Shown here piece by piece: positions 1-54,144 of a stretch of DNA of 54,144 nt. Origin of the DNA: a virus. Numbering within the stretch: position 1 is the first letter of the stretch; each line of letters opens with the position of its first letter. The DNA lies in IMG/VR virus record IMGVR_UViG_3300036851_000065, positions 1 to 54,144 of that record. The stretch is one strand, 5' to 3'. The position numbers and the translations under genes were made by a program. The notes below the pieces were generated by a model. The model was given only the letters and a program-made list of their open reading frames with translations, made no database searches and was not told the DNA's origin.

Positions 1-26
1 AAATAAAAGAAAAATATAGATAATTT

Positions 27-101
27 GCTATAGTCATATAGGGGTTATTATACCGGCTTGCCATGTCGGATACGCGGGTTCGAATCCCGCCTGTAGCACC
101 A
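27..101 (+). tRNA. tRNA-Gly (GCC)
   Basis: All four arms fold. The 7-bp acceptor stem pairs GCTATAG with CTGTAGC (one G-T), the T arm is GCGGG/CCCGC around TTCGAAT, and the anticodon loop TTGCCAT reads GCC. Discriminator A98 and CCA (99-101) are encoded. It is the first gene of the tRNA array in this window. Confidence 0.93.
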
Positions 102-141
102 AACTTGACAAACTGTACTATTACGGAGTATAGTTTACAGT

Positions 142-220
142 GGGCCTGTAACTCAGTCTGGTTTAGAGTGCCGTCCTTTTAAGTCGGAAGTCGTGGGTTC
201 GACTCCCACCGGGCTCACCA
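142..220 (+). tRNA. tRNA-Lys (TTT)
   Basis: The acceptor GGGCCTG pairs with CGGGCTC, with wobble pairs. The T arm is GTGGG/CCCAC around TTCGACT. The anticodon loop CTTTTAA gives TTT. The anticodon stem has one T-T mismatch. CCA is encoded at 218-220. The next gene's ribosome binding site begins about 10 bases downstream. Confidence 0.9.
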
Positions 221-238
221 AATTACATAGGAGAACAA

Positions 239-892
239 ATGGTAAAGAAAACTGATAATGATATTTTAATTAATATTTTGCTGGATCGTTCAGGCTCAAT
301 GGGCGGCTATGAAAAAGATGTTATCGGGCATTTCAACGCATATATAGATGAACAAAAGGAACTACCCGGCAAGGCTACAGTATCCCTTGTCTTATTTGAT
401 GACAGGTATGAGCAGGTTTATCTTGGCAAGGATATTGCTGAGGTTCCAGCACTTACTAAGGATACATATTATGTACGAGGTAGTACCGCTTATTTAGATG
501 CATTGGGACGACTAGTTAAGTCAGTAGATGCTCTTACAAATAAGCCTAAGAAGGTTGTATTTGTAATCAATACTGATGGCTATGAGAACGCTAGTCGAGA
601 ATTTAATAGAACACAGATCAAAGAAATAATTACTGAGAGAACTAATAATCATGATTGGCAGTTCGTCTTTATCGGCGCTGGCATAGATGCATTTGAGTCT
701 GTTAAAGACCTAGGGTTTAATTTCCTTTCCGTCCACGCATCACCATCGAATGCTAATGGCGGTGTAGAAGATTCTTACAATAATCTAAGTAGATCAACTA
801 CGAATTATAGATCGGGCGTAACTGCTACAATGGATTTTACTAATCCTGATGATGACGAGGATAAGACAAAGAAAGTAACAACGGGCCGGTAA
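239..892 (+). CDS. von Willebrand factor A-domain protein
   Basis: A 217-residue protein starting at ATG 239 behind AGGAG. It shows a nearly complete metal-ion-dependent adhesion site: DRSGS (residues 16-20), the Thr of GSTAY (about 83) and the Asp of NTDG (about 113), spaced as in vWA folds. There is no signal peptide or membrane segment, so it is probably cytoplasmic. vWA domains bind protein partners through a divalent metal; the partner here cannot be inferred. The gene sits between two tRNA-Lys genes. Its TAA stop (890-892) lies inside the downstream tRNA-Lys (positions 8-10 of that tRNA), so the two genes overlap by 10 bases. The domain call is firm; the role is unknown. Confidence 0.88.
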   Translation: MVKKTDNDILINILLDRSGSMGGYEKDVIGHFNAYIDEQKELPGKATVSLVLFDDRYEQVYLGKDIAEVPALTKDTYYVRGSTAYLDALGRLVKSVDALTNKPKKVVFVINTDGYENASREFNRTQIKEIITERTNNHDWQFVFIGAGIDAFESVKDLGFNFLSVHASPSNANGGVEDSYNNLSRSTTNYRSGVTATMDFTNPDDDEDKTKKVTTGR

Positions 893-956
893 CTCAGAGG
901 CAGAGTGCCTGACTCTTAATCAGGTGGTCGGGATTTCGAAATTCCCTCGGCTCACC
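883..956 (+). tRNA. tRNA-Lys (CTT)
   Basis: The acceptor GGGCCGG pairs with TCGGCTC (wobbles). The anticodon stem CCTGA/TCAGG encloses CTCTTAA, anticodon CTT. The T loop is TTCGAAA with a T-T at the top of the T stem. CCA is encoded at 954-956. The first 10 bases are also the last codons and stop of the vWA gene. Confidence 0.87.
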
Positions 957-987
957 AAACATATTTAAAGCGTGTAAGGTGATTTAA

Positions 988-1104
988 ATGTCATACGAAC
1001 ATGAATGTGAATGCCTAGTTGAAGGGTGCAAATGCTTAAAATTAATCGTTTGTACTCCGGGCTCAGATTGGTGTGATGATTGTGATGAAGGAAATCACAC
1101 ATAG
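988..1104 (+). CDS. Small cysteine-rich protein, possible zinc knuckle
   Basis: A 38-residue ORF from ATG 988 preceded by AAGGTGAT. It contains six Cys, in CEC, CKC and CDDC arrangements, so a small zinc-binding or disulfide-linked peptide is plausible. It is acidic overall. Its TAG stop (1102-1104) overlaps the first two bases of the following tRNA-Trp, the same end-to-end packing seen for other genes in the array. No family was recognised, and it is too short for strong statistical support. Confidence 0.5.
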   Translation: MSYEHECECLVEGCKCLKLIVCTPGSDWCDDCDEGNHT

Positions 1105-1177
1105 GAACGTCGTATAGTGGTTATTATTTCCGTCTCCAAAACGGACGACGAGGGTTCGACTCCCTCCGGTCCTGCCA
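1103..1177 (+). tRNA. tRNA-Trp (CCA)
   Basis: The acceptor AGGAACG pairs with CGGTCCT with one A-G mismatch. The anticodon stem TCCGT/ACGGA encloses CTCCAAA, anticodon CCA. The T arm is GAGGG/CCCTC. Discriminator G is the usual tRNA-Trp identity base, and CCA is encoded. Confidence 0.92.
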
Positions 1178-1197
1178 AAATTTAGGGGTTGGTCTAT

Positions 1198-2706
1198 GTG
1201 AAAAAGAGAATGAGTTTGCTTTTAGCAATTTTGTTAGCAGCAACCTCATTACTATCACCAGCAATTATCAGCGGTTCTATAGATACAAAAGAACCTGTAT
1301 ATGAAGTACAGGAAGCTGTTCCTGATCCATTAACTTGTGTGGGATACCCTGAACCTAGAGTTTGGATAGAGGAACAAGGTTGGTGGCAAGATTCTACAGG
1401 AGAAGCATTTCCCGGTAGACATGTTCACGTAGGAACATGTTGGCCTGTAGGAGCCATAACTGGAACATTTAGTACAACATTAAGGGTTATTCTGCACGCT
1501 CAACCAAGCGGTGCAAAAATAACTGGCGCAAGAATAAGTGAATGTGGAACATCGGGAAGTTGTTCAGGTAATCCGTGGCCTAATAGCGGCTCTCCACTTC
1601 CAAAATGGAATCCAATTGATTCAAATGGTGACATGGTACAGATGGTACCAATGTCATTCAATACTACGGGTTGGTCAACAGGCGGGCATGAAATGCGTTT
1701 GGCTGTTTTTGTTGATCAGCCAAGTGGAGCAAAACAGTTTGTATCAGGCGGTTGGCCTTTATTCGTAGGACAAGTAATACCGTTTAGTAGGGGCTATGTA
1801 GAGTCTCGTGGCTGGTACACAAAATTTGAATATATTAATGCTAGGTATCATTCAGGATTAGCCGCTCTTTTAAATCCGGTCCCTGAAACGTGGCGACCTG
1901 TTGTTGAATGCGCTAGACCGTCTGGACATGCTGCTATTACCTCGGCTTCGGCTCATGTTGATCCTAACATGCATGAGGGTAATAAAGGAATAATTTATCC
2001 TTTTGCAACAAGTGGAAAAGTAACCTTATCAATAAATACTACTGGATTGGCACAGGGGATTCATAGACTAGTTATAGTATGTGGAGCTAAGGCAAATCTA
2101 TCTTCAATAGCAAATGGCACAGATAGCGGGGTAATGAATATACCATTTAAAGTAGGAGGAACGCCAACACCTACTCCGACACCAACAATAACTCCTATTC
2201 CTACCGTAAATCCAACACCTACTCCCTCCGTTATACCAACTCCTACACCAACAGGAACGCCGGGAACAGGAAATACATTTATAGCTCTTGAAGATGCTAA
2301 AGTTAATGAACAATTTCCAGAATCAAATTATGGAAATATCACAGACCTTAGAGTATTAAATACTACACAGGATTATCAATCATATCTGAAATTCAATTCT
2401 ACCGTAGAGGAAGTTAGTTCAGCTAAAGTTAGATTATTTGTAACAGATTCTTCACCGTATAATACGCAGATATTTGTTACCTCAATGTTTAGCGAGTCTA
2501 CGCTAAGATGGTCTAATAAGCCACCACTAGGAGTTGGGCTAGGCACGGCAATTGGGTCAGTTGCAGGACAATGGATTGAGTATGATGTGAGTAGTGTTGT
2601 AAATGGCGCTGGAACATATTACTTTGTAGTTGCTGGTGGAGGTTCAAATAGTTTGTTCTTTAGTAGCTCAGAAGGTGCTAATCAACCACAGTTGGTTGTT
2701 AACTAA
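1198..2706 (+). CDS. Secreted protein with PT linker and DNRLRE-type C-terminal domain
   Basis: The GTG at 1198 is preferred because AGGGG (1184-1188) lies 9 bases upstream; an in-frame TTG at 1189 would abut it. The product is 502 residues. The N-terminus is a Sec signal peptide: MKKRM, a hydrophobic run of about 15 residues, then a small-residue region. Residues about 30-320 look like two related beta-rich segments with several Cys. A Pro-Thr repeat linker covers about 322-358. The last 145 residues resemble the DNRLRE (CBM96-like) fold, including the 'YGN..DLRV', 'SYLKF' and 'LRWSNKP' signatures. It is probably exported from the infected cell and may bind polysaccharide. Stop TAA 2704-2706 abuts tRNA-Asp with no gap. 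Domain call moderate, function inferred. Confidence 0.8.
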   Translation: MKKRMSLLLAILLAATSLLSPAIISGSIDTKEPVYEVQEAVPDPLTCVGYPEPRVWIEEQGWWQDSTGEAFPGRHVHVGTCWPVGAITGTFSTTLRVILHAQPSGAKITGARISECGTSGSCSGNPWPNSGSPLPKWNPIDSNGDMVQMVPMSFNTTGWSTGGHEMRLAVFVDQPSGAKQFVSGGWPLFVGQVIPFSRGYVESRGWYTKFEYINARYHSGLAALLNPVPETWRPVVECARPSGHAAITSASAHVDPNMHEGNKGIIYPFATSGKVTLSINTTGLAQGIHRLVIVCGAKANLSSIANGTDSGVMNIPFKVGGTPTPTPTPTITPIPTVNPTPTPSVIPTPTPTGTPGTGNTFIALEDAKVNEQFPESNYGNITDLRVLNTTQDYQSYLKFNSTVEEVSSAKVRLFVTDSSPYNTQIFVTSMFSESTLRWSNKPPLGVGLGTAIGSVAGQWIEYDVSSVVNGAGTYYFVVAGGGSNSLFFSSSEGANQPQLVVN

Positions 2707-2781
2707 CCCCCGTTCGTATAATGGATATTATGCCGGTCTGTCGAACCGAAGAAAGGAGTTCAATTCTCCTACGGGGGGCCA
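2707..2781 (+). tRNA. tRNA-Asp (GTC)
   Basis: A perfect 7-bp acceptor, CCCCCGT/ACGGGGG, with discriminator G and encoded CCA. The anticodon loop CTGTCGA gives GTC. The T arm is AGGAG/CTCCT around TTCAATT. It starts at the base after the stop codon of the secreted-protein gene. Confidence 0.93.
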
Positions 2782-2790
2782 AATCTAAAA

Positions 2791-2866
2791 GTCGGAATGG
2801 TGTAGTTGGTCTGCACGTATGCGTGAAGCCCATAAGGTGTCAGTTCGATCCTGACTTCCGGCACCA
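2791..2866 (+). tRNA. tRNA-Phe (GAA)
   Basis: The acceptor GTCGGAA pairs with TTCCGGC, and the T arm is GTCAG/CTGAC around TTCGATC. The anticodon loop reads GTGAAGC, giving GAA with U33. The anticodon stem has a C-C mismatch at its loop end, so the isotype is slightly less certain than the gene itself. CCA is encoded. Confidence 0.85.
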
Positions 2867-2881
2867 AATTAGGTGATGTAA

Positions 2882-3076
2882 TTGGCAAACTACAAAAGGA
2901 AGAAACCAAAAGAATATAGAATTTCTAGCTGTGGTAGAAAATCCTGTAAACAAGATGTTTACAAGGGTCGCGGAAATATTCGTGAACGCTATCTAAGTAA
3001 TTTTTGGAAAGATACAAAACTAGGTGACTATGCTCACCCTTGGAGATATAGAAGTGTCATAGAGATATCGTATTGA
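2882..3076 (+). CDS. Hypothetical basic protein
   Basis: A 64-residue, Lys/Arg/Tyr-rich product from TTG 2882, with AGGTGATG (2871-2878) just upstream. It has a CGRKSC pair of Cys near residues 18-23 and no membrane segment. It is not recognised. The strong positive charge would suit RNA or DNA binding. It follows tRNA-Phe, and its last codons overlap the upstream open frame of the next ORF in a different register. Confidence 0.55.
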   Translation: MANYKRKKPKEYRISSCGRKSCKQDVYKGRGNIRERYLSNFWKDTKLGDYAHPWRYRSVIEISY

Positions 3077-3092
3077 TGTTAACGGCTATAGA

Positions 3093-3281
3093 GTGAGACA
3101 ATGCAAAGAGGGTATTGAGACTCCTTGTATTCGTATCACAGAAGGTAAGGATATTTGGTATGCTAAATCTGTCCGTATTAACGGACCTTCAACGATTGCT
3201 CAGACGAATTTTGATCCCGAAGAACCTAACAAACCCTTTATTTGGATAGAGACTGATGGGCCTATTGATTGGATGAAGTAA
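3093..3281 (+). CDS. Hypothetical protein, start uncertain
   Basis: 62 residues from GTG 3093; no family recognised. The start is doubtful because GTG 3093 has no clear ribosome binding site. Convincing protein-like sequence (RYRIDVNGYRV) continues in frame upstream to a TAG at 3060-3062. Beyond that TAG the same frame opens again to ATG 3030, which has AGGTG a few bases ahead. The real gene may therefore begin at 3030 and contain an amber codon, or start at a rare ATT (3072). See the finding on this region. Confidence 0.5.
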   Translation: MRQCKEGIETPCIRITEGKDIWYAKSVRINGPSTIAQTNFDPEEPNKPFIWIETDGPIDWMK

Positions 3282-3287
3282 ACGAAT

Positions 3288-3539
3288 ATGATCGAAAAAA
3301 TTGTAACAGAGTCCGGGGCTAATTACACTATAGACTATGATAAAAAAACGTGGTTTAGATTGCCTAGTGAAAGATCAGCCGAGATACGCAGTGATTCAGG
3401 CGAATTCCTAAAGATAGATTTTCCGGTGGTTCAGGGGGACTCTAGACAGAGTATTAGACTATTTTGTCCCCCCTTTAATCCACCATTTTATAGGATTATT
3501 CTATCAACAGAGATAGTTAGTAGAGAAGTATTGAGTTAA
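3288..3539 (+). CDS. Hypothetical protein
   Basis: 83 residues from ATG 3288, six bases after the preceding stop. The sequence alternates hydrophobic and polar residues with several Pro and Gly near the end (CPPFNPPFY), suggesting a small beta-rich protein. No catalytic motif, signal peptide or transmembrane helix is seen. It lies just upstream of the suppressor tRNA gene. Unrecognised. Confidence 0.6.
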   Translation: MIEKIVTESGANYTIDYDKKTWFRLPSERSAEIRSDSGEFLKIDFPVVQGDSRQSIRLFCPPFNPPFYRIILSTEIVSREVLS

Positions 3540-3547
3540 AGGCTTTA

Positions 3548-3623
3548 GGGCCGTTAGCTCAATGGTTAGAGCAGTTGTTTCTAAAACAATCGGTTATCGG
3601 TTCGAATCCGATACGGCCCTCCA
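3548..3623 (+). tRNA. Amber suppressor tRNA (anticodon CTA)
   Basis: A canonical fold with no mismatch in any arm apart from a G-T pair. The acceptor is GGGCCGT/ACGGCCC, the D arm GCTC/GAGC, the anticodon stem GTTGT/ACAAT, and the T arm ATCGG/CCGAT around TTCGAAT. The seven-base anticodon loop TTCTAAA (3579-3585) puts CTA at 3581-3583, which decodes UAG. Alternative registers of the stem do not pair. Discriminator is T3620 and CCA is encoded. The amino acid it carries cannot be read from the sequence: the U73 and G1-C72 differ from the U1-A72/G73 of glutamine acceptors. Confidence 0.92.
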
Positions 3624-3643
3624 AATAATAAGAAGATGAGAGA

Positions 3644-3850
3644 ATGAATAATGGAATGCCTTATGCGGTAATGTGTCCAGAAGGTGATGGGCACTGTTGG
3701 ATATTTGACGGCTACCTATCTGATAACAGAATGGGGGCTGAAAGATGGCTCAAATGGCATTTGTCAGATAAAAGAGAAGCCTGTTCCAGAGAATTAAAAG
3801 ACCATTACGTACTCTTAGTACTTGATCCATTTGAAATGCGTGGGCTATAA
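3644..3850 (+). CDS. Hypothetical protein
   Basis: 68 residues from ATG 3644, preceded by a purine-rich GATGAGAG. It is rich in Trp, His and Cys (GDGHCWIFDGY), with no recognised family. The stop overlaps the next start as TAATG (3848-3852), so the two are translationally coupled. It follows the suppressor tRNA. Confidence 0.6.
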   Translation: MNNGMPYAVMCPEGDGHCWIFDGYLSDNRMGAERWLKWHLSDKREACSRELKDHYVLLVLDPFEMRGL

Positions 3851-4275
3851 TGAATATTGACTTAGAAGATATCTTATTAGATAAACACCCGATTAGCTAT
3901 GTACGTGAAGGTAGTTGCTGTTACGGTGAAGATGTGGTTTGTCGCTGTGGGTGGGAGGGCAGCCCCTCTGATTATAGTACTCATCTTGTAGTTACTCTTG
4001 GATTTACTAGAACCGTTGTTGATAAGTGGAAGCAAAGATTAGGTCAATATGCTATGATAGACGATAGAGGCGAAGAAAACTTCTTAAATACCTATCGCGG
4101 AGAAGAAGATAAAACAACTCTTGGTTTATCTAAGAAGGAGTGGGAAGCTCTAGATAAGACTGAAAGAAAAGAAAGTAAAAAAGCTGGTAAGTTAGTACGC
4201 ACTGGTCCCTTTGCAGATGATCCTAGTAAGAAAAATAAGTGGGATTATATGTTTGAGGAACCACCTGAATTTTAA
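3850..4275 (+). CDS. Hypothetical protein with Cys cluster
   Basis: 141 residues starting at ATG 3850, which overlaps the previous stop. It contains CCYGE and CRCGW (residues about 23-37), a plausible single zinc site. The second half is charged and Lys/Glu rich (KKEWEALDKTERKESKKA), probably helical. No enzyme motif is visible. It ends six bases before tRNA-Cys. Confidence 0.62.
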   Translation: MNIDLEDILLDKHPISYVREGSCCYGEDVVCRCGWEGSPSDYSTHLVVTLGFTRTVVDKWKQRLGQYAMIDDRGEENFLNTYRGEEDKTTLGLSKKEWEALDKTERKESKKAGKLVRTGPFADDPSKKNKWDYMFEEPPEF

Positions 4276-4280
4276 AATAT

Positions 4281-4358
4281 GGGGCGGTACCCGAGTATAA
4301 ATCAGGGACTTACTTGCAAGGTAAGAATAGGGGAGTGAAAATCTCTCCCGCCTCTCCC
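4281..4358 (+). tRNA. tRNA-Cys (GCA), atypical T loop and 3' end
   Basis: The acceptor GGGGCGG pairs with CCGCCTC. The anticodon stem CTTAC/GTAAG is perfect and the loop TTGCAAG reads GCA. Discriminator T4355 fits tRNA-Cys. Two oddities stand out: the T loop is TGAAAAT instead of TTCAAAT, and CCC (4356-4358) follows the discriminator instead of CCA. The terminal CCA would have to be added or repaired after transcription. Confidence 0.82.
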
Positions 4359-4363
4359 AATTT

Positions 4364-4439
4364 CAGCGGATAGACTAATTGGCTAAGTCATTGGTTTGTG
4401 ACACCATCAATGTCGGTTCGATCCCGGCTCCGCTGACCA
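4364..4439 (+). tRNA. tRNA-His (GTG)
   Basis: A perfect acceptor, CAGCGGA/TCCGCTG, and a T arm GTCGG/CCGGC. The anticodon loop TTGTGAC reads GTG, with a T-T at the base of the anticodon stem. CCA is encoded. The discriminator is A, whereas bacterial tRNA-His normally has C73 paired with an extra G at -1. Charging identity is therefore a little uncertain. Confidence 0.85.
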
Positions 4440-4441
4440 TT

Positions 4442-4517
4442 CCTCTCGTAGTATAAAGGTATAATACAATTGCCTGATAAGCAGTAAATGGCAGTTCGAT
4501 TCTGCCCGAGAGGACCA
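4442..4517 (+). tRNA. tRNA-Ile (GAT)
   Basis: A perfect acceptor, CCTCTCG/CGAGAGG, and a T arm GGCAG/CTGCC. The anticodon stem ATTGC/GCAGT encloses CTGATAA, giving GAT. CCA is encoded. Only two bases separate it from tRNA-His. Confidence 0.92.
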
Positions 4518-4537
4518 ATTAAAATAGGAGGGGAAAA

Positions 4538-4645
4538 ATGCCTACAGATTGGAAGTCTTTACTTATCTTTATCATAGCAGTAGTTGTGGTAGTGTTTGCA
4601 ACCATTAAGATTTGGCCTGTTGTTATTGGTGGGCCACTAATTTAA
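4538..4645 (+). CDS. Single-pass membrane mini-protein
   Basis: A 35-residue ORF from ATG 4538 with a very strong AGGAGGGG site six bases upstream. After a short polar N-terminus (MPTDWKS) comes one hydrophobic segment (about residues 8-23, LLIFIIAVVVVVFAT), then a short tail. It is probably an inner-membrane peptide. The strong ribosome binding site and clean topology support it being real despite its size. Function unknown. Confidence 0.6.
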   Translation: MPTDWKSLLIFIIAVVVVVFATIKIWPVVIGGPLI

Positions 4646-4655
4646 TCATTCCCCT

Positions 4656-5045
4656 GTGGATAGAAGAAGTTTGAATCGAAAAAAGAAAAACGAGATACAA
4701 CGAAACTGGTCTAATAATCGTAGGCAACAAGCCTTAGATATATTGGGCAACAAATGCGTTGTGTGTGGTTCTACTGAAAATCTAGAGTTTGATCATATAG
4801 ACCCCAAAAAGAAGTCCTTTGCGATTGGTGCTTGGGGATCACATTCTTGGGAAGAAATATTAAAAGAGTTAACTAAATGCCAGATACTTTGTAAGATAGA
4901 CCACAAAAAGAAAACAGAACCTAAACATGGCACATATAGTTGCTATAAGCATAGAAAATGTAAGTGTATTGCGTGTATAAACGCCAATACAGAATACATG
5001 AGAACGTACCGATTGGCTCGTAGACAAACTGGTAAAGTCGTCTGA
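4656..5045 (+). CDS. HNH endonuclease, 3' end overlapping tRNA-Gln
   Basis: 129 residues from GTG 4656. HNH features: CVVC (34-37), FDHIDP (45-50) and C-x3-C...H (75-83), which form the zinc-braced beta-beta-alpha metal nuclease. The C-terminal part carries KHGTY...CKCIAC (90-107), a Cys-rich module also present in the second HNH protein at 5984. Such proteins are often free-standing homing endonucleases of phages. The reading frame runs 32 bases into tRNA-Gln (5014-5045), so the last ten residues are encoded by the tRNA acceptor and D arm. This fits insertion beside, or selfish association with, the tRNA gene. Its ribosome binding site is weak. Confidence 0.85.
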   Translation: MDRRSLNRKKKNEIQRNWSNNRRQQALDILGNKCVVCGSTENLEFDHIDPKKKSFAIGAWGSHSWEEILKELTKCQILCKIDHKKKTEPKHGTYSCYKHRKCKCIACINANTEYMRTYRLARRQTGKVV

Positions 5046-5090
5046 TTCTGGATCAGGAGTTTGTAGGTTCGACTCCTACCGAGCCAGCCA
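5014..5090 (+). tRNA. tRNA-Gln (CTG)
   Basis: The acceptor TGGCTCG/CGAGCCA with discriminator G has the U1-A72, G73 pattern of tRNA-Gln. The anticodon stem TCTGA/TCAGG encloses TTCTGGA, giving CTG. The T arm is GTAGG/CCTAC. CCA is encoded. Its first 32 bases also encode the end of the HNH gene. Confidence 0.9.
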
Positions 5091-5113
5091 ACTTAAAAAA
5101 GGTAGTGGAGTAA

Positions 5114-5371
5114 TTGGATAGAAGAACCAAAAGACAAAAATTACAAGACATGGCTAATCAAACCGAGTCTCCACACGAAGCTGATATAGCACGAAGAATG
5201 TTAAAAGACCTACCACCAGAAGAGAATTTTTCCGGTCCCCTGTACTATAATGGTATTAAGGTAGGAGAGGCGTTCAACGTTCGGTTCACATTGAACTTTG
5301 ATCCCGGTGTTGGCGTCTATGACTTTGTGAAACAAGAATGGAACTGGACCAAACCTTCGGGAACTAAATAA
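5114..5371 (+). CDS. Hypothetical protein, DUF2786-like N-terminus
   Basis: 85 residues from TTG 5114 with GGTAGTGGAG upstream. The first 35 residues (RQKLQDMANQ, then SPHEADIARRML) resemble helical segments seen in many phage proteins that count small repeats of aging or division domains, but the match is loose. The C-terminal half is beta-rich and aromatic. The TAA stop (5369-5371) is followed directly by tRNA-Arg with no gap. Confidence 0.6.
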   Translation: MDRRTKRQKLQDMANQTESPHEADIARRMLKDLPPEENFSGPLYYNGIKVGEAFNVRFTLNFDPGVGVYDFVKQEWNWTKPSGTK

Positions 5372-5448
5372 CCGCCTGTAGCTCAATAGGATAGAGTATG
5401 AGGTTTCGACCCTCAGGGCTGCACGTTCGAATCGTGTCAGGCGGGCCA
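5372..5448 (+). tRNA. tRNA-Arg (TCG)
   Basis: A perfect acceptor, CCGCCTG/CAGGCGG. The anticodon stem TGAGG/CCTCA encloses TTTCGAC, giving TCG. The T arm is GCACG/CGTGT around TTCGAAT. CCA is encoded. It begins at the base after the preceding gene's stop codon. Confidence 0.92.
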
Positions 5449-5477
5449 AATTAATAAAACCCCCTGTCTCCCTGAAA

Positions 5478-5517
5478 CCTGCTATATGTAGGTGTAAACT
5501 CGGATAAGTTCAGCAGG
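5478..5517 (+). other. Imperfect stem-loop in tRNA-array spacer
   Basis: CCTGCT (5478-5483) pairs with AGCAGG (5512-5517), with an inner AACT/AGTT hairpin (5497-5510). It has no U tract, so it is not an intrinsic terminator, and it lacks a T arm, so it is not a tRNA. It could be a processing signal or a decayed RNA gene. Confidence 0.35.
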
Positions 5518-5562
5518 GCGGGCTAAATAAAGGGAGAAGAATAAGCTCAGGAGTTGATATGA

Positions 5563-5685
5563 ATGCCTCTCAAATCAAAGGCACAAAGAGCGTGGATGCA
5601 CATAAATAAACCCGAAATGGCAAAACGTTGGGAGAAAGAAACTCCTAAAGGAAAAAGACTTCCAAACAAAGTTAAGAAGAAATAG
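5563..5685 (+). CDS. Conserved-type small basic phage protein
   Basis: 40 residues from ATG 5563, preceded by CAGGAGTTGAT. The sequence has the pattern common in small phage proteins: SKAQRAWM near the start, PEMAKRWEKETP in the middle and a very basic KRLP...KVKKK end. These proteins are of unknown function and often occur near structural genes. It ends in TAG. Although short, the recognisable pattern supports it. Confidence 0.65.
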   Translation: MPLKSKAQRAWMHINKPEMAKRWEKETPKGKRLPNKVKKK

Positions 5686-5716
5686 AACGTACTTTGCCCC
5701 ATTTTCGTTGATTTTG

Positions 5717-5727
5717 GGTGTTATAAT
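5717..5727 (+). promoter_or_regulatory. Possible extended -10 promoter element
   Basis: GGGTGTTATAAT contains TG-N-TATAAT (TATAAT at 5722-5727), a consensus extended -10 element, 14 bases before tRNA-Tyr. No good -35 was found at 17-18 bases. It could supply transcription to the distal tRNA genes. Weak single-site evidence. Confidence 0.35.
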
Positions 5728-5740
5728 AATGAAATAGTCT

Positions 5741-5824
5741 GGACTAGTTGAACAGGTGGTGGGTTCGCTTGACTGTAGATCAGGTGCTTTGGCCATGGGG
5801 GTTCGATTCCCTTCTAGTCCACCA
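5741..5824 (+). tRNA. tRNA-Tyr (GTA), class II
   Basis: A perfect acceptor, GGACTAG/CTAGTCC. The anticodon stem CTTGA/TCAGG encloses CTGTAGA, giving GTA. A long variable arm precedes a T arm with TTCGATT, as expected for bacterial tRNA-Tyr. CCA is encoded. Confidence 0.92.
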
Positions 5825-5836
5825 ATTAAAAATAAA

Positions 5837-5881
5837 CGGGTCGCAGTATTGGTTCAATTGCTCTGTCAATTGTTCGGCCCG
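5837..5881 (+). other. tRNA-remnant-like folded element
   Basis: A 7-bp stem CGGGTCG/CGGCCCG (one T-G) closes an element containing a second stem, CAATTG/CAATTG around CTCTGT. At 45 bases it is too short for a normal tRNA and has no U tract. It sits between tRNA-Tyr and tRNA-Thr, so it may be a decayed tRNA or a spacer hairpin guiding processing. Confidence 0.35.
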
Positions 5882-5885
5882 ACAT

Positions 5886-5958
5886 GCCGATGTAGTATAA
5901 CGGTTTATTACCGCTGTTTTGTACTCAGCAGATGGGGGTTCGATTCCTCTCACCGGCT
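5886..5958 (+). tRNA. tRNA-Thr (TGT), no encoded CCA
   Basis: The acceptor GCCGATG pairs with CACCGGC with one A-C mismatch. The anticodon loop TTTGTAC in stem GCTGT/TCAGC gives TGT, with a T-T at the loop end. The T loop is TTCGATT. The discriminator T is followed by CAT, so CCA must be added. It is weaker than its neighbours but folds. Confidence 0.78.
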
Positions 5959-5983
5959 CATCAAAGATTCTAAGGAGTCAACG

Positions 5984-6442
5984 ATGGAAACATCAAACCA
6001 GAAAAAGAATAGACTACTAGGAGAGCCTTATGGAACAGCTACCTCTCGTTTGAGAAAAATGCTTTTGTTCGATATGGCGAGACGGCTTAAAGAGGATATT
6101 TGTTTTAGATGCGGTAAAATTATACAGACTCTAGAAGAATTCTCTATTGAGCATACAATCCCTTGGCAGGGAACAGAGAATCCAAAAGAAGCTTTCTTTG
6201 ATATAGAGAAGATTGCGTTCTCTCATTTAGTTTGTAACTCCGGTGCTGGTTTAAGATATACGGGAATAAAGGATACTACGCTCCACGGTAATTCTCGTTA
6301 TGATAAAGGGTGTAGATGTGCTGAATGTACTAAAGCACATTCTGAGAAAGGTAAGCGTTGGAAGCGTGAAGTCAATTATCGTAATATAAATAAATCTGTT
6401 TGTGATTTTCTTCCTCCGTGTCCTCATTCATATCATCATTAA
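5984..6442 (+). CDS. HNH endonuclease
   Basis: 152 residues. ATG 5984 is chosen because TAAGGAG lies seven bases upstream; the frame is open much further upstream, but that part crosses two tRNA genes. Zinc and HNH features: CFRC (40-43), IEHTIPW (55-61) and HLVCN (81-85). A C-terminal LHGN...CRCAEC module (100-115) is shared with the HNH protein at 4656. It probably makes a nick or double-strand break as a mobile-intron-style or free-standing homing nuclease. It lies between tRNA-Thr and the initiator-like tRNA. Confidence 0.85.
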   Translation: METSNQKKNRLLGEPYGTATSRLRKMLLFDMARRLKEDICFRCGKIIQTLEEFSIEHTIPWQGTENPKEAFFDIEKIAFSHLVCNSGAGLRYTGIKDTTLHGNSRYDKGCRCAECTKAHSEKGKRWKREVNYRNINKSVCDFLPPCPHSYHH

Positions 6443-6474
6443 TCACCGGCCCCATTAAAATTTATTCGTTGCGT

Positions 6475-6550
6475 TGCGGGGTGGAGCAGTGGTTAGCTTG
6501 CTAGTCTCATAAGCTAGAGGTCGTAGGTTCGAATCCTACCCCCGCTCCCA
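6475..6550 (+). tRNA. tRNA-Met (CAT), initiator-like
   Basis: The sequence strongly recalls bacterial tRNA-fMet: GCGGGGTGGAGCAG at the 5' side, AGGTCGT before the T arm and CCCCCGC at the 3' side. Position 1 (T6475) faces T6546, so 1-72 is unpaired, a hallmark of initiator tRNA, followed by six perfect acceptor pairs. The anticodon stem CTAGT/GCTAG encloses CTCATAA, giving CAT. It lacks the three consecutive G-C pairs typical of initiator anticodon stems. CCA is encoded. Confidence 0.88.
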
Positions 6551-6555
6551 ATTCT

Positions 6556-6627
6556 CGGTGGGTGATTTGGTAATCTAGTTAGTTTCATACGCTGGCTGAG
6601 AGAGTTCGATTCTCTCCCTACCGACCA
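6556..6627 (+). tRNA. tRNA with CAT anticodon (elongator Met or Ile2)
   Basis: The acceptor CGGTGGG/CCTACCG is fully paired. The anticodon stem TTAGT/GCTGG (wobbles) encloses TTCATAC, giving CAT. The T arm is GAGAG/CTCTC. CCA is encoded. A fully paired 1-72 sets it apart from the initiator-like gene just upstream. It could be elongator Met, or Ile if C34 is modified to lysidine. Confidence 0.88.
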
Positions 6628-6638
6628 TATAAGAAAGG

Positions 6639-6672
6639 ACGGGTCAGATTTTTCTGGCCCGTTTTTATTTTT
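6639..6672 (+). terminator. Intrinsic terminator ending the tRNA array
   Basis: A 10-bp stem ACGGGTCAGA/TCTGGCCCGT (one T-G) with a TTTT loop, followed by TTTTTATTTTT. It separates the tRNA array from the head genes. Confidence 0.9.
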
Positions 6673-6694
6673 GCCCAAAATCAGGAGTTTATTA

Positions 6695-7366
6695 ATGAAT
6701 GATGATAATGTAATTGAGCTAATAACACCGGCTCGATTAAATAGGATGCGGAATCTAAAACCATATCGTGGAAAAACGGATGAAGAACTTATCGAGATTA
6801 TTAAAAATCGACCAGCGCGCACACCGACTATAAGAAAAAAATCCGCGCAAGATTATGACACAGTGTTTGCAGAGCGGCTTGCTGTTCTACAAAAAGAATT
6901 CGCTGTAGACATGAATCAGTCTAACGATGTTGAGACTCTAAAGAGCTTGGTGCGTCACCAAATTCAGTTAGAGAAAGTTAACACTGATATTGATACTGTA
7001 CAACGTAAAGACTCTCTCACTGTTGACGACTACAAGAATTTAAAGGCCCTCGGCGATTTCCAGAGAACGATCACAACCTCTGTCAATGAGTTTCAAGATA
7101 AGCTTGGTATTTCTCGTAAGCAACGAAAAGAAAAAGCCATTGACGATATCCCTAAATGGATTGACAGCACGCTAGAAAAGGCGGCAAATTTTTTTGAGCG
7201 AAAAACTACAGTAATTACGTGCCCTAAATGCAAGATTGAGTTGGGACGTTTTTGGCTCAATTTTAGAAATTCTACGGGACTTGTAAGTGGTGAGGTCTTA
7301 AATAATAGTATGGAGCTTAGTCTTCAATGCTGGAAATGTGAGGAACAGGTAGAACATATACAATGA
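6695..7366 (+). CDS. Putative terminase small subunit with zinc ribbon
   Basis: 223 residues. ATG 6695 is chosen over the in-frame TTG at 6671 because CAGGAG lies just upstream and TTG 6671 falls in the terminator. The protein is mostly helical and charged, with a C-terminal CPKC (176-179) and CWKC (212-215) that would form a zinc ribbon. Its position directly before, and 4-base overlap with, the large terminase supports the small-subunit call: DNA recognition during packaging. The fold is not obvious from sequence, so this rests mainly on synteny. Confidence 0.62.
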   Translation: MNDDNVIELITPARLNRMRNLKPYRGKTDEELIEIIKNRPARTPTIRKKSAQDYDTVFAERLAVLQKEFAVDMNQSNDVETLKSLVRHQIQLEKVNTDIDTVQRKDSLTVDDYKNLKALGDFQRTITTSVNEFQDKLGISRKQRKEKAIDDIPKWIDSTLEKAANFFERKTTVITCPKCKIELGRFWLNFRNSTGLVSGEVLNNSMELSLQCWKCEEQVEHIQ

Positions 7367-8922
7367 CAGATCAAGAGTGGGCGTTAACCGAAATATTGAA
7401 AAACCCTGTTATGTTCAGGGAATTCATCAATGAGGATAACCCTGACTGGACAGAATTAGAGGACCATGAAAGAGCATGGACTAGTTGTACTGCGCCATAT
7501 CTTGCGATGTGCTGCGGTCGAGGCGTTCACAAAACTACCACTATGATCGAAATGCTTTATTATTGGATGATTAACAAGATGCATATTCCGGGTGATCCGG
7601 GGCTGCTTGTATACGTACCTAATAAGGCGCAGAAGGATTCTATCTTTCCACGAATCAAGTCAGCTTGTACTGAACACTGGTTAATAAATAAATTCGTTAG
7701 GGGAATCAACGTTCAAGAGGGCCGCATTGATTTTCTTAATGGCTTTACTTTTATTTTAAGAATAGCTGGTAGCGAAGGGAAAGAAGCTAATGTTATTTCT
7801 ATTCACACAGCACGTATTTGGGTAGACGAGGCCCAAGACTTTCCTTGGCGATCATGGCAGTCTCTTGATAATGTTCTAAAGTTTGATATTCCGTGGCACA
7901 TGCTTTGGGTTTCGGGTGTTCCAAATGGTGAACGACAGAATAATGTTCTTTATCAATGTGATATGGAAGACGAGAAATACGAGTCCTTTAACATAGCACA
8001 AACTATGATGAGTTGGTGGACGGCTGATCTAGCGTACGAGAGACGCAAAAGATATAACGCTGTTCAAGAGGATAGCGAGGATTATAAGCACTATGTACTT
8101 GGACAGCACGGAGTCCCTACCTACTCAGTATTTGATCGAATACGCTTCTTAAAAGAAAGCTTCGAAACTCGTAGAGATGTGTTTACTCAGGCTATGTTTG
8201 ATAAGAACAGACGAGAAGAAGTGTATTACATCAACGAGACTGTTATGTGTCCCCCCTTGCCTATGGATTTTAATATCAAACCTAAAGTAGTTCTTGGATA
8301 TGACGTTGGATACTCTCCCGATCCGGCTGTATTTTTTGTTATGTACCAAGACCCAAAAAACGGTGTATGGAGAAACCTTTTACGTGTCGTGTTACAGAGA
8401 GTTGAGTACGCACTTCAACGAGAAACTTTATTGTATTTAGATACTGTATATGGGTTTGACGCTATTGGTATAGACATGGGCGGACCGGGCAAAGTTGTGT
8501 ATCAAGAACTTACAACTGAATTAGCTACAAAGGTTTATCGTGATCGGCTATACAAGGATCGAATATTCCCCGTGGAGTTCGGGGGCCGAATGACTGTTGC
8601 TCTACAAGATGAAGATAATGATGTTATAGAAAAGAAAGATAATATTAAACGAGTTGCGGTAGAGACAGTATCTAGATGGGTTCACGAACACAGATTTGCA
8701 TTTTCTGATCAGGATAATAACTTAATGGAAGAACTTGAAAGAACGAAATTCTCTCGTACAGCTACGGGAGAACCTGTTTATAAAACAAATGATGACCACC
8801 AATTTGCTGCAATGATGTGCGCAGTAATGGCGTGGGAACATTATTTTGGCACACCGCTGGCTTTCCTAAAGCCAGAACTTAAACCTAAGTTAGTAACTGC
8901 TAAGTGGTTGACCACTAGTTAA
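7363..8922 (+). CDS. terL: Terminase large subunit
   Basis: 519 residues, start overlapping the previous stop as ATGA. The ATPase domain has a Walker A-like CGRGVHKT (51-58) and Walker B IWVDEAQD (152-159). The C-terminal RNase H-like nuclease shows GYDVG (Asp about 314), GIDMGG (Asp about 371) and NDDHQ (Asp about 477-478), the expected acidic triad. It would power DNA translocation into the prohead through the portal and cut the concatemer. Length and order are typical. Confidence 0.95.
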   Translation: MTDQEWALTEILKNPVMFREFINEDNPDWTELEDHERAWTSCTAPYLAMCCGRGVHKTTTMIEMLYYWMINKMHIPGDPGLLVYVPNKAQKDSIFPRIKSACTEHWLINKFVRGINVQEGRIDFLNGFTFILRIAGSEGKEANVISIHTARIWVDEAQDFPWRSWQSLDNVLKFDIPWHMLWVSGVPNGERQNNVLYQCDMEDEKYESFNIAQTMMSWWTADLAYERRKRYNAVQEDSEDYKHYVLGQHGVPTYSVFDRIRFLKESFETRRDVFTQAMFDKNRREEVYYINETVMCPPLPMDFNIKPKVVLGYDVGYSPDPAVFFVMYQDPKNGVWRNLLRVVLQRVEYALQRETLLYLDTVYGFDAIGIDMGGPGKVVYQELTTELATKVYRDRLYKDRIFPVEFGGRMTVALQDEDNDVIEKKDNIKRVAVETVSRWVHEHRFAFSDQDNNLMEELERTKFSRTATGEPVYKTNDDHQFAAMMCAVMAWEHYFGTPLAFLKPELKPKLVTAKWLTTS

Positions 8923-8933
8923 GTGGGAGTATT

Positions 8934-10655
8934 ATGACAGATGAAATAGAAACCAAAAGGGAAAAGCTACATGTAGCCGAAGCTTCATTTGGAATGGGGA
9001 GCCACTCACCTTTTGGTGAAACGCTTGGAAGCTTTTTTATGCCAAATGGCGCTGATGTAAATGCCACGCTTGGATTAACGCCTGAAAAGCTATTCGTTCC
9101 TAAAGAATATCATGCCGTTCTTAGATTATGCTATGACTTCTATCAGAGGGGTGGAGTTGTAGGAACAGTTATGAATAGGTTGTCCGAGTTTACAATCACT
9201 GATCTAAGAAATGGTCAGCGAGAAACCTCCGATGAAGCTAACCAGTATTTCCAGTCCGTGCTGCATGATAGCCCGTCAAGACTGATGAGATTTCTTCGTA
9301 CTGCCGCGCTAGAGTATTTTCTATCAGGCATGGTACTTCCTAAAGTAGAGTGGGAAGAAATACCCGGAGAAGATATCCATCCCGATCTAAAGACTAACAA
9401 GGTTTATGAAATGCCTGTGTTTGATTTATTTCCACCACAACTAGTAGAAATAACATGGGCTGGATGGGGTAAGAAAAAGTACTGGCTAAAGCTTCCTGAA
9501 AAAGATGTTCGTATGGTTAAAAATCAGGGAGGTAGAATCAAGGAACAACAATTAAAGTATCAAGCATGGGTAGAGAACTATCCTAGTTTTGTTACATTAA
9601 TCCAATCGGGAGCGGATAAGATTGACTTACTTAAAGTAGAACCTACCCTTGATCCTATACTGAGAAAAGAATTATCTATCTCTCAGTACCCAACCCCATA
9701 TCTATTTCCTGTGCTAGAGCCTCTTATCTTCAAACAGCAACTTAGACGGATGGATTTCGCGGTGGCCGCTCGGGTTATTAACGCGGTTCTCTTGGTGCAG
9801 GAAGGTGATAAAGACTTCCCACTGACTGAGGATAATAAGGATAATCTAGACAAGTTAAAGGAACAAATCTTAGCTCGGTCTGGAAATCCTCTACAAATGG
9901 AAAGACTGTTTATCCTGTTTAGCAATCATACAACTAAGATGACGTGGATTACTCCTGATGTATCTGCGATGCTGGACCAAGATAAATACAGACAGGTAAA
10001 TGAGGAACTAGAGCAAGGTCTTGGATTTACAGGCATCTTGCTTACAGGTGAATCTAGACAGGCTCAGGCATCCGAAGTTTCAACGTGGGCTATTCAGCCT
10101 CAGATGGAAGAATTTAGATCAATGCTTATTGAATGGGTATCTGATCTTTATATCGAAGCTGCTAAGAGAAATAAGTTTAGAAAATTTCCTGTTCCTCAGT
10201 TTAAGCCTATTAAGCTTCAAGACTTCGTAAAAACTGCTGCTGTATTTGCTGCTCTGTTTGCTGAGGGTAATGTTAGTCGAACAACACGAACAGATATGGC
10301 AGGCATCGACTTTGAAACAGAGGCCGAATTAATGAAGGATGAAGAGGAAATAGCTGCTGGACTTCCCGCGTATACACCTACTCCGTATAGCCCGCCACCG
10401 CCAATGATAGGACAAGGTAAACCGGGTCGCCCACAGGGATCACAAAATGTTCCTGTCAATAACAGAAATTCGGGAGTTAAACCTAAAGGACAAAAACCTC
10501 TATCATCTGTTAAAGCTTCAACCTTTCCTCGGCAAGCTGATAGATTTAAGGCAATTGAACTTATGGAGGATGAAGAATTAATAGGACTAATCAATAGGAT
10601 TGCAGAAGATAGAGGATTAATTATTACTCCTGATGATGTAATTGATAAAGACTAA
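8934..10655 (+). CDS. Portal protein
   Basis: 573 residues from ATG 8934 after GTGGGAG. It follows the large terminase and precedes protease, scaffold and capsid, the conserved portal position. The sequence has portal-like features: an N-terminal YDFYQRGGVVGTVMNRL region, a helical central stem and a Pro-rich C-terminal tail (YSPPPPMIGQGKPGRPQG, about residues 480-500). It forms the dodecameric ring for DNA entry and head-tail joining. No signature motif is decisive; size and synteny carry the call. Confidence 0.85.
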   Translation: MTDEIETKREKLHVAEASFGMGSHSPFGETLGSFFMPNGADVNATLGLTPEKLFVPKEYHAVLRLCYDFYQRGGVVGTVMNRLSEFTITDLRNGQRETSDEANQYFQSVLHDSPSRLMRFLRTAALEYFLSGMVLPKVEWEEIPGEDIHPDLKTNKVYEMPVFDLFPPQLVEITWAGWGKKKYWLKLPEKDVRMVKNQGGRIKEQQLKYQAWVENYPSFVTLIQSGADKIDLLKVEPTLDPILRKELSISQYPTPYLFPVLEPLIFKQQLRRMDFAVAARVINAVLLVQEGDKDFPLTEDNKDNLDKLKEQILARSGNPLQMERLFILFSNHTTKMTWITPDVSAMLDQDKYRQVNEELEQGLGFTGILLTGESRQAQASEVSTWAIQPQMEEFRSMLIEWVSDLYIEAAKRNKFRKFPVPQFKPIKLQDFVKTAAVFAALFAEGNVSRTTRTDMAGIDFETEAELMKDEEEIAAGLPAYTPTPYSPPPPMIGQGKPGRPQGSQNVPVNNRNSGVKPKGQKPLSSVKASTFPRQADRFKAIELMEDEELIGLINRIAEDRGLIITPDDVIDKD

Positions 10656-10684
10656 GCCCACAAATGAGATTATGCGAGTGTTAA

Positions 10685-10957
10685 ATGGTGGAATATCCAA
10701 TCATGGTTGTCATTTGGGAGGACCATGTAACTAAAATAGCGTCAGACATACCTAAAAATCCAGATGATTTAATAGGATTCCCGACCATAACGGTCGGTTT
10801 TTTATTATCTGAATCCGATAGATTTTATTTATTAGCACACGATATAGAGCGGTACGAAGAGCATGATGAAAGTACCTATACTATTATTCTTAAAAGTGCT
10901 GTTATTAGTACTAATAGCTACGGGAGTATACCATTAGATGAAATACGATTTACGTAA
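10685..10957 (+). CDS. Hypothetical protein between portal and protease
   Basis: 90 residues from ATG 10685, with no strong ribosome binding site. It alternates hydrophobic strands and acidic stretches (HDIERYEEHDEST) and looks like a small beta-sandwich. No motif was recognised. Its place within the head operon suggests a minor structural or assembly role. Confidence 0.65.
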   Translation: MVEYPIMVVIWEDHVTKIASDIPKNPDDLIGFPTITVGFLLSESDRFYLLAHDIERYEEHDESTYTIILKSAVISTNSYGSIPLDEIRFT

Positions 10958-10969
10958 AGGGGGTGTCAC

Positions 10970-12082
10970 ATGCCAGCGTTTCGATTTGAAACTGCGATTT
11001 CGGAACTAATTGACGTTCCCGCAGAAGAGGGTAGACACCCATTAATTACTACAGCTAAGTTTATCTTTGCGGATGATCGTCCTAACGGAAATAAACAGGC
11101 TGTTCCTTTTGAAGAGTTTGAAAATATTGCTAAAAGCGTTATAGGAATGCCTGTAAAGATTAACTTTAAGGGCTTTAGTGCAAAGGATCATGCTGGTTCT
11201 CAGCCCATCGGACATATTAAAAAGATGGATATTATTACATCTGAGGACGGATCATATCACCAGCTAGTCGCTGAGGCGTCACTTTGGACTCATGAGTTCC
11301 CTGAAATCGTTACATGGTTAAAGGATGCGTGGGCTAGTGGGGAAGCTCCGGGCATTTCTTGGGAATTATTATATAGAGAGAGTTCTATTAGAGAGGGTAT
11401 CGAGTGGCTTAGGGGCGTTATTGCATCAGCCGCAACATTTGTTGAATCTCCGGCCTATGGACCAAGAACAGCTTTACTTGCTCTCGCGTCTATCAAAAAT
11501 CCAGAACAGTATGGGGATAATATAGCACAGAATTTAATTGCTTTGGCTGAGCAGTTTAAGAGTGCGCCCAAAAATGATAAACCAAAGCCAAAGGGAGGTA
11601 ATAGAATGACTGAAGAGGAAATCAAGCAATTACAGGAAGCTTTAGCAGCTAAAACTACTGAGGCTAGTACAAAAGCTGATGAAATTAAAAAGCTTTTGGA
11701 AGAAATTGCTACTAAGGACGGCGAAATTACAGAACTACAGGGTACGGTTACTTCATTACAGACAGCCGCTCTAATTGATGATCGAGTTAGAAAGTATACA
11801 GAAGTTGTTGGACCACTGCCAGCCGAAGCCAGCGAAGCTGATAAAGTAAAGAATTTATTTGCTACATTTAATGATGAGCAATTTGAATATCACCTTGAAC
11901 AGCTTGGCAATCTAAAAAAGAGCCTAACACCAACACCTAGTGCAGCGGAAGCGGCATTAAAGACTGCTCAGGCATCTAGACGAGGTATTGAGGTACCAAA
12001 ACTAGACCCGCCAACTACATTAACATACGATACTTTGCGCTCAGGTCTTAAAAGCTTAGCGCGACCAAATTCTGCCGAATAA
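10970..12082 (+). CDS. Head maturation protease-scaffold fusion
   Basis: 370 residues from ATG 10970 behind AAAGGGGGTGT. Residues about 1-190 look like a phage prohead protease: an N-terminal beta core with DHAGSQPIGHI near 71-81 and SWELLYRES. These recall serine proteases of the S14/S78/U35 type with His and Ser, but the catalytic residues cannot be fixed by eye. Residues about 213-300 form a charged coiled coil (ALAAKTTEAST, KKLLEEIATK) typical of scaffolds. The protease would cleave the scaffold and capsid delta region. A second in-frame start at 11606 would make the scaffold alone. Confidence 0.78.
   Translation: MPAFRFETAISELIDVPAEEGRHPLITTAKFIFADDRPNGNKQAVPFEEFENIAKSVIGMPVKINFKGFSAKDHAGSQPIGHIKKMDIITSEDGSYHQLVAEASLWTHEFPEIVTWLKDAWASGEAPGISWELLYRESSIREGIEWLRGVIASAATFVESPAYGPRTALLALASIKNPEQYGDNIAQNLIALAEQFKSAPKNDKPKPKGGNRMTEEEIKQLQEALAAKTTEASTKADEIKKLLEEIATKDGEITELQGTVTSLQTAALIDDRVRKYTEVVGPLPAEASEADKVKNLFATFNDEQFEYHLEQLGNLKKSLTPTPSAAEAALKTAQASRRGIEVPKLDPPTTLTYDTLRSGLKSLARPNSAE
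11591..11608 (+). promoter_or_regulatory. Internal ribosome binding site for nested scaffold
   Basis: AAGGGAGGT, the best Shine-Dalgarno match inside the protease gene, is spaced six bases from ATG 11606 in frame. Confidence 0.8.
11606..12082 (+). CDS. Nested in-frame scaffold protein
   Basis: ATG 11606 lies inside the protease-scaffold gene, in the same frame, with AAGGGAGGT (11591-11599) six bases upstream. The 158-residue product starts exactly at the coiled coil (MTEEEIKQLQEAL), after a basic KPKPKGGNR linker. The arrangement matches the nested protease/scaffold pairs of lambda (C/Nu3). It would supply excess scaffold relative to the protease. Start support is strong; production is inferred. 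Confidence 0.8.
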   Translation: MTEEEIKQLQEALAAKTTEASTKADEIKKLLEEIATKDGEITELQGTVTSLQTAALIDDRVRKYTEVVGPLPAEASEADKVKNLFATFNDEQFEYHLEQLGNLKKSLTPTPSAAEAALKTAQASRRGIEVPKLDPPTTLTYDTLRSGLKSLARPNSAE

Positions 12083-12100
12083 GGAGGTTAGCAAAATACA

Positions 12101-12736
12101 ATGGTTGATGCAATTAACACTGGAAATCCAGTAAAGAGTACCTTCATTGTCAACAAGTATGCGGACATTGATGGAGGAAGAACTGCTCAGGAAACTCCAA
12201 GAGGAAGACTTTGCTTTAGAGCAACTAACGGTAGACTTACTCTACCTACGACTATAGCACAGGCTAGACTTGCAGTTTTCCCTGTAGATTGGGCTAAGCC
12301 ACTAAATCCGCCTCCTTATTGGGATGGTCCGGGTCTAAATGGTAATCCAATTTACGGTGTAAATGATGGTTCATTCAATGAACAGGAAGCCGATTTCGCA
12401 ATTGACCCTGATTCAGCATTCCAAACACCTTGGCCCGCAGCTATTAAGCAGTATGATCTTCCACCGTCTTTATACAATAATCCTGTTACTTCTGGTAACA
12501 AGTGCCTTGTTTATGACGAAGGAACATTTACTTATGGATCAGGTAACTATTCAGGCGATATTGTTCAATTCGCCCCTGCCTCATTAATCTACACGGACTA
12601 TAGTTCAGGTAATGAGGGAAAAATCACTGTATCAGGTGTTGCTGCTGGTAATACAGCAGTAGGGCATGTTACACAAGTCGATGTATTTGGAAAGAATACG
12701 GTTACAGTAAAACTTAAGGGCCACAACGCTCTATAA
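12101..12736 (+). CDS. Putative head decoration protein
   Basis: 211 residues from ATG 12101, with AAGGAGGTTAG upstream. It is beta-rich with many Gly, Pro, Asn and Tyr and no catalytic motif. It lies between the protease/scaffold gene and the major capsid gene, the usual place for lambda D-like cementing proteins, though it is about twice as long as those. Its strong ribosome binding site suggests high expression, as for a stoichiometric virion component. Confidence 0.65.
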   Translation: MVDAINTGNPVKSTFIVNKYADIDGGRTAQETPRGRLCFRATNGRLTLPTTIAQARLAVFPVDWAKPLNPPPYWDGPGLNGNPIYGVNDGSFNEQEADFAIDPDSAFQTPWPAAIKQYDLPPSLYNNPVTSGNKCLVYDEGTFTYGSGNYSGDIVQFAPASLIYTDYSSGNEGKITVSGVAAGNTAVGHVTQVDVFGKNTVTVKLKGHNAL

Positions 12737-12768
12737 ATAATCTCTGTATAAAGGAGGGAATAAATCGA

Positions 12769-13779
12769 ATGCCAGCACCAATAGATACAAGACTAACAAC
12801 GGAGTACCGACAGGCACTTGCGGAGTTAGCACGCACAGACCGAGCAGCCTTTGCTGAGATTATTACAGAGTACGTTGACCCTGTTTATCTTTCAATGGAC
12901 CTTTTGGGTAACTTTATGACTACCCGAGAAATGAACTTTGGAGATATTCTTGTTAAAAGATTTAAGGGAAAGTACAATGTTCAGCAAATTGTTCCGGGTC
13001 AAATTACATTAGGCCAGCAAATTGTTGTACGAGATAAGGCGGTTTCTATGAACCTAGATATCTTGGCAGCAAAAGCTGAGTACAATGTACTTGAACTTGA
13101 ACACGGAGGTCCGAACTTTACGCCAGAACAGGTTAGAGCCGACGTACAGGCAGCACTTAGAGAAAAGTTGCTTATGAGAACTTGGAATGCGCTAGGAAAT
13201 ATCTGGTCTACAGGTAACTCTTCAGCACTAACAATTACAGGTTCAGGATCAAGCAACTGGATCAATGCCGCAGGTCCGTTGACTTCAACTATTCTTGACG
13301 CCGCTATTGATCACGTTAATTATTGGTCAGGAAAGGTCCGAGCAATTATCGGTACTGAAATTGCCCTAGCTCCACTAAGCGAGTTCGGCCAGTACAAGCT
13401 AATCTCAGGCTCAAATACTGATAATTTTGTTGCTATCAATGGTCAACCGGCAGGAACAATGCAAAACGTTTCTCCGTTTGGCTCAGGCTCAAAGGGTGTA
13501 GAAAGCTACAGAGGCGTAAGTAATATTGTTAGAATACCACAACTATTCGACAAGACAGAATATCCACCAGTCCCACTACTACCAACCGATTTCGTATTAG
13601 TTGTTGGAGAGGACGTAGGAGAGTTCATTACTTATGGCACTCCTCAAACTAAGGAATTTGTAGATAATAGACCAACTCCTCCTTACTGGAACTATGAAAC
13701 ATGGATTCAGTTCGGTATGATGATCTGGAATGCCAGAGGCATCGTTAAGATTGCTGGAATAACATCTACAACTCCATAA
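12769..13779 (+). CDS. Major capsid protein (HK97-fold expected)
   Basis: 336 residues from ATG 12769 after AAAGGAGGG. It has an N-terminal helical segment, then a long beta/alpha core containing GDILVKRFKGKY and a late FVLVVGEDVGEFITYG followed by WIQFGMMIWNARGIVKI, consistent with HK97-type capsids. Position and strong translation signals support it. A strong terminator follows, which would limit read-through and favour capsid transcripts. Confidence 0.87.
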   Translation: MPAPIDTRLTTEYRQALAELARTDRAAFAEIITEYVDPVYLSMDLLGNFMTTREMNFGDILVKRFKGKYNVQQIVPGQITLGQQIVVRDKAVSMNLDILAAKAEYNVLELEHGGPNFTPEQVRADVQAALREKLLMRTWNALGNIWSTGNSSALTITGSGSSNWINAAGPLTSTILDAAIDHVNYWSGKVRAIIGTEIALAPLSEFGQYKLISGSNTDNFVAINGQPAGTMQNVSPFGSGSKGVESYRGVSNIVRIPQLFDKTEYPPVPLLPTDFVLVVGEDVGEFITYGTPQTKEFVDNRPTPPYWNYETWIQFGMMIWNARGIVKIAGITSTTP

Positions 13780-13813
13780 TTTAGCCCGTAGCTGTCTCGT
13801 TTTGAGGGTTACT

Positions 13814-13861
13814 AAATGGGGCTATTGGTCTTTCAATAGGCTGATAGCCCCGTTTATTTTT
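13814..13861 (+). terminator. Intrinsic terminator after capsid gene
   Basis: GGGGCTAT (13818-13825) pairs with ATAGCCCC (13844-13851), and AAAT/GTTT extends the stem. An alternative inner hairpin, CTATTG/CAATAG, competes with it. GTTTATTTTTG follows. The two mutually exclusive folds could tune termination strength. Confidence 0.85.
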
Positions 13862-13922
13862 GTTCCAGCCTACCTAGGCTTGGGTGTAGTTAAGCTACAG
13901 AAATAATAAGGAGAGAAAGAAA

Positions 13923-14369
13923 ATGACAGAACTAGAAAAATTATTCTTCTTCAAGAGAAATGTACCTTATACAGTGGGTACTAGACTTTATATAGGGGAT
14001 ACAATAGGTAAGGCTCTTACGGACCACAACCCGTATGTTGCTATTAAAGAAAGCGGATTGAGAGATTTTAAGCGTGCTAATAGAATAGCTCTAATGGAAG
14101 GTCTTATCATTGAAACAGGAGAACCGGGACTAGACGAAGAATCTCCTAACGCTATTAGCGATGAACAAGCTGAAGCTATTGTTAAGAATCTTCCAGCCTT
14201 AAAGAAAGCTCTTGCCGGAGTAACTTCTGCGGTACCTGTATATAAGCTTCTAGAAGAGGCTAAGTTTCAAAAGAGAAAGACAGCGATCATTGAGTTAATT
14301 GAAGAACGTTTGAAAGACTTCGTTCCCGAGGATGAGGTCCTTCCTGACGATATGCAATCTGCCTATTAA
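13923..14369 (+). CDS. Hypothetical head-tail region protein
   Basis: 148 residues from ATG 13923 with AAGGAGAG. Mostly helical and charged, rich in Glu and Lys, with no signal or membrane segment. Its position directly after the capsid gene suggests a completion or connector-associated protein. Not recognised. Confidence 0.65.
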   Translation: MTELEKLFFFKRNVPYTVGTRLYIGDTIGKALTDHNPYVAIKESGLRDFKRANRIALMEGLIIETGEPGLDEESPNAISDEQAEAIVKNLPALKKALAGVTSAVPVYKLLEEAKFQKRKTAIIELIEERLKDFVPEDEVLPDDMQSAY

Positions 14370-14383
14370 GGGAGTTGGAGTAA

Positions 14384-14830
14384 GTGAACCTATTAGATTT
14401 AGTTCCGGCGTTGGATCGACAACTACGACAGTATAAGGCTGCCAATGATACAGATTCAACCCTAGCTGCTTATCTTGCTGACGCTATAGAAGCGTTAGGT
14501 AATAGATGGACACGAGACTACCTAATAGAGTTCACTGCTCCGCTAACCTTTGAGGTAGAGCCTGAAATTACAGCGAAAGATAAACGACCAATTATTTTAG
14601 CTGCCTCAATTATTTATAAGTCAGCTAATGTAGATTTAGCAAGTATCAGGGATGGGGATTTCGCCTATGATCCACAGCAAGGTAGACAAAATCCTATTCA
14701 ACTTGATATACTTGAATTAGAAAAGACGGTCCCACTATACCCTAAATTAGCGCAAGCATCTACTGCTCCAATGAGGGGATACAGCAACATCTGGAATCCA
14801 GAAAGCTACTTATTTAGGTCAATAATTTAA
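14384..14830 (+). CDS. Putative head-tail connector protein
   Basis: 148 residues from GTG 14384 behind AAGGGAGTTGGAG. It is all-helical at the N-terminus (LVPALDRQLRQYKAAND, then LADAIEALGNRW), like gp6/HK97-type connector adaptors that form rings beneath the portal. Size and synteny agree, but the call is family-level only. Confidence 0.65.
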   Translation: MNLLDLVPALDRQLRQYKAANDTDSTLAAYLADAIEALGNRWTRDYLIEFTAPLTFEVEPEITAKDKRPIILAASIIYKSANVDLASIRDGDFAYDPQQGRQNPIQLDILELEKTVPLYPKLAQASTAPMRGYSNIWNPESYLFRSII

Positions 14831-14839
14831 GGGGAACCA

Positions 14840-15487
14840 GTGACTATAATAGCGATTCCTACCTATTATGGTGGGCAACTCGTGGGGAACTGCATACAAA
14901 GTATTCTTAAAAATGTGCGGAATCCTGAGATAATTGTATACAAAAATGACGTGGGTTGGTTACAGGCTTGTAATAAAATGATGCAAGATACCAAAGATGA
15001 TATCATTCTCTTAAATGATGACACGATAGTAACCACCGATATAGTCTATGAAATGAATCTCTTAGCTAGTTATGATAGCGCCATAGGAATTATTGGGGGT
15101 AAGGCCCTTTCTCCGAATGGAGAAACTGTTATTAATTATGGAATCAATATCTCCGTGGATGGTAACACAGGGCACAGGTTCTTTGGCGAATCTAAAGATT
15201 CCGTTAAACTTATTGAAAAGCAAAGGGCTGTTGAAGGTTCTTGTATGTTTATTCGGAGAAATCTAATTGATGTATTATTATTTGATGAAAAATACGGCAT
15301 GGGATATCGAGCCGAAGTTGATTATTGTTTTAGAGCTAGAGAGTTAGGATTTGACGTGGTATCGTGTGCTAAGGCAGAATATATACACCTAGTCTCGCAA
15401 ACGGCTAGTAGATTAGGTATAGAAAACGACACACACGGCATATTTATGAAGGAATGGGGAGCTAAATTAAAGCTCGGCAAAATCTAA
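14840..15487 (+). CDS. Family 2-type (GT-A) glycosyltransferase
   Basis: 215 residues from GTG 14840 with AAGGGGA. The fold begins with TIIAIPTYYGG, followed by the nucleotide-sugar DxD-like ILLNDDT (56-62), then GSCMFIRR and EVDYCFRARELGFDV, the acceptor and catalytic region of rhamnosyltransferase-like GT2 enzymes. It would transfer a sugar from an NDP donor in the cytoplasm. Being embedded in the virion-assembly operon, it may glycosylate capsid or tail proteins, or DNA; the target cannot be read from the sequence. Confidence 0.88.
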   Translation: MTIIAIPTYYGGQLVGNCIQSILKNVRNPEIIVYKNDVGWLQACNKMMQDTKDDIILLNDDTIVTTDIVYEMNLLASYDSAIGIIGGKALSPNGETVINYGINISVDGNTGHRFFGESKDSVKLIEKQRAVEGSCMFIRRNLIDVLLFDEKYGMGYRAEVDYCFRARELGFDVVSCAKAEYIHLVSQTASRLGIENDTHGIFMKEWGAKLKLGKI

Positions 15488-15502
15488 GGAAAGGTATAAG
15501 GA

Positions 15503-16474
15503 ATGGCAGTTAAAGCAATAGGTGATACAGCTATCTTCTATGGAGATAAGCAAAATGAATGGTACGATAATGGCGCTTGGATGACCTTATTAGATATTCC
15601 TTGGCTAAAAAAAATTGAGGAAGCACAGCTATACAAGACAGTGATTCGAACGCTGTGGTTGGAGTCTATCGGGTGGAGCAAAAAAATCAAAGAAGATTCC
15701 CCCGAAATAACCTTGATAGGTTTGATAGACCATCCTCTTAGTACTCATATTTCTAAATTATCTGCCGTGCAGCAGCACGCTTTCTTGGCTGATCTGGAAT
15801 ATCTAGATGGAATTATGACGCTAACAGAAGAAGAACGTCAGTGGTATCAGACAGCTATACCTTCCAAACCTGTAGAAAAGGTGGGCCTACCTTTTCCTTT
15901 TGAATCTTATGAGAAACGATTTGGCAGTTATAGAGAAAATAAGAAAGAGTTCATTGGTTTAGGTGTAGGTGCAGCGGACAATGATAGGAACTTCATAAGT
16001 AATCTTATGGCTTTTCGCCGACTTCAATTACAACGGCCAGAGCTTAAAGGAGTTATCTTGTCTGTTCCAGATCAGTTAATACCTTATTGTACCTATTGGG
16101 CAAGTAACATAGATAATGTTTTCGTGCATGAGCGTGAAGATATGCCAGAATTTTATGATGTTTTATCGCGCTGCCAATTCGTTATTAATCTTGCTGATAG
16201 AAACACGCCGGGTAGAATTCAAGGGGAAGCTGCCTTTTTTGAAGTACCTGTAATTGGCTCTAATCGACTAGAGTTACAGGAAGAGTTATTTCCTATATTA
16301 TCAGTAAAGCCCTACGAGCTAGAGAACGTAGTTAAAGTTGCTGAATACTTACTTGATGATCCCGATGCCTCTAAAAAGATCGGGCAGAAAGCTAGAAAAA
16401 CGCTCCATAGGTATGATTTTAAACACAGTAAAGAAAGATATGGTAAGCTACTTAACAGAATAAAGGAGCGATAA
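15503..16474 (+). CDS. GT-B-fold glycosyltransferase-like protein
   Basis: 323 residues from ATG 15503. The C-terminal half looks like a GT-B donor-binding domain: FIGLGVGAADNDRN, a DNVFVHERED segment, then FVINLADRNTPGRIQGEAAFFEVPVIGS with the E/AAFFxxPVI pattern where GT4 enzymes bind the nucleotide. It is adjacent to the GT2 gene, so the two probably act in series on the same substrate. The exact family is uncertain. Confidence 0.75.
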   Translation: MAVKAIGDTAIFYGDKQNEWYDNGAWMTLLDIPWLKKIEEAQLYKTVIRTLWLESIGWSKKIKEDSPEITLIGLIDHPLSTHISKLSAVQQHAFLADLEYLDGIMTLTEEERQWYQTAIPSKPVEKVGLPFPFESYEKRFGSYRENKKEFIGLGVGAADNDRNFISNLMAFRRLQLQRPELKGVILSVPDQLIPYCTYWASNIDNVFVHEREDMPEFYDVLSRCQFVINLADRNTPGRIQGEAAFFEVPVIGSNRLELQEELFPILSVKPYELENVVKVAEYLLDDPDASKKIGQKARKTLHRYDFKHSKERYGKLLNRIKER

Positions 16475-16477
16475 TGG

Positions 16478-16939
16478 ATGCCAATTAGCGCGGAAAGTTT
16501 AAAAGCAAAGATAGATGCTTTTAGAGAAGAGATAGGACGAAATATTACGTTCTATGTCTCTTCTTTAGAGCCTTGCACTTTGTGCTTACCGAGCGGGTAC
16601 TATGATGCAACTAATGATACGACTACTTACTTTACATGTCCTGTATGCGATGGACAGTATTATCTCCCCACTAAAACAGAGACAGAGGTATTAGCTAGGG
16701 TACACTGGGTTAGCGATCAAGCTGTTACTGCCACACCGGGAGGAAAATACTATGTAGGTGACTGTAACGTACATATTGATCCTACCTATAGAACCTTAGC
16801 CGAGTCTGCCCAAAGTAATACGGGTGGGGTAATAGTAGATGGACATGATATGCAAATTCAAAAGATTATACCTCAGGGTGCGCCCTCTATAAATAGGACT
16901 AGAGTAATTCTTACCAATAAGGGTAGTAGGCCATCCTAG
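16478..16939 (+). CDS. Putative neck or tail-completion protein with zinc site
   Basis: 153 residues from ATG 16478 with AAAGGAGCG upstream. CTLC (33-36) and CPVC (54-57) form a likely zinc site; the remainder is beta-rich (KYYVGDCNVHIDP). Similar zinc-containing proteins sit between connector and tail-terminator genes in many siphoviruses. It ends in TAG. Confidence 0.65.
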   Translation: MPISAESLKAKIDAFREEIGRNITFYVSSLEPCTLCLPSGYYDATNDTTTYFTCPVCDGQYYLPTKTETEVLARVHWVSDQAVTATPGGKYYVGDCNVHIDPTYRTLAESAQSNTGGVIVDGHDMQIQKIIPQGAPSINRTRVILTNKGSRPS

Positions 16940-16956
16940 GAAGGAGAAGGAAAGGA

Positions 16957-17223
16957 ATGAACATAACACCTAACATTGTGGTTTGTCCAAAATGCGATGC
17001 TGAGTTTCAACATAATCGCGTTAATGGTATGGCTTTGTTGGAGCTAGCTAATGCTGTAGAAGCGAGAACACGGATGCACAGCCGTTTAACTCTTGATGCA
17101 TTAGAGAAAGAATTTGAAGGTAAAGAACTACCAAGGGCTGTAAAGAAAGCTGTTTTAGACGGCTATAATGATCTTGCTAGAAGCGTGTTGATAGTTCTAG
17201 GACTTGGTGGCGATGCTGAGTAA
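16957..17223 (+). CDS. Hypothetical protein
   Basis: 88 residues from ATG 16957 after GAAGGAGAAGG. One CPKC (10-13) near the start is followed by a helical, charged region and a hydrophobic C-terminus. No second CxxC is visible, so zinc binding would need dimerisation. It overlaps the next start by one base. Unrecognised neck-region protein. Confidence 0.65.
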   Translation: MNITPNIVVCPKCDAEFQHNRVNGMALLELANAVEARTRMHSRLTLDALEKEFEGKELPRAVKKAVLDGYNDLARSVLIVLGLGGDAE

Positions 17224-18113
17224 TGGTAACAGTACGAACAACGGTAGATTCGTCTGCTGTATATGCAATGGTACGTACCTTCGAAGAGGGACTATATAAT
17301 GCAGAATCTTTTGCAGCGCATGAAATAGAAAATCGAATTAGATTTACAGTATTTGATGAAGTTGTTCATAGGCTTGGGGCTCGCGCTGGTCAGGGATTTC
17401 CTAGTGTTTATAGGGATCACCTTGCTAACTTTATGAAGATCAATATAAATATAAATGTAGTTGCACAGGGCAACGGTTTCATGTCTGTCGAATATGATCT
17501 TGATGGATTAGGCGGTTATGGGGAATTGGAATTGGGAGCGCATCATCAAGCATTAGAGTATGAAGAGCCGGGTTCTTACGGTGTTACTAGAACGGGTAAG
17601 GCTAGATATAATCCACACCCCAATAAAGTACAGCTTCCTTATGCCGGTCAAGCTCTTATGAATGAAGCGGAGCGTAGACAAGAGTTTTGGGAAGAAGCTA
17701 TTGTCGGACAACAAGGATTCATTACTAACTTTAGACGTGGATCAGGCTACCTAGAAATCACCAATGCTCCTACATTTGAGGAAATAGCAGCAGCACGAGT
17801 ATTTGAAGCTTGGATACCCTCTGGTACTGCTCCTGAATGGTTATGGTTAGAGAACGGATTCAATGAGAGCGAGCCTAGAATTCCTCCACAAGATTTCTCT
17901 AGAACACTAAGAAATATATCGGCCTGTGTTGCTGAAAAAATATATGAGGGCGCGTTGATTGGTTTGATTAGAGTTGCTGAACGAGCGGGCGGCGCAATTG
18001 CTGTAGGTAGTACCGGACGACCGTTCTTTAAATCAAGTGGGCGCTTTGTTGAATATAGAGGCGAGATAGACGAGAGTACCACTGATACTAATGAGTGTCT
18101 AGGGAGGTTATAG
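17223..18113 (+). CDS. Putative minor tail or tail-completion protein
   Basis: 296 residues from ATG 17223. The N-terminal part resembles HK97 gp10-type minor tail proteins in its helical start and basic loop; the rest is mixed alpha/beta with no catalytic motif. Gene order (connector, zinc protein, this, terminator-like protein, major tail protein) fits a neck protein. It stops at TAG 18111-18113, overlapping the next gene's ribosome binding site. Confidence 0.62.
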   Translation: MVTVRTTVDSSAVYAMVRTFEEGLYNAESFAAHEIENRIRFTVFDEVVHRLGARAGQGFPSVYRDHLANFMKINININVVAQGNGFMSVEYDLDGLGGYGELELGAHHQALEYEEPGSYGVTRTGKARYNPHPNKVQLPYAGQALMNEAERRQEFWEEAIVGQQGFITNFRRGSGYLEITNAPTFEEIAAARVFEAWIPSGTAPEWLWLENGFNESEPRIPPQDFSRTLRNISACVAEKIYEGALIGLIRVAERAGGAIAVGSTGRPFFKSSGRFVEYRGEIDESTTDTNECLGRL

Positions 18114-18115
18114 GG

Positions 18116-18568
18116 ATGGCTAGAAAATATCATGAACGTCGATCTTTAGCTTCCGCATTATTAACATATCTTACGGCAAGAGGATGGAATATAACGGAGA
18201 TTAGAGAAGGTTTTCTCTCCGAAGATACTATTACTGTACCTACAGTAAGTGTCTATTTTCTGCCTAGCGTGTTTGAAGAATTAGAGATAGGTCGTACTAA
18301 TAAGACATTTATAAGACGAGTTCAGGTAGATGCCTACATGGAAAATGAGGGTAGAGCAGATGCTATAGGTGATGATATTATGGATTTTATAGACGAGACT
18401 CCTGTTGTGGTAGAGGACGTTATAACTGACATTGATCTTGCAAACATGATTTGTTATGACACGCAATCTATATCTTCGGAAACCGTGCCCCCAATATTCA
18501 AAGAAGCGAAGGTTAAACATTGGAGAAGTGTTACTAAAGCCACATATGAAACACATTATTTTGATTAA
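18116..18568 (+). CDS. Putative tail terminator protein
   Basis: 150 residues. ATG 18116 is chosen over an upstream in-frame start because AGGGAGGT (18101-18108) precedes it. A compact alpha/beta protein with RRVQVDAYMENEGRADAIGDDIMDFID resembles gpU-like terminators that cap the tail tube. The call rests on size and position just before the major tail gene. Confidence 0.65.
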   Translation: MARKYHERRSLASALLTYLTARGWNITEIREGFLSEDTITVPTVSVYFLPSVFEELEIGRTNKTFIRRVQVDAYMENEGRADAIGDDIMDFIDETPVVVEDVITDIDLANMICYDTQSISSETVPPIFKEAKVKHWRSVTKATYETHYFD

Positions 18569-18667
18569 CTTATTTGGCACCCGATACACATAATAAGGGC
18601 GGGCAACAAATAACCAAGGAAAGGGAACCTAAATGATTATTTGACCCTATAAGGAGGAAAAAGGAAA

Positions 18668-19879
18668 ATGGTTAGACGAGCAAGAGTTCACTCTAGAGAC
18701 TTGCAGCCGCAAATTGCGGCACCCAAAGGTCTTCTTGGTGTAGCTAGAGTACAGAGATTTGAATGGCCTATGGAGCTACCAACAACAAGTATTGATGAGT
18801 TGGGTAGAAAACTTCACGTTGGTACTACAACAGAAATTCCTAATGTTACTGTAACAATAGAGGCATTTGATGTTAGCCATAATACATTCTCGTATTTGAC
18901 GGGCCACACACCAGCAACATTTCCAGTATCAGGTGCAAGTGTTACTGAACTAAAAAATATTGATGTTATTGGTCAAATTAGAGACGGTACAACACTTGGA
19001 ATTGTTAATGCGCTTTATGTTAAGCGCGGAACTGTTACAGGAATGGATGCTACGTTCGGAGTTAGAGATAACTCTAATGTAACATACACTGTTTCAGCTA
19101 ACTCAAAGAAAGAATTTAAACAGCCTGTATTCTACGAAAGTTCCACAACAATTTCCGGTGGAGCCAAGATGGTTTTAGCAAATACACCAACGTATTTGAC
19201 ACGAACATCAGGCTACACAATTAACGCATATAGAACATCAGCAGCAGGGCTAACAAACTACCTTAATGAGGGTACAGGCTTAGACTATACTGTTGCTGGT
19301 ACAACAATTACATTCCTTGATAATGGTGGAGTTTCATCAGGTAGTGCAAACTCTCTAGATAGTGTTTGGGTTACTTATTCTAGTACGGCAGCTAGAACAT
19401 TTGAGGCTCTAGATGATGCATCAGCGTCAGCCGTTCAGGGTAAGTATGTTCCAGTAACAATTTCAGTGAGTAACATTCCAAGAGTTCAAAGTGCTTCACT
19501 AAGAGTAGCATTCCCGGCAGAAGAAATTCTAGAAATGGGCGGACTTGGAAAGCCGGTTGGTTATGAGGTTGGTATTCCAGATGTAACAGGTGAAATCGCT
19601 GTTCTAAAGACAGACAATGAGCTTCTAGCTCTACTAGAGGGTGTTGCTACTACAACAGTAGAAAATGATCTAGAGTTTGCTCTTACAACACTTCCATTGA
19701 AGATTCAGTTGAAGGACCCTAGAAATACAGCGAAAACACTATTAACGTACTATGTACCATCAATCACACTCACATCAGAAAGTGATGAAAATACAGTTAA
19801 CCAGTCAATGAATGAAACCTTTGCGTTCCAGTCAACAACAGGTGAACTGATTGTTATGTCAGGTGTAGGCGTTTATTAA
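18668..19879 (+). CDS. Major tail protein
   Basis: 403 residues from ATG 18668, behind TAAGGAGGAAAAAGG. It is rich in Thr, Ser, Val and Gly and beta-sheet throughout, as tube proteins are. A strong ribosome binding site and a terminator after the gene indicate high expression. At 403 residues it is longer than many tube proteins, so it may carry an extra Ig-like surface domain. Confidence 0.82.
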   Translation: MVRRARVHSRDLQPQIAAPKGLLGVARVQRFEWPMELPTTSIDELGRKLHVGTTTEIPNVTVTIEAFDVSHNTFSYLTGHTPATFPVSGASVTELKNIDVIGQIRDGTTLGIVNALYVKRGTVTGMDATFGVRDNSNVTYTVSANSKKEFKQPVFYESSTTISGGAKMVLANTPTYLTRTSGYTINAYRTSAAGLTNYLNEGTGLDYTVAGTTITFLDNGGVSSGSANSLDSVWVTYSSTAARTFEALDDASASAVQGKYVPVTISVSNIPRVQSASLRVAFPAEEILEMGGLGKPVGYEVGIPDVTGEIAVLKTDNELLALLEGVATTTVENDLEFALTTLPLKIQLKDPRNTAKTLLTYYVPSITLTSESDENTVNQSMNETFAFQSTTGELIVMSGVGVY

Positions 19880-19895
19880 TCCAAATACAATTGGG

Positions 19896-19911
19896 TAATA
19901 CGAAAGTATTA
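19896..19911 (+). other. GNRA-loop hairpin before terminator
   Basis: TAATAC-GAAA-GTATTA is a 6-bp stem with a stable GAAA tetraloop just upstream of the terminator. It may protect the major tail mRNA 3' end. Confidence 0.5.
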
Positions 19912-19913
19912 GA

Positions 19914-19951
19914 AGGGAGTGGGGCTAAAGCCCTGCTCCCTTTATTTTTTT
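19914..19951 (+). terminator. Intrinsic terminator after major tail gene
   Basis: A 12-bp stem (AGGGAGTGGGGC with GCCCTGCTCCCT, two wobbles) and a TAAA loop, followed by TTATTTTTTT. Genes downstream continue in the same direction, so it is probably partial, or a new promoter follows. Confidence 0.88.
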
Positions 19952-19984
19952 ATACGTACTATAGGTAAGGAAAAGGAGAAGAAA

Positions 19985-20722
19985 ATGGGATTAAAGATAG
20001 CTGATCTACTAAAATATAGAACAAGTATAGTACTAACTAAGCAAAATGGCGAGTCTATACTTGATGATAAGGGTATACCTATTGTTGTGTATCTAAGAAT
20101 TATTGGTGACGATGATTTAGTAGCATCACATCGCATGGCTCGATTTGCTTCATCCGCCAAGAGAAGAGCTTTACAGGATAAAGACTCACTTGACTGGAAA
20201 GAAGCCACACAACCTATTATAGAGGGTTCTGCTGAAGAGCTACGAGTTTACATTAAGCAAGCTAAAACTAGCAATCTAACTGCGGAAGCAAGATCAAGTG
20301 TACCTCGTCCAGACCTTCCCGAATTAGAGGAATTTGCTGCTGATCCTGATGCTGCCTCATTATTTGAAAAGGAGCAGTTTGAGGAAGCTGTTGATAAAGT
20401 AGAGGCCGATTATCAAAAAGCTCTTGAAGAATATATTGATATAAGAACAAGAGTTATAAATGAAGATTTAGCTGCTATAGAAGACATAGAGAAGCTTAGA
20501 GAAATAGCATTAGATAATGTGTCCGTTCTTCTTTGTATAGGAGAATACTATGCCGAGTTATATGATCAACAAACATATAGAGCTTGTTACTTAGATAATA
20601 CTTATAGGGAGCGAGCTTTTGATTCTGTTGAGGAGTTTAAAAGTGCGGATAGTTTTATTAAAAATCAACTCATTGATAAATACTTGGCACTAGAAGCCGA
20701 TCCAGAACAAATAAAAAACTAG
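19985..20722 (+). CDS. Tail assembly chaperone (G-like)
   Basis: 245 residues. ATG 19985 follows AAGGAAAAGGAGAAG; an upstream in-frame start at 19919 lies in the terminator stem. The protein is acidic and helical (VEADYQKALEEYIDIRTR), as are G chaperones that coat the tape measure. Its last codons contain A AAA AAC followed at once by a TAG stop (20720-20722), so most ribosomes stop here and a fraction slip -1 into the next frame. Confidence 0.85.
   Translation: MGLKIADLLKYRTSIVLTKQNGESILDDKGIPIVVYLRIIGDDDLVASHRMARFASSAKRRALQDKDSLDWKEATQPIIEGSAEELRVYIKQAKTSNLTAEARSSVPRPDLPELEEFAADPDAASLFEKEQFEEAVDKVEADYQKALEEYIDIRTRVINEDLAAIEDIEKLREIALDNVSVLLCIGEYYAELYDQQTYRACYLDNTYRERAFDSVEEFKSADSFIKNQLIDKYLALEADPEQIKN
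20713..20719 (+). other. Programmed -1 frameshift site A AAA AAC
   Basis: The heptamer A AAA AAC is in register with the zero frame (AAA AAC after the first A) and is followed by TAG. A -1 slip opens a 97-codon frame ending at TAG 21010-21012, giving a GT fusion of about 342 residues. The heptamer is a classic efficient slippery site. Confidence 0.9.
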
Positions 20723-21012
20723 CAGAGGGTAACTCTTGGGCGGTCGCTCTTGAAATAGCTAAGACTACGGGAATGCCGTTAGCCGAAGGTATAGAAAATG
20801 CGGTGGATTTACCTCATACATTAACGCTCGCAATCACTTACAGAGCAAGACTTAATTCATTTTGGGAGCTACCAAAAGATAAGCAGCCACCCCGAAATCT
20901 TTGGGATAAACCTTGGAGACTTAGCCAATTTTTTGATGAGGTATTTGATTCGAAAGGCGGGGCTAAGAAACAAACAACCTATGTCGAATATGATATTGAG
21001 GACGTGGAATAG
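20719..21012 (+). CDS. T-like extension of tail chaperone (made by -1 frameshift)
   Basis: 97 codons in the -1 frame directly after the slippery site; the first ATG in this frame (20773) lacks a ribosome binding site. The T domain contains FWELPKDKQPPRNLWDKPW and ends YDIEDVE. In siphoviruses the GT protein binds the tail tube protein through T and the tape measure through G, and the G:GT ratio matters for assembly. The order G-T-tape measure is conserved here. Confidence 0.87.
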   Translation, partial: LAEGNSWAVALEIAKTTGMPLAEGIENAVDLPHTLTLAITYRARLNSFWELPKDKQPPRNLWDKPWRLSQFFDEVFDSKGGAKKQTTYVEYDIEDVE

Positions 21013-21015
21013 TAA

Positions 21016-24000
21016 TTGGCAGATATTACATCTAGGGTAAAGTTTTTAGGCGATGCCTCTCAACTTCTACAAACATATCGAGCAATTGGTGCCCAAGCTA
21101 GTCTTCTAGATCGTCAAATAAATGCTATAAATCGTGCCTCTTTACAGATTAAGGGATTTGCTATTCAAGGTCCGGGTATCACAGCGGCGCGAGCGTTTGA
21201 GACGTATTTTGGTCCCGGTATAAGAGACGTAAAAACTGAGTTTGATTCTATTAATAAGGTTTTAAAAACTACTGGTGAAACCTTTATTCAGGTAGGAAAA
21301 CAAGGAAAATTCCTTACCGGAACCTTTGAAGAAATTCATGGTAACACTGATGATATTTTAAAAGCTACGCAAGCCTATTCGGGTGCTTTGTCTACAAACG
21401 CTCAGGCTTTGAGTGCTACTCGTCAAGCTTATTTATCTACTACTGGTCCAGTAAATCAGAGAATTAATCTTCTTAAAAAGCAATTGGCGTTAGAGGTTCA
21501 ACAAGGAATTATCTCAAAGCAAACTGCTGATAGCATTATTGATCGAGAACGAAGATTAAGAAATTATGATAGAGCCCCGGCACTACAAAATTATGTGAAA
21601 CAGAAAGCACAGGCATTTCAAGCTCTCGCATTAGCTAGAGCAGAGATTGATAGGGCTATTGCTGCCCCTCCTACTGTTGGTCCAGCAAGCTTACAAAATA
21701 TTCCTAAAAATATACTTAGAGAATTGTATGCTAGAGGATTGCCTCGTGATCCGGCAGCGCAGTTTGCTCGTGGTGCAGAAGCAACTGTAACCGGAGATTT
21801 GATTCATGGCACACAAAGAGCGGCTATCCAATTTAGAGATATGAATGGGGTCTTACAACAGGCTCAGGTTGAATGGGATAAGAACGGTAAAGCCATTACT
21901 AGATTCGGAGGCAATTTAAGTGGATTACAAAACCTTCTTAATCAAACAGTACGTAACCTACAGAAAGTTGTTCAATGGACAGCCGCTACTACACTAGTAT
22001 TTGGTACTCTAGCATTTGCAGCTAGCGAACTATCCACGTTAGTTAATCTAGATAAAAGCTTAAAGCAGCTATCTATCACAGCGCAGTCAACATCTGAACA
22101 GACTCGTGGATTGTTCTCCAACTTAGCTGATACCGCCTTTGAGACAGCTACACCATTAGCAGAAATGGTTAAAGCAGCGGATGATATTGCTCTTGCTACA
22201 AGAAAAGCAGGATCAACCTCTAAAGAATATCAACAAGATATCCTTAACTTGTCTCAGGCTGTTGGTATATTTACCAATCTAACTGGTGTTGACACAGTCC
22301 AAGCAACTGATTTACTAACATCAGCTATGAAACAACTAGGTATTGAGACTGAAGATGTTGTTGGTGTTCTATCTAAAATTACGGCTGTGGCCGGGGGCCA
22401 GAGTAACGCTATTGCCGATATTGCGCAAGTACTTGCTGTTATGTCTGAGGCTGCACGACAGGCCGGATTATCAATTGACGAAACAATTGCTACAGCACAG
22501 GTTTTGTCACAGGTTACAGCAAAATCTCCTGCGGAAATTGCTACAGCATTTAAGAATCTAACAGGATCACTTGACTCTACAGCGGGAACAAAAGCGTTAG
22601 CTAAGTTTAATATTGATCTTAGAGATAGTGCAGGAAACCTAAGAAATATTCTTGATATCTATGGAGAAATTTCCGATAAGATCAGACAAGGTGTTATTGC
22701 CCCCGATCAGGTTAAGGGTCTAGTCAAGGCTATTGCTGGTGGTCCGAGAAGAGTGCCAGACGCAGCGGCCTTGCTGTCCAATATTGATCAGATTGAGGCT
22801 GTTACGCTTAGAAGTGTTAGTGCTACAAATGAAGCTCTAATTGCTAACGCTAAGATTCTTGATACAACAGCAGCTAAACTTACACAACTTAAAGTTATTG
22901 TAGATCGGTTTGCATTTGAGAAGTTCGGTCCCGCACTAAAGGATACTGTAGAAGTATTCTTACAGGCAGCTACAAGCTTAGTAGACGTTCTAAATAGCGT
23001 TGATGCGGGGGCTATATCAACTGCTCTTACATTAGCTGGAATGTTCTTAGCTCTACGAATAGGTGGAGGTATTCTCGCTAGATTTGTTGGCGGCATATTC
23101 TCAATGGTTGAAAGTCTTAATGCTACAAGAATTGCAGCCGTTGGTGCAGGACAAGCGGTTGCTCAATTCGGAGCCAAGGCTGCTGTAGCTCAACAATTAG
23201 CAGGTGCTAGAGGCGGTATAACTCCTGCCGGTATTAAATCTGGTGCTGCTTCATTAATAGGTTATGGAGCAATTGGTGCTGGATTAACCGCAGCTACAGG
23301 AGGAAACCCATTACAGGTTGTGGGTGGAGGATTACAGGGTGTTGGTCTTGCAGCATTAGCGATACCTCATCCATTTGCAAAAGCTGCTGCGGCAGCGGCT
23401 ATTTTAGGTGGTACTTTCCTTCAAATGGCTACAGCAAGTAATGAGGCCGCACAATCTGTTGACAATGTAGCTGCATCTGCTGAGGAAGTTTTAACAGCAT
23501 TTGCAGCTTATAGTGAAGCACGAGATATTCTAGAGAATTTAGGTAAGACTCAAAAAGAACTTTCTACATCAATTGAAAACTTAACATCAAAGCAAAATAA
23601 ATCAGCAAGTGACTTAGCTCTACTTAATGACTTCCAGAGCCAGTATGTTCAAAATACCCTTGCTATGGCTGATGCTAATGTTAAACTAGCTGATGCACAA
23701 CAAATTTTAAATGATAAAATTGGCCCCGGATTTCAAGAAGCTATCGCTGCTGCTACGTCTGGTCGTTTAAATCCTGAACAATTACAAGAACTTATTAAAG
23801 AATATCAGTATGCTATTTTGCGGGCTACTAGACCAGATTTAACTCTTCCTGAGGAAATTGATATTCCAGATGTTCAACGAGCGGGATTTTTGCCTTATAA
23901 TTTAAGCCCTGTAGACACGGCTTATGTACCCACGCAGACTACTCAACCATTGCGGCTGCAACAGGCCGATGTTGAAGCTCCTGTTCCGTTGGTTGATCTT

Positions 24001-25773
24001 CACTTAGATGAATTGGAACAGGATGCTAACAAAGCTAAATTATTATTTAATTCATTAGGCACAGAAATTATAGCAAGTATCACACCAACTGGTAGGGCAT
24101 TTGATTTAATAGATGGGGCATTGCAAAGATTAAAGGCAAGCGGTGATCCTGCTGCCGATGCTATGATTAAGACATTTAATGCGTTTAAGCAAGGCAAGGA
24201 TGCAGTTAATGCGGCAGAGGTTAATCTAGCAATATTCCAAGCAAGAATAGAAGCGTTATCTGCTATTGGTGATCCATCCGCAGCTACTCTACAAAAAGGT
24301 TTGGACCTCGTTACAAAGATAGTTAATGTTGGAGCGTTAGAGGGCGGAGAAAAAGGCGCAGATGCTATTTTTCAAGCGACTAAAAGCTTTGCTGATCTAC
24401 TAAAGAGCGGGGAGGCTATCAAACCAGAGGATTTCCTACCCACCGTTAAACTTTATGCTGAATTATCAGGGGCTACGCAAGGACTAACAGATAAAAATAT
24501 TGCTTATCAAGCTATTCTAGATTCTCTTGGTTTGGAGTACGAACTACTGGGAGAACGGGCACGAGTATCCCTCGGACAAATAAGTGAGGAAACAGCCGAA
24601 CTTATTGAGAATTTAACTGAGCTTCAAGGTTCGCTATTAGAAGACTACACTCTTAAACGGGCTGACCTCCAAGCTAGAAAACAAGGGGGAGAGTTTGAGG
24701 GTAAAGAAGGAGAATTCGCAGCCCAAGACAAGCAATTAAAAGCTCTTGAAGAGCAGATCATACGAGTTACAGACGCCTATATAAATGCCGAAGAAACTAT
24801 TCCCGGTTTTGAAACCGTGGTAGATGAATTTGCGGCTTCATTGACTAATGTAGTTGGATTACATGATGCTGAAGTTTTAAGTACGGATCAACTAATTGCT
24901 CGATTATTTAGCTTAGCTGATACGTACGGCTTAACAGGTGCCCAAGTAGATATCCTTGGAAATAAGCTGGTTGCTTTAGCTGATACTGCTCGACAAATTG
25001 ATGCCATCAAAGCAAGCTTTGGCATTTCTGCTGAGGTAGATTTAAGTGGGGCTATTAAAGCCCTTCAAGCCCTAAGAAATAGCGTTTCATCTATGGCTAA
25101 ACTCCCTATTATTGGTAATATTATAGGCGGGGCTGGTCTTGGTCCAATTGATAATGCTCTTCAACAATTAATTAATGCTCAAAGCTCTATTGGTGGGGCT
25201 GGCTCAAGTTTAGGGGCTGTGTATACAGGCGGCGCAGGTTCAGGAGGTCCGGGTGGTAGCGCGCCAACAACTAAAGCTCCTAAAGGTCCGGGGTTAGATG
25301 TTTCAACAATAGATATTCCTGATGCTATTGCTACCGCATATAACAGGGATGCCTTGATTCAAGAAGCTATTAGAAGAGCCAAAGCACTACAAGCTAAGAT
25401 TCCGGGTGCTGCAAAAGAAGCTTCTAATGATATCGTAGAGCTATTAAAGGGTACTCAGAGAATTCTTGAAGTTAGGGGCGTTAAAGACGATCTATTAAGA
25501 CGAGCCCTAGAAGAACTAGCTGATATCGAAAAGAAGAGACTTGAATTTGAAACAAAAGCTGACACTATTCGAAGAATTCGGGTGGGTTCAGGCAGCTTTG
25601 CAGCGATTGCTAATGTTCCCGTTAATACACAAACAGGGGTAAGCCTTGGCGGGGCTCAGGGACCAATTAATATCTCATTGAACTTAAATGGAACTGTATT
25701 GACGCCAGCGCAGTTAGCACAATTTGCTGATTTAGTAGCAGCGGCACTAAAACGTCAAATTGCGAATGGTTGA
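21016..25773 (+). CDS. Tape measure protein
   Basis: 1585 residues from TTG 21016, three bases after the GT stop. Helical Gln/Ala-rich segments dominate. A TP901-type core lies around residues 340-600 (DTAFETATPLAEMVKAADDI, GLSIDETIATAQVLSQVT). Hydrophobic helices occur near 325-345, 655-690 and 745-800. A Gly/Ser-rich hinge is seen near 1390-1420. It sets tail length: at roughly 1.5 angstrom per residue the tail would be near 240 nm. The hydrophobic segments could help DNA cross the membrane. Confidence 0.93.
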   Translation: MADITSRVKFLGDASQLLQTYRAIGAQASLLDRQINAINRASLQIKGFAIQGPGITAARAFETYFGPGIRDVKTEFDSINKVLKTTGETFIQVGKQGKFLTGTFEEIHGNTDDILKATQAYSGALSTNAQALSATRQAYLSTTGPVNQRINLLKKQLALEVQQGIISKQTADSIIDRERRLRNYDRAPALQNYVKQKAQAFQALALARAEIDRAIAAPPTVGPASLQNIPKNILRELYARGLPRDPAAQFARGAEATVTGDLIHGTQRAAIQFRDMNGVLQQAQVEWDKNGKAITRFGGNLSGLQNLLNQTVRNLQKVVQWTAATTLVFGTLAFAASELSTLVNLDKSLKQLSITAQSTSEQTRGLFSNLADTAFETATPLAEMVKAADDIALATRKAGSTSKEYQQDILNLSQAVGIFTNLTGVDTVQATDLLTSAMKQLGIETEDVVGVLSKITAVAGGQSNAIADIAQVLAVMSEAARQAGLSIDETIATAQVLSQVTAKSPAEIATAFKNLTGSLDSTAGTKALAKFNIDLRDSAGNLRNILDIYGEISDKIRQGVIAPDQVKGLVKAIAGGPRRVPDAAALLSNIDQIEAVTLRSVSATNEALIANAKILDTTAAKLTQLKVIVDRFAFEKFGPALKDTVEVFLQAATSLVDVLNSVDAGAISTALTLAGMFLALRIGGGILARFVGGIFSMVESLNATRIAAVGAGQAVAQFGAKAAVAQQLAGARGGITPAGIKSGAASLIGYGAIGAGLTAATGGNPLQVVGGGLQGVGLAALAIPHPFAKAAAAAAILGGTFLQMATASNEAAQSVDNVAASAEEVLTAFAAYSEARDILENLGKTQKELSTSIENLTSKQNKSASDLALLNDFQSQYVQNTLAMADANVKLADAQQILNDKIGPGFQEAIAAATSGRLNPEQLQELIKEYQYAILRATRPDLTLPEEIDIPDVQRAGFLPYNLSPVDTAYVPTQTTQPLRLQQADVEAPVPLVDLHLDELEQDANKAKLLFNSLGTEIIASITPTGRAFDLIDGALQRLKASGDPAADAMIKTFNAFKQGKDAVNAAEVNLAIFQARIEALSAIGDPSAATLQKGLDLVTKIVNVGALEGGEKGADAIFQATKSFADLLKSGEAIKPEDFLPTVKLYAELSGATQGLTDKNIAYQAILDSLGLEYELLGERARVSLGQISEETAELIENLTELQGSLLEDYTLKRADLQARKQGGEFEGKEGEFAAQDKQLKALEEQIIRVTDAYINAEETIPGFETVVDEFAASLTNVVGLHDAEVLSTDQLIARLFSLADTYGLTGAQVDILGNKLVALADTARQIDAIKASFGISAEVDLSGAIKALQALRNSVSSMAKLPIIGNIIGGAGLGPIDNALQQLINAQSSIGGAGSSLGAVYTGGAGSGGPGGSAPTTKAPKGPGLDVSTIDIPDAIATAYNRDALIQEAIRRAKALQAKIPGAAKEASNDIVELLKGTQRILEVRGVKDDLLRRALEELADIEKKRLEFETKADTIRRIRVGSGSFAAIANVPVNTQTGVSLGGAQGPINISLNLNGTVLTPAQLAQFADLVAAALKRQIANG

Positions 25774-25862
25774 TAGGATGGAAAACATGACATGGAGTAG
25801 AAAAAGATGACATTGAAATCTTAACTGAGGCTATTAAATACTTGGATAAGGGGGAATAATTA
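25774..25862 (+). other. Short gap with coding-like remnant
   Basis: This 89-base gap has no gene with a usable start. One frame reads VEKDDIEILTEAIKYLDKGE then TAA at the end of the gap, but is preceded by TGA without ATG, GTG or TTG. It may be the tail of a decayed gene or reflect an indel. AAGGGGGAATAATTA before 25863 is the next ribosome binding site. Confidence 0.35.
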
Positions 25863-26615
25863 ATGCCGCTAGGACCAGCACAGGCTTATTTAGCTAACTA
25901 CAATTCTTATCAATTACCGGGCTATGTTCAGCGAGAGTCTTTAGACTCTTCCATGAATATAGCAAGTCATTATGGCCCCTATGCCGATGGTTCGGAATCA
26001 GAGTATACAGGGCTTCAAAATAAACTTATGTCTCTTACATTAAAAGTGTGGGAGCCCGATTACTTATCATGTAAAAATGAGGTACAGAAAGCAGCTACTA
26101 TACTTAGAAGTAAGAAAGGTGATTTTGCCCCTCTATATCTTCAATATACTGATAGATATTATGAGGCTATGACACAAACAATCAGAGAAGAAAAGACCGC
26201 TGGCGAATCCGTTAGAACATTAGAGTATGAAGTACAGCTTGAATGTAAGCCTTGGCTTACTAGTGTATCAGGCTACACAATTACAGGTACAGGCACGGTA
26301 ACTACAGATGCAGTAGGCAGAACGATAGATGACGGTGGTTGGACTCCAACCTTGATTACTGTTACTGGTACAAATGTAACAATTTCAGGCTATTTAGACA
26401 ACGGCGATCCTACAGGATTTGTTAGCATTTCTGGTGCTGTTACAGGCATGGTTATTGACTCTGATGATTTCACTGCTGAAATTTCGGGGATTAATAGAAA
26501 CGAAAAAATGTTATGGACAGAGTATAGAACATATGTAGGTCCGGGTAGAACAACTTTCGTAATTACAGGAGCATCATCTTGTACCATACAATATAACAAT
26601 AGATGGTACATATAA
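25863..26615 (+). CDS. Distal tail protein (Dit-like), copy 1
   Basis: 250 residues from ATG 25863. The N-terminal half (PGYVQRESLDSSMNIASHYG, then SEYTGLQNKLMSLTLKVW) resembles Dit N-terminal domains that form the ring at the tail tip. The C-terminal half is a beta-sandwich ending in a YNNRWYI signature. The same architecture recurs at the C-terminus of the 27688 protein with clear similarity (PGY.Q.ES.DS, LECKPWL, GGW.P...TVTGTN), so the domain has been duplicated. Confidence 0.8.
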   Translation: MPLGPAQAYLANYNSYQLPGYVQRESLDSSMNIASHYGPYADGSESEYTGLQNKLMSLTLKVWEPDYLSCKNEVQKAATILRSKKGDFAPLYLQYTDRYYEAMTQTIREEKTAGESVRTLEYEVQLECKPWLTSVSGYTITGTGTVTTDAVGRTIDDGGWTPTLITVTGTNVTISGYLDNGDPTGFVSISGAVTGMVIDSDDFTAEISGINRNEKMLWTEYRTYVGPGRTTFVITGASSCTIQYNNRWYI

Positions 26616-26626
26616 GGAGGTTAATT

Positions 26627-27634
26627 ATGGTAGCAAGAAAACTAGACGGGTGGGACCACTACGGTACATCACAACTGGGAAGAAAAATAGCCACAATTCT
26701 AAACGTGCCTGTGGTTGCCTCTCCCGGTAGATTTGGCGGGGGCATGATAACGGGACCCAACCTAAATTCAGGGTTCACAGACACAATTGATAGCCAAGCT
26801 ACATTTATTGTAGGTATGGCTGTAAGATTTGTGGGGGCCTTACCATCAGCAACATCTGTAGTACTAGGATTTTTAGATACAGGTACACTTCATACTGATC
26901 TAAGAATAAGTAGCGGTGGAATTTTAACTGTTACTAGAAATGCTAGTTTATTAGGAACGGGTACCGCTGTATTAGTAGCAAACACTTGGTACTATATTGA
27001 AATGAAGGTTACAATCAACGATTCAACAGGTGTAGCAGTAGTTAAAGTTAATAATACTACAGATATTAACTTATCTGATGTAGATACTAGAAATGCTGCC
27101 AACTCTACAGCTAATCAAATTCGTGTATTTGGTGTAACAAATAATCCTGTTACATGGAACGTTGATGACTATTATGTGTTTGACTCTACCGGATCAGTAA
27201 ATAATGACTTTAATGGTCCAGCTAGAGTTTGGACAGGTTTTGCATCAGAGGCGGGAAACTCAGCACAATTTACAGGAACACCGGGACCAAACTTCGCTAA
27301 TGCTAATGATGCGTCATCAGACGATGACGGTAGCTATAACTTTTCATCAACCGCTAATCATATTGATTCATTTAAGTTTGATGATCCTCCAATTACTTCT
27401 GGTACAGCCACAGCTTTCCAGCATGTTATTACTGCGAGAACAGATGGGGCGGGGGCTAGATCACTAGCAGCACATCAAAGAGAAGGATCAACTAATTATG
27501 CTGAGGCGGGACAAAGCTTATCAGCTTCATGGGCTATGCACAGATTCATAAGAGATACCAACCCTGCTACATCGGCGGCTATTACTGCGGCAGAATTAAA
27601 AGATGACGAGTGGGGCTACAAACTAATCAGTTAA
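26627..27634 (+). CDS. LamG-like tail fibre protein
   Basis: 335 residues. ATG 26627 follows TAAGGAGG; an upstream in-frame start at 26603 lies within the previous gene. The middle reads as a concanavalin/LamG-type jelly roll (ITGPNLNSGF near the start, NTWYYIEMKVTINDSTGVAVVKVNN, then NVDDYYVFDSTG). Such domains in phage tail tips usually bind host glycans. The C-terminal part is similar in style to phage appendage tips. Confidence 0.78.
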   Translation: MVARKLDGWDHYGTSQLGRKIATILNVPVVASPGRFGGGMITGPNLNSGFTDTIDSQATFIVGMAVRFVGALPSATSVVLGFLDTGTLHTDLRISSGGILTVTRNASLLGTGTAVLVANTWYYIEMKVTINDSTGVAVVKVNNTTDINLSDVDTRNAANSTANQIRVFGVTNNPVTWNVDDYYVFDSTGSVNNDFNGPARVWTGFASEAGNSAQFTGTPGPNFANANDASSDDDGSYNFSSTANHIDSFKFDDPPITSGTATAFQHVITARTDGAGARSLAAHQREGSTNYAEAGQSLSASWAMHRFIRDTNPATSAAITAAELKDDEWGYKLIS

Positions 27635-27640
27635 GGAACC

Positions 27641-27660
27641 GTTTACAATACAATGTAAAC
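27641..27660 (+). other. Intergenic hairpin
   Basis: GTTTACA (27641-27647) pairs with TGTAAAC (27654-27660) around ATACAA. No U tract follows, so it is not a terminator. It may stabilise mRNA ahead of the long repeat-protein gene. Confidence 0.4.
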
Positions 27661-27687
27661 TCCACAATATGATGTTGGAGGGAGATA

Positions 27688-30600
27688 ATGCCAAAACAGC
27701 CTAACGTTAGGGTTAGTCAAGATGTAGTTGAGGCTCTTATTTCCCTTCCAGCAACACCTGACAGTATTGTCGGGGCTGCTGTTACCCAAGATGTTATCGA
27801 AGCACTTATCTCTGATCAAGGTAACGTACGAGTTAGCCAAAACGTTATAGAAGCTCTTATATCTGATACCCGCAATGTTCTAGTTTCACAAGATATAATC
27901 GAAGTTTTAATTTCTGTACCAGCCACGCCAGATACGGCTGTTGGTGCTGCAGTAACACAAGATGTTATTGAAGTTCTTATCTCGGATGCGGGGAAAGTTC
28001 TTGTCTCACAAGATGTAATTGAAATACTTATATCCTATGATCCCGGTATTACGTCATCTTATGCGCACGCTCAATCACAAGCTGATATCAAGAAAACAAA
28101 TAATGTTCATGGTCAAGCACAAGGTGATATTAAAACTACCTACTATCAGCATGCTCAGGCGCAGGGTTTTATAGGCGGTACTAATTTTCAACAAGGCCAA
28201 TCTCAGGGTACAATATTAACAAATGTATCTCAGCATGGTCAAGCTCAGGCCGATATCCTTCAAACTTACTTTGCTCATGGTCAGGCTCAGACATTTATTA
28301 GAAAGAGTGTTGGCTATGGACAGGCGCGAGCTTCGATACAAACTCTTAGATTATTAGATACCTTTAGTCGCAACGAAGACGTCGGTGTATTAGGAACACC
28401 CGATATTGGCCCCACATACGAGCTTATTGAGGCAGATCAACTTATTGCTCCTACTGGTTGGGGCTCAATTGAAGTAAACGGATTTACCGCGAGAATTGTT
28501 TGGACAGTTCTTGGTGCAAACGTATGGATAGAGAATCCTGTTAGTGTTTTAGATCATGAAGCATCCATTGAATTTAGTTATGATAATACCTCACCATTAT
28601 ATAGCTCTTTTTATTTAGAACTTATAGGTGGAGTAACTAATAACTTCAATGACAACGTTGGAATATTTTTTGAAGAAGTCGCGGGTCTTACGCGGTTTTC
28701 TTTATATGCTAATGTTGGCGGTAACTTTGAAGAGAGTTCTTCCACAGCTTTTCCATTAGTAGGGAATGAAACTTATGTACTAAAATACACGGTTTCTGGC
28801 GGTGTTTTGAGAGGAAAGGTTTGGAATATATCTGGTCCTGAACCGGATTGGATGGCAGAACTAATCTTATCTGGACCTAACGTTTCCGGGTACGTTCAAT
28901 TTTTCGCAAGAACAGTTTCAGAAACTCTTCCTAATATTTTAACACTAGATAATTGGAACGTTCTTTCGGCTGAACCTGTATTGCCACACGCTCAGGCCCA
29001 AGCTGACATAAAAGCAACACTAAATAAACACGGACAAGCACAAGCTATGGTTGTTAGAAGACTAGCTTCTGGACAAGCTAAAGCAAAAATCAATGCTTTT
29101 GGTGTCAATAAACACGCACAGACTCGTGCAGTAATAATAAAATCCGCTGGTTATGGTCAGGCACGAGCAGATATTCTTAAAACAACTAGAGCATTTGCTC
29201 AGGCTAGAACGCAAATTAATCAATCTAAGCAGACAGGTCAAGCTCAGGCTGATATCCTTAAAACCACTAATAGGGTTGCCCAAGCCCGAGCTAAAATAAT
29301 ACTCAAAAGGTCTAGCCACGCTCAGACGCAAGCCTATATAAAGATACGGGTTACGGCCTCAGCACAAGCGGAAGGTTTTATAAAAGCGCCTTCATTTAGT
29401 TCTGGGCAATCTAATGCTCTTATTGATAGTGCAATTAAGAATATATACGGTCAAGCGCAAACTCTTATTGAGCAAACCTATTCAACTTCGGGCCAAACAC
29501 AGGCACACATTTGGAAAACTGTATGGAAATTAGCCCAAGCACAAGCTGCTATACGAAAACAATCAAGTAATTCGGGCCAAGCTCGGGCTTATATAGCCAC
29601 GCCGTTTGCTCAGGGTCAAGCACAAGCATTAATTACCACTACAACACCATCGGGTCAAGCACAAGCATTTATTATTAAGACAGTTGGTTACGGCCAAGCA
29701 CAAGGAAGAATAAAGGCTACTAGAAGTTTTTATGGGCAGGCGCAAGGTTACATAAGACGAGGATTTATGCGTCATGGGCAAGCGAGGGCTATGGTAAAGG
29801 CCGTTAATAGGAAACACGGGCAAGCACAAGGCTATATTGCTCGATCCATTGCGTTTGGTCAGGCGCAGGCAGTCATTAGAAGTGGAATAAATACAGGACA
29901 AGTCCAAGCATATATCAAGAAAATACTTACATCTAATGGGCAAGCACAAGCGTTTATTGCTAGAGGGTTGAAATACGGACAAGCACAAGCGTATATTACA
30001 GGAGAACAAGAAAGATATCTTGTTAAGTATAATAACTACATTCTTCCGGGGTATGCTCAGCATGAAAGTATAGATTCAGATATGGGCATATTCAATCACT
30101 ATGCTGCTTATGAAGATTCGTCTTTGTCTGAGTATGCGGGGTTAAAAAATAAGTTAATTTCTCTACAAATGAAGGTAGCAGGAGAGAATTACCACGATTC
30201 CAAAGAACAAATCCAAGTTGCAGCTACGGTGCTGCGTTCACGATCATCCGGGTTTAGCCTATTGTACATTCAACGAAGTGATAGGCACTATGAAGCTTTG
30301 GGTAAGAAGATTTCAATGGAATCAACAGCCCAACAATCAGGTAAACTTATTGATTACAATATTGAGTTTGAATGCAAGCCTTGGTTAATAAGCGATGCTG
30401 TTTATACTGTCTCTGGCACAGCCACGGTACAAGCTATAAGAACGTTGTACGACGGCGGTTGGAGCCCTGTTACTCTAACCGTCACAGGAACCAACATTAC
30501 GGTTTCAGGCTATACAAATACTGAGCAATTTACAGGATTTGTTACTATCTCGGGAGTTACAAATAATCTCATTCTTGACACAGAAAAAGAGGGTTATGCC

Positions 30601-30690
30601 ACTCTTTACGTTGGGCCGGGGACAACAACATTTGAAATAACAGGCGCTACAGATTGTGTAATTTCGTACCATAATAGATGGTACCTTTAA
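27688..30690 (+). CDS. Giant repeat tail protein with second Dit-like domain
   Basis: 1000 residues from ATG 27688 with TGGAGGGAG upstream. Domains: residues 6-116, six copies of a VxVSQDVIExLIS repeat; about 125-219, seven copies of a 13-15 residue xGQAQAxI repeat; about 220-430, a jelly-roll-like insert starting LLDTFSRNEDVG; about 432-770, 25 more GQAQAxI repeats; about 772-1000, a Dit-like domain paralogous to the gene at 25863. It probably forms a baseplate ring with a long extended arm that reaches the host. The repeats are strongly diverged at DNA level, arguing for maintenance by selection. Function inferred from position and domains. Confidence 0.82.
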   Translation: MPKQPNVRVSQDVVEALISLPATPDSIVGAAVTQDVIEALISDQGNVRVSQNVIEALISDTRNVLVSQDIIEVLISVPATPDTAVGAAVTQDVIEVLISDAGKVLVSQDVIEILISYDPGITSSYAHAQSQADIKKTNNVHGQAQGDIKTTYYQHAQAQGFIGGTNFQQGQSQGTILTNVSQHGQAQADILQTYFAHGQAQTFIRKSVGYGQARASIQTLRLLDTFSRNEDVGVLGTPDIGPTYELIEADQLIAPTGWGSIEVNGFTARIVWTVLGANVWIENPVSVLDHEASIEFSYDNTSPLYSSFYLELIGGVTNNFNDNVGIFFEEVAGLTRFSLYANVGGNFEESSSTAFPLVGNETYVLKYTVSGGVLRGKVWNISGPEPDWMAELILSGPNVSGYVQFFARTVSETLPNILTLDNWNVLSAEPVLPHAQAQADIKATLNKHGQAQAMVVRRLASGQAKAKINAFGVNKHAQTRAVIIKSAGYGQARADILKTTRAFAQARTQINQSKQTGQAQADILKTTNRVAQARAKIILKRSSHAQTQAYIKIRVTASAQAEGFIKAPSFSSGQSNALIDSAIKNIYGQAQTLIEQTYSTSGQTQAHIWKTVWKLAQAQAAIRKQSSNSGQARAYIATPFAQGQAQALITTTTPSGQAQAFIIKTVGYGQAQGRIKATRSFYGQAQGYIRRGFMRHGQARAMVKAVNRKHGQAQGYIARSIAFGQAQAVIRSGINTGQVQAYIKKILTSNGQAQAFIARGLKYGQAQAYITGEQERYLVKYNNYILPGYAQHESIDSDMGIFNHYAAYEDSSLSEYAGLKNKLISLQMKVAGENYHDSKEQIQVAATVLRSRSSGFSLLYIQRSDRHYEALGKKISMESTAQQSGKLIDYNIEFECKPWLISDAVYTVSGTATVQAIRTLYDGGWSPVTLTVTGTNITVSGYTNTEQFTGFVTISGVTNNLILDTEKEGYATLYVGPGTTTFEITGATDCVISYHNRWYL
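28060..28344 (+). repeat. GQAQAxI protein-repeat block 1
   Basis: Seven degenerate coding repeats of 13-15 codons with consensus [YH][GA]QAQAxI. Codons differ between copies, so the repeat is visible mainly at protein level. Confidence 0.9.
28983..29995 (+). repeat. GQAQAxI protein-repeat block 2
   Basis: About 25 further coding repeats, from PHAQAQADI to YGQAQAYI, ending where the Dit-like domain begins. Small residues and Gln alternate, which would suit a beta-solenoid or a fibrous stalk. Confidence 0.9.
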
Positions 30691-33600
30691 AGTGGGTGGT
30701 TACTATATTACGGGTTAGGATAACGGACTTTGATGGATCAAATCCAATAAATTTGGAAAGAGCCAAGAACATAACAGAGTTTGAAGCTGTTAATACACCT
30801 GATGAGGGCGTGTCTTTTGACATTGCAAAAAATGATCCCAAGGCCGAAATATTAAATCCTGATACAGTGGCGGGATTTACAAAGTTTTGGGAGGTTTGGG
30901 AAACTACAACTAATGAGCGTCTAAATTATGGGTCAATTACCTCTATAACAGAACAAGGCTCTGATTATAGGGTGGTAGGAGCGGGAAGATCAAGCCTATT
31001 AGCTGACTTCAGAAAATCAAAGAAGACTTTTTACACTCCCATTGACTCTATTGTTGATGATCTTCGTTATGAAAACCTAGCCATCCAACCAAGAACAACA
31101 ACACTTGTTCCTCGTGCTGAGTCTAGCGCCAGTCAAACTACTATCTTCGGTAGTTCAGTAATAAGGGATGAGAAGTATGCTGGTCTTAGTAAACAAACTA
31201 AAGATAATGCTATTGATGATAATTTCGGCCTTATAAAACCCGGAGAAATCGAACCGCCTAATACATATTTCTCAACCGATTCATATTGGGCAGGTCAATC
31301 TGTTTCAGACAGCCATGTTATTGATTTAGGAGATACCTATGATGTAAGTAAACTCCTTTTAATCCTTCCGTGGTGGGGAGGTATAGAAAGGAAAGGAAAC
31401 AGAACATATGATTTTGAAATAGCGTATGCTGATGATACCGAAGCTCCGCTTGTTACCTATCAAGGTAAAAAAATTGGTCCCTTTCATCCTATATTTGATA
31501 CAGGGGCGGATAGCAGGCTTGTTGTAGGAAATCAGCCGGGGGCTTCATTTTATTTGGGAGCTACAGCAAGTGGTATAGGTCTTGACGATCCCACCTTCTA
31601 TACAGCTTTAAGTTCACCGGGACCCGTAAATTGTAGGTATATTAGAACAAGAGTATACGATGTTCATGCTTGGTATGGAAGTGTTCTTGACACTAATCCG
31701 TCTCTTGATGGGTGGGATTTTCAATGTGATCCTGATTATCAGCCGGGAGATTTTGGTACTGATCCCGCTGATGCCGAAGGAATTATGACGGATAAAGTTA
31801 TTAACGAAAGAGTTTTAGAGCCTGCTAATGATTGCTTTGCTTCTATAGTAGAAATGGGAGTATATCAAGAAATTCTATCAAAGGATGAGATAAAACCCCT
31901 TGCTTTGCAACGAATTGATAACAATAATCTTCAAATAATATACAACCATATTCCTGATCCAAGCGAGACAATTACCACGCCTAATGGGTTTAGAAAGTTT
32001 GAGCCGGGAGGTTTCTTTAGACAAATTAGTGTCGATTATAGTGGTGCTAATACTACTTATAATAAATTTTATGATTCTGATTGTGCAGGTTGCTATCCAG
32101 ATGGGTTCAATTTTGGTGTAATTGATCAGAATAATAGTCTTGTTATATCTAGGGATCAAACATCAGGAGTTGGAGTTACCGTCAAATCGGGAGCTTATAC
32201 AAGTCTTGTATTAATGAAAGGGGCTTCTGATGCTACTGTTACATTAGCGGATTCATGGCCCGCAATTACTGATCCTCTATCATGGGGAGGAAGTTATTCA
32301 TATACAACAGTTCAAAATGATTATGCTATTCTTCATTTCAGGGGCCAATCATTGAAGTGGTATGCTACAATACCAACAGGAGAAACCGGGGCTACGGTTA
32401 AAATAGAAATACGTAACAAAAATGCTAGCGGAACATGGACGGCCTATAGTACTTTGGAGACAGGACTTATATTACCCAATAATATAGCTTCTGAGGTTGT
32501 GTATGAGATAACATATGAATCAGGTATTCTAGCTGCCAATACGGTATACCAGTTAAAGATAACTAATTTAAATGGGGGTTATTGTTCGATAGATTCATTT
32601 GAAGGTTATTGGTCAGCCTCCATGACGCAGTACAATGAAGATAATCACCGAATTAATGTAAGTGCGCCTGAAAGACTTACACAAGTCTATGACAGCAGAT
32701 TTAGTGGCGGCTCTATGTATCGTTGGAACAACAATACTTTCTTTAACTTCCACTTTGAGGGAGACAGAGTAGTAATTCTATCAGCTAAGGGTAGAAATCA
32801 CGGTAAGCTTAGGTTAATTCTCCTAAAAGGTAATGGGCCATCATATTATGATGAATACCCTAACGATAATCAAGTATTTATTCCGGGCGGAAGTCCTACA
32901 GATGGCAGTATTTCTATTGATCTTGAAACAAGTAGACGTGGAGCGGAAATTACACAGTTTGTAGCATTTGACTCTAATGAGTACTTTCCAAACGGCTTAC
33001 CTTGGGGTAAATATCTAGTTGGTATTTATTTACTACCATCTGAGATAGAAACATATACAACTACAGATGATGTGGATGCTAATAATTTCATTGACAGGTG
33101 TTCTGATTGTACTGATCCTACAGGAGAAGCAGTTGAGATAAATAAGTATGTTTATCTAGACGCTATCGCTGTTCACGAAAAGGTGGGGCTATCAATTTCC
33201 TTTGAAAACGAAACTCACTTAGATATATTACGTGCAGTAGCTGAAGCTGTGCAAGCTGAGTGGGACGTTACCGAACAAGGAGTACGTTTAGAGCCCCGTA
33301 TTGGAATAGATACAGAAGAAGTATTGAGAGAAGGACAAAACACGCTGGTAGACTGGCAAGTAGTTAACGATGTAAATAGGGTGGCTTCTATTCTTGTATC
33401 TACTGGTGCAGATATTGATGGGCTTCCTTTGTTCGCTATAACAGAAAATAAGGAAACTCGACAAACATTAGGTAGAACAGTCATGCGGCAGCAGGACTTT
33501 AGAAATATAGCCGACTATTTTCAACTTATCGGAATGTCACGAACAGAATTAAAGAAGAGACAGGTACCAGAAAAAAGAATAACAGTAACGCATATTTCTT

Positions 33601-33755
33601 CTGACTTCACATTACGCAAGGGAGACTCTTTTATTTTGTATACAAAAAAGATGGGGCCATTGAGGGTTAGAATAATGAGAAGGCAGATTAGTAATTCATC
33701 ATCATCGGGTAGAACATACGAATTGGAGTGTATAAAATGGCCTCTGATAACATAA
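30678..33755 (+). CDS. Tail hub / receptor-end protein
   Basis: 1025 residues from ATG 30678, overlapping the previous gene by 13 bases; GTG 30696 is an alternative start, and neither has a strong ribosome binding site. The N-terminal (VRITDFDG...) and C-terminal (EVLREGQNTLVDWQVVNDVNRV, then FTLRKGDSFILY) parts resemble gp27/hub-type proteins. The middle is beta-rich and Cys-containing, probably a discoidin-like or carbohydrate-binding insert (DSYWAGQSVSDSHVIDLGDT). It follows the Dit-like proteins, the usual site of the tail-associated hub. Confidence 0.75.
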   Translation: MVPLKWVVTILRVRITDFDGSNPINLERAKNITEFEAVNTPDEGVSFDIAKNDPKAEILNPDTVAGFTKFWEVWETTTNERLNYGSITSITEQGSDYRVVGAGRSSLLADFRKSKKTFYTPIDSIVDDLRYENLAIQPRTTTLVPRAESSASQTTIFGSSVIRDEKYAGLSKQTKDNAIDDNFGLIKPGEIEPPNTYFSTDSYWAGQSVSDSHVIDLGDTYDVSKLLLILPWWGGIERKGNRTYDFEIAYADDTEAPLVTYQGKKIGPFHPIFDTGADSRLVVGNQPGASFYLGATASGIGLDDPTFYTALSSPGPVNCRYIRTRVYDVHAWYGSVLDTNPSLDGWDFQCDPDYQPGDFGTDPADAEGIMTDKVINERVLEPANDCFASIVEMGVYQEILSKDEIKPLALQRIDNNNLQIIYNHIPDPSETITTPNGFRKFEPGGFFRQISVDYSGANTTYNKFYDSDCAGCYPDGFNFGVIDQNNSLVISRDQTSGVGVTVKSGAYTSLVLMKGASDATVTLADSWPAITDPLSWGGSYSYTTVQNDYAILHFRGQSLKWYATIPTGETGATVKIEIRNKNASGTWTAYSTLETGLILPNNIASEVVYEITYESGILAANTVYQLKITNLNGGYCSIDSFEGYWSASMTQYNEDNHRINVSAPERLTQVYDSRFSGGSMYRWNNNTFFNFHFEGDRVVILSAKGRNHGKLRLILLKGNGPSYYDEYPNDNQVFIPGGSPTDGSISIDLETSRRGAEITQFVAFDSNEYFPNGLPWGKYLVGIYLLPSEIETYTTTDDVDANNFIDRCSDCTDPTGEAVEINKYVYLDAIAVHEKVGLSISFENETHLDILRAVAEAVQAEWDVTEQGVRLEPRIGIDTEEVLREGQNTLVDWQVVNDVNRVASILVSTGADIDGLPLFAITENKETRQTLGRTVMRQQDFRNIADYFQLIGMSRTELKKRQVPEKRITVTHISSDFTLRKGDSFILYTKKMGPLRVRIMRRQISNSSSSGRTYELECIKWPLIT

Positions 33756-35608
33756 GAGAAGTAGGTAAATTTGTTAAACAAACAAGACGGGATACGGACT
33801 ACGCTTTAAAGCGGTATCACTCAAAGATTCCTTTAGTGGAGAGAACTAGAGATATTTTTGATTCCGAGATTCCTTTCAAGATGAACTTTGAAACTAAAAG
33901 AAAGGGCAACAAGGTTCTCTTAGACCTTAATTTTAATAAACCTCCCCCGCTAAATAGATGCAAAAGTGATTGCTTAGCAGCCACCTGTGAAAGCTTTGTA
34001 GTAGAGCCCGGTATAGATCATCTGCTTACGTTACAACAGCCTTATATAGCTGGCACTACAACAGTTTTTATAAATTACTCTCAGGTTCTTCCATCAACAT
34101 TTGATGAAGTTTCTCCTGAGAGTGGTCAAATTTTCGTTCAGGGTACTACAACTAGTACCCTTATTACCGTGTGCTATAGTTATGGTAATTGTGACTCAGA
34201 CTTTGAGGATTGTATCAACATTGGTACGGGAGCTTATACAGGATTAGCTGTGGTATTTTCGGATCGCTTTGATAGAACTACTCCAATAGAGAATCCTGCT
34301 GGTGGCTGTGGTGAATGGGATTTCTCTGCTTTTGGTGATCCCGTTGTAACAGATAATGCAGCCGCTATACGTTCGGGCCTTATTTTTCTAGGCGAGCCAT
34401 TATCTGATAACTTCGAAGCTTTGTTTGCTGTTAAGGGTTTGGGACCGGGAGGTAAATGGGCTATAAGTCTTGGTAGCCCAAGCTTTCCTGTTGCAGCTAG
34501 TTATGGTTTTATTGCCGGGCAATTAACAATGAGCAGTACTTATATGTATACTAATGCCACAAATAGTTTCACATTTTGGGAGGGTGGTATTGTTAGTAAA
34601 GCATTTGTAGATCATACGACAGAGGATTTTTATATACGATTCGCTAGTGTTCCGGGTTCGGGCGCGTTTATACGCATCTGGCCTCAAAGCGAACCAGAAC
34701 CGGCTGGCGGATTGTTTGGGGTTTGGAGCTTTCAAATATCCCCATTTAATGCTCCTATATTACCCAGTGGTCCGGGACCACAACAAGATGCTATATTTGA
34801 TGAACAAGTATTTCCAGCGTTAGGTATAATCGGGGTAACAATGGATGATGGCGTAGCTCTCCAAGCCATTTCAGTTTGGGGACAAGGTGGTATGGGCCGA
34901 TCAAATATGCCTGCTATTGATGAGTTTCCCGGTTCCTATCGAATTAATTCATGTACTGTAAATCCAGACGGGTTACTTAGACAAGGACATTGTTCTAGCA
35001 CTACGATAACTGTTACAGAAGCAAGTGCAATTCAGGAGATGGATAATAGTAATCCTCACTGTGCCGTTGGCTTGTCTTATGAAATCACGGTTGGTAGCCC
35101 TCCGACTCCTACGGGGAGGCATCTAAATTCTTCACAACATACAAGGATATTTAAGTTTCCAGAAAATGATCCCAACTATCCGGTTCCAAGTCAGGTGAGA
35201 TTGACTGGGGAAGTACAAACCCTTAATTTTCTCGGTGTTGGGTTCGAAGTGGGATTTTATTCCCTTGGGGGTCCCGGTGAACCGGGACAGGCGGGCTTTT
35301 TCTTTGCAGGAAGTCTTGTAGGTACTGCATCTGGTGGTAATGGTAATACTTGGAATTCATTTGATATTACGCTTCCAGTTATTGACGGAGTTGTTCACTA
35401 TACTGTTGGATTTTTAGGTGGAGTAGATGCCGTCGAGGCTGCGTTAGGATCAGAAACAGAAAATCGCGACAGTAATGAGGGGGCTATTATTGATCTTCGA
35501 TTTGTAAAGGTTTATTCCATTAGTCCACTTACTTGCTCTACTCACCCGTATTGTCCTGATTCTCTTGAACGCTATAATGAAAGAAATGAAATAGAGGAAG
35601 AACTATAA
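33737..35608 (+). CDS. Tail tip protein with duplicated N-terminal module
   Basis: 623 residues. ATG 33737 is chosen because GGAGTG lies about seven bases upstream; GTG 33728 is possible. Residues about 1-155 match the whole of the next gene's product (ALKRY, PL.ER..DIFDS..PF.M.F, FN..PP.N.C). Residues 170-370 look like a jelly roll opened by FSDRFDRTTP. A Cys-containing C-terminal domain follows. Probably a receptor-contact component; no enzyme motif seen. Confidence 0.7.
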   Translation: MASDNIREVGKFVKQTRRDTDYALKRYHSKIPLVERTRDIFDSEIPFKMNFETKRKGNKVLLDLNFNKPPPLNRCKSDCLAATCESFVVEPGIDHLLTLQQPYIAGTTTVFINYSQVLPSTFDEVSPESGQIFVQGTTTSTLITVCYSYGNCDSDFEDCINIGTGAYTGLAVVFSDRFDRTTPIENPAGGCGEWDFSAFGDPVVTDNAAAIRSGLIFLGEPLSDNFEALFAVKGLGPGGKWAISLGSPSFPVAASYGFIAGQLTMSSTYMYTNATNSFTFWEGGIVSKAFVDHTTEDFYIRFASVPGSGAFIRIWPQSEPEPAGGLFGVWSFQISPFNAPILPSGPGPQQDAIFDEQVFPALGIIGVTMDDGVALQAISVWGQGGMGRSNMPAIDEFPGSYRINSCTVNPDGLLRQGHCSSTTITVTEASAIQEMDNSNPHCAVGLSYEITVGSPPTPTGRHLNSSQHTRIFKFPENDPNYPVPSQVRLTGEVQTLNFLGVGFEVGFYSLGGPGEPGQAGFFFAGSLVGTASGGNGNTWNSFDITLPVIDGVVHYTVGFLGGVDAVEAALGSETENRDSNEGAIIDLRFVKVYSISPLTCSTHPYCPDSLERYNERNEIEEEL

Positions 35609-36048
35609 TGGGCGATGATTTTAGGGGACTAAGTAGAATCTTTAAACAGGGCGGGAAAGATTCCTCCGATGCTCTAAAAAGATACTCGCCCATTCGTCCT
35701 AGATTAGAAAGAATACTAGATATATTTGATAGTGTAGTTCCATTTAATATGGAATTTTATACTAAGGCCAATGAAACAACAGTTATGTTAAATTTGTATT
35801 TTAATGAGGCTCCACCAACTAACTGTTGTGAAGCTAATCTATGTGCCATATGTGAATTTTTCTCAGATGGAGAAGAAATAATACAATTGGAACGAGGATA
35901 CATAGAAGGTAGTGTCAGTGTATTTATAGATGGTGCCCTTCGCACAACATATGTGGAGACAAGCCCAGTCGAAGGAATAGTAACAATCACTATAGCGGTA
36001 GCTGTAGGAACAGTAGTTAGAATCTGTTATGTTTATGAGAAGGTGTAA
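35608..36048 (+). CDS. Small tail protein, paralogue of preceding N-terminus
   Basis: 146 residues, starting in a TAATG overlap. It aligns along its length with residues 1-155 of the 33737 protein, including a conserved NCCEANLCAICEFF Cys cluster and an RGYIEGSVSVFIDG strand region. A tandem duplication with loss of the downstream domains is the simplest explanation. Probably a tail-tip subunit. Confidence 0.72.
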   Translation: MGDDFRGLSRIFKQGGKDSSDALKRYSPIRPRLERILDIFDSVVPFNMEFYTKANETTVMLNLYFNEAPPTNCCEANLCAICEFFSDGEEIIQLERGYIEGSVSVFIDGALRTTYVETSPVEGIVTITIAVAVGTVVRICYVYEKV

Positions 36049-36050
36049 AA

Positions 36051-36260
36051 ATGTATCCCATTGATGTTAAAGTTTGGATTGATGGTAAAGATGCAACCAA
36101 ATGGATATTTGGTTCTGAGACTGTAGTACTTTCCAATATAAACAGGAAGTGGTCTAAGATAGATATTAGCTCATTCATTAAAGGTCCGGGTACTCACGAA
36201 ATAGAAATAACTGCTGAGGCTGGTATCGGTCGAGTGGAATGTAGATTAGAAATAAGTTAG
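36051..36260 (+). CDS. Hypothetical small beta protein
   Basis: 69 residues from ATG 36051, two bases after the previous stop. Beta-rich (DVKVWIDGKDATKWIFG) and similar in style to short domains of tail proteins. It ends with TAG. Probably a tail-associated subunit by position; not recognised. Confidence 0.65.
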   Translation: MYPIDVKVWIDGKDATKWIFGSETVVLSNINRKWSKIDISSFIKGPGTHEIEITAEAGIGRVECRLEIS

Positions 36261-36268
36261 GAGGAACT

Positions 36269-36517
36269 ATGAAGGTCGAATTCACTAAAGATGTAGAAGA
36301 AGAGCGAGTTAATCGAGCTACTTGGGATGCGTTTTCCAGTCGTAGTATTGTAGAAGTTGTTCATAAAGCTAAGGAATTAGGGTGGGCTGAGAAAAAAGTT
36401 CAAGTACGTTCAGAAAAAACAGGTAAAGGTATTATGTACTACATAGAACCTTATGAAGAAGGTTGTGGGTGCATGGGGATGCTTAGGTATGGAGATTTCT
36501 TCGATCCGCCCTCCTAA
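36269..36517 (+). CDS. Hypothetical protein
   Basis: 82 residues from ATG 36269 with AGGAGGAAC upstream. The N-terminal half is helical; a CGCMGM motif lies near the C-terminus. Last gene of the tail operon before a folded intergenic region. No family recognised. Confidence 0.62.
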   Translation: MKVEFTKDVEEERVNRATWDAFSSRSIVEVVHKAKELGWAEKKVQVRSEKTGKGIMYYIEPYEEGCGCMGMLRYGDFFDPPS

Positions 36518-36541
36518 AAGATAATTTGAAGGTTATAAATA

Positions 36542-36644
36542 GGACGGCGTAGCTTCTTTTCAATAGTAACCATTCTGGCCGATGAGGTTCTCAGGGTCGT
36601 GGGTGTTGAGAACGAAATTCCCACATGAAAACGCTTGCCGTCCA
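36542..36644 (+). ncRNA. Candidate structured RNA or tRNA-like relic
   Basis: GGACGGC (36542-36548) pairs perfectly with GCCGTCC (36637-36643), like a tRNA acceptor with an A following. Inside, GTGGG (36599-36603) can pair with CCCAC (36619-36623), resembling a T arm with an insertion, and GTTCTCA can pair with TGAGAAC. The 103-base span has no clear D or anticodon arm and no CCA. It could be a decayed tRNA, a novel small RNA, or an mRNA leader structure for the glycosyltransferase gene. Confidence 0.4.
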
Positions 36645-36663
36645 ATTAGAAAGGAAAACATTT

Positions 36664-37839
36664 TTGAAGATACTTTTTTGGGGTGATTCCCCAACAGTAC
36701 CAACAGGCTTTGGAAAAGTAAGTAATGAAGTTCTTAAAAGACTTCGATCTTATGGGCATGACATTTCAATTCTAGGGATCAATCATAATGGTGATCCTTA
36801 TGATCATGAAGAATTTCCATATAGATTATATCCCTGTGCTCAGGGTAATACAGACATGCTTTATGGATTAAGCAAGTTGTGGGCTGTGGTTCAACATGAG
36901 AAGCCCGACCTGCTTTTTATGTTGAATGATCCGTGGCTTATCAAAGATACCCTAGATAGAAAACCGGGTGAGTATCCTTACATGAAGACTTTGGCATACT
37001 ACCCCGTTGATGCTGGTCCTCTTAAACCAGAGTGGATAAAAATACTCAACTCATTTGATGCTCAGGTATGTTACTCGCATTTCGCAGAACGGGTTGTTAC
37101 CGATTCTAACAAAGGTAAGCGGCCTGATAATTTATATCAGATATACCACGGTGTTAACACTGAAACTTACTACCCAATAAACCAACAAAAAGCGCGGGCT
37201 GTATTAGGTATTCCTAACGATGTATTTATTGTAGGTATGGTAGCTAGAAACCAACCTCGTAAGAGATTCGATATCTTAATGAAAGCTTTTGTTGATTTTG
37301 CAAAAGATAAAGATGACGCGCGTTTATATCTACATACAGCGATGCATGATTTTGGTTTCGATATGCCAGACCTTATAAGACAGTTTGATATCGGAGACAA
37401 GCTCATTCTAACAGAAGGTTTGACTCCTGCTCGTGGTGTCGATGAAGAGAGACTTAATTTGATCTACAATACCTTTGATGTTAATGCATTGATAAGTTTA
37501 GGTGACGGTTTTGGGCTTCCAGTAGCAGAATCTATGGCTACAGGTTGTCCTCAACTTGTAAGTGGGCATTCTTGTCTACAAGAATTAGTCGAGGGACATG
37601 GAGGATTAACAGTAAATACACAATCTTGGTTACTTAACGGCAGTGAAATTAACACATGGGGTGGCTTGTCTGATCCCGATGATATAGCAACCAAGCTTAA
37701 CATACTCTATAATAATCAAGCACTTCGCATAAAGTTATCAGAGGATGGATATAACTTTATTAGGCAAGAACAGTTTTCATGGGATTCCATTGCTCAGCAG
37801 TTCCAGAAAATTATCAAAAAAATATTCCATCTAATTTAA
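36664..37839 (+). CDS. GT4-family glycosyltransferase
   Basis: 391 residues. TTG 36664 is chosen because AAGGA lies eight bases upstream and the product then begins MKILFWGDSP...GFGKVS, as GT4 enzymes do; an in-frame ATG at 36625 would start inside the folded element. The GT-B signature is clear: VGMVARNQPRKRFD, then GDGFGLPVAESMATGCPQLV with the E-x7-E donor site. It is probably cytoplasmic. With the GT pair at 14840-16474 this gives three glycosyltransferases in late genes. Confidence 0.9.
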   Translation: MKILFWGDSPTVPTGFGKVSNEVLKRLRSYGHDISILGINHNGDPYDHEEFPYRLYPCAQGNTDMLYGLSKLWAVVQHEKPDLLFMLNDPWLIKDTLDRKPGEYPYMKTLAYYPVDAGPLKPEWIKILNSFDAQVCYSHFAERVVTDSNKGKRPDNLYQIYHGVNTETYYPINQQKARAVLGIPNDVFIVGMVARNQPRKRFDILMKAFVDFAKDKDDARLYLHTAMHDFGFDMPDLIRQFDIGDKLILTEGLTPARGVDEERLNLIYNTFDVNALISLGDGFGLPVAESMATGCPQLVSGHSCLQELVEGHGGLTVNTQSWLLNGSEINTWGGLSDPDDIATKLNILYNNQALRIKLSEDGYNFIRQEQFSWDSIAQQFQKIIKKIFHLI

Positions 37840-37853
37840 GGAAAGGAGATAAC

Positions 37854-38657
37854 ATGTCTATTAATTATGACTCCCCAACACTAGCACCACCAAGAATAGA
37901 GTATGGTAGATTTTTACAACTATTACAAAGTAAGAATTCTCCCGCTGTTCCAGAGGCAATAGATATCTGGAACATTTTCATAGGTCAGGGTGTTGATCCT
38001 TCCTTTGCACTCGCTCAATATCGTGTGGAATCACAGTATGGTACAGCGGGTCATGCCGTAGTAACAGGATCATGGGGTAATATGCTTTATGATTCTAATT
38101 TAACTAAATTAGCAGTTAGTCGATATTCTCCCGGTAATGGATATACTTATGCTGTTTATGACAGCTATCGAAATGCGGCTATAGATTACGCTAGATATCT
38201 TCACTGGTATAAAGATAAATATAATCTTTATACTATATATGAAGCAACTGCTAGATGGATAGGTAAGGTACCGGGTTCATCTGGACACATAAGTTATATT
38301 AATATCGTTATCAACGATATGTATGAATACGAGTTTCAAGATGGAAAATTTTATGAAGTTGGTGATAAGATGATTTATGGAGGCGCTCCCTTTGATCGAG
38401 CTACAGGAAGAATCGTACAGAAGTACCCGGTAATTAATGGTATGCCGCTGTATCGGGGAACAGATGGTTCAATACTAAAAAACTATAGTGGGCCTAGTAG
38501 CAAGATAGGAGACTTAAAATCTTATGCTTGGTACTTGGGTCTAGTTCAAGGTTCCACTGATTGGGGCATGATCTGTATTGGTACATCTGTTGCAGATGCC
38601 GATGCTACGTGGTGCTATATTCAGAATATTGATACTAATAAGATTGTGAATGTATAA
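37854..38657 (+). CDS. Glucosaminidase-like cell-wall hydrolase
   Basis: 267 residues. ATG 37854 follows AAGGAAAGGAGAT; an earlier in-frame ATG lies within the previous gene. The catalytic-type region FALAQYRVESQYGTAG (51-66) puts Glu59 where GH73/lysozyme-like enzymes have their acid, followed by SWGNML and YDSYRNAAIDYARYL. The C-terminal part (KYPVINGMPLYRG...) is probably wall-binding. It would cleave peptidoglycan glycan strands. No signal peptide, so export needs the holin. Confidence 0.82.
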   Translation: MSINYDSPTLAPPRIEYGRFLQLLQSKNSPAVPEAIDIWNIFIGQGVDPSFALAQYRVESQYGTAGHAVVTGSWGNMLYDSNLTKLAVSRYSPGNGYTYAVYDSYRNAAIDYARYLHWYKDKYNLYTIYEATARWIGKVPGSSGHISYINIVINDMYEYEFQDGKFYEVGDKMIYGGAPFDRATGRIVQKYPVINGMPLYRGTDGSILKNYSGPSSKIGDLKSYAWYLGLVQGSTDWGMICIGTSVADADATWCYIQNIDTNKIVNV

Positions 38658-39602
38658 ATGGCAATTTATCAAGAGCCTATAAAAGCAGATTTTTGGCAGC
38701 TTTATCGTGAGCCGGGAGGTAGTTATCTCGACCCCCTCGGACCTAAAAATTGCATGACACATACTGCTGCTCGTGCGGTAATGAGAAATTATGAGGGTAA
38801 AAGACCTACAGGAATTATGGGTGCTTGGCCCCCAACTGGGTATGTAATACGAAGATACACGGGTGATACTGTTGGTGGAGTAAATCATGGACAGGTTGCT
38901 AAAGTATTGTCTTCAAAATATAAGGTTTCTTTGGTTCTTAAATATGGATTTGACTTCGATGATATTGCAGACCTACTTGAAGAAACTCGTGGTGTTATGC
39001 TATCTTTATGGTATGAGCCTATTCTAGATTCTAGATTTAGAGGTTCATATACGTTCAACACTAACCACGAAATCTGGTTGAATGGAGTAGATAGAGACAG
39101 ACGTTTATTTACATATGTTATTGATCCTTTAGCAGACGGCAGAATGAGCGGGCTGTATAAAGGGCCGGGTAGTTATCCGTTTAGCTTGCTGCGTGAAGCA
39201 GCAGGAATGTTGAATGTATCTTCTACTGGATACAGAGCTTTGGGATTTGGTAAAGCTTACATAGCTTATACTAAAGCTACTGGTGATTTTGCTACTGTTC
39301 CTGCACCAACAGGAATAGATTTTGGAGGTACGCCAATGAATCAACTTGATGGACCGGCTGCTAAGGTATTATTAGCTGGACCTACAAGAAAAATGTTCTT
39401 GAAAAAAGGAACGCCTATTTACAAATGGGTATCAGCTAGAACTGCAAATGAGTTTGCAAGAAGTTCTAGGGATCAGTGGTTCGTAATGACAGGAATCCCC
39501 GGATCGGGTTGGAGAACTGTTGTAACAAGTAAGGTATACCCTGATGGAATAACAAGGATATTTGAAGCTTACGTACCTGTAGGCGCTGGACCAATAGTTT
39601 AG
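38658..39602 (+). CDS. C39-like Cys peptidase endolysin
   Basis: 314 residues, start directly after the previous stop with no gap. A papain-like triad is visible: Cys32 in PKNCMTHTAA, His137 in TNHEIWLNG and Asp156 in VIDPLAD. The C-terminal 100 residues (FLKKGTPIYKWVS...) resemble SH3-like wall-binding modules. It would cut peptide cross-links, complementing the upstream glycosidase. The stop is TAG. Confidence 0.82.
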   Translation: MAIYQEPIKADFWQLYREPGGSYLDPLGPKNCMTHTAARAVMRNYEGKRPTGIMGAWPPTGYVIRRYTGDTVGGVNHGQVAKVLSSKYKVSLVLKYGFDFDDIADLLEETRGVMLSLWYEPILDSRFRGSYTFNTNHEIWLNGVDRDRRLFTYVIDPLADGRMSGLYKGPGSYPFSLLREAAGMLNVSSTGYRALGFGKAYIAYTKATGDFATVPAPTGIDFGGTPMNQLDGPAAKVLLAGPTRKMFLKKGTPIYKWVSARTANEFARSSRDQWFVMTGIPGSGWRTVVTSKVYPDGITRIFEAYVPVGAGPIV

Positions 39603-39610
39603 GAGAAAAA

Positions 39611-39739
39611 ATGACAGAAGAATATCCAGAAGATATCAAAAATGATATAGTTATTGATGAAGATGACGATGCGGAACCAGCCCCCGAAGATGGGGATGCT
39701 CCAACATTAGAAGATATAAAAAAATTGATAAACGAATAA
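39611..39739 (+). CDS. Small highly acidic protein
   Basis: 42 residues from ATG 39611 with AGGAGAAAAA. About 40% Asp or Glu, with no hydrophobic segment. It lies between endolysin and holin genes. It could be a lysis regulator; no family recognised. Confidence 0.62.
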   Translation: MTEEYPEDIKNDIVIDEDDDAEPAPEDGDAPTLEDIKKLINE

Positions 39740-39755
39740 AGGGCGGTGATATAGT

Positions 39756-40106
39756 ATGAGTTTTAGTCTTTATGATTTACTTCCAGACGCAATACCATAT
39801 CCGATTAAATCGGGTATTGTTAGAGGAATTAGAACAGGAATTGCTGCTGTATTAGCAGGTGTTTCCGCTGCAATTGCAGATGGCTCTCTATTAGGGGTTG
39901 TTCAGATTATTCCACCAGCATATTTTCCGGCTGCTACAATGGCGTTAACAACTTTGTTTGTTGCTGTTGATAAATGGCTAAGAGAAAGAGGATTAGTAGA
40001 GGATGCAAAGGAAGCTGGTTTAATTCCACCAGATGCAAAGGAATTACCACAGGCATTACCTGTAGATGCAGATAAGGTAGAGGAAGCGAAACCGGATAAC
40101 GTTTAA
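39756..40106 (+). CDS. Putative holin
   Basis: 116 residues from ATG 39756 behind AAAGGGCGGTG. Two hydrophobic segments (about 29-48, GIAAVLAGVSAAIADGS, and 55-72, AYFPAATMALTTLFVAV) flank a short turn, and a charged tail ends EEAKPDNV. Size, topology and position after two lysins fit a holin that permeabilises the membrane. Confidence 0.75.
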   Translation: MSFSLYDLLPDAIPYPIKSGIVRGIRTGIAAVLAGVSAAIADGSLLGVVQIIPPAYFPAATMALTTLFVAVDKWLRERGLVEDAKEAGLIPPDAKELPQALPVDADKVEEAKPDNV

Positions 40107-40120
40107 GTCTTGCCAGAGGG

Positions 40121-40162
40121 AATGGGAGCTTGATTTATTTCAGGCTCCCTTTCTTTTTTGTT
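40121..40162 (+). terminator. Intrinsic terminator after lysis genes
   Basis: GGGAGC (40124-40129) pairs with GCTCCC (40144-40149), with an inner TGA/TCA extension, followed by TTTCTTTTTTG. It closes the late operon. Confidence 0.87.
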
Positions 40163-40165
40163 TTG

Positions 40166-40195
40166 TTGACGTGGGGGCTTATTGTTTGGTAAAAT
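40166..40195 (+). promoter_or_regulatory. Sigma-70-type promoter for replication operon
   Basis: TTGACG (40166-40171), 18-base spacer, TAAAAT (40190-40195). It lies just after the late terminator and before the replication genes. A second TTGACT begins at 40195. Host RNA polymerase recognition is expected. Confidence 0.82.
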
Positions 40196-40214
40196 TGACT
40201 CAGGTAGGTAGGTT

Positions 40215-40271
40215 ATGCCTAAAGAAAACAGAGACAATAAGGAGGGTAATGAAGACAAGACGCTTAGTTGA
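40215..40271 (+). CDS. Short leader ORF
   Basis: 18-codon ORF (MPKENRDNKEGN...) from ATG 40215 with AGGTAGGTAGG upstream. A second short ORF begins at 40249. Such leaders can couple or attenuate translation of the next gene; there is no evidence for a separate function. Confidence 0.35.
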   Translation: MPKENRDNKEGNEDKTLS

Positions 40272-40296
40272 TTTGAAGCTTATGTCCAGCATATAG
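40249..40296 (+). CDS. Second short leader ORF ending in TAG
   Basis: 15 codons (MKTRRLVDLKLMSSI) from ATG 40249, with AAGGAGGG immediately upstream but only two bases of spacing. It stops at TAG 40294-40296, followed at once by TGA. It overlaps the first leader ORF in another frame. Weak support. Confidence 0.3.
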   Translation: MKTRRLVDLKLMSSI

Positions 40297-40366
40297 TGAG
40301 AACTACGCCGATAAGGAACTGCCTATGCGGTACCAGCGTGATTAATAACAAGGAGATTGACCAGAT

Positions 40367-41131
40367 ATGTCGTTTGCAGAAACTACTAAAAGCTATTCCG
40401 AAACAAGAACTAGAACAGCCAGTGACTATGTTAAGTTTAGTCCTGAGTACAGAGTTGTTTTACGTATCCTTGATGAGAAAGCAAAACTGTCTTGGAAGCA
40501 CTGGATAAGGGAAGCAAATAAGAGTGAAGATGGTACTGCTCGTGGAATGTTTGCTACCTGTCCAAATATAACAGCCCAAACAAAAGTATGTCCTATTGAA
40601 GATATGCTAAAGGGCCTAGAAAAAGATGATCCGACTTATATGGATAAGCGGGCTAAGAAACGATTCCTAGTCAACGTATTAGATCGTACACCATATACGG
40701 TCTGTGGTGCTTGCAACGAACAGACACCTTCTGCTACAGGTAAGAAGTGCATAAATTGTGAGGCCGATGTAAAGAAGAATGATTTTGTTCCACTAAACAA
40801 GATTAAAATTCTTGAAGGTGGTCCACAGTTATTCGCTACTACACTAAATGCCGTAGAAACTATGGGCCTAGAAGATTGGGAGAAGAATATCACTGAATAT
40901 GATATCACATTCCAGACTCAGGGTACAGGCCGTGATCGAAAAATTGCAGCTATCCCACAACAACCCTCAGAACTTAGTGAATCTGATTTCATTGATCCTG
41001 AAACTCAGGAACCACAGAAAAGATTTGATCTGGAATTGCTCTCAGAGCCAAACACTGTTGAAGAAATTCACCTTCTACTTGAAGGTGCTGGCATAGCTCA
41101 ACTCAACGAGTTAAGAGGCATAACAGCATAA
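40367..41131 (+). CDS. Single-stranded DNA-binding protein (zinc-containing)
   Basis: 254 residues from ATG 40367 with AACAAGGAGA upstream. The core FSPEYRVVLRILDEKAKLSWKHW is followed by a CGAC...CINC zinc site (113-131), then LNKIKILEGGPQLF and EYDITFQTQGTGRDRKI. The C-terminus is acidic, as for phage ssDNA-binding proteins of the gp32-like functional type. Being the first gene of the operon fits an abundant replication protein. Confidence 0.72.
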   Translation: MSFAETTKSYSETRTRTASDYVKFSPEYRVVLRILDEKAKLSWKHWIREANKSEDGTARGMFATCPNITAQTKVCPIEDMLKGLEKDDPTYMDKRAKKRFLVNVLDRTPYTVCGACNEQTPSATGKKCINCEADVKKNDFVPLNKIKILEGGPQLFATTLNAVETMGLEDWEKNITEYDITFQTQGTGRDRKIAAIPQQPSELSESDFIDPETQEPQKRFDLELLSEPNTVEEIHLLLEGAGIAQLNELRGITA

Positions 41132-41141
41132 GGAAATGCCA

Positions 41142-41537
41142 ATGAACGAGGAACCTAAATCTCTTGAACGTTGGCACTTTGAATTAAAGTCAATAGGGAA
41201 AAAACACTGGGTGACATTCTACGAGAGTTTTCTCGGGGTGTCACCCTCTAATATACCTAGACTTTTCAAAACATTATCCCTATATGGATACTGGCCTTTA
41301 TTTGAGGCTATCGTTGAGAGTGCTGATAAACCACTAGAGGGGGACAAACTCAACTATGTCGTTGTCGTTGCTAAGAACAAATTTAAGGAACAGCAGGAAG
41401 AACTTGACAATACGGATGAATATGCTCAATCAATCGAAGAATCGAAGGAAAGCACAAGGTCAGCTAATCAGGTCTTGGAGCGAAAGATCAAGGGAAGAAA
41501 TAAATGCCGGTCAAAACCATTACCAAAACAGCCGTAG
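41142..41537 (+). CDS. Hypothetical replication-region protein
   Basis: 131 residues. ATG 41142 is preferred to ATG 41136 because AGGA ends only one base before the latter. The N-terminus (KHWVTFYESFLGVSPSNIPRL) is helical; the C-terminus is charged and basic. Overlaps the next gene by 34 bases. Unrecognised; possibly accessory to the ssDNA-binding protein. Confidence 0.6.
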   Translation: MNEEPKSLERWHFELKSIGKKHWVTFYESFLGVSPSNIPRLFKTLSLYGYWPLFEAIVESADKPLEGDKLNYVVVVAKNKFKEQQEELDNTDEYAQSIEESKESTRSANQVLERKIKGRNKCRSKPLPKQP

Positions 41538-41716
41538 TATGTGATAAATGTCAACAAGAAATAATATATGGCGTACAATTAATACAAGGAAATCTAAAAA
41601 TTACAGAGTATAGTCAAGACTCAGGACATGGCCCCAAGGTATACGTACAAGATGGTGGAATACAAAGATTCTATCATACAGAGTGCTTGGCTAACTTGGC
41701 TAAAGGGAGCCTATAA
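41504..41716 (+). CDS. Small zinc-ribbon-like protein
   Basis: 70 residues from ATG 41504, which overlaps the previous gene in another frame. CDKC (13-16) and a later HTEC (58-61) can form one zinc site. No enzyme motif. Probably a nucleic acid or protein adaptor. Confidence 0.65.
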   Translation: MPVKTITKTAVVCDKCQQEIIYGVQLIQGNLKITEYSQDSGHGPKVYVQDGGIQRFYHTECLANLAKGSL

Positions 41717-42033
41717 TGCCAGTTAATCGCATAGATTCTAAACATTTACATAGGCAGATTGCTTTTAGCACAGAAAAATTTGGTCCGGGTACTCGGACTA
41801 AGGGCGTAATAAATCACATTAAGAAAGAGCTTAAAGAAATAGAGGCCAATCCACTTGATCTGTATGAATGGGTTGACATTATTATCTTAGGTTTTGATGG
41901 TGCTTGGCGAGCGGGCTATAAACCACAAGAAATCATTGATGCTATTGTAGAAAAGCAAACAAAGAACGAACGTAGGGAGTGGCCCGACTGGAAAACCTCT
42001 AGTGCTGATAAAGCTATTGAGCATGTACGATGA
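41716..42033 (+). CDS. dATP/dGTP pyrophosphohydrolase-like (MazG superfamily)
   Basis: 105 residues from ATG 41716, one base into the previous stop. The characteristic run RQIAFSTEKFGPGTRTKGV followed by KKELKEIEANPLDLYEWVDI and GFDGAWRAG matches the DUF550/phage dATP/dGTP diphosphohydrolase family. The Glu-rich helix binds Mg. It adjusts dNTP pools or favours modified nucleotides. Confidence 0.85.
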   Translation: MPVNRIDSKHLHRQIAFSTEKFGPGTRTKGVINHIKKELKEIEANPLDLYEWVDIIILGFDGAWRAGYKPQEIIDAIVEKQTKNERREWPDWKTSSADKAIEHVR

Positions 42034-42206
42034 AAACTTTAGTAGTTATCGGTTTAACAGTCCTCATGATTTTGTTTTTTTCAATGCTAGAAGAAGAGAG
42101 TTTTGCCAAAGATTGTCATGCTGTTGATGGTGTGGTAATTGGCTATGGAGACGCTCGACAATGTATTGCTCCTGACGGGAGAATCATTCCAATTCGGGGT
42201 AGATAA
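42030..42206 (+). CDS. Small membrane-anchored protein with two Cys
   Basis: 58 residues from ATG 42030 (ATGA overlap). A single hydrophobic segment (MKTLVVIGLTVLMILFFS) is followed by an exported-looking domain with KDCHAVDG and RQCIAPDG, two Cys that could form a disulfide. Stop overlaps the next start as TAATG. A small inner-membrane or periplasmic phage protein; function unknown. Confidence 0.65.
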   Translation: MKTLVVIGLTVLMILFFSMLEEESFAKDCHAVDGVVIGYGDARQCIAPDGRIIPIRGR

Positions 42207-42412
42207 TGTGTAGCACATGTCAAACAACACAAGGGCCATTTATTACTATAGCTCCTAATGTTAAAGTATGCGGTCCTATTCAATATGAAAAAGAAACAGG
42301 CAGAATACGTGGCCGCGTGTTGGAGTGTAACAACAGGCGGCGGGCTCTAGAAAATCTTTGGTACGGTAAACCAGATATATTACAGGAGCCTATAGTTACT
42401 AAACAGGAGTAG
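42206..42412 (+). CDS. Small Cys-containing protein upstream of helicase
   Basis: 68 residues from ATG 42206. CSTC (2-5), KVCGPIQY and LECNNRRRA suggest a small zinc-binding protein. It ends in TAG (42410-42412); the DnaB helicase TTG start lies three bases later in the same frame, so amber suppression would fuse the two. Confidence 0.65.
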   Translation: MCSTCQTTQGPFITIAPNVKVCGPIQYEKETGRIRGRVLECNNRRRALENLWYGKPDILQEPIVTKQE

Positions 42413-42415
42413 TAT

Positions 42416-43702
42416 TTGAATATCATACCTCACGCTCTAGATTTTGAGAAAGCTGTTATAGCTTCCGTTTTACAAGACCCATTACTACTTCCTAAGATTC
42501 AAAACTTGGTAGAACCAGATGATTTTTATGGTGCAAACCATAAAGAGATATGGAAGGTTATTAATTCTTTTGAATTAGGTCAGGTTGACTCTCTTGCTGT
42601 AGCTGATAAACTTCGAACAGATGTACAACCTTACTTCAAGGAAATTGTAGAAGATAGTGATAGAATTCTTCCTTCGATTTCCAATGCTTTGTTTTACGCC
42701 GAGGTTATACATCAGAAGAGTAAGCTGCGGGCTGGAATTGAGCTAGGACAGAATATAATTGCGGCCTGTTACCAAGAGACAGATGCAGAAGAGGCTATTC
42801 AACAACTTGAAGAAATGTTTGCGCATTTCTTACAGAAAAGAGTGCTTGAAAATAAGTCTGAATCTACACAGGAATCATTTAAGCAATTTCTAAAGACGCT
42901 TGGCACTCGTGAACCAGACGATCCTAACGCAATAAGAACTGGCTTTAGAGAATTAGATTTACTCCTTCAAAGACTAGAAGGATTAATAGTATTAGCTGCT
43001 CGTCCCTCTATGGGTAAGACAGCACTAGCTTTGAATATCATTGCCAATGTAGCTGAGAAGCACCCTGTTTTATTCTTTTCATTAGAGCAGAGTGAAACAC
43101 AGGTATTTGAACGGCTACTAGCTTCCGAGGCAGAGCTACCTCTAGAGGATATTAGACTTGGTGTTTATGACACTGAGTTATTAGAGTCTGCTGAGAAGCG
43201 TTTGGTTTATCTCATGGAGAATATCCATGTAGATCAGAATGCTAACGTTTCTGTCTCTTACGTTACTTCTGTGTCCCGACAAAAGAAATATGAGTGGGGC
43301 AAGATCGGTCTTATAGTCATTGACTATCTGCACATAATGAAATTAGGAGCTAATAAAAATACTACCGACTTATTAGAAGATGCAGTACGGGAACTTCGTG
43401 CTTTAGGTAAAGAGTTAGATTGTCCGATTCTTTTGCTTGCGCAGTTATCTCGTGGTGTTGAATCTAATGAGAGAAAGAAGAATCGGCGACCAGAATTATC
43501 TGATTTAAGAGGGTCGGGTGGTATTGAACAAAGCGCGGACTCCGTAGTATTTCTCTATCGAGAATCTTATTACGATCAAGCTGGACTTGCCCCTGATGTA
43601 GATTATACAGAGGTTATTGTACGTAAGAACAGAAACGGTAGGCAGGGCAATATTAATCTAAAATGGTACCCAAAAATTGTAGCATTTAAGGATGAACGAT
43701 GA
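42416..43702 (+). CDS. dnaB: DnaB-like replicative helicase
   Basis: 428 residues from TTG 42416, with CAGGAG seven bases upstream. The N-terminal DnaB-type domain (ALDFEKAVIASVLQDP) is followed by the RecA-like ATPase: Walker A ARPSMGKT (195-202), Walker B LIVIDYLHI (299-307) and an SDLRGSGGIEQSADSV motif. It unwinds DNA at the phage fork. No primase was identified in the window. Confidence 0.94.
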   Translation: MNIIPHALDFEKAVIASVLQDPLLLPKIQNLVEPDDFYGANHKEIWKVINSFELGQVDSLAVADKLRTDVQPYFKEIVEDSDRILPSISNALFYAEVIHQKSKLRAGIELGQNIIAACYQETDAEEAIQQLEEMFAHFLQKRVLENKSESTQESFKQFLKTLGTREPDDPNAIRTGFRELDLLLQRLEGLIVLAARPSMGKTALALNIIANVAEKHPVLFFSLEQSETQVFERLLASEAELPLEDIRLGVYDTELLESAEKRLVYLMENIHVDQNANVSVSYVTSVSRQKKYEWGKIGLIVIDYLHIMKLGANKNTTDLLEDAVRELRALGKELDCPILLLAQLSRGVESNERKKNRRPELSDLRGSGGIEQSADSVVFLYRESYYDQAGLAPDVDYTEVIVRKNRNGRQGNINLKWYPKIVAFKDER

Positions 43703-43881
43703 CAGCAGATGAATTAATGTCAAGTTTAGAAGGTTTACCTACGGATGATCCCGAAGGTGATCACAGTATGATAGACCAAATTATTGCAGATTATCTAGCG
43801 TACCGAGTTGAGCAAGACGATCCTTTAGCCTCTCATATTTTAGAGGTTTGGGAACAAATAGAAGTTAAATGGTATTCGTAG
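43699..43881 (+). CDS. Hypothetical acidic protein
   Basis: 60 residues, start overlapping the helicase stop by four bases. Acidic and helical (MIDQIIADYLAYRVEQDD). No motif. It may bind the helicase, being translationally coupled to it. Confidence 0.62.
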   Translation: MTADELMSSLEGLPTDDPEGDHSMIDQIIADYLAYRVEQDDPLASHILEVWEQIEVKWYS

Positions 43882-43936
43882 TCATGAGCCTATAAAACAA
43901 GGCTCTACAGCTATTATACAGGCGGTGGGAACAAGT

Positions 43937-44071
43937 ATGAAGCGGTTGTTACGTTGGATTTTGCCTGACGATATGTGGAAAAACTTTCGATTAGATGTTT
44001 GGATATTCACTGGTCAACTTTATTGGCACGTGGTTAGATATGATTTTTGGGAAGAGAAAAAAGAAAAATAA
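43937..44071 (+). CDS. Small basic aromatic protein
   Basis: 44 residues from ATG 43937 preceded by GGTGGGAACAAG. Basic and Trp-rich (MKRLLRWILPDDMWKN), ending EEKKEK. A weak amphipathic segment is possible. Unrecognised. Confidence 0.45.
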   Translation: MKRLLRWILPDDMWKNFRLDVWIFTGQLYWHVVRYDFWEEKKEK

Positions 44072-44085
44072 GGGGATGATTCTTA

Positions 44086-44259
44086 GTGGCACGATTTATG
44101 AGCTACAATGACAAAAAATGGTGGTGGTTTATTCTCTACCTTAACATGGCTGGTACTAAGAAAGCTGACCCTGATACATATGACATGCTATTAGATATGA
44201 TGTTGATTGTCTTTAACCAAGAAGAGGATAGTACACGCACTAGAAGGTTGTTTATGTAA
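44086..44259 (+). CDS. Small hypothetical protein
   Basis: 57 residues from GTG 44086 with AGGGGATG upstream. The Trp-rich start (KKWWWFILYLNMAG) is followed by a helical acidic region. Its TAA stop is followed directly by ATG 44260. No function inferred. Confidence 0.5.
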   Translation: MARFMSYNDKKWWWFILYLNMAGTKKADPDTYDMLLDMMLIVFNQEEDSTRTRRLFM

Positions 44260-44895
44260 ATGGTACGAATGGTTCGTCAAAAGAAAGAGTGGGTATGCGC
44301 TAAATGCGAGACTAAATACCTTGCTTGGCAAGGAATATGTAATGATTGTGGATTTGGCGGAACGCTAGAAGAGAAAGAATTAATACCTTCTAAGACTGTA
44401 TCAAAAGAAACTCCTGTGCGTAGAAAGATACGACGTAGATGGAAAGACTCTGAACGCGGTATAGCACGTAGAATGCAAGACGTTGATGGCGCTGATCCCA
44501 TGTTCTCAAAGATTACCACAAGTACAGGTAGAGTGGGGGCTATAACCCATCTTCAATTTGATGCTGTATCAAAGAACTATGTTACCGAAAATAAGAACGT
44601 GGTGTTAGCCAAGTGGATTATAGATGCTTGGATACAGATACAGCAACGCGCTATTGATTTCAACAAACAGCCACTACTGCACTTTGATCCCCCCAACATG
44701 CCCAAAACATTTCCCATTAATGGCACAAAACAGAAGACTGAAACTATGGCAATTATAACACAATCTCGCCATGAGGATTTGATTCGTTGCGAGCAAGCTC
44801 TCACTGTTGCCCTTGAAGCTCTTGTAGCCAACGAAGATGAATCATACGCGGTAGAACTTATAGATAATATATTACACCCACATAATAACTCCTAG
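44260..44895 (+). CDS. Zinc-ribbon plus PD-(D/E)XK nuclease-like protein
   Basis: 211 residues from ATG 44260. The N-terminal WVCAKCETKYLAWQGICNDCG resembles the RadA/zinc-ribbon C-x2-C...C-x2-C fold (13-33). Downstream STGRVGAITHLQFDAVSKNY then TENKNV gives Asp...Glu-x-Lys, the core of PD-(D/E)XK nucleases such as Holliday junction resolvases. It would act on branched DNA during replication or packaging. The stop is TAG. Confidence 0.65.
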   Translation: MVRMVRQKKEWVCAKCETKYLAWQGICNDCGFGGTLEEKELIPSKTVSKETPVRRKIRRRWKDSERGIARRMQDVDGADPMFSKITTSTGRVGAITHLQFDAVSKNYVTENKNVVLAKWIIDAWIQIQQRAIDFNKQPLLHFDPPNMPKTFPINGTKQKTETMAIITQSRHEDLIRCEQALTVALEALVANEDESYAVELIDNILHPHNNS

Positions 44896-44911
44896 AATTA
44901 AGGGGGTTTAA

Positions 44912-44989
44912 ATGAGACAAGGCAGAAAGAATTCGTGGTTGATACCAAACTTATCAAGAGGGTTGACAATCGAGAAGATCGGTCTATAG
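44912..44989 (+). other. Out-of-frame ORF with strong ribosome binding site
   Basis: ATG 44912 follows AAGGGGGTTTAA and opens a 25-codon frame ending TAG, overlapping the start of the gene annotated at 44935 in another frame. It may be an overlapping leader, or a one-base indel may have split a single start region. Confidence 0.4.
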
Positions 44990-45255
44990 TATTAGGGCAA
45001 GTCCAGAAGGGTTTGACAAGGCAATTTCCCCCTAATGAAGATGGAGGTATCAAGATACCTGATGATGTATGGAGCGAGTGGATAACTGTTGCGCAGTATT
45101 TATGTCATGTATTTCCTGATCCTGATATCTATGATTTATTCATTTGGATTAGAGAAGAACTTAACGGTTGCCAGCCATTATCCGACGCTCAAATTGAGCG
45201 TGCTGACTATGAAATTGAACGTGAGTTAGCGCGTGAATCTAGAAAGTTTGATTGA
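44935..45255 (+). CDS. Hypothetical protein
   Basis: 106 residues from GTG 44935. Protein-like sequence continues in frame upstream (ETRQKEF) to TAA, while the strong ribosome binding site belongs to ATG 44912 in another frame, so the true start is unclear. It has a helical DPDIYDLFIWIREELNG region and no catalytic motif. It overlaps the next gene by 23 bases. Confidence 0.6.
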   Translation: MVDTKLIKRVDNREDRSIVLGQVQKGLTRQFPPNEDGGIKIPDDVWSEWITVAQYLCHVFPDPDIYDLFIWIREELNGCQPLSDAQIERADYEIERELARESRKFD

Positions 45256-45532
45256 AGAAGTTAGAACATACATCAACTCGATTGATGTTACACAAGAAGG
45301 GGAACATATTTATTCGAACTATGAAGAGATAATTGCTATTAGTTTACGTCTCCAAGAAATACATAATGAGATAGCCCTTCTAGAAATTAGAGGGGAAGCT
45401 ACTAATGAGCTAAAGAAATTTCGCACAATGGTATTGGATTCTTCGCTTGAACGTCTTGATAAACTCGCTGTGTTTGAATCGAGAAAAATTACAGCTAAGA
45501 GGCAAGAGTGGGAAATGAATGGAAAGGATTAA
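45233..45532 (+). CDS. Hypothetical coiled-coil protein
   Basis: 99 residues from GTG 45233, overlapping the previous gene. Nearly all helical with heptad-like spacing (LRLQEIHNEIALLEIRGEAT). No catalytic motif. Probably a small cytoplasmic partner protein. Confidence 0.6.
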   Translation: MNLESLIEEVRTYINSIDVTQEGEHIYSNYEEIIAISLRLQEIHNEIALLEIRGEATNELKKFRTMVLDSSLERLDKLAVFESRKITAKRQEWEMNGKD

Positions 45533-45536
45533 ATAA

Positions 45537-45779
45537 GTGGCCGCTCCTGTTGTTTATAATGATTCTACATATCAAACAGTTATTATTTTTCGTGGGCCTT
45601 TAACTGAGGCCATTATAACAGATATAGAGCTAGGTGTAACTGCTAAGGGATACGCTAAGCTCAATGAAACTGATGAGTACGATAAAGATTTTGGTGAATA
45701 CCTTGCGCTAGTTAGAGCAACTAGCAGACTTCTTTCTAAGCTAGAAAAAAGAGCAGTAAAGAATGGAGCTTATCGGTGA
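45537..45779 (+). CDS. Hypothetical protein
   Basis: 80 residues from GTG 45537 after AAAGGATT. Starts with two beta strands (TYQTVIIFRG) followed by helices. Not recognised. Stop overlaps the next start as GTGA. Confidence 0.6.
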   Translation: MAAPVVYNDSTYQTVIIFRGPLTEAIITDIELGVTAKGYAKLNETDEYDKDFGEYLALVRATSRLLSKLEKRAVKNGAYR

Positions 45780-45940
45780 GCGCAGCCGTTGGTTATTGGA
45801 TCGCTATGATCCTAATTGGTTTTAATCTTGGTGTGATAGTTGCAAGTACAGCTAATATTTTTATCCTTGTTTCTTTAGTGCTTTCAACAGTAGTTGCAAT
45901 CTATTCTATACTGAATGGTTTTGAAGCGGAGGTAAGTTAG
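45776..45940 (+). CDS. Two-helix membrane mini-protein
   Basis: 54 residues from GTG 45776. Two hydrophobic segments (about 5-23 and 27-46, both Ile/Val/Leu rich) with a short loop. TAG stop, directly followed by GTG 45941 of the next gene, which has its own GGAGG upstream. Could be an antiholin-like or host-modifying membrane peptide; no family. Confidence 0.6.
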   Translation: MSAAVGYWIAMILIGFNLGVIVASTANIFILVSLVLSTVVAIYSILNGFEAEVS

Positions 45941-46228
45941 GTGTCACTTAGAGAGTACAAGAAAGCTGTAGATCGAACAGGTATAGCACAACTGACTCTT
46001 ACTAATGACAAGGGTGAAGCTCACTTTGTTGGTAATGCTGTTAGCATGACCCATCTAAAGAACGATAAGTTAAAGTTTCGTTGGAATATTGAAGAGCAGC
46101 AAGACTGGTATAAGTATACCCACGCTCTCTTACACGTTGGACCTAGGATTTATCTGGCCTATGAAATTGCGGGGCTAAACTTAGCCCCCGACACAGGAAA
46201 GATTGAGTTTGTGTTCACAGATTTATAA
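45941..46228 (+). CDS. Hypothetical protein
   Basis: 95 residues from GTG 45941, with GCGGAGG nine bases upstream. Alternating beta strands (IAQLTLTNDKGEAHFVG), with HVGPRIYLAYEIAG near the end. No motif recognised. It lies just upstream of a RecB-like nuclease. Confidence 0.62.
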   Translation: MSLREYKKAVDRTGIAQLTLTNDKGEAHFVGNAVSMTHLKNDKLKFRWNIEEQQDWYKYTHALLHVGPRIYLAYEIAGLNLAPDTGKIEFVFTDL

Positions 46229-46237
46229 GAGGACTAG

Positions 46238-47011
46238 TTGGAATTAAAGCAAATATCGTACACCTATCTTAATACTCTAGCGTGTTCATATCAAACGTTC
46301 TTAAAGTATGAGGGCAAAATTAAAGGCCCGACTACACCGCCTCTGGCTCTAGGTAATGCTCTGCATTTTTCATTAGAGAACGGATTTCTTCAGCCTATTT
46401 TTTCCGAGAAAAAGTTTATTGATTTATTCACTGAGGAATTCCATCGGATCATCGAAGATGAAGATGTATTCATTACCTATCCAGAGTTAAAGAAAAACGA
46501 GGCCGAAGGTATTGAAATAATATCTCGGTACTGGAATGATATGGAACGAGGGAAATTAACTAAGGCTCCCCTCGCAGTAGAGAAAGAGTTTCGTCTCCCT
46601 ATAGCTGGTATTGATATTGTTGGTAAGATAGATAAGATCGAAAGATTGCCAGACAATACCCTTGCAGTTACCGACTATAAATCAGGAAAGATGAAGCCTG
46701 ATCCGTGGTTCCTCCGCAGGAATCTACAGTTTACGGCCTATTATATGGCCGTGTACATGATCTACGGGGAGTACCCGAGCAAGATCATATGGCATCACTT
46801 ACGTACCGGCTCTCTAATAGAGACTCAGCGTGATGAATGGGACATAAAAAACTTAACGCGCAACATTGAAGCAGCTATTAAGCTGCGTGCTGACGACACC
46901 CGTTATCGTATTTATAATGATCGTGTTTGTAATTATTGTCCCTTCTCTGGTAACGGAGGCGCGTGTGACGATAAAGATTTAGAAGCGAGGATACTGGCTA
47001 ACCGTGGATAG
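46238..47011 (+). CDS. RecB/Cas4-like PD-(D/E)XK exonuclease with Cys cluster
   Basis: 257 residues from TTG 46238. Motifs: ALGNALHFSLE (His43), GKIDKIE (Asp132), TDYKSGK (Asp146, Lys148) and QFTAYYMA. Cys16 with C-x2-C...C near 231-243 (CNYCPFSGNGGAC) matches the four-Cys iron-sulfur cluster of Cas4/AddB-type nucleases. It probably processes DNA ends for recombination or degrades host DNA. Confidence 0.87.
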   Translation: MELKQISYTYLNTLACSYQTFLKYEGKIKGPTTPPLALGNALHFSLENGFLQPIFSEKKFIDLFTEEFHRIIEDEDVFITYPELKKNEAEGIEIISRYWNDMERGKLTKAPLAVEKEFRLPIAGIDIVGKIDKIERLPDNTLAVTDYKSGKMKPDPWFLRRNLQFTAYYMAVYMIYGEYPSKIIWHHLRTGSLIETQRDEWDIKNLTRNIEAAIKLRADDTRYRIYNDRVCNYCPFSGNGGACDDKDLEARILANRG

Positions 47012-47489
47012 TATACAGTTAACATCAAGATTAGACCCGTATTTTATTATAGCTGAGGAAGTAGCTAAACGCTCTCCTTGTACACGTAGACAATACGGAT
47101 CAGTTATTGCTTTCAATGGCCCCGAAATTTATTGGACAGGCGAGTGTAACAAACGATTATCCGCTTGTTGTAATGGGGTATGTGCAAGAGATACATTTAA
47201 CACAAAGCACGGGCAGCGTACAGAAGTCGGGGCTGAAATTCACAGCGAAGTAGCAGCACTTATTGATACTAATCTCAAAGCAAATGAGTCTCATTTCATT
47301 TTGGTTGGTTTTGAAAAGGGGCACGAGCTAAGAGGATCAAACGTTTACCCATGCCATGCTTGTGCATTATCCATTAAATACGCGGGCTATAGATATATCT
47401 ACATAAAGAACACCGATGATTTCATCGTACCGATATCAATCAGCGAGATATTGAAATATAGGGAGGACGAGTGGGAACCAGATGCCTAA
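47004..47489 (+). CDS. dCMP deaminase-like enzyme
   Basis: 161 residues from GTG 47004, overlapping the nuclease gene by eight bases. Zinc catalytic motifs HSEVAAL (His80, Glu82) and PCHAC (Cys117, Cys120) define the cytidine/deoxycytidylate deaminase family. Extra Cys (48, 55, 56, 60) may bind a second zinc, as in T4 dCMP deaminase. It would supply dUMP for dTTP synthesis. Confidence 0.85.
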   Translation: MDSIQLTSRLDPYFIIAEEVAKRSPCTRRQYGSVIAFNGPEIYWTGECNKRLSACCNGVCARDTFNTKHGQRTEVGAEIHSEVAALIDTNLKANESHFILVGFEKGHELRGSNVYPCHACALSIKYAGYRYIYIKNTDDFIVPISISEILKYREDEWEPDA

Positions 47490-47679
47490 TCAAATTGAAA
47501 TGATACAAGAATACGCATCAGATATTTGGCCTGTTCATAATCTCTATGAAGTAGGACAACTAATATACGTTCTCCGTAACATGGGGGACACTGAATTAGC
47601 TGGCAGGCTAGAAGAGTGGAAATCTCGTATGGAAACACGAATCCATGCTGAGTTTAGTCAACCACAAGAGGCAGTTTAA
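47482..47679 (+). CDS. Hypothetical protein
   Basis: 65 residues from ATG 47482, overlapping the deaminase stop by eight bases. Helical (LYEVGQLIYVLRNMGDTELA), no motif. Coupled to its neighbours by overlap at both ends. Confidence 0.6.
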   Translation: MPNQIEMIQEYASDIWPVHNLYEVGQLIYVLRNMGDTELAGRLEEWKSRMETRIHAEFSQPQEAV

Positions 47680-48047
47680 TGGGATACTTTACTTCATTCA
47701 CACTAATATTAAAGGCCGATGATCCCGACCACATTAAAGCTGTTAATGAATACATAGAAAACCTAACTAGTGATGATGAGGCCAAAGAAGGTTTTAGTTC
47801 TGATTATATTTCTGGCATGTATCAACGTTTGGACGGTGTTTGGAAATCATCAGATCGTTGGAAATGGTATGAACATGATGACGACATGAAAATATTGTCA
47901 TCTGAATTTCCTGAGGTTCTTTTTATCCTTTACGGTGAGGGTGAAGAGAACGGAGATATTTGGCGCTCATACTATAAGAATGGTAAGATGAAAACACTTA
48001 CTGCCCGTATTGTATTTGATGAATATGATCCTAAGGAGTTAGAATGA
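47679..48047 (+). CDS. Hypothetical acidic protein
   Basis: 122 residues from ATG 47679. A mixed alpha/beta protein rich in Asp, Glu and Trp (VWKSSDRWKWYEHDDDM). No known motif. Overlaps the next start by four bases. Confidence 0.6.
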   Translation: MGYFTSFTLILKADDPDHIKAVNEYIENLTSDDEAKEGFSSDYISGMYQRLDGVWKSSDRWKWYEHDDDMKILSSEFPEVLFILYGEGEENGDIWRSYYKNGKMKTLTARIVFDEYDPKELE

Positions 48048-48484
48048 GTCAAAAAACTTTAGAGTTACTACAAACAGGTGGTCGCTCTTTAGAAGAAGCA
48101 AAAGCAATCATTAAGGCTGGTCATCCGCCCGAAGCTGAGGGTGTAATACTAGTAGATTTTGATGCGACATTATATCCGTATGGATATTTATTTGATGCTC
48201 CTGCACCACTACCCGGCGCGGCTGAATTCATGCAAGCCGTAGCTGCGGCGGGCTACAAAGCTATTATCTTCACGTCTAGGCTGTCTCCACGATGGTTAGA
48301 GTCAGTAGGTCAGACTGCGCAGCAACATATTGATTACATTACCGAAGTATGTAACCGTGATGGTATTCCATTCACTGATATTATTGGTGAAAAGGTACCA
48401 AGTATTGCGATCTACGATGACAAAGCAGTACGAGTAAAAGATTGGGCCTCTATAGATCACTCTAAGTACGGGGTGAATTTATGA
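48044..48484 (+). CDS. HAD-family phosphatase
   Basis: 146 residues from ATG 48044. The HAD motif I is VDFDATL (Asp38, Asp40), followed by motif II-like IIFTSRL and a motif III/IV YDDKAV with Asp for the metal. It may act on nucleotides (5'(3')-deoxyribonucleotidase type), as it lies among dNTP-metabolism genes. Confidence 0.82.
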   Translation: MSQKTLELLQTGGRSLEEAKAIIKAGHPPEAEGVILVDFDATLYPYGYLFDAPAPLPGAAEFMQAVAAAGYKAIIFTSRLSPRWLESVGQTAQQHIDYITEVCNRDGIPFTDIIGEKVPSIAIYDDKAVRVKDWASIDHSKYGVNL

Positions 48485-49029
48485 GGATAGCTTTCTTTGG
48501 ACCGATGTGTTCGGGTAAAACTTACTGTGCAGACTACTTAGTTAAGAATCGCGGTTTCACCAAAGTTAATTTCGCTTACAAGTTAAAGAAATTAGCAGCA
48601 GAAATCTTTGATGTTCATACTAAAGACGGGCACGACAGAATTGTACTACAACAACTAGGACAAAAAATGCGTGAGATTGATCCTGATGTTTGGGTTAAGC
48701 TTGCGTTGAAGGAAGTAGCATTTCATGAGTATGCTAATGGTACAGAGAGATTTGTGTTTGATGATCTTCGATACATGAATGAAGCTTCGGCATTAAAAGA
48801 AGCGGGCTTTACGTTGGTACGTGTGTACGTTCCTGAGAACATACGACTACAAAGAATTAAAGACCTTTATCCTAACACACCCGAAGATTCAGCATCGCAT
48901 TCATCTGAGCTAGAGTGGGCAAATATTGTTCCCGATCTTATAATTGACTCTGCCTATCCTGACTCACCTAATCAACAAATTGATAATTTTTTGGGGAAGA
49001 TTTCCCCGACTTTTTCAGAAAGGATATAA
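48481..49029 (+). CDS. Deoxynucleoside monophosphate kinase-like protein
   Basis: 182 residues from ATG 48481, overlapping the HAD gene by four bases. P-loop GPMCSGKT (7-14); later FDDLRYMNEASALKEAGFTLVRV matches the dNMP kinase/T4 gp1-like family (Asp-Arg substrate region). It phosphorylates dNMPs to dNDPs. A paralogue lies at 49391. Confidence 0.8.
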   Translation: MRIAFFGPMCSGKTYCADYLVKNRGFTKVNFAYKLKKLAAEIFDVHTKDGHDRIVLQQLGQKMREIDPDVWVKLALKEVAFHEYANGTERFVFDDLRYMNEASALKEAGFTLVRVYVPENIRLQRIKDLYPNTPEDSASHSSELEWANIVPDLIIDSAYPDSPNQQIDNFLGKISPTFSERI

Positions 49030-49034
49030 ATATA

Positions 49035-49425
49035 ATGGCAGATAGAATTAAAGGGTTCAAGATATCGTTTTATGATGATGAAATTGAGCCTTTCGAATTA
49101 ATTAGGCAGTATCAGGACCCGGAGGGCTGGTACATCACGGATGCCGGACTCAACGAGGACGAGACGGGCTATTATATTGGGGCTAGCGGTACGGGGACTC
49201 AATGGAGCAGCGAGACATGTAGGCATTGCTGTAACTAAAGAATGGTTAGATAAAGTTACAGAAATTGTAGGTCGTCGTACTCGTAATGATCAAGCTAAAT
49301 TGTGGAATAATCCCTTTAATACTAGTACTTCTACGGCTACAAAAAATTTAGAGTTTAATATGCAATATGAGAATGAAGATGTAAGCTTGGGTGAGAAATG
49401 CTGTGGCGGACTCTGCTGCAATTAG
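49035..49425 (+). CDS. Hypothetical protein split by a frameshift at GGGG
   Basis: ATG 49035 opens a frame that ends at 49238, while a second frame continues from the GGGG run at 49179-49182 to TAG 49425. The first frame reads naturally up to GYYIG (residue 49); after that it becomes SSETCRHCCN, whereas the +1 frame reads LAVRGLNGAARHVGIAV. Joining them gives 129 residues. Either a programmed +1 shift or an extra G in the assembly explains this. Function not recognised. Confidence 0.6.
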
Positions 49426-49966
49426 GATTGCTTTTGTAGGACTACATAATTCAGGTAAAACCTTTGCCGCTCATTATCTATATAAGCACCATAATTTTAA
49501 AACAGTAAAGATGATGGACGGTACAGCTAAGGTTGTTAAGTGGTTCTATAAGTATCGTTCTCATGAGAGGATTAAATGGGAACGTCGTGTTGAGTTCTAT
49601 GACGCTCTCTATACTCTTGATCCTGACATACACGTTGATTATTTACTCCGTCGATTGGACGGGGGCCAAGAAACTACTCGTGATGTAGTAGTAGATGATG
49701 TTAGATACGCTAATGAAGTTATCAAATTACATAAGGCTGGATTTATCATCGTTCGTATGACGATGGAAAATGAAAGACTTAAAAGGATCGTAACCAATAA
49801 GCATACGGGCAAGAATAGAGTTTCTCTCAACGAGCAGTTCAACAAGAAGAACAGCGTTTATCCTGTCGATTATAGCATTATTAATGTTACCACTGAGGGT
49901 TTATATAAGATGTTAGATAATCTTGTGGAAAAAGAGCGGGCTAAACGACAAATAGTTGACATTTAG
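49391..49966 (+). CDS. P-loop kinase, paralogue of dNMP kinase
   Basis: 191 residues from GTG 49391; GTG 49403 is an alternative start. P-loop GLHNSGKT (17-24) and VVDDVRYANEVIKLHKAGFIIVR share the plan of the 48481 protein. It has more basic residues and no clear base-recognition motif. It might be a second nucleotide kinase with different specificity. Stop TAG. Confidence 0.75.
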   Translation: MRNAVADSAAIRIAFVGLHNSGKTFAAHYLYKHHNFKTVKMMDGTAKVVKWFYKYRSHERIKWERRVEFYDALYTLDPDIHVDYLLRRLDGGQETTRDVVVDDVRYANEVIKLHKAGFIIVRMTMENERLKRIVTNKHTGKNRVSLNEQFNKKNSVYPVDYSIINVTTEGLYKMLDNLVEKERAKRQIVDI

Positions 49967-49985
49967 AATACTTAACCTCTATACT
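49956..49985 (+). promoter_or_regulatory. Near-consensus sigma-70 promoter
   Basis: TTGACA (49956-49961), 18-base spacer, TATACT (49980-49985), 38 bases before ATG 50024. It drives the HTH gene and those behind it. It overlaps the 3' end of the kinase gene. Confidence 0.87.
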
Positions 49986-50023
49986 TTAGTCACCTAAACA
50001 GGTACTAATTATATGGAGGTTAC

Positions 50024-50494
50024 ATGAGAAAGAAATCCAGCCACTTAACAAGGGTATTAGTAGAAGGAATATCTACGTACTCTGCATACAAGGGAGCTAA
50101 GTTAGCGTACGCTAGAGACTATGATCCCACGCCACAAATAGCTGTCGATCTTGTTACTAAGATGGACCTAGAACGCGCGGCTAAAATATTATTTAACCGT
50201 GGAGAATTATCAGAGCAAGAAATTAAAATGCTGGCGTATGTATCTCTAGACGGCAGATTATCTAGAAGAGATATCTCCCTGATGATTAAAGAAAACGAGG
50301 GAGTCTTTGTTGATCAGAGAACTATCTCTCGTAGATTAGAGTCTGCCTACAATAAAATTTCTAAGTTCTTAGGACACGAGTATAGCGATAGTCGAGTGTT
50401 CCAGATGATAGCTAAAAAGAAAGGCTATCCTGAACCATACATACTCAGTGATGACGAAATAGTTGAGATACAACAGATTTGGGAACGGATTTAA
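50024..50494 (+). CDS. HTH transcription regulator-like protein
   Basis: 156 residues from ATG 50024 with GGAGG upstream. Residues about 62-115 (LSEQEIKMLAYVSLDGRLSR, then DQRTISRRLESAYNKI) look like a helix-turn-helix of the sigma-region-4/LuxR type. The N-terminus is helical and basic. Having its own strong promoter suggests early expression and a role in switching phage transcription. Its DNA target is unknown. Confidence 0.65.
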   Translation: MRKKSSHLTRVLVEGISTYSAYKGAKLAYARDYDPTPQIAVDLVTKMDLERAAKILFNRGELSEQEIKMLAYVSLDGRLSRRDISLMIKENEGVFVDQRTISRRLESAYNKISKFLGHEYSDSRVFQMIAKKKGYPEPYILSDDEIVEIQQIWERI

Positions 50495-50673
50495 TGATTA
50501 CAATTGATGTAGCTCGTACATTATTATGGGCGTGGTATATAGTGTGGGTACTAGGTTTAATTAGCGCCTTTTTGACGCTAGCAGCTAATAAAGGTACTAG
50601 TGGATCAATACGATACGGTGTGCCCACCTTAGTTTTTATAGCTCTATCTACTTATGTAGTATTAAACGTTTAA
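50494..50673 (+). CDS. Two-helix membrane protein
   Basis: 59 residues. ATG 50494 overlaps the preceding stop as TAATG. Two hydrophobic segments (about 8-30 and 43-58) with a short basic loop. Small inner-membrane phage protein, function unknown. Confidence 0.65.
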   Translation: MITIDVARTLLWAWYIVWVLGLISAFLTLAANKGTSGSIRYGVPTLVFIALSTYVVLNV

Positions 50674-50681
50674 GGATTTAT

Positions 50682-50879
50682 ATGGGAAGACCAAGAAAGA
50701 TAGTTAAAGAGGATGATATAGTAGATAAGATCACTGACAAAACTTCTCTACTGGATATTATTGCGGACGCGGTTCAGGCAGGGTGCGGAATTCCAGGCTG
50801 CAAGGGAAAGTTCCATTACCCTGAGGCACAGTTAATTGTTAACCGGCTAAGAAATGCTGGATATTTAAAGGAAGTTTAA
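50682..50879 (+). CDS. Hypothetical protein with Cys pair
   Basis: 65 residues from ATG 50682. Basic start (GRPRKIVKE), then CGIPGC (35-40). The last part reads PEAQLIVNRLRNAGYL, a helix-like segment. May bind zinc or DNA. Confidence 0.6.
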   Translation: MGRPRKIVKEDDIVDKITDKTSLLDIIADAVQAGCGIPGCKGKFHYPEAQLIVNRLRNAGYLKEV

Positions 50880-50885
50880 TAAACG

Positions 50886-51101
50886 TTGGGCGCTTGTGTA
50901 GTATGTGAGACAGCAACATCGGGATCACTAGAGTTTTGTAAAAAGCATTATAATGATCACAAAGAAGATATCATGGCTAAAGAACCGTGGGTACGCGCTC
51001 TTAAAAACGATGCTCAAAGAGAGAGACGGCGGCGGGCTAAAGAATACGAGGACACTAGTTTAGATAGAATACTAGATGCTGAGTATAAGAAGAGGTATTA
51101 A
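50886..51101 (+). CDS. Small basic protein with N-terminal Cys site
   Basis: 71 residues from TTG 50886. CVVC (4-7) with a later FCKKH gives a possible single zinc site, followed by a long charged helix (RERRRRAKEYEDTSLDRIL). Probable nucleic-acid-binding protein by composition only. Confidence 0.6.
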   Translation: MGACVVCETATSGSLEFCKKHYNDHKEDIMAKEPWVRALKNDAQRERRRRAKEYEDTSLDRILDAEYKKRY

Positions 51102-51391
51102 TGACAACTAGAGAGTTATATCTACCTGTACTTGATTGGTTCTTTACAGAAGTAGATAATAAGTTAGGGCTCCCCGAAAATATAGCTAAAGAGTCATGGG
51201 CAGACATGAGTTACGACGCATTAATGGATAGATTATCGGATGAAACAGACGAGCTTTATTTTGCCGTCGATAATTTCCTTATTGCGGATGAGGATAAGAA
51301 AAATACACGAAGAGACGTAGTAATTAAAGAAGCTGCCGATGTTGCAGCATTTGCTATGATGATTGCCGACAGAGTTAGGAAAGATATTTAA
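51101..51391 (+). CDS. MazG-like nucleotide pyrophosphohydrolase
   Basis: 96 residues from ATG 51101. The MazG pattern is present: RLSDETDELYFAVD with Glu48 and Glu51, then IKEAADVAAFAMMIAD (76-90) with the second acidic pair. It would hydrolyse NTPs or dNTPs, modulating nucleotide pools or host stress alarms. Overlaps the next start (TAATG). Confidence 0.8.
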   Translation: MTTRELYLPVLDWFFTEVDNKLGLPENIAKESWADMSYDALMDRLSDETDELYFAVDNFLIADEDKKNTRRDVVIKEAADVAAFAMMIADRVRKDI

Positions 51392-51483
51392 TGGACGATA
51401 ATAGTGTATTAATATGGGGAATTATCTCTATTTCATCAATCGCAATAACAGCTTTAATAGTGTTTACATACAAACTTAGGTAG
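51391..51483 (+). CDS. Single-pass membrane mini-protein
   Basis: 30 residues from ATG 51391. A single hydrophobic stretch (VLIWGIISISSIAITALIVF). TAG stop followed directly by GTG 51484. Small size leaves uncertainty. Confidence 0.5.
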   Translation: MDDNSVLIWGIISISSIAITALIVFTYKLR

Positions 51484-51564
51484 GTGAAATTATTGCACCG
51501 AAAGTTACCATATTTTTTATTACTGAGAAAAATATTTTTAAATAAAAGAAAGGGATTAAAATGA
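51484..51564 (+). CDS. Short basic peptide
   Basis: 26 residues from GTG 51484, immediately after a TAG stop. Basic and Leu-rich (LLHRKLPYFLLLRKIF). It overlaps the next start (ATGA). Weak ribosome binding site (AGGTAG), so translation may depend on coupling or amber read-through of the preceding ORF. Confidence 0.35.
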   Translation: MKLLHRKLPYFLLLRKIFLNKRKGLK

Positions 51565-51740
51565 GTGAAGTTTGTAGAGGTAGTCATATTGGACTATGGG
51601 TAGATAAAAATAAATCAAATCATTTTGAGGGGGAGTTAGCTCAATGTAGAAATGAAGCGGGCTCTGAACCCAAATGGCACAAAATTTCAGAATTAGTTTC
51701 ATTTAAATATTATACAGTCATTGAAAGTTTAGATTTATAG
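51561..51740 (+). CDS. Hypothetical protein
   Basis: 59 residues from ATG 51561 with AAAGAAAGGG upstream. Two Cys (5 and 29), otherwise polar. Ends in TAG, followed directly by TTG 51741 of the next gene. Unrecognised. Confidence 0.58.
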   Translation: MSEVCRGSHIGLWVDKNKSNHFEGELAQCRNEAGSEPKWHKISELVSFKYYTVIESLDL

Positions 51741-52151
51741 TTGCCTATAATAGATATAGCAGGACAAAAATTTGGTAGATTACTTGCTTTGTACCAAGAG
51801 GGTGTATCTAAAGATCGTCAAATAGTTTGGAACTGTTTATGTGATTGTGGTACGGTAACTATTACCAAATCTAGAAATTTAAGGGAAGGTAGAACTAAGT
51901 CTTGTGGGTGCTTAAATAAAGAACTTAGTTCTCAAAGGTTAAAAAAAGTAAAGCCGCAGTCGCCTAAATTAAAATGTAAGCGGGGACATGATACTTCTAA
52001 ATTAGAACAACGCACTAAGAATCGTACTTGTAAATTATGCCACAACCGTGTTCCTCGTTCTATTGCTAGAAAATATAGACGTTATAAAACAAATCTAACT
52101 AATCGTATTATTGCTAAAGAGGCGAAGCTTGCTACGCTAGAAAGAGAATAA
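51741..52151 (+). CDS. Homing-endonuclease-type zinc protein
   Basis: 136 residues from TTG 51741, directly after the previous TAG with no ribosome binding site of its own. The N-terminus IIDIAGQKFGRLLAL...CLCDCGT...REGRTKSCGCL is the conserved zinc-containing module found ahead of AP2/HNH-type homing endonucleases. A second KCKRGHD...CKLCH cluster lies at about 73-100. A full HNH core is not visible, so it may bind DNA without cutting. Its translation may depend on coupling. Confidence 0.72.
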   Translation: MPIIDIAGQKFGRLLALYQEGVSKDRQIVWNCLCDCGTVTITKSRNLREGRTKSCGCLNKELSSQRLKKVKPQSPKLKCKRGHDTSKLEQRTKNRTCKLCHNRVPRSIARKYRRYKTNLTNRIIAKEAKLATLERE

Positions 52152-52153
52152 GT

Positions 52154-52360
52154 ATGATACCTAAATCAGATATAGAAATGGAACGTGCTAAGATCATTAA
52201 GGTATCTCGCACACTGATTAGATTGAAGCACTCATTAGCTGCTGATAAAGAGCTAAACGATATCCTGCCGGGGCAGCTAGATGAATTTGATATAGCCCTA
52301 CAACACGGCGAGCTAAAATCAGTACACGCGGGGCTGTTAAAAGAAATAGCGGAGTCCTAA
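52154..52360 (+). CDS. Hypothetical helical protein
   Basis: 68 residues from ATG 52154, two bases after the previous stop. Almost entirely helical (SRTLIRLKHSLAADKELNDI), acidic at the C-terminus. No motif. Same operon as the following exonuclease. Confidence 0.6.
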   Translation: MIPKSDIEMERAKIIKVSRTLIRLKHSLAADKELNDILPGQLDEFDIALQHGELKSVHAGLLKEIAES

Positions 52361-52361
52361 T

Positions 52362-52925
52362 TTGTTGACCACCAAGAAGAGACTTAAGATACTGGACTTC
52401 GACATAGAAAATAGACCACTATCGTATTGGGTACCAGATCAACCTACAGCAGAGATAACAGCTATTGCTAGCTGTTGGACCGATGATCCTAAATCTATGG
52501 TTGTGCATTTACTAGGTCAAGATGATCCTGTTGTTATGCTGAAAAATTTTGTAGCTCGTTACAATAAGGCAGACATGGTGACAGGCCACTACATCAGGAA
52601 GCACGACCTACCCATTATTAACGGGGCTTTAATGGAGTACGGGCTGCCCAAGCTGGAACGTAAGCTGACGTGTGATACTCGCTTAGATATGTATAAAAAG
52701 GGAGCTATACCTGCGACTCAGGAATTCCTTAGCGAGCTATTAAAATTGAAACACCCTAAGGTACACATGACACAAAATGATTGGCGCGAGGCTAACAGAC
52801 TAACTCCTGAGGGGATAGAGATAACTAGGAAACGTGTATCAGGTGACGTACTACAGCATATGGATTTACGTATAGCTATGGTGAATTCTCAGTTACTTGG
52901 CCCGCCGAAATTCTGGCGTCCATAA
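52362..52925 (+). CDS. DEDD-type 3'-5' exonuclease-like protein
   Basis: 187 residues from TTG 52362. Exo I motif LDFDIENRP (Asp14, Glu16), a central VTGHYIRKHDLPIING where exo II Asp sits, and a late SGDVLQHMDLRIA for exo III. It resembles the exonuclease domain of DNA polymerases but has no polymerase domain here. It may proofread or process ends. Its 3' end overlaps a minus-strand gene by 50 bases. Confidence 0.75.
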   Translation: MLTTKKRLKILDFDIENRPLSYWVPDQPTAEITAIASCWTDDPKSMVVHLLGQDDPVVMLKNFVARYNKADMVTGHYIRKHDLPIINGALMEYGLPKLERKLTCDTRLDMYKKGAIPATQEFLSELLKLKHPKVHMTQNDWREANRLTPEGIEITRKRVSGDVLQHMDLRIAMVNSQLLGPPKFWRP

Positions 52926-53133
52926 ACCTTGCAAATTCTTCTGGCGGAATTAAATATGTTAACTTCACAACCTTATATTTAAGAGGTTCACCTAGATCAT
53001 TTATAGATTCATTTTGATCTAGCATCTGTTTTACACTTAATGCAGTTTTTCGTGTAGTATAAGGACCGTCTGCATGAACAGCTTGTTGATTTAAGATTGT
53101 GATTACTGCCCAAACATAGCCGTGCTTATTCAT
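52876..53133 (-). CDS. Hypothetical protein (minus strand)
   Basis: 85 residues. Alpha/beta with an N-terminal VWAVITILNQQAVHA strand region. Last gene of a leftward operon; its end overlaps the exonuclease gene tail-to-tail. No motif. Confidence 0.6.
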   Translation of the reverse strand: MNKHGYVWAVITILNQQAVHADGPYTTRKTALSVKQMLDQNESINDLGEPLKYKVVKLTYLIPPEEFARFMDARISAGQVTENSP

Positions 53134-53329
53134 CTAACATTCTAGCGTAACTAGGCCACCCATTGTCATTTAAATACATAGTGTAACGTCCGGGTTCTAG
53201 TTCAGGTTCATCTAAGCTCGCTAAATATACATTATATTCACAGTCAAGTAGATTAGGACGACAACTTAATGGGTGCTGTAATCCATAACCTGTTGCATTG
53301 AATTCAACTATATGTTCGTTATCATTCAT
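53126..53329 (-). CDS. Hypothetical protein (minus strand)
   Basis: 67 residues. Contains LSCRPNLLDCEYNVY with two Cys; otherwise polar and acidic. It overlaps both neighbours by eight bases. No family recognised. Confidence 0.6.
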   Translation of the reverse strand: MNDNEHIVEFNATGYGLQHPLSCRPNLLDCEYNVYLASLDEPELEPGRYTMYLNDNGWPSYARMLDE

Positions 53330-53621
53330 TGACGCTCCTAAGTTTTGGAAATCCTAATTTCTTAGAGGTACGTATAGTCCAACCATCTAGTAGCGGAAGG
53401 GCAGCATCAATAAACACTGACCATTGTTCATCATCCCAACTCCAACCATCAGAAATAACAGTTTCTAAAAGCTCTTGAATGGTATCAATATGGGAGAATA
53501 AGAGAGCGGCTTGACTTCGACTAATGCCCCCGCCGATCTTAGCTTGTCTTTCAATATCCTTTCTGATACCGGCAGTTAAAGCATGTCCTCCTGACGATAT
53601 CTTAACCCCCATTCTTTTCAT
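53322..53621 (-). CDS. Hypothetical protein (minus strand)
   Basis: 99 residues from ATG at 53621; a second in-frame ATG nine bases inside is an alternative. Basic N-terminus, helical centre (SRSQAALLFSHIDTIQELLE), then W-rich segments (SDGWSWDDEQW). No motif. Overlaps the upstream gene by 20 bases. Confidence 0.6.
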   Translation of the reverse strand: MKRMGVKISSGGHALTAGIRKDIERQAKIGGGISRSQAALLFSHIDTIQELLETVISDGWSWDDEQWSVFIDAALPLLDGWTIRTSKKLGFPKLRSVNE

Positions 53622-53793
53622 ACTTCTCTCTATATTCTTCTAATACCTTATCAGCTTCCTTTGAGGCTTCAAAAAATTCGGGGGCCTCAGGATCACCTAT
53701 TGCCCATTCGTTTAAAGTATGAAGTGCCTTATATAGTTTATCTACTATTAGGGTAGTATCTTTATATTCGGCCCCCACTTTTGTTTTAGTCAC
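53602..53793 (-). CDS. Hypothetical protein (minus strand)
   Basis: 63 residues from GTG (complement of 53791-53793). Helical, charged (EASKEADKVLEEYREKYEK). No membrane segment or motif. Part of the leftward operon. Confidence 0.6.
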   Translation of the reverse strand: MTKTKVGAEYKDTTLIVDKLYKALHTLNEWAIGDPEAPEFFEASKEADKVLEEYREKYEKNGG

Positions 53794-53825
53794 AGTATAT
53801 CCACACTATAAATCCCCCTATTGCG

Positions 53826-54107
53826 TCAATCATCCGGGTCATCAGCCTCATTAGCCCACCCGTTTATAAGTGTATCTAAAGGTGAGCCAAGATAAGCTAT
53901 TTCTATAGCTTCTACAACACCTTCTTTTTGTCCGTCTCTACATAGATAAAGATTGTATTGACACTCTACACAATTGATGCGGTGTAAAATGAGATTAATT
54001 ACCCTATCATATATTATTTCTAGCATAGGGCCGCGTTGATATTTAGTTTGAGCTAGATTAACAACCTCGTCATAGGTCCAAGTTTTATCAAACCAATACT
54101 TACTCAT
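53826..54107 (-). CDS. Hypothetical protein (minus strand)
   Basis: 93 residues from ATG (complement of 54105-54107). Helical, with CVECQYNLYLCRDG (about 46-58) containing three Cys, possibly a zinc site. Its start overlaps the preceding gene's stop (TAATG in the complement). Confidence 0.62.
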   Translation of the reverse strand: MSKYWFDKTWTYDEVVNLAQTKYQRGPMLEIIYDRVINLILHRINCVECQYNLYLCRDGQKEGVVEAIEIAYLGSPLDTLINGWANEADDPDD

Positions 54108-54144
54108 TACTCATCATCATATCGTTCCGGCTTAACCTTATCTT
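54107..54144 (-). CDS. Partial gene running off the window (minus strand)
   Basis: The complement reads an open frame ending DKVKPERYDDE then TAA at 54109-54107, overlapping the next start as TAATG. Only its last 11 codons are in the window. Confidence 0.6.
   Translation of the reverse strand, partial: DKVKPERYDDE

Follow-up and report, generated by a model that had tools for sequence, protein, structure and literature searches.

The stretch of viral DNA analyzed here (the window; a linear virus record of 54,144 bases) encodes a canonical tRNA with a CUA anticodon at 3548..3623 on the plus strand, and the phage to which it belongs uses TAG as an ordinary stop codon. We consider it reasonably probable that this tRNA, charged by the host, brings about partial amber suppression that the phage tolerates under the standard code, and that purifying selection keeps the gene in place. 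The tRNA has been conserved through compensated stem changes, CTA tRNAs appear repeatedly within the phage family, and the conserved genes of the family are not recoded.

ARAGORN called a tRNA spanning exactly 3548–3623, and both the sequence and ARAGORN anticodon position 34 place the CTA anticodon at 3581..3583 (plus strand). The gene encodes its own CCA and has U73. Its anticodon loop reads TTCTAAA, and none of the other registers checked yields a 5-bp stem with a 7-base loop. With 71.7 bits, this tRNA has the top Rfam score among the 14 Rfam tRNAs in the window, and it folds into a full cloverleaf (z = -3.8). These results uphold the description in the first-pass annotation of an unambiguous CTA anticodon in a well-folding tRNA. 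The isotype profile models tie, at 46.8 (R), 46.5 (I), 44.7 (V), and 41.9 (K) bits. ARAGORN's label for the gene, 'tRNA-Pyl', denotes a CTA anticodon and nothing more. True tRNA-Pyl is marked by a reduced D loop, a single linker base, and a 3-base variable loop. The window tRNA shares the CUA anticodon alone with tRNA-Pyl and, in contrast, has an ordinary cloverleaf with a normal D arm, two linker bases, and a 5-base variable loop; a tRNA-Pyl identity was rejected on these three features. As judged from its sequence, 3548–3623 should be a genuine phage amber-suppressor tRNA gene, and it is predicted to read UAG.

The gene is part of an array at the left end of the window, in which 15 tRNA genes called by ARAGORN are interleaved with small ORFs (27..6627, plus strand). 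Because relatives have Leu, Arg, Pro, and Gly tRNAs farther upstream, the array is probably truncated at the contig start. The upstream neighbor of the CTA tRNA is tRNA-Phe(gaa) at 2791..2866 and the downstream neighbor is tRNA-His(gtg) at 4364..4439, both called by ARAGORN on the plus strand. The array also contains a 505-aa protein with a CBM96 carbohydrate-binding module (window 1189–2706), for which no homologue was found among the eight relatives compared. Elsewhere the window encodes terminase, portal, glycosyltransferase, DnaB, and exonuclease. Cultured phages provide almost no matches to its structural and replication genes, the only one being a remote terminase (25%), and a search of bacterial contigs for a clue to the host found no relative of the phage. 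Metagenomic relatives were found by terminase at 37 loci. Several of these are whole or near-whole at about 105–120 kb, three having end overlaps of 123–127 bases, and one relative that itself carries a CTA tRNA (CTA+), G006, is complete (119,870 bp, 123-bp end overlap). Given that related genomes measure 105–120 kb, roughly half of the phage's own genome is probably represented by the window.

Comparison with relatives showed that the CTA tRNA is conserved at its locus. Two relatives, L260 and L002, carry a CTA tRNA at the orthologous spot, which is marked by the flanking tRNA-Phe and tRNA-His genes; among the three phages with this Phe-CTA-His arrangement, terminase is only ~72–74% identical to that of the window. 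The three CTA tRNAs have diverged strongly, yet 98.4% of their stem cells are paired. Nine of the 21 stem pairs have changed on both sides, compared with 3.1 in shuffles (0 of 500 shuffles reach 9), in a small sample of three sequences for which no slid version comes near. The CTA anticodon and U73 are constant across all three. Since nine compensating pair changes have occurred while CTA remained unchanged, we infer that the tRNA is maintained by purifying selection.

Outside this trio, the trait is scattered. The CTA tRNA of L264 is flanked by Phe and Lys tRNAs and has a different body, to which a Gly tRNA is nearest; that of L268/G006, with a third body, is flanked by Ile and Gln tRNAs. L004, which is close to the window, has a Phe tRNA followed by a His tRNA without a CTA tRNA between them. 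On the terminase tree the trait needs four changes, of which at least three are forced by well-supported branches, a count that does not by itself tell gains from losses. Because L264 and L268/G006 carry other bodies at other spots, the tree and the tRNA comparisons indicate that the CTA trait is one gained or lost several times in the family, and the differences in body and place favor separate gains. The L002 CTA tRNA (5769–5844) has much acceptor and T-arm sequence in common with a tRNA-Leu(tag) of L004 (912–989), a likeness that may point to recombination of tRNAs, or their recruitment, among family members. G006 also contains a tRNA-like gene with a TCA (opal) anticodon and no encoded CCA (contig positions 108688–108757; L289–L294); it could act as a UGA suppressor or simply be a tRNA in decay.

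Within the window, TAG behaves as a normal stop. The stops of the 70 listed ORFs are TAG in 13 cases, TAA in 47, and TGA in 10, and coding density does not gain from reassignment (0.915 under code 15 versus 0.913 under the standard code). The earlier statement that TAG ends many genes was thus borne out: the positions 16478, 17223, 36051, 38658, 42206, and 49391 cited for it are starts of TAG-ended ORFs. A further example, 45776, holds in part: a short ORF with its TAG stop at 45940 may begin there with GTG. That the tape measure gene lacks an in-frame TAG is true and uninformative, because every standard-code ORF lacks one. Gene 16478–16939, which ends in TAG at 16937..16939, is conserved in G001 and G002, where it ends in TAA. 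The orthologues of gene 19919–20722 (TAG at 20720..20722) in the same two genomes also end in TAG, and no CTA tRNA was found in either. From the ORF list, TAG likewise ends gene 17223–18113 (18111..18113), gene 38658–39602 (39600..39602), and the deoxynucleoside monophosphate kinase-like gene 49391–49966 (49964..49966), and the TAG at 21010..21012 is immediately followed by TAA; all of these stops are on the plus strand. A glucosaminidase-like, possibly lytic gene (37779–38657) and the virion genes of the window are intact.

The first-pass annotation had also raised the possibility of partial read-through at chosen sites, and this was not supported. The only long in-frame extension leads from the TAG of a 68-aa ORF (42206..42412, plus strand; ORF list) into dnaB (42416..43702, plus strand; phrog_19 and Pfam), whose TTG start directly follows AGGAG-TAG-TAT. 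In G001, G007, G008, and G011, dnaB begins after a Shine-Dalgarno sequence at the residue matching the window TTG. Because these starts match, the TAG at 42410 is flanked by the ribosome-binding site on one side and the TTG start on the other; the ORF and dnaB are two genes, and a TAG-split dnaB was rejected. A TAG also sits between the Shine-Dalgarno sequence and the dnaB start of G008. At 45938..45940 (plus strand), TAG separates a short membrane-protein-like ORF from a same-frame ORF (45941–46228), and at 51738..51740 (plus strand) it separates a 59-aa ORF from a same-frame HNH endonuclease-like ORF. Read-through fusion was rejected at both sites, each of which consists of a short ORF and a separate ORF, and no fused homologue was found among family members. 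In the HNH endonuclease-like region (51546–52151), matches in relatives are confined to the C-terminal part.

We then turned to TAG use across the related phages, a comparison that had been proposed earlier. Among ORFs of at least 100 aa, TAG accounts for 48 of 208 stops in CTA+ members (23.1%) versus 121 of 473 in members without the tRNA (CTA-; 25.6%; Fisher p = 0.50), and read-through extension lengths are alike in the two groups. TAG is therefore an ordinary stop in both, and the resemblance in extension lengths and stop choice also speaks against selected read-through sites. Core genes are no exception: terL ends in TAG in L260, L002, and L264, as does portal in L260 and L002. In L264 (G004), the frame beyond the terL TAG stays open for 571 codons, so that read-through would fuse terminase and portal; the CTA- genomes G001 and G005 have the same frame layout with TAA. 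When all family proteins were aligned to five CTA+ records, no conserved gene split by a lone TAG was found. By inspection, interrupted alignments fell in anti-sense, repetitive, or pre-start stretches, and TAG was no more frequent among them in CTA+ records (7 of 37) than in CTA- records (13 of 53). The complete genome G006 ends 39 of 169 ORFs in TAG (23%) and has 5 internal TAGs in 18,828 codons, resembling CTA- genomes.

Two further signals did not hold. The window seemed rich in close second stops after TAG, but TAG did not differ in this respect from TAA or from CTA- genomes, and the wider viral sample described below showed no difference in back-up stops. A base +4 bias, with fewer TAG-A in CTA+ members (p = 0.04), was not repeated in that sample. 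No RF-1 domain gene was present in eight family records, and a synthetase search limited to PF00152 found none. Overall, neither the window (about half of its genome) nor G006, standing in for a complete one, gives any sign of a changed UAG meaning. Recoding of the window or its CTA+ relatives was rejected given intact conserved genes, TAG stops, and no gain in density under code 15, and the earlier view that there is no wholesale code change holds for both the window and G006.

To place the family in context, we searched with a general tRNA pattern carrying CTA, which matched at least 119 viral stretches; ARAGORN confirms the CTA tRNA in 115 loci among the matches listed. Each locus comprises the region surrounding a tRNA rather than a whole genome. 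Among the matches listed, only 1 of the 107 long-enough loci is clearly recoded (L106), and internal TAGs in the others do not exceed those of 100 control loci, which were collected with a Phe-tRNA pattern. L106 has 32 internal TAGs in 736 codons and 32 tRNAs in 11.6 kb. TAG makes up 12.1% of stops in CTA loci and 17.3% in controls among the matches listed, and after adjustment for GC the difference has a logit of -0.26, with a bootstrap range (-0.55 to 0.05) that includes zero. TAG avoidance in CTA-tRNA loci is thus at most slight. A four-anticodon pattern (CTA, TTA, TCA, CCA), which may favor some tRNA bodies over others, gave 18 CTA, 3 TTA, and 1 TCA among 111 loci inspected; TTA tRNAs in newly fetched loci were not confirmed by ARAGORN. 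The case is accordingly less exceptional than it had appeared, as many phages combine a CTA tRNA with the standard code, and some had already been noted.

XacN1 encodes two CUA tRNAs under the standard code, and in-silico read-through of 18 of its amber stops revealed no target (PMC5852040). RsoM2USA has one CUA tRNA (PMC8504454), and Atu_ph07, with one UCA tRNA, poses the same puzzle for UGA (PMC6102473). Like these tRNA-rich phages, for which no recoded genes are reported, the window's phage combines a stop-reading tRNA, here CUA, with the standard code and no identifiable read-through target. It differs in coming from an uncultured family with smaller genomes, one in which covariation, repeated appearance, and TAG use with and without the tRNA can be tested. 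Code-15 phages (crAss-like, Lak, and others) also have amber suppressor tRNAs: Sup-CTA tRNAs occur in 375 of 715 predicted code-15 phages (PMC11210395), often with theta ribozymes (PMC10879173). Unlike them, the window has no genes with in-frame TAG, retains TAG as a stop, and has neither a release factor nor a theta ribozyme; no Rfam match to the latter reached the gathering threshold, and the CTA tRNA lies only 20 bases from the next ATG.

Several explanations can be considered for the presence of this tRNA. The CTA tRNA transcript would undergo processing together with the other tRNAs of the array, and a host aminoacyl-tRNA synthetase would charge it. The tRNA would then compete with release factor 1 at UAG, and a fraction of ribosomes would pass UAG codons in phage and host messages. 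Efficient suppression should produce clear TAG avoidance, and the weak or absent avoidance observed counts against it. Suppression in the cell would be partial. The phage would tolerate it because its own read-through tails are short or harmless. Phage genes would need no read-through, and any benefit would be independent of recoded phage genes. Alternatively, the CTA tRNA could be a passenger that arose by anticodon change or transfer in fast-turnover arrays and persists unused, as its scatter on the terminase tree, the resemblance of CTA bodies to different sense tRNAs in different members, and the unaffected TAG usage might suggest. This is unlikely: a function-free tRNA should decay or drift in its anticodon, whereas the compensating changes in three phages left CTA intact, and in the viral sample TTA and TCA are both much rarer than CTA.

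Counter-defense is a different kind of benefit. Were the tRNA to occupy the A site at UAG, it could shield messages from RelE-type mRNA interferases and the like, RelE having a preference for UAG in the A site; in a variant, it would make up for release factor or tRNA lost while infection proceeds. The amber-specific enrichment in the viral sample fits this proposal, and other phage tRNAs evade tRNA-cutting defenses (PMC10264068; PMC11555353). However, C1 mycobacteriophages reportedly avoid carrying genes for tRNAs that correspond to RelE targets, among which the cta stop is named (PMC10264068), and we regard the two versions jointly as very unlikely. We assign a similarly slim chance to a limited code switch, in which the tRNA is required by a handful of phage genes that contain in-frame TAG and may be lysis or late genes encoded in the missing half. 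The frequency of Sup-CTA tRNAs in code-15 phages and the fragmentary state of the window (54 kb of a probable 105–120 kb) are in its favor, but none of the conserved genes in G006, the complete CTA+ genome, is split by TAG, internal TAGs are few there, and the glucosaminidase-like and virion genes of the window are uninterrupted. Finally, the tRNA might disturb the host by lengthening UAG-terminated host proteins, which would require neither phage recoding nor phage TAG avoidance. Highly expressed bacterial genes are reported to make almost no use of UAG (PMC8954436), so the effect on the host may be small, and this idea seems highly improbable. Tolerated, partial suppression by a host-charged tRNA under the standard code remains our preferred reading.

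A phage CTA tRNA is often read as a mark of recoding. Since this phage and its relatives still stop at UAG, it is no such mark here, and that reading would be wrong in nearly all of the 107 loci among the matches listed. The puzzle of CTA tRNAs in standard-code phages was already known from XacN1 and RsoM2USA; what is new is better comparative evidence. Compensating stem changes and repeated appearances suggest that the tRNA is in use, which sharpens the XacN1 puzzle. A wider reading, which we consider less likely than not, is that phages with the standard code have gained tRNAs that read amber time and again and actively retain them for some end unrelated to recoding, which might be to shield UAG-stalled messages from host defense or to alter UAG-terminated host proteins. 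The role of the tRNA can be addressed in the family described here, which supplies CTA+ genomes, one of them complete, together with CTA- genomes to pair with them.

Follow-up and report, generated by a model that had tools for sequence, protein, structure and literature searches.

The window, by which we mean the whole stretch of DNA analysed, is a 54,144-base virus record (IMGVR_UViG_3300036851_000065) that carries tail genes on the plus strand. A tape measure gene of 1585 codons (21016-25773), recognized by PHROG tape measure families (E 1.7e-21) and Pfam PhageMin_Tail (E 3.6e-19), is directly followed on its 3' side by a stand-alone gene for a Dit-like, that is, distal tail, protein of 250 residues (25863-26615). 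Between this gene and a second Dit-like copy lies a tail gene for 343 residues (26603-27634), matching PHROG_2448, a family with unknown function, at E 4.3e-27. The second copy is part of the open frame at 27688-30690, whose 1000-residue product is the subject of this analysis. Downstream of it, a large tail gene (30678-33755; 1025 residues) is assigned by its position to the usual place of Tal, the baseplate hub; its PHROG match is weak (E 0.045), and its product resembles, by eye, that of the gene following Dit in a related record, G015 (1071 residues). Gene position thus places the 1000-residue protein at the tail tip, in agreement with an earlier sequence-only reading of this DNA, which had described it as a tail protein.

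The protein combines an N-terminal repeat, two blocks of a second, 14-residue repeat with a lectin-type domain between them, and a C-terminal Dit-like domain. The N-terminal repeat, the Dit-like domain and its duplication go beyond the sequence-only account. At the N-terminus (residues 6-118; 27703-28041), VSQxVIEALI-type units (VSQ/TQDVIEALIS; VSQDVIEALIS and variants) stand 17 or 23 residues apart, with self-identity peaks at lags of 17, 23 and 40. Their tandem DNA pattern is matched twice in the window and not at all in shuffled sequence, and no named family was found for them. A repeat of this second kind, [VL]RV[ST]QxVVEVL with a spacing of 17 residues, occurs in tandem in many other phage contigs (L117-L136); its two-copy pattern retrieved 20 stretches, 19 of which were confirmed in translation.

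The 14-residue repeat and its distribution

The second repeat forms a first block of 7 units (residues 128-217; 28066-28338), matched by the repeat profile at E 3.2e-26, and a second block of 25 units (residues 435-770; 28987-29997), also matched by the profile. Counted with the pattern [GA]Q[ASTV][QKRENG][AGST]x[IV], this amounts to exactly 32 copies, compared with a mean of 0.11 and a maximum of 3 in 10,000 residue shuffles of the same protein; the 30 spacings within the blocks are 14 (18 cases), 13 (10) or 15 (2) residues. The estimate of about 32 copies of a 13-15-residue unit in the sequence-only reading was therefore accurate, while its motif, [GA]QAQAxI, was drawn too strictly: the exact form is found in 9 of the 32 copies, but a related looser pattern, [GA]Q[AST][QRK][AGT]x[IV], in 29. 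The variation in codons among the copies, noted in the same reading, is borne out: where copies share a fourfold codon, the third base is identical in 0.28 of comparisons, compared with a random expectation of 0.31, and Tandem Repeats Finder detects no DNA-level repeat. With synonymous sites thus saturated, the repeat must be old and have been kept by selection on the protein. Recent DNA duplication as its origin was discarded for the same reason, for the lack of a DNA repeat, and because units standing side by side resemble each other no more closely than distant ones do (mean identity 0.459, versus 0.450 for units more than 8 apart, in 34 arrays).

Across relatives, the consensus of 455 unique 14-residue units reads Y-A-Q-A-Q-A-x-I-K-x-T-Y-x-x, with the strongest conservation at Q3 (95%), I8 (87%), A4 (76%) and Y12 (60%). 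Unit length varies: among 824 unique units, 543 have 14 residues, 129 have 15, 69 have 13, 30 have 17, 22 have 12, 19 have 16 and 12 have 18. In the units of other lengths than 14, the tail is richer in G, P, N and D (0.19-0.25 per residue) than the core is (0.03-0.10).

These relatives were collected from viral_contigs with a DNA pattern for two consecutive units, which retrieved 17 stretches (5 in its version with 39-base spacing), and further with a Dit profile, which led to 3 loci, and a terminase alignment, which led to 37. The window terminase recurs at 61-74% identity in 11 of the 16 records reached via the repeat or the Dit profile, and its comparison with named phages gave one weak match, with 25% identity over half the protein; together, this makes them an uncultivated virus group. 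By profile, the repeat is present in 20 of the 43 virus records examined, namely in 15 of 17 (the window included), most of which had been chosen through the repeat itself, and in 5 of another 26 to which the terminase had led. Within the latter set, it is carried by all three records longer than 20 kb, two of which (G040 and G042) appear to be the same virus, and by 2 of the 23 fragments of 4-19 kb. It is also found in G016, a record reached via the Dit profile. Several relatives (L006, L012, L016 and others) also possess giant repeat genes elsewhere than in the Dit region; one kind closes with a motif resembling RPVADISNDGWxxxVI, and another closes with LSD-type repeats (ILSDxxSLxLVLSD).

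Searches of Pfam, PHROGs, NCBIfam and PDB sequences yielded no convincing match to the repeat, the best E-value in a PDB profile search with the gapped repeat alignment A4 being 0.05. The Pfam family Phage_fiber (PF03335) likewise describes a tandemly repeated unit of 14 positions from tail fibre proteins, but with E-values up to 10 admitted, its profile matched neither the window protein nor the arrays of L006, L012 and L015, whereas the positive control, lambda orf-314, was recovered in the same search in 5 stretches (E 3.1e-9). The Ala-rich repeat region of the phage lambda side tail fibre (orf-401) is similarly repetitive, but a comparison of profiles revealed no resemblance to the repeat alignment (hhalign probability 0.02%). 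Weak matches to Asparaginase_C, SMC, spectrin and phrog_32990 were attributed to composition; in the last of these (0.00098), none of the stretches passed on its own.

Among named phages (50,697 records), tblastn gave no hits to the window protein, to a relative's array or to the N-terminal repeat, and the L013 array found nothing in 72,556 plasmids. A control search with the window protein, with the low-complexity filter on and a database size of 2.3 Gb, retrieved the relatives with E-values from 1e-85 to 1e-15, so that for this protein the filter is not the cause of the negative result. A query with the window protein for related loci gave no match, and searches of the open-licence PMC literature listed no paper describing the repeat. 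The repeat itself therefore looks like a new family that is, within these searches, confined to one uncultivated virus group, and the earlier statement that it lacks a named family has held up.

Cellular genomes (genome_contigs) were searched with one tandem pattern, too strict to imply absence, which returned six stretches, five of them short or chance-like. The sixth, from an uncultured Clostridia MAG (L025, 3-1922, minus strand), is composed of 14-residue SxSQAQSDIQxI units with clean heptads and is probably a coiled-coil tail fibre; its letters are similar to those of the window repeat, but its pattern is different.

Fold of the repeat

Few short protein repeats are known to build stiff phage fibres. 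For the present one, structure prediction of single chains gave two results that disagree. In the AlphaFold2 (AF2) model of the full-length window protein (24-row alignment, mean pLDDT 54.8), the arrays are of low confidence (pLDDT about 35-60), block 1 appearing as successive strands, each about 10 residues long, with short turns between them, and block 2 as a mixture of helix and strand. In contrast, 8 regular units of the relative L011 (30-row alignment) were predicted as one long helix, with a pLDDT of 92.2 and a pTM of 0.46. Prediction of 5-10 repeats had been suggested in the sequence-only reading as a check on its proposal of a beta-solenoid or an extended fibre; it produced a confident helix in L011, not beta structure.

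The units themselves carry a different signal. Covariation over 546 unit rows, obtained with a method that is uncalibrated against known helical repeats, peaks at i,i+2, the top pairs being 10-12, 7-9, 9-11, 5-7, 13-15 and 12-14. Relative to shuffling within each of 31 arrays, the mean z was 3.4, 5.4, 2.2 and 1.6 at separations of 1 to 4, and 0.6 at a separation of 7. On the basis of this covariation and of the variation in unit length, we consider it quite probable that the repeat forms extended beta structure rather than a coiled coil. The extended-fibre part of the earlier proposal is thereby favoured, but its solenoid part is not: neither of the two AF2 runs (window protein, L011 8-unit array) contains a solenoid with confidence, and adjacent and distant units are equally alike, giving no signal of a stacking ladder. 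Triple beta-spirals and similar long trimeric shafts built from short beta repeats are comparable in plan, but the window repeat shows no sequence evidence for such an arrangement.

The best-surviving alternative is an alpha-helical coiled-coil stalk in which the 14 residues represent two heptads with a Y/A/I/T core, the role as an adhesin being unchanged. It would account for the L011 helix and for the helices in part of block 2, and also for the hydrophobicity profile of the 14-residue units, in which period 3.5 takes the largest share on average (0.32, versus 0.17 at period 2). However, 281 of the 824 unique units deviate from 14 residues, and 239 of these have heptad-breaking lengths of 12, 13, 15 or 16; in the window, 12 of the 30 spacings are 13 or 15. 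Moreover, covariation does not rise at i+3, i+4 or i+7. The presence of G or P in 59% of the units (80% in the window) is a weak argument against helices, since the helical comparison array L025 reaches 74%. Overall, we regard a coiled coil as rather unlikely. Less likely still are flexible, mostly unstructured spacers that merely tether lectin modules to the tail: they would fit the low pLDDT of the window arrays, which falls below 35 in the N-terminal repeats, the richness in A and Q and the variable unit length, but hardly the strong conservation of single positions (Q3, I8, Y12) and the specific i,i+2 covariation, and pLDDT is a poor guide in shallow repeat alignments. With its natural variants running into the hundreds and no trace of recent duplication, the repeat lends itself well to testing fold prediction, on which the two runs disagree.

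The lectin-type insert and the Dit-like domains

The two repeat blocks flank an insert (residues ~218-431; 28339-28980) that takes the fold of a legume or L-type lectin in the AF2 model, consistent with the jelly-roll domain that had been placed there from the letters. The pLDDT of the insert ranges from 38 to 92 per 10-residue block and is highest in its second half. Its top VIA match is ERGIC-53 (4ygb_A; Z 16.2, rmsd 2.8, 176 residues aligned), and at rank 29 stands CBM2 of the evolved Dit of phage J-1 (5ly8; Z 14.9, rmsd 3.2, 192 aligned); the VIA list is filled by the lectin domain and barely probes other parts of the model. In relatives, Pfam places Laminin_G_3, PA14, F5/8-type C or related domains among the repeats, with at least one such domain in 8 of the 9 scanned (L011, L014, L026, L028, L031, L050, L052 and L059, but not L054). 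Judging from its modelled fold, we infer that the lectin-type module would bind sugars. ConA-like folds may serve structurally in virions, and ORF length differs among the relatives, so that the protein could set length or serve as a structural component at the tail tip, with the lectin-type domain as a structural decoration devoid of sugar binding, but this is improbable given the several distinct lectin-type families among the relatives' repeats, which are expected of exchangeable recognition modules.

The candidate anchor on the virion is the C-terminus. The last 230 residues (772-1000; 30001-30687) share 51% identity with the product of the stand-alone gene at 25863-26615 (E 9e-70), and the final 100 residues reach a pLDDT of 78-97 per block, preceded by lower values. 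The identification of both copies as Dit is weak by sequence, yet consistent. PHROG_33 ('distal tail protein Dit') matches 1 of 6 family members (E 1.2e-5) and Pfam SPP1_Dit 2 of 6 (best E 8.2e-5), with the scores seen lying under the curated cut-off, as does the SPP1_Dit match of the stand-alone product (E 0.012). A profile search of PDB sequences with the Dit-like family retrieved no Dit. At the level of fold, the BFVD matches to the full-length model at ranks 8, 22, 34 and 48 are named 'Distal tail protein', and gene position points in the same direction.

Dit-like matches were obtained in 13 of the 43 records (the window, 9 of the 16 and 3 of the 26), all of which also carry the repeat. 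In 10 of these 13, a second Dit-like domain closes, or nearly closes, a long ORF (1000-3049 residues). G011 and G037 have one Dit-like match each, and their array ORFs reach the record end, or nearly so, where fusion is not judgeable. In G015, a single Dit-like gene is directly followed by the gene in the Tal position, and the arrays reside in other genes. The occurrence of arrays both in the Dit fusion and elsewhere indicates that the repeat is a portable spacer and that the fusion is not universal. In G013, G040 and G042, the second Dit-like match ends at profile position 133, which may reflect an insertion within the Dit domain. The frame of G013 continues past this position with what looks by eye like the start of a fibronectin III-like domain, a possible module inside the Dit domain.

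Proposed role at the tail tip

The repeats, the lectin-type fold in the model, the duplication of the Dit domain, its fusion in relatives and the varied lectin-type modules are directly supported. They are best combined, with a probability of roughly 0.6, in a tail-tip adhesin that resembles evolved Dits (evoDits), in which rods of repeats emanating from a Dit-like anchor carry a lectin-type module. The C-terminal domain would anchor the protein at the distal tail, either beside the stand-alone Dit or as a second ring, and the 32 repeats together with the N-terminal VSQ-type repeats would project from this ring as extended, mostly beta, rod-like spacers that hold the sugar-binding module away from it. 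Several copies around the ring would then yield several lectin-bearing whiskers, which might catch host surface glycans ahead of the main receptor engagement. Lectins strung on the repeat, combined with a second Dit-like copy, are probably how this tail reaches and holds its host.

Published evoDits have carbohydrate-binding modules inserted in loops of their galectin domain (PMC7291167), and such insertions aid the adsorption of skunaviruses to exopolysaccharide-bearing hosts (PMC10688798). With these proteins of phage J-1 and the skunaviruses, siphophages of Gram-positive hosts, the window protein would share a Dit-like domain and modules of carbohydrate-binding type; the predicted fold of residues 218-431 is that of a carbohydrate-binding module and is matched by CBM2 of the J-1 evoDit itself. 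The arrangement, however, differs: instead of insertions in galectin-domain loops, the window protein has a continuous Dit-like domain at the C-terminus and its modules on a long repeat string N-terminal of it. Moreover, the Dit-like domain is duplicated, and the evoDit passages considered here offer no parallel to the repeat. By analogy, the protein would thus work like an evoDit with its parts reordered to repeats, lectin, repeats and Dit, although it does not belong to evoDits if these are strictly defined by internal insertion.

The role as a stalk or adhesin that the sequence-only reading had proposed therefore fits the lectin-type module between the repeats and the Dit-like anchor, but its candidate 'new class' was too strong a term: the kind of device appears to be known and the repeat to be new, rather than the protein representing a new class of machine. 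More tentatively, and with somewhat less than even odds, the repeat could be a new beta fibre module throughout the clade, forming whiskers of variable length on a duplicated Dit ring, on which lectin-type modules are exchanged like beads in a host-range device. If true, an uncultivated siphovirus group would possess a device of this kind for general use. The repeat is also well suited to studying how phages extend their adhesins and fit them out anew, and its sequence offers a way to recognize tail-tip adhesins in metagenomic viruses that otherwise lack gene annotation.

At the start of the record, 15 tRNA genes are clustered (27-6627). One of them, at 3548-3623, has the anticodon CTA, is labelled Pyl by ARAGORN and is the top tRNA by Rfam score (71.7 bits); it looks like an amber suppressor. 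TAG terminates 8 of the 45 listed ORFs of the window, each of which has a further stop within about 15 codons.
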